Origin: a virus
Direction: 5' to 3' (one strand)
IMG/VR virus record: IMGVR_UViG_3300036846_000938
Span: 1-26,182 of that record
DNA: 26,182 nucleotides
The position numbers were made by a program, and so were the translations under genes. The notes below the pieces were generated by a model. That model saw only the letters and a list, made by a program, of their open reading frames with translations, ran no database searches and was not told where the DNA came from. Positions 1 to 26,182 of this stretch are shown here, in pieces (the first letter of the stretch is position 1; each line of letters begins with the position of its first letter).

Positions 1-39
1 GACGCCTTCCGAGCGCTCGCCGATCTCTCTGACGACTAG
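1..39 (+). CDS. 3' end of a rightward gene (partial)
   Basis: Frame 1 is open from the window edge to a TAG at 37-39 and gives the C-terminal residues DAFRALADLSDD. The stop is followed directly by a strong terminator, which supports it being the last gene of a rightward operon. Too little is visible for a function. Confidence 0.5.
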   Translation, partial: DAFRALADLSDD

Positions 40-83
40 CCCCTCCTCGCTGACCTGGACCCGCAGCGGGGAGGGGCGCTTTT
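40..83 (+). terminator. Rho-independent terminator
   Basis: CCCCTCCTCGCTG (40-52) pairs, with one small irregularity, with CAGCGGGGAGGGG (64-76). The stem is followed by CGCTTTT. It begins one base after the TAG of the partial gene, so it should end the rightward transcript before attP. Confidence 0.8.
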
Positions 84-97
84 GCATGGTCCCGATC

Positions 98-124
98 GGG
101 GTCAGGGGTCAGGTAGGGGTCAGG
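98..124. repeat. attP left-arm direct repeats (GGGGTCAGG x3)
   Basis: GGGGTCAGG occurs at 98-106, 105-113 and 116-124. Two similar copies lie on the other side of the tRNA fragment (312-330). Direct repeats flanking the crossover core on both sides are typical of integrase or excisionase arm-binding sites; that role is inferred. Confidence 0.5.
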
Positions 125-230
125 TAACCCCTGTCGGCCACTGTCGGGCTGAGTGCCACTAACGGCTTGAATACAGGGATCTAGCGGCACGAGCTGTCAG
201 ACCTGGTTGGCTTATTTCCTGGAAAGAGGC

Positions 231-274
231 GCTTTGCAAGCTGGAGGTCGCGAGTTCGATCCTCGCACGCTCCA
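231..274 (+). other. attP core: 3' half of tRNA-Ala(TGC)
   Basis: The stretch reads as tRNA positions 31/32 to 73: anticodon loop TTTGCAA (233-239, anticodon TGC), anticodon stem 3' side GCTGG, variable loop AGGTC, T-stem GCGAG/CTCGC around TTCGATC, acceptor strand ACGCTCC and discriminator A. The acceptor strand has T at position 70, as needed for the G3-U70 pair that identifies tRNA-Ala. Upstream bases (GGCGC) cannot form the anticodon stem beyond two pairs, and there is no D-arm, so the 5' half is absent. No CCA is encoded. Lying about 325 bp from the integrase stop, it is the expected crossover core. Confidence 0.85.
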
Positions 275-311
275 AGTAATAGAGCCAAATCTTGTTCGAC
301 CGGAATCGAAA

Positions 312-330
312 GGGGTCAGAAAGGGTCAGG
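312..330. repeat. attP right-arm direct repeats
   Basis: GGGGTCAGA (312-320) and AGGGTCAGG (322-330) match the left-arm GGGGTCAGG repeats and lie about 37 bp right of the tRNA core. Probably integrase or excisionase arm sites (inference). Confidence 0.45.
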
Positions 331-348
331 CTCTCCGAATCGGACCAC

Positions 349-374
349 GAAAAAGGCGCCCCGGAGGACGCCTC
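349..374 (-). terminator. Terminator of the leftward integrase operon
   Basis: On the minus strand AGGCG pairs with CGCCT around a GC-rich loop and is followed by TTTTT. It lies about 27 bp beyond the stop of the 401-604 gene and would stop leftward transcription before attP. Confidence 0.65.
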
Positions 375-400
375 TCTCGCTGCCGATGGGCGATGCAGGT

Positions 401-604
401 CTAGGTCATACCCACTTCCTCGATCGTGCTCACGTCCCACTCGTCCTCGACGAGGTCTACTGCGTCCGAGACGATCACGTCGTAGCCGTGTACGGCCATC
501 TCGATTTCGTCGCGAGCCTCGTCCTCGTCCTCGGCGTAAACGTCGAACGTCGCCGTGATCGTCTTCGTCGCGATGACCTTGAACTGGTGCTCCTCGTTGC
601 TCAT
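401..604 (-). CDS. Small acidic protein coupled to integrase
   Basis: Encodes 67 residues. The ATG (602-604) overlaps the integrase stop as ATGA, so translation is probably coupled, and the start is taken from that overlap. The layout is a beta-rich first half (FKVIATKTITATFDVYAED) followed by a helix rich in Asp and Glu and an acidic C-terminus. This recalls the small DpnD/PcfM-type fold found in phages, but the resemblance is weak and by eye. Position directly after int suggests, without proof, a modulator of integration or excision. It is the last gene before the leftward terminator. Confidence 0.7.
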   Translation of the reverse strand: MSNEEHQFKVIATKTITATFDVYAEDEDEARDEIEMAVHGYDVIVSDAVDLVEDEWDVSTIEEVGMT

Positions 605-1806
605 GCTGCCTCCTCTCTGACCCCGAAGCCCTCGACCTCGGCCAGGAACGCCCGCATCCCCTTGCGGGTCTGTGCGTCCTTCCAGACCTGGGCGTAGTGC
701 TTGTCGAACACGTCGGTCGAGTGGCCGAGCATCTTCGCGGCGGCGTGGATCGGGACCTTGGAGTAGGCGAACACCGTCGCCGTCGTCCGCCGCAGCACCT
801 GCGGCCCGACATCGTCGCCGAGCTTCGCCTGTGCGCCAGCCCGTTGAACTGCGTCCGAGAACCAGTGCAGCTTGCGCGTCTCGCCGAACTCGTCGGTGAA
901 GACGTAGTCGCCGAAATCGCCGAGGCCCTTCGCCTGCTCGACGGCGAGGTGATCGATCAGGGCCTCGTGTGCCCGGTCGAGCAGGATCACGTCGCGTGCC
1001 CACTTGTTCTTGAGCGGGACACGCTTGGTCTGCCCGAGCTGGCGGGTGAGCTTGATCTCTCGCTCGACCATCAGGTCGAGATCGCTCCAGAGGAGACCAG
1101 CACACTCGGCTCGGCGCATCCCGGTGAATCCGAGCACGGTGATCACAGTGCGCGCCTCGCCGCTTGCGGCCTCGATCAGTCGGTTCAGCTCGGCGACGGT
1201 GAGCGCTCGACCGAGGAACTCCTCGCGGCTGTCCTGCACAGGCAGGTCGGCTGGCTCGATCCAGTCGAAGACGTTGAAGTCGACGGCACGGATCCGGCGC
1301 CCGTAGCGGAGAACGTGCCGCAGCACCGTGAGCTTGCCGTTGACCGTCCACTCGGCGAACGTCCGGTCGCCCCGTCCCTTCTGCTCACGGAGCCAGCCGA
1401 TCCAGTCGAGCACCTGATCGTGGTCGATCTTGTGGGCGTAGGTGCTGCCGAAGACCGGCTGCACGTAGCGCTCGTAGTCGCCCCGGTACAGCTCGACCGT
1501 CCGCTCGGAGGGCGCCTTCGGATGGCTCTGGGCGATCCGCTCGTCGAGCCGGGCGAATGCCTCCTCGGCGAGATCGTCGAGCTTCTTCGGCGACGGCAGG
1601 CCGAGGCCCGTCTTCTCCTTCTGGATCGTCTTCTCCTTCCACCAGAGCACGACCTCGCGAGGCGGTTCGACGCGATCGAGCGGGAACCCAGTCGGGTAGC
1701 TCGCCGAGATCCCGTCGATCTTCAGCTCGTAGACCTTATCGTCCTTGCGCTCACGCTCCCAGAGGCCCTGGTGATGCGGAACGCGGGTACGCTTTCCTGC
1801 TGCCAT
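601..1806 (-). CDS. int: Tyrosine-recombinase integrase
   Basis: Encodes 401 residues, normal for phage tyrosine integrases with N-terminal arm-binding and SAM-like core-binding domains (residues about 95-180) and a C-terminal catalytic domain (about 195-385). Visible catalytic positions are Arg231 (in TGMRRAE), a lysine in the beta-hairpin around 261-268, Arg339 (in QVLRRT), His362 (in LGHS) and nucleophile Tyr371 (in KHYAQV). The usual histidine of the HxxR box is Gln336. It should recombine attP with the 3' end of a host tRNA-Ala(TGC) gene. It is followed by a 4-nt-overlapping small gene and preceded, 20 bp away, by an excisionase-like HTH gene. Confidence 0.95.
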   Translation of the reverse strand: MAAGKRTRVPHHQGLWERERKDDKVYELKIDGISASYPTGFPLDRVEPPREVVLWWKEKTIQKEKTGLGLPSPKKLDDLAEEAFARLDERIAQSHPKAPSERTVELYRGDYERYVQPVFGSTYAHKIDHDQVLDWIGWLREQKGRGDRTFAEWTVNGKLTVLRHVLRYGRRIRAVDFNVFDWIEPADLPVQDSREEFLGRALTVAELNRLIEAASGEARTVITVLGFTGMRRAECAGLLWSDLDLMVEREIKLTRQLGQTKRVPLKNKWARDVILLDRAHEALIDHLAVEQAKGLGDFGDYVFTDEFGETRKLHWFSDAVQRAGAQAKLGDDVGPQVLRRTTATVFAYSKVPIHAAAKMLGHSTDVFDKHYAQVWKDAQTRKGMRAFLAEVEGFGVREEAA

Positions 1807-1826
1807 GAGGAGTCACTTCCTTCTGG

Positions 1827-2174
1827 TCACGGCCGGGGGTGTTTCGGCACCGCCCGGCCTTTGATTGTCTGCTCGGGGTTGGCCCGAAGCTGGAGGAGAG
1901 TAGCAGGCGACTCGGCGATCGCGACGTCGAGTGCCTTCCGGTCGACGTACCAGCGGCCCTCATAGCGCTTCCCAGGAAGCTTGTCGCGCCGGAGACGTGT
2001 AACGACGGCCTCCTGCGAGATCCCGAGCAGCTCGCCCGCCTGCTCGGGGGTCAGCCAGCGCCAGTGTTCCTCGACCTCCTCACGCACGATCTGGCGGATC
2101 ACCTCGACGAGGGCCTCGCTGAAGCCCTCCCAAGACGTGCGGTCACCGCTGTTCTTCATCAGTTCCAGACTCAT
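1827..2174 (-). CDS. Excisionase-like helix-turn-helix protein
   Basis: Encodes 115 residues. The ATG at 2172-2174 is chosen because CCAAGGAGG lies 5 nt upstream; a longer frame exists but has no such site. Residues 41-90 form a MerR/excisionase-type winged helix: LTPEQAGELLGISQEAVVTR, then a wing ending in GRWYVDRKAL. The N-terminal 35 residues look helical. Its place just upstream of int in the same orientation suggests directionality control, but a transcription regulator is also possible. Its 5' end overlaps the upstream gene by 32 nt. Confidence 0.8.
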   Translation of the reverse strand: MSLELMKNSGDRTSWEGFSEALVEVIRQIVREEVEEHWRWLTPEQAGELLGISQEAVVTRLRRDKLPGKRYEGRWYVDRKALDVAIAESPATLLQLRANPEQTIKGRAVPKHPRP

Positions 2175-2625
2175 TCCTCGCCTCCTTGGGTTGGTGCAGC
2201 AGTCGATAGGTCGCGGCGTTGCGTGACGCACGCTCGCGTGATGCCTGCTCGACCTCCTCGCCCCTCGGCCTCAGCCCGGCCCAAAGGCTGATCATCCTCT
2301 TCTGCAGCTCTGTGTCCTCGCCGTGGGCGCGCAGGAGACCATGTCTGCCGAACAGCTCGTCGAGCAGCTCGTCCTCGCTGTCGAAGAACAGGCCCACGTT
2401 CGCAACCCAGTGCTCGGCCTGCACGACCTGGTGCGAGCGCCCGTCTGCGCGAGCGTCCTGCTCGGGCAGCCTGCCCGAGCGCAGGCCCCAGATGAAAAGG
2501 CTGGTCGGGTTCTCGATCCGAGGCCCGCTCGCCTGCGCGAGCCAGGCGCTGACCAGCTCCTCACTGGCTGCGTCGACCTCGGCGAGCTGGAAGATCGTCA
2601 GCCCGAGGTCGCTGATTTCAAGCAT
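2143..2625 (-). CDS. Hypothetical protein, 160 aa
   Basis: Not recognised. The N-terminus (MLEISDLGLTIFQLAEV) is hydrophobic but no clear membrane segment is present. The middle holds ENPTSLFIWGLRSGRLP, and the last 60 residues are charged and probably helical. It overlaps the downstream HTH gene by 32 nt and the upstream gene by 8 nt, so it belongs to the integrase operon. No good Shine-Dalgarno is seen before this ATG; coupling to the upstream gene may drive translation. Confidence 0.65.
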   Translation of the reverse strand: MLEISDLGLTIFQLAEVDAASEELVSAWLAQASGPRIENPTSLFIWGLRSGRLPEQDARADGRSHQVVQAEHWVANVGLFFDSEDELLDELFGRHGLLRAHGEDTELQKRMISLWAGLRPRGEEVEQASRERASRNAATYRLLHQPKEARNESGTDEEQR

Positions 2626-2851
2626 CTCGCGCCGCCATCGCGAAGAAGCGTGCGGCCGTTAGGAAGTAGAACTCGCTCGTGTAGTACGTGGCTGGCGGTC
2701 GTACCCGCTGATCGGCCTGCTCGGCTCCTCGTCGCGCCTCGATCGAGCGCAGAACCATCTCGACGCAGCGCTGCGAAGGCTCGCCGTCGTCGTGCTCGAT
2801 CGGCACGACCCACTGAGCGTCTGGCTGCCACTGAAACTCGTCTTCGCCCAT
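2618..2851 (-). CDS. Hypothetical protein, 77 aa
   Basis: Starts at the ATG 2849-2851, preceded by GGAGGG 7 nt upstream; a TTG five codons earlier would place that site inside the gene. The sequence has an acidic N-terminus rich in Trp and Gln (DEFQWQPDAQWVVPIEHDD) and a C-terminal part with TYYTSEFYFLTAARFFAMAA, which resembles short phage proteins of unknown role. It is the first gene of the 2851-to-401 leftward group. Confidence 0.65.
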   Translation of the reverse strand: MGEDEFQWQPDAQWVVPIEHDDGEPSQRCVEMVLRSIEARRGAEQADQRVRPPATYYTSEFYFLTAARFFAMAARDA

Positions 2852-3189
2852 AGCTTGACCCTCCAATCTGTGGATAGAGGTAGAACCCGCCGCTTCCGAT
2901 CACGGAGGAGGAGGGAGCGGTATGGGGGGAGTTGCTCTCTTCGTGGACTGCTTTCGGGCGATGCCTGTGGTTACCGGCCTCGCTTGGATGGGTGTTCTCG
3001 CCGGTCTGTGAAGACCTTGCCCGCGAGTCACCGATCGGCGCCGGACACGACCCCCACTCAAGGGGGCATCCACGTATCGGACGTTCCGGGTTTAGGGTCA
3101 CATCCCCTCACGGTTAGCGCGTCCCTTGTGCGGGCCTTGCCCGCTACCGTTTGCTTGAGCTGCTCTGGCTTACCTCCTTTCCATTGCTC
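2852..3189. other. Intergenic region, probably control DNA
   Basis: A 338-bp stretch without a convincing gene. It has two small inverted repeats, CCCCC/GGGGG around ACTCAA (about 3050-3066) and GCGGGC-CTT-GCCCGC (about 3128-3142). A promoter for the integrase group is expected here, but I see only weak minus-strand hexamers and do not call one. Confidence 0.4.
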
Positions 3190-3453
3190 TCACCCGGCCA
3201 AGGTCGAGGACGAGGACGAGGACGAGCGCCGGAGCAGCTCGCTACGTTCTGCAGTCCAGGCCTTCTGCCGCAGCAGCCAGTTCTCTTGCCGCTGACGGGC
3301 CAGGTAGAGCTTGCGGCGCTGGCCCGCGACGACGACCTTCAGCCGCACGATCTCGGCGTTGCGTTCGGCGAGCGCCAGCTCAACCTCAGCTAGACGTTCA
3401 GCCTGCATCCGGTTGGCATCCAGCAGCGCGGCGTCGTAGCGCAGCTCGCTCAC
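3190..3453 (-). CDS. Coiled-coil protein, 87 aa
   Basis: Starts at GTG 3451-3453, overlapping the upstream stop as GTGA. Residues about 8-65 are a continuous charged amphipathic helix (AERLAEVELALAERNAEIVR) suited to a coiled coil. The C-terminus holds a run of seven serines (residues 77-83). No enzymatic motif. It is the last gene of the long overlapping operon that begins at the XRE repressor. Function unknown. Confidence 0.65.
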   Translation of the reverse strand: MSELRYDAALLDANRMQAERLAEVELALAERNAEIVRLKVVVAGQRRKLYLARQRQENWLLRQKAWTAERSELLRRSSSSSSSTLAG

Positions 3454-3635
3454 CAGACCTTCACCCCGATCGGGCGTGCTCGTCGCTCGCCTCGCGGCTT
3501 GGGCGCCTGCGGCTTGCCGTCGGGACCGGGCGGGTCGTAGAACAGCCACGCCCCGCAGTGCGGGCACCATTTTGAGCTGGGCGGACACTTGCGCTCGCAC
3601 TTGGGGCAGGTGGGGCGGAAGCGGTCGTAGCTCAC
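3450..3635 (-). CDS. Zinc-ribbon protein, 61 aa
   Basis: Starts at GTG 3633-3635 in a 4-nt overlap with the resolvase gene. A CPKC (residues 10-13) and a CPHC (24-27) pair make a classic zinc ribbon. The basic Pro-rich C-terminus (PKPRGERRARP) could touch nucleic acid. Probably a small nucleic-acid or protein adaptor; no specific role can be assigned. Confidence 0.7.
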   Translation of the reverse strand: MSYDRFRPTCPKCERKCPPSSKWCPHCGAWLFYDPPGPDGKPQAPKPRGERRARPIGVKVW

Positions 3636-3952
3636 TTGATCAGCCCCAGCAGGTCGCCGAGTCCGAGCACGGCGTGCCACTTCTCGTTCGAGCGGCGGTA
3701 GCAGAGCAGCGGGATGAAGCCGTCGGGCGACTCGGCCTCGGCCTGGGCCATCCACTCGGGCACCCGTAGCCGCTCCTGACGCTTGACCTCAAGGTGGAAG
3801 GCGATGAGACCCTCCCGGCCTCTCTTCGTCGCCATGTGATCGCCGAGGCCCTCCAGTCCGCGCACGGTGAAGCCCCAGGCGGCGAAGATCTCTTTCACCT
3901 CGCGCTCACCGACCACGCCCTTACGCCGTCTCCCGGCGCCCGAGAGGCTCAT
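3632..3952 (-). CDS. Resolvase-type PD-(D/E)XK nuclease
   Basis: Encodes 106 residues from ATG 3950-3952, overlapping the upstream stop as ATGA. GVVGEREVKEIFAAWGF near the N-terminus gives the helix with a conserved Glu, GLGDH (36-39) the Asp, and HLEVKRQ (53-59) the E-x-K of the PD-(D/E)XK fold. The C-terminal part (PLLCYRRSNEKWHAVL) matches the usual last strands. This is the pattern of archaeal-type Holliday-junction resolvase-like phage nucleases. It probably cuts recombination or packaging intermediates. Activity on junctions is inferred from family, not visible. Confidence 0.75.
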   Translation of the reverse strand: MSLSGAGRRRKGVVGEREVKEIFAAWGFTVRGLEGLGDHMATKRGREGLIAFHLEVKRQERLRVPEWMAQAEAESPDGFIPLLCYRRSNEKWHAVLGLGDLLGLIK

Positions 3953-4128
3953 CGTCTGTCCTTGTGGTGCGGCTGAACAGGCAGCAGCGTGTTGATCCAG
4001 ACCTCGCGCACATCTGTCGTCTCCTGCTCGATGTGCTTGCGAAGCTCGCCGCGTGTCTTGAATCGCGCCCCACAGGCGCACGTCGGGCGAGTGCTCTGCT
4101 TCGCCTCGTGCGACACGGCGCGGTTCAC
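3949..4128 (-). CDS. Small zinc-finger-like protein, 59 aa
   Basis: Starts at GTG 4126-4128, overlapping the upstream stop as GTGA. Residues 17-32, CACGARFKTRGELRKH, look like a C2H2-type finger with shortened Cys spacing, followed by IEQET. Basic overall, so DNA or RNA binding is plausible. Unknown function. Confidence 0.6.
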   Translation of the reverse strand: MNRAVSHEAKQSTRPTCACGARFKTRGELRKHIEQETTDVREVWINTLLPVQPHHKDRR

Positions 4129-4364
4129 CGAGAAACCTCGTCGTCCCAGGCGTTGAGCTGCTCGCACAGCTCGCGGGAGCGGCGCTCGTTGGTCTTCTCG
4201 CGCCCCGTGAGGGAGCCGGTGAGGAACTCGGCCACGATCCGGTAGTTGATCGCGCTGTCGAGCACCACGAACGAGCGTTTCGGCGGGTGGGCGTTACTGG
4301 CCCTGCCGGTGCTGGGATTGATCGTGTACCCGGTGACCGACCGCATGATGAAGCGCTCGCTCAT
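4125..4364 (-). CDS. Hypothetical protein, 79 aa
   Basis: Starts at ATG 4362-4364 in an ATGA overlap. The first half is beta-rich (FIMRSVTGYTINPSTG, RSFVVLDSAINYRIVAEF) and the second half charged. No recognised domain. Retained as a gene because it is locked between two 4-nt overlaps and has G/C-rich wobble positions. Confidence 0.65.
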   Translation of the reverse strand: MSERFIMRSVTGYTINPSTGRASNAHPPKRSFVVLDSAINYRIVAEFLTGSLTGREKTNERRSRELCEQLNAWDDEVSR

Positions 4365-4438
4365 TTGCCCCTCCCGGCGAAGACGATCGCGCCGAGCACG
4401 ACGAGGAAGAGCAGCGCGATGAACGTGGTCGTGTTCAC
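4361..4438 (-). CDS. Tiny single-pass membrane protein, 25 aa
   Basis: MNTTTFIALLFLVVLGAIVF is one hydrophobic segment, followed by AGRGK. Starts at GTG 4436-4438. It overlaps both neighbours by 4 nt, which argues it is a genuine small gene. Roles such as small holin-like or envelope-modifying peptide are only guesses. Confidence 0.6.
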   Translation of the reverse strand: MNTTTFIALLFLVVLGAIVFAGRGK

Positions 4439-5121
4439 CCGCCCGTCCCCTTGAGGCTCTGCAGGAAGCGGGCCTTCTCCTGGTGGGCGTAGTAGACGCA
4501 GGGCAGCACGACGTAGTAGCGCCCCGTCTGGTTGGTCTCGATCCCGAGGATCATCCCCATGTCGTCGACGAGCACGTCGAGGATCTCGGCGCCGTCCTCG
4601 GCGTCGTCGGGAACCAGGATCGTCCAAGATTTGCGCGCCCGCCCGCCGGTCCTGGTCGGGCGGGCGCGTGTGACGTGCCCACACGTCGGGCACTTCTCTG
4701 GCTCCCAGGGGTCGTCAGGAACTCGCGAGAGCGCGAGTGCTTCAGGAGTCAGAGGCTGCGGCTCGATCGGGGCCAAGGGGGTGATGACCTCGCCGACGCC
4801 GTAGCTCTCGTGGACCGTGCACCACATCCACGTCCAGTCGTAGTCTGGGCCGACGATCTTGATCGCCGCCCTGTGTCCGCCGACGCTGCCGGTGAGGTCG
4901 TCGTGGCAGCGGGCGCAGACGCCGGTCTTGTTCTGGTAGACGACGCCCTTGATCTCGACCCAGTCGAAGGGGGCACCCAGTCGTTGGTCGGTGCGGCGGA
5001 AGATGTGATGGGCGTGCTGGGCCTCGCGGCGGCAGCCGGGGTTGGAGCACCACGGCCCGACCTGATAGGCGGGACCGGCTACGCCGCGAAGCTGTGGGCC
5101 TTTCCAGGCGTTGAGCGTCAT
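4435..5121 (-). CDS. HNH-like zinc protein, 228 aa
   Basis: Starts at ATG 5119-5121 (ATGA overlap). Residues 25-73 hold C25, C30, the HAHH at 36-39 and C69-x2-C72-H73, with GGH at 81-83: the layout of an HNH/zinc-finger nuclease similar to phage Ref-like or NinG-like proteins. A second Cys pair, CPTCGH, lies near residue 145, followed by a basic linker and a C-terminal acidic-to-beta domain (about 170-228). Probably a recombination-linked or host-DNA-cutting nuclease; without alignment, catalysis is uncertain and a purely structural zinc fold is possible. Confidence 0.65.
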   Translation of the reverse strand: MTLNAWKGPQLRGVAGPAYQVGPWCSNPGCRREAQHAHHIFRRTDQRLGAPFDWVEIKGVVYQNKTGVCARCHDDLTGSVGGHRAAIKIVGPDYDWTWMWCTVHESYGVGEVITPLAPIEPQPLTPEALALSRVPDDPWEPEKCPTCGHVTRARPTRTGGRARKSWTILVPDDAEDGAEILDVLVDDMGMILGIETNQTGRYYVVLPCVYYAHQEKARFLQSLKGTGG

Positions 5122-5324
5122 AGCAGCGATCCTTGCTGGGCGATCCCGGTCTGGGCTTTGGCGCGGGCGCAGCGCCCGCACATCACGCGGCCGGTCTTGT
5201 GCCAGAAGCGGAGGTGGTGCAGCCCGCCCGTGCCCCTGGGGCGGTCGCGTGTCCAGCCGGTCGCCTCCTCCAGGCGGTCGGGGTCACGAGGGTTGACCTC
5301 CTCTCCACATTCGGCGCAGCTCAC
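5118..5324 (-). CDS. Zinc-ribbon protein, 68 aa
   Basis: Starts at GTG 5322-5324. Two Cys pairs, CAEC (residues 3-6) and CGRC (about 49-52), with HH and H in between (HHLRFWHKTG). Likely a treble-clef or ribbon zinc fold. It sits in 4-nt overlap with an HNH-like gene downstream and another Cys-rich small gene upstream, so this part of the operon is a cluster of zinc proteins. Confidence 0.65.
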   Translation of the reverse strand: MSCAECGEEVNPRDPDRLEEATGWTRDRPRGTGGLHHLRFWHKTGRVMCGRCARAKAQTGIAQQGSLL

Positions 5325-5479
5325 TGCTTCCTCGGCTTGCGTCGAAGGCAGAGCAGGCAGCGGTAGCGGTTGCGCTCGACCGTGCTCGTCGTGTAGAGCG
5401 CGTGGCCGCAGGCGAGCGTGAGGCGCAGCCCGTCGGGGTAGCGCTCGATCAGGAGCGCCTCACGGGCACGGCAGCTCAC
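5321..5479 (-). CDS. Small Cys-rich protein, 52 aa
   Basis: Begins at GTG 5477-5479 and ends with TGA 5321-5323, with 4-nt overlaps on both sides. The product begins MSCRAREALL and has ACGH around residue 24 and CLLC near 41, a C-x-H/C-x2-C zinc-binding layout, then a basic tail RRKPRKQ. No family recognised. Confidence 0.6.
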   Translation of the reverse strand: MSCRAREALLIERYPDGLRLTLACGHALYTTSTVERNRYRCLLCLRRKPRKQ

Positions 5480-5595
5480 TGCTGCCTCCGAGACCACTCG
5501 TAGAGGGAGATCGTCCAGGCCGCGACGTAGAGGAAGAGGGCTGCCCCGCCGACGACGACGGCAACGACGGCCAGGATCGTCAGGAGCGGACTCAC
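5476..5595 (-). CDS. Small membrane protein, 39 aa
   Basis: GTG 5593-5595 to TGA 5476-5478. Residues 4-30 form one membrane span (LTILAVVAVVVGGAALFLYV), followed by SLYEWSRRQQ, giving a positively charged C-terminal end. Both ends overlap neighbours by 4 nt. Unknown role; second tiny membrane protein in this operon. Confidence 0.6.
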   Translation of the reverse strand: MSPLLTILAVVAVVVGGAALFLYVAAWTISLYEWSRRQQ

Positions 5596-6476
5596 CGCTC
5601 GCCCTCCCAGGCGGGGCAGTCGGAGCGGAACGAGCAGTAGTCGCAGGCGAAGATGTGGAACGTGCCGCGTGTCGGCCAGGGGCCGTCGGCGCCGTAGGTG
5701 CGCATGTAGTGGCTCATCTCGTCGACGAGCGCGAGGATCGTGCGCTGGTGGGCGTCGATCTGCGTCTGCGAGGGGTTGACGTACAGGGCCTCGCTCTCAA
5801 GCGGGGTGACGACGCCGACCTTGTGATCGGAGAGCGTGCAGGCGAGCGTGTGGAACTCAGCGGGCTTGCCGGTCGCGAACGAGTAGATCGCAGCCTGGAT
5901 CAGCCAGGCGGTCTTCGGCTTGTAGGTGCGCTGCTTGCCGCTCTTCCAGTCGATCACGGCAGGTTCGGTCAGGAGGTCGTAGCGCCCCTCGACCGGGACC
6001 GGGAGGCCCATCGGCACCGAGAACTTGCCCTCGACATCGAGCGGCTGTATCCGGGGCGAGACACGGTTGTGGTACTCGCCGACCATGAGACGGCCACGGG
6101 TCTTCGTGTCCTCGTAGGAGGTGTCCCAGACGATCTCGATCTCGTTCTTCTGTTCGTCGTTCCTGACCGTCTCGGCGAAGCCGAGGTCGTCGTACCACTC
6201 GATCACCTGGGTCAAGGGGAGGTCGACGCCGGTCTCGATCTTCTGCCGCATGTTCAGCTCGATCGCCGCGTGGACTGCGCTCCCGAGCGTCAGGTTCTCG
6301 GCGGGACGCTCGGGCTGGTCGAGCAGGTAGCGCTGCTGGAACTCACGCGGGCACTCGACGAACTTGCTCAGCATCGAGGGGCTAACGTGATCCATGCGCT
6401 TGAAGTCCGCGAACGGCCACACGGGGTCGCACTCGCGCAGCAGCTTGAGCTGCGAGGGGTCGATCGAGACGGTCAC
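5592..6476 (-). CDS. Cas4/RecB-like exonuclease
   Basis: Encodes 294 residues from GTG 6474-6476 (GTGA overlap). Motifs follow the Cas4/AddB-type PD-(D/E)XK exonuclease order: SPSMLSKFVECPREF with Cys42, GSAVHAAIE with His70, GRYDLL with Asp167, VIDWKSGK with Asp176 and Lys178, then QAAIYSF with a Gln helix. The C-terminal CDYCSFRSDC gives Cys278, 281 and 287, which with Cys42 would hold a 4Fe-4S cluster. It probably resects DNA ends for phage recombination with the SSB-type protein two genes upstream. Phage Cas4-like proteins can also affect CRISPR adaptation in other systems; nothing here shows that. Confidence 0.85.
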   Translation of the reverse strand: MTVSIDPSQLKLLRECDPVWPFADFKRMDHVSPSMLSKFVECPREFQQRYLLDQPERPAENLTLGSAVHAAIELNMRQKIETGVDLPLTQVIEWYDDLGFAETVRNDEQKNEIEIVWDTSYEDTKTRGRLMVGEYHNRVSPRIQPLDVEGKFSVPMGLPVPVEGRYDLLTEPAVIDWKSGKQRTYKPKTAWLIQAAIYSFATGKPAEFHTLACTLSDHKVGVVTPLESEALYVNPSQTQIDAHQRTILALVDEMSHYMRTYGADGPWPTRGTFHIFACDYCSFRSDCPAWEGER

Positions 6477-6817
6477 CCAGCGGCCTCCCACAGCGTCAGG
6501 CCCTCGGTCACGATCGGGGTGAGCCAGAGGTCGTACTCGACCTTGCCCCCGAACTGAGGCCGGGCACGGAAGAAGGCGCCGGGCGTGAGGCCGTCGAGGC
6601 CCGCTCCGTAGTTGCGCGGTGCGAACCCTCGTGCCCCGAGCTTGAGCAGCCACTCGGCCAGCTCGGCGTCGTCAGTCAGGCAGAAGACGCGCTCTTCGCG
6701 CATGCGGTAGACACGACCGCCGCGCTCGCGGATCTCGGCGAGCAGCTCCGCACCGTCGCGAGCAGGCTCGGGGGGACGGAAGGAGAACGACGTATCGACG
6801 ACCCTGAGGTGCGACAT
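6473..6817 (-). CDS. Hypothetical protein, 114 aa
   Basis: ATG 6815-6817 with GAGG about 6 nt upstream, overlapping the exonuclease start by 4 nt. Sequence: short beta N-terminus, helix ARDGAELLAEIRERGGRVYR, then AELAEWLLKLGARGF and a Tyr/Trp-containing C-terminus. No known domain identified. Position between an SSB-type gene and an exonuclease suggests a recombination or replication accessory role. Confidence 0.65.
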   Translation of the reverse strand: MSHLRVVDTSFSFRPPEPARDGAELLAEIRERGGRVYRMREERVFCLTDDAELAEWLLKLGARGFAPRNYGAGLDGLTPGAFFRARPQFGGKVEYDLWLTPIVTEGLTLWEAAG

Positions 6818-6825
6818 GGCCGACC

Positions 6826-7401
6826 TCAGAAGGGGATGTCTTCGTCGTCACCGACCGGCTCGGCTGGGTCATCGTAGGCGCCGGGCGACCTCCCCACGCC
6901 AGCGGGGACCGCGTTCGGCCCGAGCGCATCGCGACTGGGCAGCGGCGTCAGGTAGATCCGCTGAGCGAACTCGTAGGCGAGTGCCCAGATGAACTCGAAG
7001 TCCACGTCCCGCTGCAGGCTGGGCGCGAGCTGCACGGCGCGCTCGCTGCCGACCGAGAGCGAGATCCGCCAGGCTTCGCCTTCGCTCGTCTCGGGCTTGG
7101 TCGCCTTGACACGGGTGATCCCGTCGTCACCGTTGGGCGACGGCGCCTCAGCCTCCTTGGCCGAGTACCAGTAGAAGTCGTGGTAGAAGCCGCCGTGCGG
7201 GTTGGGCTTGTCGTTGCGCTCGGCGTACTGGATCTGGATCAGGTTGCGCTCGACCTTGTGCCGACCGGCCTCGGAGCCGCCCTCCTCGCGGTTGGTCTTC
7301 AGCTTCTTCGGGTGTCCGTCGGTCGAGATCGAGTACCACCCGTTCGCCTCCTCCACGTCGATGACGTGTAAGGGATCGCTTGTCTTCAGGTCCACAGCCA
7401 T
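6826..7401 (-). CDS. Single-stranded DNA-binding-type protein
   Basis: Encodes 191 residues from ATG at 7399-7401, with GGGAGG about 6 nt upstream. The first 140 residues contain beta-rich segments consistent with an OB-like fold (NGWYSISTDG, HDFYWYSAKEAEA, WRISLSVGSERAV). The last 30 are disordered and acidic and end DDEDIPF, the classic SSB C-terminal tip that recruits partner proteins. That tail is the main basis for the call; the core is not obviously a bacterial SSB domain. It heads the recombination operon together with the Cas4-like exonuclease. Confidence 0.7.
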   Translation of the reverse strand: MAVDLKTSDPLHVIDVEEANGWYSISTDGHPKKLKTNREEGGSEAGRHKVERNLIQIQYAERNDKPNPHGGFYHDFYWYSAKEAEAPSPNGDDGITRVKATKPETSEGEAWRISLSVGSERAVQLAPSLQRDVDFEFIWALAYEFAQRIYLTPLPSRDALGPNAVPAGVGRSPGAYDDPAEPVGDDEDIPF

Positions 7402-7440
7402 CGTTCGCCTCCCCTAGATGGGGAGCTACCAGGCGTGGAG

Positions 7441-7737
7441 CTAGGGGTTCTCGTCGTGCTCGCCGTTCCCGGTCAGGAGCCACTCGACTGTTACGGCGAG
7501 CACTCGTGCCAGGTGCCTCAGGGCCGGTGGTTGGGGCTGAAAGCGCCCCAGCTCCCAGTTCTTCATCGTCGAGTAGGAGTAGGAGTGGCCGGTGTAGGTG
7601 ATGCCGTTGATCTCGTTCTCGTTGGCCAGCTCTTCCAGCAGGACGATTCTGCTCCAGCCTTTCGCGAGGCGTGCGAGGCGTATGCGATTCCCAAGCTCCT
7701 GGTGCTGGTTCTCCCTCCGTTTTCGTTGACGCGACAT
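7441..7737 (-). CDS. XRE-family repressor, 98 aa
   Basis: Basic N-terminus (SRQRKRREN), then an XRE/Cro HTH domain over residues 14-90: LGNRIRLARLAKGWSRIVLL, a long stretch between helices 2 and 3 (NEINGITYTGHSYS), STMKNWELGRFQPQPPALRHL and VTVEWLLTG. No protease or dimerisation domain, so it is a small Cro/CI-like regulator. The tandem repeats starting 31 bp before its ATG are the natural operator candidate, and it is the first gene of the leftward early operon. Probable lysogeny regulator; could equally be a Cro-type switch. Confidence 0.85.
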   Translation of the reverse strand: MSRQRKRRENQHQELGNRIRLARLAKGWSRIVLLEELANENEINGITYTGHSYSYSTMKNWELGRFQPQPPALRHLARVLAVTVEWLLTGNGEHDENP

Positions 7738-7767
7738 GGTCTAGCGCCAACGTCTCCAGGAGGCAAA

Positions 7768-7849
7768 GGACAGCGATTGGGTAGTGATCGGACAGCGATT
7801 GGGTAGTGATCGGACAGCGATTGGACAGCGATTGGGGCGTGATTGGCAA
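7768..7849. repeat. Tandem repeat array (operator or iterons)
   Basis: GGACAGCGATTGGGTAGTGATC-type units: two exact 22-bp copies (7768-7789, 7790-7811), then the core GGACAGCGATTGG at 7812-7824 and 7823-7835, and a degenerate GTGATTGGC end. All copies are in the same direction. The array lies between the XRE gene start and an AT-rich stretch, so either repressor operators or replication iterons. Confidence 0.85.
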
Positions 7850-8126
7850 CTTTTAGCCGGTCCTAACTCGCCAAAAAAAAGTTCGCAAATAGCGACATTT
7901 CGTTTTGGTGAATGAGGGGGTGGTCGCGAAAGGGGGTTCCGTGCCCGGCCGCAGAAGCCATGGCTGCGCCACCGCGTAACGCTCGCCTCCTCCGATTCCC
8001 TTCCTGCCCCATCTCATTGCCCCATTAGGCGAAAAGATGAGAGAGCAACCGGACCGTATCGGTTCTCGGTTGCGCGGGCAAGGTCTATGCTTCGGGGCGT
8101 CAGGAACTCGCGAGGAAGGGGAGCCG
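7850..8126. other. AT-rich control region between divergent genes
   Basis: The lowest-GC part of the left half lies at about 7848-7915, with an A8 run and AACTTTT/AAAAGTT in inverted positions. No gene is supported: the frame opening at 8037 lacks a Shine-Dalgarno. It probably holds the divergent promoters of the repressor operon and of the 8127 gene. Confidence 0.5.
8045..8091 (+). promoter_or_regulatory. Candidate promoter with inverted repeat
   Basis: TTCTCG (8063-8068), a 17-bp spacer and TATGCT (8086-8091) could be -35/-10 elements for the 8127 gene. The -35 overlaps an inverted repeat, GCAACCG (8045-8051) and CGGTTGC (8067-8073), which would suit a repressor site. Weak hexamers, so tentative. 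Confidence 0.35.
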
Positions 8127-8861
8127 ATGCCCGACCTCGCCGAACGTGTGCAGCGGGTGCGCCTGCTGCTGGAGACGCTCAACGACCCCTACCCGCCGCC
8201 GGGGACGACGCTGCGCCCGGACTCAGGCCCGGCGCCGAGCCGGTATGTTCCCTGTGAGACCTGCAAACGGAAGGGCGAGGTCAGGGTCAAGGGCGGCTTC
8301 CAGCTCTGCCTGATCTGCGACGGGATCGGCTGGAAGCGGCGCGAGGGCGAGCCGGAGTGGGACGCCTACATCGAGCTGCCGCTCGATCAGGCAGCCGAGC
8401 TGCCGGTTCCGATCGCGCCGAAGGCGCAGCCGCCCTCGGGGGTCGAGGACAGCTACGCCTGGGAGCGCGAGCGGGCGCGCTACGACCGCCACGGCTCCTA
8501 CGCCGAGCTGCGGCTGCAGCTCGACCGGCTCGCGCTTGTGCGCCCGTACGGTTACCGTCTCGTGCGTGCCGTGCTCGTCGAGCACGAGCGGCGGGCGCTC
8601 GACGAGCACGCGGCCCGCGAGCTGGAGCTGGCCGTCCTACAGCTCACGCTGTGGATGCGGAGCGTGAAGGTGCCCGGCTGGCTGATCGAGCGCACCAAGG
8701 CCGACGAGCGCCGCGAGACGCTCGACGAGCTGGCCGCTGCCGGGTTGACGGCAGGAGAGATCGCCCGTGTGCTCGGTCTCCCGAAGGAGACCGTGAGTCG
8801 CAAGTTGAAGCGCCGTCCGGTAGGCTCCAAGAGCGCTGGAATCCCGGCAACGGCGATGTGA
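8127..8861 (+). CDS. Zinc-finger and HTH regulator, 244 aa
   Basis: Starts at ATG 8127 with GGAAGGGGAG just upstream; an in-frame ATG at 8037 has no such site. Residues 47-72 carry CETC...CLIC in the manner of a DnaJ-type zinc ribbon (CETCKRKGEV, GGFQLCLICDGIGW). The middle (about 115-200) is helical and Arg/Leu-rich. The C-terminus (about 205-232) is a clean HTH: LTAGEIARVLGLPKETVSRK. Transcribed away from the XRE repressor, it is placed like an early or late-switch activator. Target sites unknown. Confidence 0.75.
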   Translation: MPDLAERVQRVRLLLETLNDPYPPPGTTLRPDSGPAPSRYVPCETCKRKGEVRVKGGFQLCLICDGIGWKRREGEPEWDAYIELPLDQAAELPVPIAPKAQPPSGVEDSYAWERERARYDRHGSYAELRLQLDRLALVRPYGYRLVRAVLVEHERRALDEHAARELELAVLQLTLWMRSVKVPGWLIERTKADERRETLDELAAAGLTAGEIARVLGLPKETVSRKLKRRPVGSKSAGIPATAM

Positions 8862-8862
8862 G

Positions 8863-8899
8863 GCGTGAGGGCGATGACGGGCGCAGCGCGCCCTCACGC
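8863..8899. terminator. Hairpin between convergent genes
   Basis: GCGTGAGGGCG (8863-8873) pairs perfectly over 11 bp with CGCCCTCACGC (8889-8899). It starts one base after the end of the rightward regulator gene and sits 27 bp from the stop of the leftward array, so it probably ends transcription from both sides. No strong T-run. Confidence 0.65.
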
Positions 8900-8919
8900 G
8901 AACAAGGATTCCTCCTCCT
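8898..8919 (-). repeat. 22-nt inverted bracket, left copy
   Basis: The minus strand contains AGGAGGAGGAATCCTTG followed by TTCGC. The plus strand at 14173-14194 has the same 22 nt with one difference. The two copies face each other around the entire small-gene array. It looks like a Shine-Dalgarno plus TTG start, but here the frame closes after three codons. Confidence 0.7.
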
Positions 8920-8925
8920 CATGAG

Positions 8926-9144
8926 CTACCGCTCTGTCTCTTCGTGGGTGAGACCAGCCCTGGTCGCTGCGTTCAGAAGCCTGCTCATCTCCACGGGTGC
9001 CGACGAGAGCACGATACGTCCGGCGTCCACGACGAAGATCGGGTCGCTCACGTAGCTGTCGACGAAGTCGACTCCGGCATCGGTCGTGCCCTCGACGAGG
9101 GTGACCATGAACTCGCCGCTGTGGGTGAGGTTGAGGTCAGTCAT
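8926..9144 (-). CDS. Array gene 1: hypothetical, 72 aa
   Basis: Last gene of the leftward small-gene array. ATG 9142-9144 with AAGGAGG 5-6 nt upstream. Acidic and beta-rich (GEFMVTLVEG, DPIFVVDAGRIVLSS), ending in a helix (MSRLLNAATRAGL). Not recognised. Cytoplasmic; no signal or membrane segment. Confidence 0.7.
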   Translation of the reverse strand: MTDLNLTHSGEFMVTLVEGTTDAGVDFVDSYVSDPIFVVDAGRIVLSSAPVEMSRLLNAATRAGLTHEETER

Positions 9145-9149
9145 GTGAC

Positions 9150-9187
9150 TCCTCCTTGGTTGGGGAAGACGGGGACGTTAGTCCCCG
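9150..9187 (-). promoter_or_regulatory. Modular start element S1
   Basis: Hairpin GGGGAC-GTTA-GTCCCC, leader with CTTCCCCAACC, then AAGGAGG for array gene 1. Here the upstream stop (9194) lies just before the hairpin. Confidence 0.8.
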
Positions 9188-9193
9188 CGTGCG

Positions 9194-9376
9194 CTACTCG
9201 ATCGTGACGGACAGCTCTTCGCCGTCCTTCCAGCCGATCTCGCCGAGCGCGGCCTTGCGGACGTAGAGCGTGCCGATCTTCGGCTCCAGCTCTCCCTCAA
9301 CGACCTCGTCGAACTTCCAGGTGCCCTTCGTCTCCTTCGCGGGAGCGAAGCGGATGGTCAGAGTTGTCTCTGGCAT
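9194..9376 (-). CDS. Array gene 2: small beta protein, 60 aa
   Basis: ATG 9374-9376 directed by AAGGAGG. The pattern TLTIRFAPAKETKGTWKFDE, then IGTLYVRKAALGEIG and a final VTIE resembles a small beta-sheet protein repeatedly seen in phages and bacterial genomes (KETKxTxxFxE...GxLYVxK), of unknown function. The family likeness is from memory, not a search. Confidence 0.75.
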   Translation of the reverse strand: MPETTLTIRFAPAKETKGTWKFDEVVEGELEPKIGTLYVRKAALGEIGWKDGEELSVTIE

Positions 9377-9381
9377 GGTGA

Positions 9382-9419
9382 TCCTCCTTGTAGTTGGGAA
9401 GACGGGGACGTAGTCCCCG
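9382..9419 (-). promoter_or_regulatory. Modular start element S2
   Basis: Hairpin GGGGAC-GTA-GTCCCC, leader CTTCCCAACTACAAGGAGG for array gene 2. The hairpin stem is nearly that of S1. Confidence 0.8.
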
Positions 9420-9423
9420 CTGG

Positions 9424-9642
9424 TCACGCCTCAGGCAGCTCGATCTTGACGACCTTGGCGTAGTCGTAGTCGTCGTACTCGGTGAGCAGGTTGATGCGGT
9501 AGACCTCTGCGGTGCCGCGAGTCTTGAAGCCGCCGTGCAGCTCGACGGAGTCCCAGCCCTTACCTCGGGCCTCGACGCCGTAGAAGTAGCCGCCTGTCGG
9601 CAGCATGATGTAGCTCGGCTTGAGTGGGTCGTGCATCGGCAT
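9424..9642 (-). CDS. Array gene 3: hypothetical, 72 aa
   Basis: ATG 9640-9642 with AAGGAGG upstream. Gly- and Tyr-rich: PSYIMLPTGGYFYGVEARG, WDSVELHGGFKTRG, then an acidic YDDYDYAKVVKIEL end. Probably a compact beta fold. No family recognised. Confidence 0.7.
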   Translation of the reverse strand: MPMHDPLKPSYIMLPTGGYFYGVEARGKGWDSVELHGGFKTRGTAEVYRINLLTEYDDYDYAKVVKIELPEA

Positions 9643-9646
9643 GGAT

Positions 9647-9682
9647 GCCTCCTTGTGTAGGGAAGACGCCCCGTCAGGGGCG
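9647..9682 (-). promoter_or_regulatory. Modular start element S3
   Basis: Hairpin CGCCCC-GTCA-GGGGCG; the TGA stop of array gene 4 (9674-9676) spans loop and stem. Leader CTTCCCTACACAAGGAGG. Confidence 0.8.
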
Positions 9683-9871
9683 CCGAGCAGCACGATCTGC
9701 TGCCCAGTGCTCGATCTGCGACCGGGTCCAGAGCGGGAAGTACGAGACGACAGCGACAGGTTCGGGTGCGCGGCCTTCGGCTCGTGCGAGCTTGAAGCCG
9801 GAGAGCGAGAGGCCAGACAGCTCCGCTGCCTCTGCCTGCCCGATCAGCTCGGCGGGGTCGACGGTGGTCAT
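9674..9871 (-). CDS. Array gene 4: small HTH protein, 65 aa
   Basis: ATG 9869-9871 overlaps the upstream stop as ATGA. Residues 8-60 look like an AlpA/excisionase-type winged HTH: ELIGQAEAAELSGLSLSGFK, then PEPVAVVSYFPLWTRSQIEHW. Probably a DNA-binding regulator acting within the phage. One of only two array genes joined by overlap instead of the modular element. Confidence 0.7.
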   Translation of the reverse strand: MTTVDPAELIGQAEAAELSGLSLSGFKLARAEGRAPEPVAVVSYFPLWTRSQIEHWAADRAARRP

Positions 9872-10050
9872 GGCGCGATCTCGATCGCGACGACCTTGAC
9901 GCAGTCTTCAGGGGCGATGTGCTCCTCTTCGTCACTGCCCGAGTCGAAGTAACGGACGATGTTCTCATCGTCCTCGCGTGCGGGCATCCAGGTCCCGAGC
10001 AGGGCAGGCGGCTCCGACTCGATGTCGACGACGACGTGTAGCACGGTCAT
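9868..10050 (-). CDS. Array gene 5: acidic protein, 60 aa
   Basis: ATG 10048-10050, AAGGAGG upstream. Beta start (MTVLHVVVDIE), then strongly acidic (DSGSDEEEHIAPEDC) and a closing strand KVVAIEI. Translationally coupled to the HTH gene downstream, so the two may work as a pair. Not recognised. Confidence 0.7.
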   Translation of the reverse strand: MTVLHVVVDIESEPPALLGTWMPAREDDENIVRYFDSGSDEEEHIAPEDCVKVVAIEIAP

Positions 10051-10053
10051 GGT

Positions 10054-10094
10054 TCCTCCTTGTAGTTGGAAGACGGGGGTCAAGGTTGACCCCC
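10054..10094 (-). promoter_or_regulatory. Modular start element S4
   Basis: Hairpin GGGGGTCAA-GG-TTGACCCCC (9-bp stem) upstream of a leader with CTTCCAACTACAAGGAGG. One C of the leader is missing. Confidence 0.8.
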
Positions 10095-10098
10095 CTTG

Positions 10099-10257
10099 CT
10101 ACTTGTGGCCCTGGTCGAAGCAGTCGACGCAGACGTAGCGCTTGCCGCCCTTGGCGCGGCAGTAGGCGCGCTCGTCGCAGACGGCGCAGAGCGTCCACTT
10201 GGCGTAGGCGCCCCAGCGCTCCCAGAGCGCGATCGCACGAGCCTCCAGGTTGGTCAT
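10099..10257 (-). CDS. Array gene 6: zinc-ribbon protein, 52 aa
   Basis: ATG 10255-10257 in ATGA overlap with array gene 7. CAVC (24-27), C33 and CVDC (43-46) form a zinc ribbon with a basic loop (RAKGGKRYV). Helical N-terminus (ARAIALWERWGAYAKW). Likely a small nucleic-acid or protein-binding adaptor. Confidence 0.7.
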   Translation of the reverse strand: MTNLEARAIALWERWGAYAKWTLCAVCDERAYCRAKGGKRYVCVDCFDQGHK

Positions 10258-10526
10258 CGGGTGAAGCCCAGCTCGCGGGCGGCGCGATCGATCATCGCGT
10301 CGACCTCGGCGGTCTTGCCGACGACACGAGCCGAGTCGTCGCCGACGAAGATGACGCGGGCCTCGGGGTACTCCTCGACCTCGCCACCAGCCCACCAGGC
10401 CCCGACGTAGTCGGGGTTGTTGAAGGTGCCGGGCCGTAGCTCGTTGACCTTCCAGATCACCTGCATCCACTCGCAAGAGTCGATGTACTCGCCCTCGGGC
10501 GGGTGCTGATTGCAGCGGAATGACAC
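10254..10526 (-). CDS. Array gene 7: hypothetical, 90 aa
   Basis: GTG 10524-10526, AAGGAGG 5 nt upstream. It starts MSFRCNQHPPEG, has a Trp-rich middle (CEWMQVIWKVNEL, YVGAWWAGGEVEEY), a VIFVGDDSARVVG strand-turn and a C-terminal helix. No domain recognised. Overlaps array gene 6. Confidence 0.7.
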   Translation of the reverse strand: MSFRCNQHPPEGEYIDSCEWMQVIWKVNELRPGTFNNPDYVGAWWAGGEVEEYPEARVIFVGDDSARVVGKTAEVDAMIDRAARELGFTR

Positions 10527-10530
10527 GATT

Positions 10531-10564
10531 TCCTCCTTGTGTTGGGAAGACGCCCCGAAGGGCG
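10531..10564 (-). promoter_or_regulatory. Modular start element S5
   Basis: Hairpin CGCCC-CGAA-GGGCG, leader CTTCCCAACACAAGGAGG. The hairpin is identical to that of S9. Confidence 0.8.
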
Positions 10565-10569
10565 TTGGC

Positions 10570-10785
10570 TCAGCGAGTGAGCGTGAGCGCGGTGTAGCCG
10601 CAGGCGTCACCTGAGGCGTGGTCGACCCAGACCTCGACGAAGCGGCCATCCTCGTGGTTGGCGGTGAACCACTCGCCACCCTTGACGCGATCGTAGGCCC
10701 ACTCGACGCTGTCGGCGTCCTGCTCTTCTCCGAGGTCGGCCAGAAGGCCGTTCAGGAAGTAGACGGGATCGGTGTACGTGGTCAC
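10570..10785 (-). CDS. Array gene 8: acidic protein, 71 aa
   Basis: GTG 10783-10785 directed by AAGGAGG. VYFLNGLLADLGEEQDADSV is an acidic helix; the rest is Trp/Gly-rich (GGEWFTANHEDGRFVEVWVD) and ends YTALTLTR. Possibly a single alpha/beta domain. Not recognised. Confidence 0.7.
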   Translation of the reverse strand: MTTYTDPVYFLNGLLADLGEEQDADSVEWAYDRVKGGEWFTANHEDGRFVEVWVDHASGDACGYTALTLTR

Positions 10786-10788
10786 GGT

Positions 10789-10826
10789 TCCTCCTTGTTG
10801 GGAAGACAACCCCGCTAAGCGGGGTT
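10789..10826 (-). promoter_or_regulatory. Modular start element S6
   Basis: Hairpin AACCCCGC-TAA-GCGGGGTT (8-bp stem); the TAG stop of array gene 9 (10815-10817) is in the loop/stem junction. Short leader CTTCCCAACAAGGAGG. Confidence 0.85.
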
Positions 10827-11033
10827 CGGGGTGAAGCGGGCCGCGCTGGCGTCGAAGTTCTCGGCGCCGTTGGGAAGGCTCGCGACCATGGTCGGGATGC
10901 GGCCAGTACCGTCGCCACGGTAGAGAGCGCGAACGACCACAGTGTTGTCCTCCAAGAGGACAAGTGAAAGTCGACCGTTCGGCGTCTTCACGTCGAGGAC
11001 GGTGTCCTCGTGGCTGAGGGTTGCGAACTGCAT
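10815..11033 (-). CDS. Array gene 9: beta-rich protein, 72 aa
   Basis: ATG 11031-11033. Alternating hydrophobic strands (TVLDVKTPNGRLSLVLLEDN, TVVVRALYRGDG) and a C-terminal NFDASAARFTPNPA whose last codons form half of the S6 hairpin. No family recognised. Confidence 0.7.
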   Translation of the reverse strand: MQFATLSHEDTVLDVKTPNGRLSLVLLEDNTVVVRALYRGDGTGRIPTMVASLPNGAENFDASAARFTPNPA

Positions 11034-11037
11034 GATT

Positions 11038-11073
11038 CCTCCTTGTTGGGAAGACGAGGGGCTATGCCCCTCG
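11038..11073 (-). promoter_or_regulatory. Modular start element S7
   Basis: Hairpin CGAGGGGC-TAT-GCCCCTCG with the TAG stop of array gene 10 (11062-11064) in the loop. Short leader CTTCCCAACAAGGAGG. Confidence 0.85.
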
Positions 11074-11412
11074 CGCCTCGCGGCGGTCGTTCAGCCAGTG
11101 TCCGGCCTTCTCCAGCGCGTACCACGCGAGCAGACAGTCGAAGCCCAGAGGGCTGTCGGCCATGTCGGAGCGCGTGAAGTCGGCCACGAAGGTGAGCACC
11201 GAGTCAGCACCGAAGTCGTCGGCGTCTTCCTGGAGCAAGCTCCAGATCAGCTCGCGGTTCCCGGCGGTGAAGTCTGCGCCGTCGGACGTGTAGGTGAAGC
11301 CGCCGAACCCGGAGTCGGCACCGTAGGTGCCAGCGTCACGGATCGACGACAGCTCTAGGGAGCTGTGCTCGCGGATTGCCCGCAAGAGGCAAACAGCCTG
11401 TTCGTCGGTCAT
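11062..11412 (-). CDS. Array gene 10: hypothetical, 116 aa
   Basis: ATG 11410-11412. Helical start (DEQAVCLLRAIREHSSLELS), central Gly/Asp-rich part (GADSGFGGFTYTSDGADF), then a long helical half with AWYALEKAGHWLND. Its final RREARGA codons are one arm of the S7 hairpin. Not recognised. Confidence 0.7.
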   Translation of the reverse strand: MTDEQAVCLLRAIREHSSLELSSIRDAGTYGADSGFGGFTYTSDGADFTAGNRELIWSLLQEDADDFGADSVLTFVADFTRSDMADSPLGFDCLLAWYALEKAGHWLNDRREARGA

Positions 11413-11416
11413 GGTT

Positions 11417-11455
11417 TCTCCTTGTGTAGGGAAGACGGATGGCTAGTGCCATCCG
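11417..11455 (-). promoter_or_regulatory. Modular start element S8
   Basis: Hairpin CGGATGGC-TAGT-GCCATCCG holding the stop of array gene 11 (11443-11445). The ribosome site is AAGGAGA, one base from the consensus. Confidence 0.8.
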
Positions 11456-11760
11456 CAGCCGATCTGCCCACAGCTCGGGCAGTAGGCGTCCTCGTCGAGG
11501 ACGGTCAGCTCGGCGGGGTCGAACTCAAACGGGCGGTCGTCTCCGACCATGTGCGCCATGATGCGCCCGGTCGGGTTCACGATCCCGGTCCACTCGGTGT
11601 CCTCGTCGGCCTCGACCTGGAAGCCATCGGCCCGCCAGGCGATCCCGTCCCAGCCTTCGGCTGAGTAGGTCGCGTCGAAGTCGAAGTCGAACGGCGCCGT
11701 CGCGTAGTTGTTGATGCGGTTGTAGCGCTGCTGCACGATGAACTCGTCGCCAGCTTTCAT
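11443..11760 (-). CDS. Array gene 11: hypothetical with C-terminal Cys cluster
   Basis: ATG 11758-11760 gives 105 residues. The N-terminal half is aromatic and acidic (QQRYNRINNYATAPFDFDFD), the middle is Trp-rich (DGIAWRADGFQVEADED), and the end CPSCGQIGCGWH can bind zinc. Unknown role. Confidence 0.7.
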   Translation of the reverse strand: MKAGDEFIVQQRYNRINNYATAPFDFDFDATYSAEGWDGIAWRADGFQVEADEDTEWTGIVNPTGRIMAHMVGDDRPFEFDPAELTVLDEDAYCPSCGQIGCGWH

Positions 11761-11767
11761 GGTTATT

Positions 11768-11800
11768 CCTCCTTGTGTTGGGAAGACGCCCCGAAGGGCG
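11768..11800 (-). promoter_or_regulatory. Modular start element S9
   Basis: Hairpin CGCCC-CGAA-GGGCG and leader CTTCCCAACACAAGGAGG. The stop of array gene 12 lies 5 bp before the hairpin. Confidence 0.8.
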
Positions 11801-11804
11801 TTGT

Positions 11805-12092
11805 CTAGCTGGTGAAGCCGCCAGGCCCGACTGCACGGCCGGGGTGGCCGCGCTCGTCCGAGCCGACCCACTCGTTGACCGCGAAGTCGTCGATGTCCAG
11901 GCCGCGAGCGGCCAGCATCGCCATCGCGGAGAAGTACGCACGCCGGGCCGCAGCTTCGACGCCTTGCGTCGTCGGCACCTCGATCAGCATCGCATCGAAG
12001 CGGCCGGTGGTCGGGACGATCTCAAAGACGTAGCGGTCGAGGTGGCCGAGCGGCTTCTCGTTGCAGAGATTGATCAGTGTCGAATCGTTCAC
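11805..12092 (-). CDS. Array gene 12: hypothetical, 95 aa
   Basis: GTG 12090-12092 with AAGGAGG upstream. Begins NDSTLINLCNEKPLGHLDRY, has strands YVFEIVPTTGRFDAMLIEVP and a helix VEAAARRAYFSAMAMLAARG, then DERGHPGRAVGPGG. Mixed alpha/beta, not recognised. Confidence 0.7.
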   Translation of the reverse strand: MNDSTLINLCNEKPLGHLDRYVFEIVPTTGRFDAMLIEVPTTQGVEAAARRAYFSAMAMLAARGLDIDDFAVNEWVGSDERGHPGRAVGPGGFTS

Positions 12093-12096
12093 GATT

Positions 12097-12135
12097 CCTC
12101 CTTGTGTAGGGAAGACAACGGGGCTAAAGCCCCGT
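12097..12135 (-). promoter_or_regulatory. Modular start element S10
   Basis: Hairpin ACGGGGCT-AA-AGCCCCGT; the TAG of array gene 13 (12124-12126) is at the loop. Leader CTTCCCTACACAAGGAGG. Confidence 0.85.
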
Positions 12136-12327
12136 GCCCCTGTCGTAGGCGTCGACGATCGTCCTACGGACGATGGGGTCGAGCTTGGACAGGTCGGTCG
12201 TGCGGTCGTCGATCGCCTCGGCCGAGTAGATGAGTACGTCACTGTCGCTCGGGTCGACGAGTCGACCTTCCTGCCCCAGGATGAAGGCAGCGTCGACGAT
12301 GCGAACGAGCCAGGTGCGTTGACTCAT
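12124..12327 (-). CDS. Array gene 13: hypothetical, 67 aa
   Basis: ATG 12325-12327. RTWLVRIVDAAFILGQEGRL, then DSDVLIYSAEAIDDRTTDLS and a C-terminal helix ending DRGTGL. Acidic alpha/beta protein without recognised domain. Confidence 0.7.
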   Translation of the reverse strand: MSQRTWLVRIVDAAFILGQEGRLVDPSDSDVLIYSAEAIDDRTTDLSKLDPIVRRTIVDAYDRGTGL

Positions 12328-12333
12328 GGGAAT

Positions 12334-12371
12334 CCTCCTTGTGTAGGGAAGACGTCTCCGTTAGGAGACGT
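12334..12371 (-). promoter_or_regulatory. Modular start element S11
   Basis: Hairpin ACGTCTCC-GTTA-GGAGACGT with the TAA stop of array gene 14 (12361-12363) in the loop. Leader CTTCCCTACACAAGGAGG. Confidence 0.85.
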
Positions 12372-12768
12372 AGAGCTTGCCGTCGTCGCCGACGTAAACG
12401 TCGGACGTTCCGTACGACTTGCACAGCTCGGTGAGCTGTCTGCCGATCGCGGCGCCGAGCCGTTGGGAGGTCTGCCTACTACCTTCGTAGTAGCGATCCC
12501 AGAAGCCCGCCCCGTGACCGTTACGGGTCAGCCACAGGTCGTGGCCGAGCCGCTCTGGCGTCCAGAACTGGTCCCAGTTCCAGACCTCGTCGCCGATCAG
12601 GTCGAGGAAGTCTTCAACCGTTTCGTGGATCGAGGTGTTAGCCTCATCGGCGAAGTCGTATAGCTCGTAAGAGCCGTCCAGCGGTTCGCCTTCGTCGTCG
12701 GTTGACGACCAGAGCGCGCACTCCATGTAGCCGAGCACGACGGCCTCGATCGTTGTCTGAGTAGCCAT
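12361..12768 (-). CDS. Array gene 14: conserved phage protein, 135 aa
   Basis: ATG 12766-12768. The C-terminal half (GHDLWLTRNGHGAGFWDRYY, then a helix and VYVGDDGKLYV) is a pattern I recognise from many unrelated phages, where the family has no known function. N-terminal part: ECALWSSTDDEGEPLDGSYE and an acidic helix. Best-conserved member of the array. Confidence 0.8.
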   Translation of the reverse strand: MATQTTIEAVVLGYMECALWSSTDDEGEPLDGSYELYDFADEANTSIHETVEDFLDLIGDEVWNWDQFWTPERLGHDLWLTRNGHGAGFWDRYYEGSRQTSQRLGAAIGRQLTELCKSYGTSDVYVGDDGKLYVS

Positions 12769-12774
12769 CGAAAT

Positions 12775-12808
12775 CCTCCTTGTGTTGGAAGACGCCCCGT
12801 AAGGGGCG
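12775..12808 (-). promoter_or_regulatory. Modular start element S12
   Basis: Hairpin CGCCCC-GTAA-GGGGCG; leader CTTCCAACACAAGGAGG with one C missing. The upstream stop lies 5 bp before the hairpin. Confidence 0.8.
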
Positions 12809-12812
12809 CTGG

Positions 12813-13178
12813 TTACCAGACGAGGTGCTGCGGAATGTTCATCTCCGCTGCGATCTCGGCTTCCTGCTGCCGGTAGTGCTCCTGCGCCTCGGCTTCCTGC
12901 TGAGCAAGCTCGGCGCGGAAAGCCGGGGTCACGTAGTAGTCGACGTGACCGTAGAAGCCGGGGCCGTAGCTCTGCTTCCTGGCGAAGCCAGCCGCGACCA
13001 GGGCCTCGCAGATCGACCAGGGGTCGAGCGGATTATCGGGGTTGAACCAGCCGATATGACCGCTGTCTTCGTTGTAGTCGAAGACTCCCTGGAAACTGCG
13101 ACCGCTGCCGTCCATCGGCATCGAAGCGTCGAAGACGCTGATCTTGTGGTCGACGATGTTGGCGATCGTGATTCTCAC
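12813..13178 (-). CDS. Array gene 15: hypothetical with helical tail, 121 aa
   Basis: GTG 13176-13178. Beta-rich N-terminus (ITIANIVDHKISVFDASM), then FDYNEDSGHIGWFNPDNPLD, an aromatic YGPGFYGHVDYYVT, and a Glu/Gln-rich C-terminal helix of about 30 residues that could form a coiled coil. Not recognised. Confidence 0.7.
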   Translation of the reverse strand: MRITIANIVDHKISVFDASMPMDGSGRSFQGVFDYNEDSGHIGWFNPDNPLDPWSICEALVAAGFARKQSYGPGFYGHVDYYVTPAFRAELAQQEAEAQEHYRQQEAEIAAEMNIPQHLVW

Positions 13179-13182
13179 GATT

Positions 13183-13221
13183 CCTCCTTGTGTTGGGAAA
13201 ACGAGGGGTTAGAACCCCTCG
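13183..13221 (-). promoter_or_regulatory. Modular start element S13
   Basis: Hairpin CGAGGGGTT-AG-AACCCCTCG (9-bp stem) with the TAA of array gene 16 (13209-13211) at the loop. The leader reads TTTTCCC instead of TCTTCCC. Confidence 0.85.
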
Positions 13222-13499
13222 CCGTCGTCCCACTCGGCGTACTCGTTGTCGAGTGAGGCGAAAGCCTCAGTGGCCTTCTCGATCGTCGGGAACTTCTCGA
13301 CGTAGACGAAGCCGAGCGAGTCGCAGTAGAGCAGGGTGCGGTCGAAGCGAGCAAACCAGCCCGTAGGGCTGTCGACGTCGCCAGAGGCCTCGTCGTAGCT
13401 GCTGTCGAGGCTGAGCAGGTAGCAGGCAGCCGCTCGGCGGGAACCGCCGAACTTGTACGGGCTGACGACCTCGCGCACCCCATCGCTGAAAGCGGTCAT
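13209..13499 (-). CDS. Array gene 16: hypothetical, 96 aa
   Basis: ATG 13497-13499. FSDGVREVVSPYKFGGSRRA, then AACYLLSLDSSYDEASGDVD, SLGFVYVEKFPTIEKATEAF and an acidic end. Single alpha/beta domain likely. Not recognised. Confidence 0.7.
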   Translation of the reverse strand: MTAFSDGVREVVSPYKFGGSRRAAACYLLSLDSSYDEASGDVDSPTGWFARFDRTLLYCDSLGFVYVEKFPTIEKATEAFASLDNEYAEWDDGEGF

Positions 13500-13506
13500 T
13501 GTGATT

Positions 13507-13543
13507 CCTCCTTGTTGGGAAGACGAGCAGCTAACGCTGCTCG
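13507..13543 (-). promoter_or_regulatory. Modular start element S14
   Basis: Hairpin CGAGCAGC-TAAC-GCTGCTCG with the TAG of array gene 17 (13531-13533) across the loop. Short leader CTTCCCAACAAGGAGG. Confidence 0.85.
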
Positions 13544-13794
13544 ACGATCGAGGGTTTGCCGACGCCCTGAGCGCGCAGGAGGGCCAAAGGCCCATGGGCA
13601 TGCTCTCGCTCGGCGACGGCGTGAGCGAACTTCAACTGGTCGAAAGCAGGGTTGCCTTCGGCAAAGTAGGCCACGGTCGGGGCATACAGCTCGTTGTAAA
13701 CGAGCGTCCGAGCGTTCTCGCCGCCCGCCATGTAGGCAGCAGCGAGCGAGCGTCCGATGATCTCGGCGAAGGTGACGTAGTCACGGCGGGACAT
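13531..13794 (-). CDS. Array gene 17: helical protein, 87 aa
   Basis: ATG 13792-13794. Mostly helical: SRRDYVTFAEIIGRSLAAAY, ARTLVYNELYAPTVAYFAEG, FDQLKFAHAVAEREHAHGPL. No domain recognised; no membrane segment. Confidence 0.7.
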   Translation of the reverse strand: MSRRDYVTFAEIIGRSLAAAYMAGGENARTLVYNELYAPTVAYFAEGNPAFDQLKFAHAVAEREHAHGPLALLRAQGVGKPSIVEQR

Positions 13795-13800
13795 GTGAAT

Positions 13801-13837
13801 CCTCCTTGTGTAGGGAAGACGAGGGCCGAAGGCCCTC
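13801..13837 (-). promoter_or_regulatory. Modular start element S15
   Basis: Hairpin GAGGGCC-GAA-GGCCCTC; the TAG of array gene 18 abuts it. Leader CTTCCCTACACAAGGAGG. Confidence 0.85.
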
Positions 13838-13981
13838 CTACTGCGTGTTGTATTTCCGCTCCATTTCGGAGCACCAGCGGTCATACTCAGCCTTTTCGGC
13901 TGTCTTGCGGGCCTCTGCGGCCTGCTTGACGCGGGCCTGCTGGATTCTGGTCGTTTCCGATTGGGAAATCTCGTGGCGCAT
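13838..13981 (-). CDS. Array gene 18: small charged helix protein, 47 aa
   Basis: ATG 13979-13981, preceded by AAGGAGC 6 nt upstream. The product is a single charged helix (TTRIQQARVKQAAEARKTAE, then KAEYDRWCSEMERKYN) with no other domain. First gene of the leftward array, so expressed earliest from a promoter in the 13982-14456 region. A longer upstream extension of this frame ignores the ribosome site and is not used. Confidence 0.65.
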   Translation of the reverse strand: MRHEISQSETTRIQQARVKQAAEARKTAEKAEYDRWCSEMERKYNTQ

Positions 13982-13985
13982 GTTT

Positions 13986-14051
13986 GCTCCTTGTGTTGGG
14001 AAGACCGGAGCGAACTGCTCGCGAGTGCACGACTGCACAAGCTTCGCTCCG
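13986..14051 (-). promoter_or_regulatory. Modular start element S16 with long stem-loop
   Basis: Leader CTTCCCAACACAAGGAGC at the head of the array. Instead of a short hairpin it has CGGAGCGAA (14006-14014) pairing perfectly over 9 bp with TTCGCTCCG (14043-14051), enclosing GTGCA-CGAC-TGCAC (14025-14038). This is a larger structured leader than in any downstream copy. Confidence 0.65.
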
Positions 14052-14172
14052 TCGTTTCGGCTCTCCCTCGTGCGTCATAATCCGCGCTGTGTGAGCCAGC
14101 GAGCAAAGCTCGCTCCGGCCGTCACCGGTCATCAGTTCCACGCACAGCGGGAAGGAATCACACGAGGGTTCA

Positions 14173-14194
14173 AGGAGGAGGAATCCTTGATCGC
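14173..14194 (+). repeat. 22-nt inverted bracket, right copy
   Basis: AGGAGGAGGAATCCTTG followed by ATCGC matches, inverted, the copy at 8898-8919 in 21 of 22 positions. It contains a Shine-Dalgarno-like run and a TTG 8 nt later. Confidence 0.7.
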
Positions 14195-14348
14195 CTACCA
14201 GCAAGCTGGCATCGGGATGCCCCTGGCTTCGTCCGGCGGCACACGGTTCCGAGTGAGCGAATCTGCTCGGAGCGTCAGGCCATCACCATCGAGTGGGGGA
14301 ACCTCAGACCGGCATACCAGCCACGCTTTCGACTACTGCGCTGGGTGA
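14187..14348 (+). CDS. Possible short ORF from TTG, 53 aa
   Basis: TTG 14187 follows AAGGAGGAGG with good spacing and gives IAYQQAGIGMPLASSGGTRF and onwards to TGA 14346-14348. From about 14260 another forward frame has more coding-like wobble use (ITIEWGNLRPAYQPRFRLLR, to a TAG just before the next gene) but lacks a start. This may be a frameshifted gene or non-coding control DNA. Confidence 0.25.
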   Translation: MIAYQQAGIGMPLASSGGTRFRVSESARSVRPSPSSGGTSDRHTSHAFDYCAG

Positions 14349-14456
14349 CACCGGCCAACTGCGACGCCACCAATCTAGCCCGGCAGGCCACCCTAGCTGC
14401 GCCCCCCAAAGGTATTGAGTTGACCTGGCCGATGGTCTAGGTCGAAGGGAGGACGA

Positions 14457-15095
14457 ATGGACGACACCGTAGGTGAGGTAGTACCGGTCGCCGTTAGCCC
14501 GACCGGCAACAGTCTCGCGCATGACGGGGATGACGCGCCGGTAGCGCCCAAGCTAGGCTCGCTCGCCTGGTTGCACGCCCAGGGCACGGTCGAGCACCTG
14601 GGGGCGCAAGTGCCTACCTGCCATCGCATCCCCACCGATGCCAGCCTGACGGAGGCGGACGGCTCACGCTGCAGGGTCGTGCTCGCAAGCGGGGACAGAT
14701 GCAAGGGCACACGCCTGAAGGTCTTCGGGCTATGCATGGGCCACGCGGGCGGTGGGGGCACAAGGGATCTCCCTGCTATGCAGGAACGATCGAACACGAA
14801 ACGGAGTCAGCTAAAGCTGACCAAGCAGATACTTGGCTACGGGCCGAAACGTGCTGCCGACCCTCGCGTAGCAGTGCGGCTGCGCGCTGCGCAGCAGGCC
14901 AACGAGATAGCCATTGCCGTCGTAGACGAACCGCTGAGAGCAGAGCTGCCGGTGCTTGATAAGCAGCGAGCTATGCTCGCTGTCCTCGACGCTGCGTTCC
15001 CCTTGCAACAAGCGACTTTGTCGCTTGAGATCAGCGAGCCAGACAGCATGGCCTGGCAGGATCTTGAGGCCTTAGCCTCCAGCTTGGACAGCTGA
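14457..15095 (+). CDS. Zinc-motif protein, possibly small-terminase-like
   Basis: Encodes 212 residues, ATG 14457 with GGGAGG 4-5 nt upstream. Residues about 65-95 hold C62/C79/C90/H95-type positions in SRCRVVLASGDRCKG and LCMGHAGGGG, followed by a basic helical region and an alpha-helical C-terminal half. A short Cys/His knuckle ending in HGG-like glycines and then helices is often seen in actinophage proteins annotated as small terminase subunits. Its distance from terL (6 kb) weakens that reading; a regulator is also possible. The 3' half has unusual short palindromes. Confidence 0.6.
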   Translation: MDDTVGEVVPVAVSPTGNSLAHDGDDAPVAPKLGSLAWLHAQGTVEHLGAQVPTCHRIPTDASLTEADGSRCRVVLASGDRCKGTRLKVFGLCMGHAGGGGTRDLPAMQERSNTKRSQLKLTKQILGYGPKRAADPRVAVRLRAAQQANEIAIAVVDEPLRAELPVLDKQRAMLAVLDAAFPLQQATLSLEISEPDSMAWQDLEALASSLDS

Positions 15096-15111
15096 GGGCA
15101 GCGCTAGAAAC

Positions 15112-15131
15112 AGCCCATTTGCAGGGCTTTT
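15112..15131 (+). terminator. Weak terminator after the 14457 gene
   Basis: AGCCC-ATTTGCA-GGGCT followed by TTTT, 16 bp beyond the stop. Short stem but with a T-run. Confidence 0.45.
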
Positions 15132-15137
15132 GAGGGA

Positions 15138-15157
15138 GGGGTCAGGCAGGGGTCAGG
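15138..15157 (+). repeat. GGGGTCAGG direct repeats, second site
   Basis: GGGGTCAGG at 15138-15146 and 15149-15157, the same 9-mer as in the attP left arm, in the same orientation, about 15 kb away and with no tRNA fragment nearby. Confidence 0.55.
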
Positions 15158-15307
15158 CAGGCTGCTCGGCAGAGCCGAGCCGCCCCACCCCCCCGAGCGC
15201 GTGCGCGATCGCGGGGCCTCTTTGCGTACCACCCAAGCAACGAGGCTGCGAAATCTGGCGCAGCTAGGGCCACCCGGCACCTGTCTTTCAACCCAGGAGG
15301 AGGCGAC

Positions 15308-15874
15308 ATGCAGAAGCTCTGCGCGTACTGCGGAGAGGAGTTCGAGGGCGCCGCCCAGGCGCGCTATTGCAGTAACGCTCACCGCGTTGCCGACCAGAGA
15401 AGGCGCACAGAACCCGCACAGAGGGAAGTCGCACAGGAGAAGTCGCACAGCCCTGTGCAGCACCCTCGGGCAGCTACCGACAGCCTCGGGCACCTGCCCT
15501 CCGACGTGGACAGGGGCTGGGGGGTTTGTGTGCGCTGGCAGGATCCCGAGCGCAGGGAGCTGCCGGTCTACGAACCCAACGGCCCTGCCGGTCTCAGCCT
15601 CATCGCCTTCCCGAACCAGACGCCTGGGGACATGGCCCCGTCGAAGGCCGAGCGGGAGAAGTTGGGTCTGAAGGAGAAGACTCGCTCTTCGGAGGACGAG
15701 GGCGAGGTCGGGGCCTCGTCGGTCAGGGAGCTGACCCGTGCTGCTCGTGCGGGCGAGATCGTGCTCACTGCTTCGCAGGAGCAGATGATCAGGGATCACT
15801 GGGGCTACGGCCGCTCCGAGCAGAGGACTCTCGCCCAGCGCGACGAGGCGGCACGCGGGATGCTCGGCCGGTAG
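15308..15874 (+). CDS. Zinc-ribbon protein, 188 aa
   Basis: ATG 15308 preceded by AGGAGGAGG 5 nt upstream. The first 30 residues, MQKLCAYCGEEFEG then RYCSNAHRVADQRRR, form a C-x2-C...C-x3-H zinc ribbon of a type found in many actinobacterial and phage proteins. The middle is Pro/Gly-rich and probably linker, the rest charged and helical, ending in DHWGYGRSEQRTLAQRDEAA. Probably nucleic-acid binding; function unknown. It is the last gene of a two-gene rightward unit ending at paired hairpins. Confidence 0.7.
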   Translation: MQKLCAYCGEEFEGAAQARYCSNAHRVADQRRRTEPAQREVAQEKSHSPVQHPRAATDSLGHLPSDVDRGWGVCVRWQDPERRELPVYEPNGPAGLSLIAFPNQTPGDMAPSKAEREKLGLKEKTRSSEDEGEVGASSVRELTRAARAGEIVLTASQEQMIRDHWGYGRSEQRTLAQRDEAARGMLGR

Positions 15875-15880
15875 GCCTTG

Positions 15881-15929
15881 GGCGGGCCAGGTGAACGGGT
15901 GACGTGGACGGTCAGTCACCTGGCCCGCC
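15881..15929. terminator. Strong hairpin, 14-bp stem, between convergent genes
   Basis: GGCGGGCCAGGTGA (15881-15894) pairs perfectly with TCACCTGGCCCGCC (15916-15929). It starts 7 bp after the rightward gene stop. No T-run, but stem strength and location between convergent operons suggest a bidirectional terminator. Confidence 0.7.
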
Positions 15930-15978
15930 GAGGGCCTGGCGGCGCGTCCCCCATCCCCCGTACGCACCGCAGGCCCTC
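15930..15978. terminator. Second hairpin of the convergent terminator pair
   Basis: GAGGGCCTGGCGG and CCGCAGGCCCTC pair with one bulge across a C/G-rich loop. It abuts the 14-bp hairpin and precedes the end of the leftward operon by 28 bp. Confidence 0.55.
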
Positions 15979-16006
15979 CTCAAGGCGGCGGAAGTCTAGA
16001 GGATGC

Positions 16007-16435
16007 TCAGGGCCACCTCTTCCCAACCACAGCCCAGCGTTTCTGGATCTCACGATAGGCCTTGCTTCGCTCTGCCTCTGCGCGCATCCGTTCGACGTCG
16101 TCGACGTGAGCCTTGAGCCAGGAGTCGATCCGCCTGTCGAGCGCGAGCGCTCCGTCGTCGAAGCACGAGCAGGGGGGAGCGGTCCGTCGCTCGTTGTCGG
16201 GCTTGTGAGATCCGGGCCTCTCCAGCTCGACGAAGGCGAAGTCGGGCACCTCGACCTCAAGCTTCATCAGTCTTGCCGGTGGTTTGTCGATGTCGTAGAA
16301 GGCAGCGCCCTCGCAGTGACAGAGTTCAAGCTCGGCGAGCCAGAGTGGGTCACCCCGTCTCGCCCGTTGCGAGAAGCGCACGCCGCTCAGGCTTGTCGGT
16401 GCTCGCCCCAGCCGGTACTGAGTCGGGTGCCTCAT
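16007..16435 (-). CDS. Hypothetical protein, 142 aa
   Basis: ATG 16433-16435, with GAGAG upstream in a short A/T-rich gap. The basic N-terminus resembles a compact fold (YRLGRAPTSLSGVRFSQRAR), then DPLWLAELELCHCEG, KLEVEVPDFAFVELERPG and a long charged C-terminal helix with RMRAEAERSKAYREIQKRW. No family recognised. Last gene of the leftward operon; the TATATAG stretch 10-15 bp upstream could give it its own promoter. Confidence 0.65.
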   Translation of the reverse strand: MRHPTQYRLGRAPTSLSGVRFSQRARRGDPLWLAELELCHCEGAAFYDIDKPPARLMKLEVEVPDFAFVELERPGSHKPDNERRTAPPCSCFDDGALALDRRIDSWLKAHVDDVERMRAEAERSKAYREIQKRWAVVGKRWP

Positions 16436-16457
16436 CTCTCTATCTATATAGGGGCCT

Positions 16458-16619
16458 TCACCGCCACCCGAGCGCGACCAGGGTTTTCTGGTCGGGTGCG
16501 ATCAGGACTGTCAGCTCCCAGCCCTCGGCCATCATCGCTTTCCACAGGTCGAGGTAGACCGGGTCTGTGCGTCCCCCTATATGACTGTCGCACGGGACCC
16601 GCTCGATGAAGGTCTTCAC
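16458..16619 (-). CDS. Small protein, 53 aa
   Basis: GTG 16617-16619 overlaps the upstream stop as GTGA; TGA 16458-16460. It begins MKTFIERVPCDSHIGG and continues PVYLDLWKAMMAEGWELTVL and a strand-rich end (KTLVALGWR). The overlap and wobble use support it as a real gene. Unknown function. Confidence 0.65.
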   Translation of the reverse strand: MKTFIERVPCDSHIGGRTDPVYLDLWKAMMAEGWELTVLIAPDQKTLVALGWR

Positions 16620-16882
16620 GGCGAGCCGAAGCGCTCGTAGCGGTAGTAGGCCTCGGGCGTGTCTCTGCCGCCGATCAGGCCTCCGGCGCGCAGTCGCTCG
16701 ATCGCTTGCCGTTCGATCTGCATCGCGCGGGGGGCGCTGATCCCGAGCCGCTCACCGATCTCTCTCAGCGTCAGCCCCTCGGCGTGGAGCCTCAGCACCG
16801 CGCGCTCTCGCAGCGGCAGCACTCCCGACTCGTAGTTCGCGAGCAGCCACCTCGCCCGAGAAACGCGCTCGCGGTGGCTCAC
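16616..16882 (-). CDS. Sigma-region-4-like HTH protein, 88 aa
   Basis: GTG 16880-16882 (GTGA overlap). Residues 23-65 read PLRERAVLRLHAEGLTLREI, GERLGISAPRAMQIERQAIE: the region-4/LuxR-type HTH, with the RERAVLRL and TLREIGERLGIS signatures of sigma factors. No region 2 is present, so not a full sigma factor. Probably a transcription regulator of late genes. Confidence 0.8.
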   Translation of the reverse strand: MSHRERVSRARWLLANYESGVLPLRERAVLRLHAEGLTLREIGERLGISAPRAMQIERQAIERLRAGGLIGGRDTPEAYYRYERFGSP

Positions 16883-17043
16883 GGTGCGTGCCTTCCTTTC
16901 CACTGCACGAGATCGAGGGCCGCGTGCAGGAGCAGCTCGTCGCCCACGTCCTCGCCTTCCATCAGCGCCCGTTTGAGCGCGGTTAGTGCGGCTTCGACCA
17001 GTTTCGCTTTCCGTTGCAGTCGTGCTTCGGTGCGCGTGCTCAC
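16879..17043 (-). CDS. Small helical protein, 54 aa
   Basis: GTG 17041-17043 (GTGA overlap). One long basic-to-acidic helix: RTEARLQRKAKLVEAALTAL, KRALMEGEDVGDELLLHAAL. Unknown function; perhaps a partner of the HTH protein that follows in 4-nt overlap. Confidence 0.6.
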   Translation of the reverse strand: MSTRTEARLQRKAKLVEAALTALKRALMEGEDVGDELLLHAALDLVQWKGRHAP

Positions 17044-17252
17044 GGCGGGTAGATCCTCTCGCCGCAGATCGTGCAGCGGTTGCCCTTGAAGACGTGCTCG
17101 TGGGACGGCTTCTCTTCGACCCTCACCGCGATCGTCTTCCAGTAGTGGAACTTGAGACGCAGGATCGGCGCGTAGCGAGTGACGACGCCGCCCTCGACCA
17201 CGAAGCCCGCGCACAGGTACGGGGTCGTGACCTGGTAGAGACCGTCGCTCAT
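17040..17252 (-). CDS. Conserved actinophage-type protein, 70 aa
   Basis: ATG 17250-17252. GLYQVTTPYLCAGFVVEGGV then APILRLKFHYW is a pattern I recall from many actinobacteriophage small proteins of unknown function. The C-terminal HEHVFKGNRCTICGERIYPP adds a possible zinc site (H, H, C-x2-C). No enzymatic motif. Confidence 0.75.
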   Translation of the reverse strand: MSDGLYQVTTPYLCAGFVVEGGVVTRYAPILRLKFHYWKTIAVRVEEKPSHEHVFKGNRCTICGERIYPP

Positions 17253-17437
17253 AGCTCCATCTCGTCGAGTGCGTTGCGGCTGACCTCTTGGGCGATCTCG
17301 ATCGCCTCGACCAACTGCATCTTCATCCCGACCAGGTGCATGAGCACGTCACCAGCCTGGCCGTTCTGAATGTCCTTGCAGGCTAGCTCGATCTTGGAGA
17401 TCAGCTTGCCGAAGCGCAAGGCTCGCTCGGCCTTCAT
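17249..17437 (-). CDS. Small helical protein, 62 aa
   Basis: ATG 17435-17437 (ATGA overlap). Entirely helical: ERALRFGKLISKIELACKDI, then GDVLMHLVGMKMQLVEAIEI and an acidic end. Not recognised. Confidence 0.65.
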   Translation of the reverse strand: MKAERALRFGKLISKIELACKDIQNGQAGDVLMHLVGMKMQLVEAIEIAQEVSRNALDEMEL

Positions 17438-17802
17438 TCGATCGGCTCCAGCGGGATCACCTCGGTCGGGATTCCACGCTTCCTGGCCTCGGTGATCGTG
17501 TGCAGCGTCCCCTTGGAAAAGCCGTTCCAGAACGCGAGCACGAGGTCGGGTTCGCTGTCGAGCATCGCGATGTTGCGCAGGATCCCGGCCCGCTTTCCAT
17601 ACTGCTCCCAGTCTGCCCTCCAGGTCTCGGTCTGCATCCCGAACGACCAGGCGGCAGCGTCGGCCCAGACATCGACGCCGTCGGCGCCGCCGTGGATCAC
17701 CGTCGTCGTGTCGGCATCGAGCTTCGACAGCTCTCTCGTGACCACGGCACGCGCCACCATCGGTTTGCCGAAGGAGCGCGAGCCGCAGACGAGGATCCTC
17801 AT
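17434..17802 (-). CDS. SLOG/DUF2493-type nucleotide-binding protein
   Basis: Encodes 122 residues, ATG 17800-17802 (ATGA overlap). MRILVCGSRSF is the first Rossmann strand and loop, TTVIHGGADGVDVWADAA carries the GGA-GxD nucleotide-binding turn, then TETWRADWEQYGKRAGILRN and DLVLAFWNGFSKGT. This is the DUF2493 (YspA-type SLOG) family, linked by others to NAD- or ADP-ribose-type ligands. In a phage it may sense or modify a nucleotide signal; the substrate cannot be told. Confidence 0.85.
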   Translation of the reverse strand: MRILVCGSRSFGKPMVARAVVTRELSKLDADTTTVIHGGADGVDVWADAAAWSFGMQTETWRADWEQYGKRAGILRNIAMLDSEPDLVLAFWNGFSKGTLHTITEARKRGIPTEVIPLEPIE

Positions 17803-18266
17803 CCCCGTCTCTGCTTGTAGGCGCGCTGGAAGGAACGTCGCACCATCACCGCCGACTCGTCGTCGGCCATCGTGTAGCGCGAGCTGACCGAGCGGGCAAG
17901 GCGCCAGAGCGCCTCACCCTTCATCCCCTCAAGCTCGCGCTCCAAGGCCTTGGAGAAAGTGGCGTCGAGGATCACGATCCCTCGTCCGGTGATCGTCCAG
18001 TGGGCCGGGGTGACGGCGACCTGGTCGCCCGCTCGGGCGCGGCGAATGACGCCGAAGCGCGCCATCCAGGCGAGCCGGATCCCGACCGCGTTGTTGCGCG
18101 TCTCCGCGTCGGGGTCGAGGCCGATCGCGTCGGCCAGCTCCGCACTCGTCACCCAGCCCGACTCGTCGAGGTGGTCGCGCACGAGCGCGAGCAGCTCCTC
18201 GTCGGAGAAGGCGTACAGGTCGAGCGAGAGCTTCGGCGCCGAACGTCTGCGTCCGTTGGCGCTCAT
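17799..18266 (-). CDS. Winged-helix DNA-binding protein, 155 aa
   Basis: ATG 18264-18266 (ATGA overlap). Residues 22-75 look like a winged helix: ELLALVRDHLDESGWVTSAE, LADAIGLDPDAE, then an Arg/Leu-rich recognition region (GIRLAWMARFGVIRRAR) and a wing (TPAHWTITGRG). C-terminal helices are basic. Probable regulator; partner genes on both sides are also DNA-binding candidates. Confidence 0.7.
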   Translation of the reverse strand: MSANGRRRSAPKLSLDLYAFSDEELLALVRDHLDESGWVTSAELADAIGLDPDAETRNNAVGIRLAWMARFGVIRRARAGDQVAVTPAHWTITGRGIVILDATFSKALERELEGMKGEALWRLARSVSSRYTMADDESAVMVRRSFQRAYKQRRG

Positions 18267-18766
18267 ACCGAGACGGTGCCGTTAGCTCCCGCGAGCACGT
18301 CCGCAGACAGCTCCGTCTTGCCCTTGTCGGTGACGACGTAGAAGCGCGTCTGCCCTGTCCTGCCGCCGATCCGTACCTGCCTAATCTGCCCGCGATCGCG
18401 CATCCAGTAGAACGCACGCCGCACCTGGTCGTGGTGGATCCCCATCTCGTTGGCGATCTCGGCGCCGGAGAACTCGTCCTCGTGCTGGACGACCACCGCT
18501 CCGATCACCGCGAGCTTCCCCTCGGAGATCGTGTAGCTCTCGGGATTCCCGCCCCGGTCGATTGCCGCACGCTGCTTCGGGCGTCCCGGCGCAGGCTCCA
18601 TCGGGTCGAGGGCGCGGATCACCTTCAAGAGCTTCGCCCGTTCGGCCTTCACGGTTGCCAGCCTCTTGACCAGCTCGGCCTCGTCGAGGCTGAGACGCTC
18701 GTCGAGTTCACGCGCTGGCGCGAGCATCTGCTTCAGCAGCTTCTCGGCAGTTGCATCTTCTGACAC
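18263..18766 (-). CDS. Coiled-coil and winged-helix regulator, 167 aa
   Basis: GTG 18764-18766, AAGGAGG 5 nt upstream in a diverged modular element. N-terminal 55 residues form a heptad-rich coiled coil (DERLSLDEAELVKRLATVKA, ERAKLLKVIRALD). Residues about 80-150 form a winged helix: KLAVIGAVVVQHEDEFSGAE, IANEMGIHHDQVRRAFYWMR, then a Gly-rich wing and TRFYVVTDKGK. First gene of the operon that ends at 16007; probably a dimeric regulator. Confidence 0.75.
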   Translation of the reverse strand: MSEDATAEKLLKQMLAPARELDERLSLDEAELVKRLATVKAERAKLLKVIRALDPMEPAPGRPKQRAAIDRGGNPESYTISEGKLAVIGAVVVQHEDEFSGAEIANEMGIHHDQVRRAFYWMRDRGQIRQVRIGGRTGQTRFYVVTDKGKTELSADVLAGANGTVSV

Positions 18767-18769
18767 GGT

Positions 18770-18797
18770 TCCTCCTTCGGTTGGGAACGACTAACCG
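18770..18797 (-). promoter_or_regulatory. Modular start element S17 (diverged)
   Basis: TTCCCAACCGAAGGAGG before the 18766 gene, with CGGTT (18778-18782) and AACCG (18793-18797) as the only stem. The only copy of the element serving a gene outside the main array. Confidence 0.6.
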
Positions 18798-18933
18798 TAG
18801 AGAGAAGCGTGCCAGCGTGAGGTTCGCCTCCCCCGAGCGGCCAGTCCGCACAGAGTCTCTCACAAACCGGACGTTGCATTACCGCTACGCTGACGATCAA
18901 CGCGGGCAGGGTTGTGCGTTCCTCGGAGCCGCA

Positions 18934-18977
18934 CCCTCCTTGTGTTGGGAACGAGGGCGTCCTTCGGGGCGCCCTCG
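18934..18977 (-). promoter_or_regulatory. Orphan modular element S18
   Basis: Minus-strand TTCCCAACACAAGGAGG with a perfect 8-bp hairpin CGAGGGCG/CGCCCTCG (18952-18959, 18970-18977) but no properly spaced gene: a GTG directly abuts the GGAGG and opens only 24 codons. The hairpin may also serve the rightward tail gene region. Confidence 0.6.
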
Positions 18978-18995
18978 ACATATCTAAGGAGGACG

Positions 18996-19739
18996 ATGAG
19001 CGTCACCTTCGTCGACGGCACGACGCCGCTGAACGCGGCGAACCTGAACACGCTGGAGTCGAAGTCGAACAAGGGCCAGGCCTCGGGCTACGCCGGACTC
19101 GACGCGACCGGCAAGGTTCCCGCCGCTCAGCTTCCCGCCTCGACGCCGGGGTTCACGATGCCCTCGGGCGTGATCCTGCCCTTTGCGGGCGGCTCAGCCC
19201 CGACCGGGTTCCTCTTCTGTCAGGGGCAGGCCGTCAGCCGTACGACCTACGCCAACCTGTTCACCGCGATCGGGACGAGCTACGGCGCGGGCGACGGCTC
19301 GACCACGTTCAACCTCCCCGACCTCCAGGGCAGGCTCCCGGTCGGCAAGGGCACAAACGCTGACGTGGCCACCCTCGGCGGCTCCGACGGGGTCTCGCTC
19401 GCCAACCGCACCCCCAAGCACAACCACTCCAACGGCCTCTCGCTGCCCAACCACGGGCACGGGGTCGGCGACCCAGGCCACACGCACCCCTTCCACATGA
19501 ACTCGTTCGGCGGCAGTGACCCTTCCAACTATCTGTTCGCCAGCGGCTCGGCTGCAGGCGTGCACGGTTTCAACGCAGGACAGTCGGGGCATCTCGCCGA
19601 GGCGACCGCCTCGGGGGGCACCGGAATCTCCGTCGGCAACCCGACCTCAAATCCGGGGATCCCAGGCACGATCGGCCCTTCGGGGGCGCCGCAGGACGCG
19701 CCGGGCTATCTGGTCGTCAACTACGTCATCTCGACCTGA
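18996..19739 (+). CDS. Tail-collar fibre protein
   Basis: Encodes 247 residues, ATG 18996 with AAGGAGG 3 nt upstream. N-terminal SVTFVDGTTPLNAANLNTLE is a short fibre base; residues about 55-120 are a phage tail-collar domain: PSGVILPFAGGSAPTGFLFC, GQAVSRTTYANLFTAIGTSY, GDGSTTFNLPDLQGRLPVGK. Then a His/Gly-rich region (HNHSNGL, HGHGVGDPGHTHPFH) able to bind metal ions, and a C-terminal YLVVNYVIST. Receptor-binding or fibre tip protein on the virion. First gene of the rightward late block in this window. Confidence 0.9.
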   Translation: MSVTFVDGTTPLNAANLNTLESKSNKGQASGYAGLDATGKVPAAQLPASTPGFTMPSGVILPFAGGSAPTGFLFCQGQAVSRTTYANLFTAIGTSYGAGDGSTTFNLPDLQGRLPVGKGTNADVATLGGSDGVSLANRTPKHNHSNGLSLPNHGHGVGDPGHTHPFHMNSFGGSDPSNYLFASGSAAGVHGFNAGQSGHLAEATASGGTGISVGNPTSNPGIPGTIGPSGAPQDAPGYLVVNYVIST

Positions 19740-19748
19740 GGAGGATCG

Positions 19749-19913
19749 ATGGCCAAGTCCAAGAAGGGGATCGGCTTCAAGGCTGCCCAGAACCAGATCG
19801 CCAAGAAGCAGGGGATCTCCAAGGATCGGGCCGGGGCGATCCTCGCCGCTGGCACGCGCAAGGCCAGCCCCGCCGCCAAGAAGCGCAACCCCAACCTGAA
19901 GAAGGTGAAGTGA
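19749..19913 (+). CDS. Small basic protein, 54 aa
   Basis: ATG 19749 with GAGGAGG just upstream, 9 bp after the fibre gene. Lys-rich: MAKSKKGIGFKAAQNQIAKK, SKDRAGAILAAGTRKAS, ending KKRNPNLKKVK. The pattern (IAKKQGISKDRAGAILAA) recurs in small phage proteins found near structural genes. Probably DNA- or capsid-associated. Confidence 0.75.
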   Translation: MAKSKKGIGFKAAQNQIAKKQGISKDRAGAILAAGTRKASPAAKKRNPNLKKVK

Positions 19914-20008
19914 TGCCGCCGTTCGTGACGCAGTCGACCTTCTGGGTGTTTGCGATCGCCGTCTGCTTCATCCTCTTCCTGCTCTTCGGCTTCAACTGGA
20001 TCAAGTGA
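19913..20008 (+). CDS. Tiny membrane protein, 31 aa
   Basis: ATG 19913 overlaps the previous stop as TGATG. MPPFVTQSTFWVFAIAVCFI and LFLLFGFNWIK make one membrane span with a short tail. Both ends overlap neighbours, so the frame is likely real. A holin-type role is possible given the downstream lysozyme gene, but unproven. Confidence 0.65.
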   Translation: MPPFVTQSTFWVFAIAVCFILFLLFGFNWIK

Positions 20009-20472
20009 TGAGCGACTTCACCTACACGGTCGAGCTGGCCGACGGCGCCGAGGCCGGGGGAGCCACAAGCGAGGCCGACGCGGTCGTGCTCGCCGCCGCC
20101 GTCTATAACCGCACCGGTTTGCAGGCGCTCGTCAAGGATGAGAGTGGAAACGTCGTCGCTCAGATCGGACTGTCCCAGTCCGACTCCGACCCGCAGCCCG
20201 CGCAAGGCCCCTACATCGACGAGATCGATCCCCCCACCGGCCCGGTCGGGATGCCGCCGCAGGTGCTGGTCGTGTTCGGCTCCGACTTCGACGAGCAGTC
20301 GGTGATCTCCTGGGACGGGGTCGCGCTTGCGACCACGTACGAGTCCGACAACGAGCTGCGGGCGCGGCTTGAGATCGAGCCTGGCTCCGTCGTCTCGACC
20401 GACACGGTCGCGGTCACGGTCGAGGACTCGCAGGGTTACGTCTCCAACACCGTCTACTTCACCTGGGAGTAG
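20008..20472 (+). CDS. IPT/TIG-domain protein, 154 aa
   Basis: ATG 20008 overlaps the previous stop as TGATG. The N-terminal 60 residues are a small alpha/beta piece (FTYTVELADGAEAGGATSEA, AVYNRTGLQALVKDES). Residues 70-154 are an IPT/TIG immunoglobulin-like domain: IDEIDPPTGPVGMPPQVLVV, FGSDFDEQSVISWDG, then VAVTVEDSQGYVSNTVYFTW. Typical of surface decorations on phage tails or capsids. Confidence 0.8.
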   Translation: MSDFTYTVELADGAEAGGATSEADAVVLAAAVYNRTGLQALVKDESGNVVAQIGLSQSDSDPQPAQGPYIDEIDPPTGPVGMPPQVLVVFGSDFDEQSVISWDGVALATTYESDNELRARLEIEPGSVVSTDTVAVTVEDSQGYVSNTVYFTWE

Positions 20473-20474
20473 CG

Positions 20475-20660
20475 ATGCCGCGTCGCAAGCCGACGACGAA
20501 GAAAGCGCAGCAGGCCAAGGTCAAGGTCGTGATGGACGAGTGGAAGGCGGGCACGCTCCACTCGGGCAGCAAGAAGGGGCCGATCGTCCGCAACCAGAAG
20601 CAAGCGGTTGCGATCGCGCTCAGCCAGTCGGGGCAGGCGAAGCGCAAGAAGAAGCGCTAG
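20475..20660 (+). CDS. Small Lys-rich protein (DUF6496-like)
   Basis: ATG 20475, two bases after the previous stop. 61 residues: MPRRKPTTKKAQQAKVKVVM, DEWKAGTLHSGSKKGPIV, NQKQAVAIALSQSGQAKRKK. The DEWKxGxLxSGS and QAxAIALS features match the DUF6496-type small phage proteins of unknown function. Probably nucleic-acid or virion associated. Confidence 0.75.
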   Translation: MPRRKPTTKKAQQAKVKVVMDEWKAGTLHSGSKKGPIVRNQKQAVAIALSQSGQAKRKKKR

Positions 20661-20777
20661 CCCCCTATATAACAGTCAGCTTTTCAGCACACGCCGAGTA
20701 GGACGGGCCACCACCTAGTCACTCGACGCACCGCCCGTTCTTACGGCGGTCCGCGTCAGCGACCCAGGAGGTCCGTT
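20661..20777 (+). promoter_or_regulatory. Leader of the lysozyme gene
   Basis: Contains CCCCCTATATAACAGTC (20661-20677, promoter-like) and two overlapping hairpins that cannot form together: ACGGGC (20703-20708) with GCCCGT (20733-20738, followed by TCTT), or ACCGCC (20730-20735) with GGCGGT (20745-20750). This could be an attenuator or terminator; weak evidence. Confidence 0.35.
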
Positions 20778-21122
20778 GTGAAGGTGTTCGCCCAGACTCT
20801 CGTGCTCGCCTGCCTATCCAGCCTGGTCATCGCAGCGGCCACCGCGAAGGCAGGGGGTGAGGCGAGCCGGGTCTGGGCGGCGTTCCAGTGCATCCACCGC
20901 TACGAAGGGGCCTGGAACGCGAACACCGGCAACGGCTACTACGGCGGGCTGCAGATGGACTACGGCTTCATGCACGCCTACGGCCCCGAGTTCATGCGCG
21001 CCTATGGCACCGCCGACAACTGGCCCCCGGCTGTCCAGGTCGCGGTTGCGATGCGGGCCTACCTCTCGGGCCGGGGTTTCTACCCGTGGCCGAACTCGGC
21101 GAGGCTGTGCGGCCTGATCTGA
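20778..21122 (+). CDS. Secreted lysozyme/transglycosylase-like protein
   Basis: GTG 20778 with AGGAGG 6 nt upstream; 114 residues. Residues 1-25 are a signal peptide with a hydrophobic core (VLACLSSLVIAAA) and an AxA-type cut site. The mature part has CIHRYEGAWNANTGNGYYGG, LQMDYGFMHAYG, then Trp/Pro-rich NWPPAVQVAVAMRAY and GRGFYPWPNSARLCGL. The HRYEG-W and YYGGLQ signatures match Rpf/transglycosylase-like wall enzymes; the Glu is the likely catalytic acid. Either lysin or a virion wall-penetration enzyme. Confidence 0.8.
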   Translation: MKVFAQTLVLACLSSLVIAAATAKAGGEASRVWAAFQCIHRYEGAWNANTGNGYYGGLQMDYGFMHAYGPEFMRAYGTADNWPPAVQVAVAMRAYLSGRGFYPWPNSARLCGLI

Positions 21123-21188
21123 GGGTCCCCTGAGGGTCCGCCTCGCAAAGCCGCATCGACACAGGCTGCAAACCCTCAGGAGGTACCC

Positions 21189-22859
21189 ATCTCCACTCTC
21201 ATCGACTCCGAGCAGATCGCCAAGAGAGAGGCCTACGAGCAAAAGGTCAGGGAGGTCTACGCCCGCAAGAAGGGCGAGCGCGAAGCCGCCCTAGCGCACC
21301 CGGCGGCTCTGCTCGATCACGTCCAGTGCATCGACCAGAAGACCGGGGAGCGCTTCCAGTTCACCCTCACCGATCCCGAGGCTGGCTGGTACTGGCAGCG
21401 CAAGGTGCTCGACAAGTGGATGCGCCACCCGCTCTCGATGGTCTTGAAGGCACGTCAGATCGGGATCACCTGGCTTGCGGCCGGGTACGCGCTCTGGAAG
21501 CTCCTGACCCTGCCCGGCACACGGGCGCTGATCGTCTCGATCAACGAGGACGAGGCGGTCAAGGTCGTCAACCGGCTGTTCGATATGTTCAACTCGCTGC
21601 CGGACCACCTCCGCTTCTCGGCCGAGATTCTGAAGCCGACACGGGGGGCACGGCCGACCACGCTGATCGAGCTGACCTTCCCCGACGGGCGGATCTCGTC
21701 TGTCGTGGGACTGCCGAGCACTCGTCGGGCAGGGCACGGGGAAACGGCCACCATTGTCCTGCTCGACGAGTACGCCCGGCACGAGTACGCGCAGGAGAGC
21801 TGGAAGGCGCTCTTCCCCACCGCCGACAACGGCGGGCAGCTCGTCGTGATCTCGACCGCCAACGGTGTCTCCAACGAGCAGACCGGCGAGGGCAACTTCT
21901 TCCACCACCTCTGGATCAACCAGGAGAGCTATGGGATCGACGGCCAGTTCCTCGCCTGGGATCTCCACCCCGACCGCGACGAGGAGTGGTACCAGACCCA
22001 CGCCCGAGCGCTGCCAGTGGCCGACCGTGCCGAGCAGTTCCCGCGCACGCCCGAGGACGCCTTCATCAACACGGGCGAGTGCTGGTTCGATCTGGAGGCG
22101 CTCGCCTGGTACTCGGAGTCGGCCTGGCTCGCCGAGGACAGCCGGATGCGCTTCATCACCAACGAGACGGGCGCGAAGGCACGAGTTCACTTCGAAGATC
22201 GAGGCCCCGTTCGGGTCTACGCCCAGCCGCAGTCATCGCACGACTACGCGATCGGGGCTGACGTCGCAACAGGGCGGGGCCTCGACTACTCCTGCGCCTA
22301 CGTGATCGACCTCGCGACGATGGAGCTGGCAGCCGAGCTGCACGCCAAGCTCGACGCCGACGAGTTCGCCCAGCAGCTCCACTACCTCGGGCGCTGGTAC
22401 GGGACCGCCCGGATCGCGGTCGAGATGGGCGGCGGCTTCGGCGAGCCGGTGATCATCTCGCTCAGGGACGGCCGCAAGGGCAGGCCCCACTACCCGAAGC
22501 TCTACCGGCACACGATCGGCGACCGGCCCGACAACCACCAGCTCCAGAACTACGGCTTCCCGATGAACCAGAAGACGAGGCCGCAGGTGATCAACCAGAT
22601 CGAGCAGGCGATCCGCGAGCGTTCGCTTCCGAGGTTGCCGCGCTCGCTGATCATGGAGTGCAGAACGTTCGTCAGAAGAAAAACTCTTCCGTCACCACGC
22701 GCACAAGATGGGTCAAATGACGACAGAGTTATGGCTTTCGGAATAGCTCTAGAAATGTACCGTTTGTACGGTATTCACGAGCATCGTTATCGTCCCACTG
22801 CTAAGCGTCGTCGTTCGACGCTTGCGACGTATCCATGGGAGCGCCGCCGTGTTGCCTGA
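21189..22859 (+). CDS. terL: Large terminase subunit, apparent ATC start
   Basis: 556 residues if read from ATC 21189, with AGGAGG 5 nt upstream. The first GTG (21405) lies in the ATPase domain and lacks such a site. ATPase: KARQIGIT Walker A-like loop (Lys87) and LLDE Walker B (Asp193-Glu194). Nuclease: GADVATG (Asp358), VEMGGG (Glu412) and NDDR (Asp512), the RNase H-like triad. It packages DNA with portal. The frame opens right after the lysozyme TGA at 21120-21122. From about 22665 codon use changes sharply. Confidence 0.9.
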   Translation: MSTLIDSEQIAKREAYEQKVREVYARKKGEREAALAHPAALLDHVQCIDQKTGERFQFTLTDPEAGWYWQRKVLDKWMRHPLSMVLKARQIGITWLAAGYALWKLLTLPGTRALIVSINEDEAVKVVNRLFDMFNSLPDHLRFSAEILKPTRGARPTTLIELTFPDGRISSVVGLPSTRRAGHGETATIVLLDEYARHEYAQESWKALFPTADNGGQLVVISTANGVSNEQTGEGNFFHHLWINQESYGIDGQFLAWDLHPDRDEEWYQTHARALPVADRAEQFPRTPEDAFINTGECWFDLEALAWYSESAWLAEDSRMRFITNETGAKARVHFEDRGPVRVYAQPQSSHDYAIGADVATGRGLDYSCAYVIDLATMELAAELHAKLDADEFAQQLHYLGRWYGTARIAVEMGGGFGEPVIISLRDGRKGRPHYPKLYRHTIGDRPDNHQLQNYGFPMNQKTRPQVINQIEQAIRERSLPRLPRSLIMECRTFVRRKTLPSPRAQDGSNDDRVMAFGIALEMYRLYGIHEHRYRPTAKRRRSTLATYPWERRRVA

Positions 22860-23247
22860 TCGTGTTGTCGTGGATGATCGTGGCTGCTGGGTCTGGACAG
22901 GGGCGCTGTGCAGCGGTTACCCATACGGCCACGTTGAAGGGCAAATGCGCCGGATGCATCGTGTGATTTACGAGCAGAGGGTTGGCCCGATCCCAGCCGG
23001 ACTCCAGCTTGATCATCTCTGTCGAAATCGAGCCTGTGTAAATCCCGAGCACCTGGAGCCAGTTACCGGCAAAGAAAACAAGCTGCGTGGCAACACTGTG
23101 AACGCGCGCAACGCGGCGAAGACCCATTGCTCTCGTGGACACGCCTTTACAGGGGAGAACTTCGTGATCTACAGCGGCAAGCGTCACTGCCGTGTGTGCG
23201 ATCGGGAACGTTACCGCGAAAGACAACGACAGAAGGAGCATGTCTGA
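22849..23247 (+). CDS. HNH homing-type endonuclease
   Basis: GTG 22849, with GGGAG 8 nt upstream, overlaps the terL end by 11 nt; a TTG at 22822 would extend it by nine residues. Residues about 10-70 are HNH_3-like: WVWTGAL, YGHVEG, MRRMHRVIYEQRVGPIP, LQLDHLCRNRACVNPEHLEP, with the H-N-H residues in DH, CVNPEH. A C-terminal zinc region CSRGHAF...CRVCDRERYRER follows. Free-standing homing endonuclease of the sort inserted beside phage packaging genes. A/T-richer codons than its neighbours, so probably acquired. Confidence 0.85.
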   Translation: MLPDRVVVDDRGCWVWTGALCSGYPYGHVEGQMRRMHRVIYEQRVGPIPAGLQLDHLCRNRACVNPEHLEPVTGKENKLRGNTVNARNAAKTHCSRGHAFTGENFVIYSGKRHCRVCDRERYRERQRQKEHV

Positions 23248-23624
23248 TGTCCTCAATGCTTGCCGCCCTCGGCGGCGGACCCCCGCTGCCTCCGCACCCG
23301 CTGGCGGGCGGGCCGGGGGGACCGCCTCCGCACCCGCTCGGAGCCGCGCTCGCGGGACCACCGCCGCCCGACCCCGACGACGTGCCGGGCCACCCCGACG
23401 ATGTCTACGACACCCCGATGCAGGCGCTCGATGTTGCCGAGCACGCGCTGCAGGCGTTCATCCGCTTGGACCACGACGCGCCCGACAAGGCGCAGGCGGC
23501 AAAAGCGCTCGCGGTCGTGACCGGGCTGAAGGGATCCCACCAGGCCGACGCGCAGAAGGGCGGCGGCAAGAGCCTCGTTCGTGCGCTCCAGGGAGCGCCG
23601 GGCTTGCCGGGTCTCGGAGCGTAG
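23247..23624 (+). CDS. Pro/Gly-rich protein, 125 aa
   Basis: ATG 23247 overlaps the HNH stop as TGATG, with AAGGAGC upstream. The first 55 residues are low-complexity Gly/Pro (GGGPPLPPHPLAGGPGG). Residues 58-125 are helical (ALDVAEHALQAFIRLDHDAP, AQAAKALAVVTGLKGSH) with a flexible tail. Sits between terL and portal, where small head proteins are usual. Not recognised. Confidence 0.7.
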   Translation: MSSMLAALGGGPPLPPHPLAGGPGGPPPHPLGAALAGPPPPDPDDVPGHPDDVYDTPMQALDVAEHALQAFIRLDHDAPDKAQAAKALAVVTGLKGSHQADAQKGGGKSLVRALQGAPGLPGLGA

Positions 23625-25664
23625 GTGTCGAGCACCGCGACCGAGGATCGCAACCGCGACCCCTACACCCAGCAGGAGAACGCCGACGCGCTGACGCTCG
23701 TGGTCAATGCGGTGCAGAAGTGCGAGACCGACTATCACAACACCTTCGTCGAGAAGGTCGAGAAGCGCTACCTCGCTTACCGGGGGTTGATGGACGACCC
23801 CTCCTCGCAGACGAGCGCCGACCCGACCGAGGCCTGGCGCTCGCAGATCACGACCCCCTACGTGCTCCAGACCTGCGAGGGGATGCTCGCGACGATGATC
23901 GAGCCGAAGCCGCGCTTCGACGTGCAGCCGAGGCCTCAGCCCGACGAGCCGATCGATCAGGTGCTCGCCCGGATCTCCTCGATCGACGCCGTCGCCGACA
24001 CGCTCTCCTACGCCCTCGATCGCGACAGCTTCGCGACCAAGCAGCGTCCGTTCATGCAGCAGGACATGATCGCGGGGATGAGCGTGCTCAAGGCCTACTG
24101 GCGGGCCGAGACGCGCAACGTGACCAAGCTCGCGGCCCACTCGCTCGTGATCGCCGACGCCTTCGGGCAGCCCTACGACAAGGTCACGGTCTACAACGAG
24201 GCCGTGCCGGAGCCGACGCTGATCACCGACGACGCCTGTTGTGAGGTCGTCGACGTGCGCGACTTCTTCTGGCCCGGCGTGGCGCCCAATGTCGAGAAGG
24301 CCGAGTTCCTGATCCACCGCACCTGGGAGACCTACGAGTCGCTTAAGCGCAAGTCGGGCGACGGCTTCTACGACTACGACAACGTCGAGGAGTTGAAGCA
24401 CGGGCAGTCCACCAGCTCGGTCCCGCAGACGGCGGACGTGACCAAGCGCGAGATGCGGCTGCGTCACATCGACCGCACCATGAACCTGATCGAGGTGCTG
24501 GAGTATTGGACGCCCGAGCGCGTGGTCACGGTCGGCAACAGGCAGGTCGTGCTCAAGGACAGGCCCAACCCGCTGTGGATGGGGCGGATGCCGTTCGTGA
24601 TCTGCGCCGGGATGCCCGACGCCTTCCAGGTCCCCGGCCTCTCGGTGGTCGAGGCGCTCGGCCAGCTCCAGGAGATGCTGTGGACGCTGCAGAACCAGCG
24701 CCTCGACGTGGTGCGGATGCTCGCCAACAACATCACCCTGATCCGCTCCGACGTCGACGATCCCGAGAGCTACGTCTGGGAGCCGGGCGCGCAGTGGCTG
24801 GTCGAGGATCCCGGTCAGGTCGGTCAGCTTGAGATCAACCCCGAGGCGGCACAGATCACCCTGGAGGCCGAAGGGCTGCTGAAGGGCGACCTGCAGAACA
24901 TCATGGGCGGGCTGCCGATGAACTCGGGGGTCAACTCGGGAAACGTCGACCAGGCGACCGCGACCGGCGTCTCGATCATCACCACGATCGCGCAGCGGAT
25001 CATCCAGGCCCGCAAGCAGCACTACCTGTGGGCCTTCGCCGAGCTGGGCAAGCAGTTTCTCCTCCTCTACCAGCAGTTCCTCCGCGACGATCGGGTCGTT
25101 CGGATCGTCGGCCAGGAGGGCGCGCAGGCCTACCGGGCGATCACGCCGCTACAGATCCAGGGCGACTACGACGTCACGATCGACGTCACCGCCGACTCGT
25201 TGATGCGCCAGGAGCGCCGCAGCGAGGCGCAGTCGCTGATGCAGATCGCGGCCCAGGCGCAGCCGATCTTCGCCCAGTCGGGGGCGCCGCTCAACCTCAA
25301 GGCCTTCATGGAGAAGACGCTCGACGCCTACAACATCACCGACAAGGAGCGTTACTTCCTACCGACTCCGGCGCAGTCTGGGGCGGGCGTACCACCGCCC
25401 GGTGGCCCGCCTCCAGGCCCGCCGGGACCGCCAGGCCCGCCAGGGCAGGGGATTCCCGGTCAGCCTGGGATGCCCGGAGGGCCAGGCCCGCCCGGTCCGA
25501 TCGGGCCTCCCGGCCCGCCGCCGCAGGGGATCACCAACCCGCAGCTCGCGGCCGGTCCCGGCTCGCCGTCGAACGCCAACTCGATGTCGCCCGAGATGGC
25601 GATGCAGCGCCTGCTGGCGATGAGCGGCGGCGCCAACAACGCGCCGATGAGGCCCGGTGGCTAG
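23625..25664 (+). CDS. Portal protein with collagen-like tail
   Basis: 679 residues, GTG 23625 directly after the previous TAG. Large podovirus-type portal: ITTPYVLQTCEGMLATMIEP early, QQDMIAGMSVLKAYWRAE, then DFFWPGVA and VEALGQLQEMLWTLQNQRLD, LANNITLIRSDVDDPESYVW in the stem/clip region and a helical QAQPIFAQSGAPLNLKAFME near the end. Residues about 585-635 are Gly-Pro-Pro repeats (GPPGPPGPPG type). Forms the dodecameric DNA channel on the head; the tail repeats are unusual. Its identification rests on order and length, not on search. Confidence 0.8.
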   Translation: MSSTATEDRNRDPYTQQENADALTLVVNAVQKCETDYHNTFVEKVEKRYLAYRGLMDDPSSQTSADPTEAWRSQITTPYVLQTCEGMLATMIEPKPRFDVQPRPQPDEPIDQVLARISSIDAVADTLSYALDRDSFATKQRPFMQQDMIAGMSVLKAYWRAETRNVTKLAAHSLVIADAFGQPYDKVTVYNEAVPEPTLITDDACCEVVDVRDFFWPGVAPNVEKAEFLIHRTWETYESLKRKSGDGFYDYDNVEELKHGQSTSSVPQTADVTKREMRLRHIDRTMNLIEVLEYWTPERVVTVGNRQVVLKDRPNPLWMGRMPFVICAGMPDAFQVPGLSVVEALGQLQEMLWTLQNQRLDVVRMLANNITLIRSDVDDPESYVWEPGAQWLVEDPGQVGQLEINPEAAQITLEAEGLLKGDLQNIMGGLPMNSGVNSGNVDQATATGVSIITTIAQRIIQARKQHYLWAFAELGKQFLLLYQQFLRDDRVVRIVGQEGAQAYRAITPLQIQGDYDVTIDVTADSLMRQERRSEAQSLMQIAAQAQPIFAQSGAPLNLKAFMEKTLDAYNITDKERYFLPTPAQSGAGVPPPGGPPPGPPGPPGPPGQGIPGQPGMPGGPGPPGPIGPPGPPPQGITNPQLAAGPGSPSNANSMSPEMAMQRLLAMSGGANNAPMRPGG

Positions 25665-25968
25665 GCCGCGCAAGCTGATCACGCTCGCCGAGCGGCGGAC
25701 GTTGATGCTGCGCCGCAACGAGTTGGCGACCCTGACTCAGCTCCCGAACTGGGACGTGCTCAGCGCTGTCGTCGAGGAGGAGGTCGACGCGATCAAGCGC
25801 CTCGTGATGGCGAAGGCGATGGGGACCGGGCTGAGCCTGGAGGAGCAAGCTTTCCACCGGGGTCGGATCCTCGGCCTCCGCGCCGCGCTCTCGATCCCGA
25901 AGCACGCACTCCAGAAGCAGTTGACCGAAAGCAGCCCGAGGGAAGAGGAGGTAGCAGCCAGTGAGTAA
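25657..25968 (+). CDS. Small helical protein after portal, 103 aa
   Basis: GTG 25657 overlaps the portal end by 8 nt. Charged and mostly helical: LITLAERRTLMLRRNELATL, VVEEEVDAIKRLVMAKAMG, LEEQAFHRGRILGLRAALS, ending acidic. Small helical proteins between portal and scaffold are common in podovirus-like phages. Unknown detail. Confidence 0.7.
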   Translation: MARPRKLITLAERRTLMLRRNELATLTQLPNWDVLSAVVEEEVDAIKRLVMAKAMGTGLSLEEQAFHRGRILGLRAALSIPKHALQKQLTESSPREEEVAASE

Positions 25969-26182
25969 CGCCGCAGAGGAGATCCTCCAGGGTTGGGACG
26001 AGGACGAGGACGAGGTCACCGAGGTCGCGCAGCCGACCGTCGGGGAGGCCGAGCAGGAGGAAGAGGTTCCTGCTGCGCCGCCCACGACCGAGCCGGTCCC
26101 GACCGAGCAGCCCGAGGAAGAGGAGGGTGAGGGCGAGGATGAAGACGAGACACAAGAGGATGAGGAGGGCGAGACTGAGGAG
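25961..26182 (+). CDS. Acidic scaffold-like protein (partial)
   Basis: GTG 25961 with AGGAGG about 6-7 nt upstream, overlapping the previous gene by 8 nt. 74 codons run off the window. Begins MSNAAEEILQGWDEDEDEVT and is almost wholly Glu/Asp/Pro (GEAEQEEEVPAAPPTTEP, then long acidic runs). Position after portal and extreme acidity fit a scaffolding protein; the fold is not visible. Confidence 0.65.
   Translation, partial: MSNAAEEILQGWDEDEDEVTEVAQPTVGEAEQEEEVPAAPPTTEPVPTEQPEEEEGEGEDEDETQEDEEGETEE

Follow-up and report, generated by a model that had tools for sequence, protein, structure and literature searches.

A gene-specific hairpin and a lineage-specific leader precede small array genes in uncultured soil phages

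We identified a module that marks nearly every small array gene across a large group of uncultured bacteriophages from soil. Each module pairs a hairpin, in which the pairing and not the sequence is conserved, with a short leader that serves as a tag. Start-associated repeats of actinobacteria phages have been described since 2011; to our knowledge they have no established mechanism, and the inverted repeats in them had looked like sites in DNA. The group described here bears an RNA-type signature and selection on pairing, and the constant part behaves like a code common to the lineage and adopted by incoming genes. It opens to test how long arrays of unrelated small genes are expressed independently from one transcript, and how small genes pass from phage to phage and come to function there. 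The tags also provide a simple way of finding host-interaction gene candidates in uncultured phages.

Modules at the array junctions

In the window, the whole 26,182-nucleotide stretch of DNA analysed here, 16 of the 18 array genes have the leader on the minus strand; chance would give 0 matches. A perfect stem adjoins the leader at all 16 leader-bearing genes, which bears out the order of hairpin, leader and start that a sequence-only reading had given for 16 of the 18 junctions. At the other two genes, near 10257 and 9871, the start overlaps the stop of the gene upstream, and hairpin and leader are both missing. The features are as follows.

8926-13981, minus strand: array of 18 small genes, including the two overlapping genes without hairpin and leader
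13985-14051, minus strand: array-opening module of the first gene (start 13981), stem CGGAGCGAA/TTCGCTCCG, apical part, then leader
13800-13837, minus strand: module of gene 13531-13794, GAGGGCC-ttc-GGCCCTC and leader
13506-13543, minus strand: module of gene 13209-13499, CGAGCAGC-gtta-GCTGCTCG and leader; upstream stop in loop
13182-13221, minus strand: module of gene 12813-13178, CGAGGGGT-tcta-ACCCCTCG and leader; upstream stop in loop
12774-12808, minus strand: module of gene 12361-12768, CGCCCC-ttac-GGGGCG and leader
12333-12371, minus strand: module of gene 12124-12327, ACGTCTCC-taac-GGAGACGT and leader; upstream stop in loop
12096-12135, minus strand: module of gene 11805-12092, ACGGGGC-ttta-GCCCCGT and leader; upstream stop in loop
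11767-11801, minus strand: module of gene 11443-11760, ACGCCC-ttcg-GGGCGT and leader
11416-11455, minus strand: module of gene 11062-11412, CGGATGGC-acta-GCCATCCG and leader; upstream stop in loop
11037-11073, minus strand: module of gene 10815-11033, CGAGGGGC-ata-GCCCCTCG and leader; upstream stop in loop
10789-10826, minus strand: module of gene 10570-10785, AACCCCGC-tta-GCGGGGTT and leader; upstream stop in loop
10531-10565, minus strand: module of gene 10254-10526, ACGCCC-ttcg-GGGCGT and leader
10054-10094, minus strand: module of gene 9868-10050, GGGGGTCA-acct-TGACCCCC and leader
9647-9682, minus strand: module of gene 9424-9642, CGCCCC-tgac-GGGGCG and leader; upstream stop in loop
9382-9419, minus strand: module of gene 9194-9376, CGGGGAC-tac-GTCCCCG and leader
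9150-9187, minus strand: module of gene 8926-9144, CGGGGAC-taac-GTCCCCG and leader
18935-18977, minus strand: outlying copy A, stem CGAGGGCG/CGCCCTCG running into GTTCCCAACACAAGGAGG, with a short GTG frame after it
18772-18846, minus strand: outlying copy B, TTCCCAACCGAAGGAGG ahead of the gene starting at 18766

Fifteen of the 16 modules have a perfect stem of 6-8 bp and a loop of 3-4 nt. In the remaining one, at the first gene, a 9-bp stem topped by a 28-nt apical part (14006-14051) exactly adjoins the leader; this opening structure, absent from the sequence-only reading, is found at the first genes of arrays. Module position is fixed at 19-34 nt ahead of the start codon. The constant part reads GTCTTCCC..AAGGAGG in the window, and relatives carry other tags.

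Several features claimed for these junctions held only in part. The leader had been called constant, which is true of about 10 nt beside the hairpin and of the SD but not of the spacer between them, which varies in length and sequence. Stems mostly differ from copy to copy, though not completely, since some arms are reused (12 distinct arms among 15 modules). The upstream stop codon, said to lie in the loop or stem in about half of the copies, is in the loop in 8/15 modules and in a stem arm in 0/15; the other 7 have it 0-6 nt ahead of the hairpin. The outlying copy near 18958 shows an 8-bp stem whose loop is 10 nt long; the other outlying copy, near 18793, follows only a long imperfect stem.

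Selection on pairing and the strand signature

Fourteen related soil-phage contigs share this architecture at 130 tested junctions, with perfect stems of 6-12 bp and loops mainly of 3-5 nt. We tested pairing using loop-centred registers and by re-dealing 5' arms among junctions of the same genome. Real stems averaged 7.5 bp, compared with 3.7-5.0 bp after re-dealing, and in each of the 14 contigs 0 of 200 re-deals matched the real mean. A strict stem was found at 116 of 141 leader-anchored sites, compared with 5% when the upstream sequence was shuffled, 9% when positions were picked at random and 13% for other sites with SD+ATG. The covariation score was 1.167, compared with 0.226 for shuffled and 0.18-0.33 for slid sequences, and all seven pairs covary. 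Arms taken from different copies pair at about 3/6 positions, with an arm identity of 0.38-0.61 depending on the genome; own-arm pairing (6/6) follows from the selection of sites, so the cross-arm values alone count as evidence. A comparison of G.T with A.C was significant under lenient scoring only. In the window, the stem of the module at 12333-12371 (minus strand) has been rebuilt through paired changes in two relatives (G001 and G002). We conclude that pairing, not stem sequence, is conserved and that selection on pairing is unmistakable. The sequence-only reading had suspected as much: the covariation and re-dealing tests support it, and stems exceed the chance level of shuffled sequence.

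UNCG and GNRA tetraloops occur 25 times in the sense orientation (the coding strand) and 5 times in the antisense, and the sense RNA of the hairpins is more stable than the antisense RNA. Because the tetraloops are of RNA type on the coding strand, it is probably as RNA that the hairpin is read. An RNA control module, one of several roles suggested previously, is the best reading. In folding models the hairpin had a tiny effect on the leader, whose accessibility was 0.57 compared with 0.55 when the upstream sequence was shuffled. An Rfam 15 search gave no match at the junctions and a single sub-threshold match elsewhere in the window. Scanning positions 8500-14600 with the sigma-70 consensus alone gave no promoter-like match.

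Lineage-specific tags and unit-wise exchange

The leader differs by lineage, with GTCTTCCCAAC, CTCGGTCAACC, CTCGATCA, CGTCAGTCAACC, CACCCACGAA and CCGACAG as its forms. Cross-lineage orthologs carried the resident leader in 38 of 49 cases and the donor leader alone in 0 of 49. The leader is a lineage-specific tag, and transferred genes swap their tag for that of the new genome. New here is a tag that is the same throughout one virus, differs between lineages and appears in its resident form on moved genes. The exchange of lineage-specific tags is not mentioned in the sequence-only reading.

Array genes are gained and lost as units, with junctions at the leader. Two near-identical genomes (G006 and L237) are set apart by two complete units whose junctions fall at the leader, homology between G009 and L258 stops at the tag, and array gene turnover is high.

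A proposed start module and its alternatives

We tentatively propose, with slightly less than even confidence, that each junction works in the mRNA as a start module, closing one gene and flagging the next to be translated independently, probably with a lineage-matched factor as its reader. Its 5' half would be the gene-specific, perfectly paired hairpin, which could refold after the ribosome on the upstream gene terminates because the stop codon of that gene is in the loop or 0-9 nt ahead of the stem. Its 3' half would be a single-stranded tag of about 10 nt common to the genes of one phage, after which come an A/C-rich spacer that varies, a strong Shine-Dalgarno and the start codon. The hairpin would separate the genes by keeping upstream ribosomes out of the leader, without termination-reinitiation coupling. 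A lineage-matched trans-acting factor would recognise the tag and promote or time translation of all tagged genes, and genes could be added or lost singly as units and still be expressed independently.

The analysis shows pairing and selection on it, the RNA-type signature, the lineage specificity of the tag and gain and loss by units; an effect on translation and a tag-reading factor are inferred. Several observations support the start module. The module is missing exactly where genes overlap, the tag is conserved while the tag-to-SD spacer is not, and the stop lies in the loop or just upstream at modules with a fixed distance to the start. The re-dealing and covariation results, the sense-strand loops, the resident tags and the opening structure also support the start module. 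It is weakened by the barely altered leader accessibility and by our searches with Pfam, PHROGs and PADLOC, which found no RNA-binding, RNase-like or RNA-processing family or other reader among 87 early and array proteins. Uniformity of the tag could stem from homogenisation between repeats rather than from recognition. It is possible, if doubtful, that the array uses an address-tag system in which every lineage has a short RNA tag of its own, displayed at the base of an arbitrary hairpin, and a cognate phage factor reads it and licenses or times expression of all tagged genes. Foreign small genes would then be useful only after acquiring the resident tag, and the tag would set the plug-in grammar of a rapidly exchanged accessory array. 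We also considered whether the hairpin belongs purely to the 3' end of the upstream gene, since units include the hairpin and stops sit inside it, and set this reading aside because first array genes also have a leader-adjoining stem.

The main rival of the start module is a cleavage site, at which a phage or host endonuclease would cut the hairpin foot and convert one transcript into separate stable messages. The upstream mRNA would then carry a hairpin at its 3' end, and the downstream mRNA would begin with tag and SD. The stem foot and tag adjoin at a near-constant place, a structure-only stem with a sequence-constant 3' flank fits an enzyme that reads the foot, and a tag that varies by lineage is expected of a phage enzyme's specificity. 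We nevertheless consider processing rather unlikely, given that the 87 proteins include no RNase-like or RNA-processing family and that a terminating ribosome would open a hairpin with the stop codon in its loop. GC-rich hairpins of 6-10 bp with UUCG-type loops beside stop codons also resemble terminator stems, and TTTT follows some hairpins of L252, as might be expected if every gene were followed by a transcription attenuator or a weak terminator and the leader signalled pausing or antitermination. This is unlikely: a terminator scan scored no junction as terminator-like, the 8 nt past the stem hold at most 4 T (means of 0.5-3.1 by genome across 14 genomes), and the U-rich tract directly after the stem is absent although the GC-rich hairpin is present. 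With a terminator ahead of each of 16 genes, the array would be silent unless an antiterminator acted, and we know of none here. Phage T4 has stable C(UUCG)G intercistronic hairpins near stop codons, which likewise place UUCG-type structures between genes but do not occur once per array gene; we know of no constant lineage-specific tag after them.

The unit-wise coming and going of genes, with junctions at the leader, agrees with an earlier suggestion of a recombination handle for swapping small genes. Integron cassettes are co-oriented small genes of unknown function that are gained and lost as units, with attC hairpins that are conserved in structure and variable in sequence. A DNA-level cassette site of this kind, with hairpin and leader together as the handle, would account for the two one-unit insertions or deletions, the homology that ends at the tag and the high turnover. 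That the hairpin exists to serve recombination is not supported, because neighbouring arms mismatch and the loops are of RNA type on the coding strand. Leaders by themselves suffice as direct repeats, and array genes entered by overlap have no module. Whole-unit gain and loss is shared with attC systems, but the long imperfect hairpin with boxes and extrahelical bases is absent; the units here have short, perfect stems that lack attC boxes, loops of RNA type, an RBS each and a lineage-specific tag. We regard a cassette site as very unlikely.

The likeness to cluster K SAS and ESAS is one of position only: in the non-structural half, a repeat closely precedes many starts, and its constant part includes the SD. 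Protein-bound DNA inverted repeats with a promoter for each gene, as in ESAS, would suit this placement upstream of the RBS in a non-structural gene block. In cluster K an inverted repeat precedes the SAS in about half of cases, and its consensus likewise varies between subclusters (PMC3203893). ESAS arms, however, share a single conserved sequence of 17 bp, the authors found little evidence that they form mRNA hairpins (PMC3203893), and later work placed SigA-like promoter hexamers inside them (PMC11373665). In contrast, the arms here are gene-specific with pairing kept, the loop bias is of RNA type, the constant part abuts the stem, the inverted repeats are not conserved in sequence from copy to copy, and a scan for the sigma-70 consensus gave no SigA-like hexamers or other promoter-like site in the array. 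The 13-bp SAS GGGATAGGAGCCC at the RBS is not the window's constant part. Anaya has the SAS as described and did not pass our hairpin test, with an abutting hairpin at 1/16 SAS copies, and its ESAS arms repeat one sequence. An ESAS-like promoter site is highly improbable, and kinship with the start-associated sequences, which the sequence-only reading had named as a similar idea with a different sequence, is not supported. Start-associated repeats of Microbacterium phage clusters EC, EF and EG and 17-bp dyads of cluster O mycobacteriophages also occur in multiple copies, 14-30 bp upstream of starts and in one orientation (PMC7302621), but they are described as conserved sequences or palindromes, without gene-specific hairpins. 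We found no matching system in the literature on intercistronic or standby hairpins.

A terminase profile run against genome contigs found no prophage, and no leader of this kind is repeated in MW202803, whose terminase (29.5% identity) makes it the nearest annotated relative. Single matches to the leader pattern in L010-L014, L016-L019, L021 and L022 mostly look like chance. N4-type single-strand hairpin promoters go with a hairpin conserved in sequence and a giant RNA polymerase in the virion; here the hairpin sequences are not conserved, and the longest open frame in the relatives has 2560 codons. The integrase in the window is a phage tyrosine integrase (PHROGs/Pfam). The array of one relative carries an ArdC-type anti-restriction gene, so arrays may hold host-interaction genes.

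The hairpin-leader module

The leader GTCTTCCC-(spacer)-AAGGAGG precedes the start of 16 of the 18 small genes in the window array (minus strand, 8926-13981), and a perfect stem adjoins it in all 16 cases. Leaders were located first by pattern, which may miss divergent copies; the chance expectation for matches is zero. Fifteen of the stems belong to short hairpins of 6-8 bp with a loop of 3-4 nt; the stem abutting the leader of the first gene has 9 bp and an apical part of 28 nt. The remaining two genes overlap the preceding stop codon and carry neither hairpin nor leader.

Between the foot of the hairpin and the start codon lie 19-34 nt. At 38 junctions the stop codon of the upstream gene lies in the loop, at 43 it is at most 9 nt before the hairpin, and at only 2 is it in the 3' arm or beyond. 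Directly after the stem stands a tag of about 10 nt with close to 2 bits per position, a conservation partly fixed by the search pattern, from which flanking positions are free. A spacer of variable length and sequence (mostly 0.3-1.1 bits) separates the tag from the Shine-Dalgarno (SD) sequence.

In the contigs listed below, the array opens with a longer structure, RTCGAAAGG-stem-GAAGC-hairpin-GCGAGC-stem, which sits before the first gene and usually abuts the same leader. Its form is conserved across lineages with different tags.

Array-opening structures in the window and related soil-phage contigs (G and L numbers)
G006 43886 (-); also in its near-copy L237
G008 19562 (-)
G009 34057 (+)
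G013 10960 (-)
G016 11622 (+)
G024 8885 (+)
L258 9370 (+)
window 14006-14051 (-), version without RTCGAAAGG

The hairpin-leader unit is thus not simply the 3' terminus of the gene before it: stem and leader also stand before the arrays' first genes, where the opening structure usually abuts the leader. This opening element may mark where the array transcript begins, or may be a site for a regulator. Other features of the window touch the array or its leader.

Features related to the array
8903-8920 and 14172-14189: inverted copies of AGGAGGAGGAATCCTTG, flanking the array on both sides
8037-8861 (+): gene at the array's far end, convergent with it, conserved in 11 related contigs; product with a CxxC zinc-ribbon-like part and C-terminal helix-turn-helix, a candidate regulator of the array
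18772-18977 (-): second small operon, in which the leader occurs twice; the outer copy stands before a GTG open frame of 24 codons, and the opposite-strand tail gene shares this copy's hairpin

Stem pairing and lineage-specific tags

The sequence-only reading held that pairing looks selected, since stems differ from copy to copy yet self-pair. Three pairing tests bear this out; the first, the re-deal test (5' sides swapped between junctions of the same genome), was not conditioned on finding a hairpin. Own stems averaged 7.5 bp (130 junctions, 14 contigs) versus 3.7-5.0 bp after re-dealing, and 0/200 re-deals reached the own value in any of the 14 genomes. Strict stems occurred at 116/141 leader-anchored sites, compared with 5% for shuffled upstream sequence, 9% for random positions and 13% for other SD+ATG sites. 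In 21 hairpins with a 4-nt loop from the window's close lineage, 98.6% of cells pair and all seven stem pairs vary on both sides. Their covariation score was 1.167 versus 0.226 shuffled and 0.18-0.33 slid; these hairpins were picked for pairing, and the score speaks to the manner of variation, not to the existence of the pairs. Independent evolutionary events are fewer than the copies counted.

Stems are rebuilt with different letters at orthologous junctions although one arm is coding. In the window, the last codons and intergenic arm of the gene starting at 12768 are ACGTCTCC-taac-GGAGACGT; G002 has ACGTCACC-taac-GGTGACGT at this place, and G001 has ACCTCTC-gtaa-GAGAGGT.

Tags by contig
GTCTTCCCAAC: window, G001, G002
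CTCGGTCAACC and close forms: G006, G008, G009, G016, G024
CACGGTCA: G023
CTCGATCACTC: G013
CGTCAGTCAACC: G032, G033
CTCCAGGC-hairpin-CACCCACGAA: G028, G031
CCGACAG: G029, G030
CACGAAAGG: G026

G028 (3300024232_000019) and G031 (3300021082_000105) have two hairpins per array junction, separated by the fixed CTCCAGGC. The second is followed by CACCCACGAAGGAGG, which places constant sequence on either side of the variable hairpin.

We traced every array protein to orthologs in contigs of other tag type, not requiring the tag, and read the upstream sequence. The resident tag preceded 38 of 49 orthologs, one combined it with a chance match, ten had no tag or a start overlap, and none had the donor tag alone. 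Thus, a lineage-crossing gene is found with the tag of the genome it is now in, next to a hairpin of unrelated sequence that nevertheless pairs. Judged from these upstream sequences, the tag belongs to the lineage: either a lineage-matched factor would read it, or transferred genes would land between resident modules.

Probable RNA-level action and competing explanations

The following observations suggest that the hairpin is read as RNA, in the array transcript. Four-base loops (n=66) were UNCG or GNRA in 25 cases on the coding strand versus 5 on the other (p=3e-4), and UNCG alone in 14 versus 0. Predicted hairpins were more stable as sense than antisense RNA (-16.1 versus -15.1 kcal/mol, p=6e-5). 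G.T exceeded A.C (45 versus 20) under lenient scoring, an excess absent under strict scoring.

We tentatively read the module as an mRNA start module, at a little under an even chance, in which the hairpin would separate neighbouring genes and the tag and SD would mark the next start. This reading has two weak points: predicted leader accessibility hardly depends on the hairpin (0.57 versus 0.55 with shuffled upstream sequence), and no reader of the tag was found among 87 early and array proteins (Pfam, PHROGs, PADLOC). Transcript processing at the hairpin/tag boundary is a less probable rival that would account for most of the same facts. Attenuation at the junctions is unlikely because no lineage of the 14-contig set has a U-tract after the stem (at most 4 T in 8 nt).

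A recombination handle for small genes had also been proposed. Over the array, G006 and L237 share 99.5% identity, apart from two whole genes (190 and 335 bp) that one contig carries and the other lacks. The first junction falls within the 12-nt CTCGGTCAACCA, common to both flanking leaders; the second lies at the leader, where a few bases differ and, inside the loop, the upstream stop TGA has become TAG. Therefore, repeated leaders can act as recombination partners. Recombination between leaders explains neither the hairpin nor the RNA-type loops, however, and DNA-level recombination is an unlikely function of the module.

The array element had further been likened to the start-associated sequences (SAS/ESAS) of cluster K mycobacteriophages, with a different sequence. 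The likeness extends to where the elements sit and to the notion of repeats specific to a group, but ESAS arms are one conserved sequence, unlike the arms here. Cluster K authors found little support for RNA hairpins in ESAS (PMC3203893), and promoter hexamers are located inside them (PMC11373665). In the same hairpin scan of cluster K phage Anaya, only 1 of the 16 SAS copies had a hairpin next to it. Start-associated repeats or palindromes of Microbacterium clusters EC, EF and EG (PMC7302621) are, like ESAS and unlike our hairpins, sequence-conserved. Membership in these classes is not supported; function could be analogous.

The phage group and its array genes

The window, a phage record of IMG/VR (66% GC, 26 kb), encodes an integrase, excisionase-like protein, resolvase, exonuclease, terminase and portal-type protein, the terminase and portal assigned by position and conservation. 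A search with its terminase identified 55 relatives among viral contigs, mostly at 72-88% identity; the closest annotated phage reached only 29.5%. A search of 84,980 species, each represented by one genome, turned up no prophage. The window phage is a member of an uncultured group, represented throughout by metagenomic contigs.

Further genes of the window
4435-5181 (-): 248-aa protein with Cys/His pairs reminiscent of HNH nucleases, conserved in 20 related contigs; no family match
3632-4081 (-): RusA-like resolvase
5592-6653 (-): PD-(D/E)XK exonuclease
6826-7401 (-): protein with SSB-like acidic tail (DDEDIPF)

The last three make up a recombination set, a possible driver of unit exchange between leaders. 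G009 and L258 have one unit in common, an ArdC-type gene together with the hairpin at its 3' end; similarity ends at the tag. This anti-restriction array gene (G009 34828 (+) and L258; ArdcN 1.8e-32, MPTase-PolyVal 2.5e-39) has an open frame with no stop before the next module.
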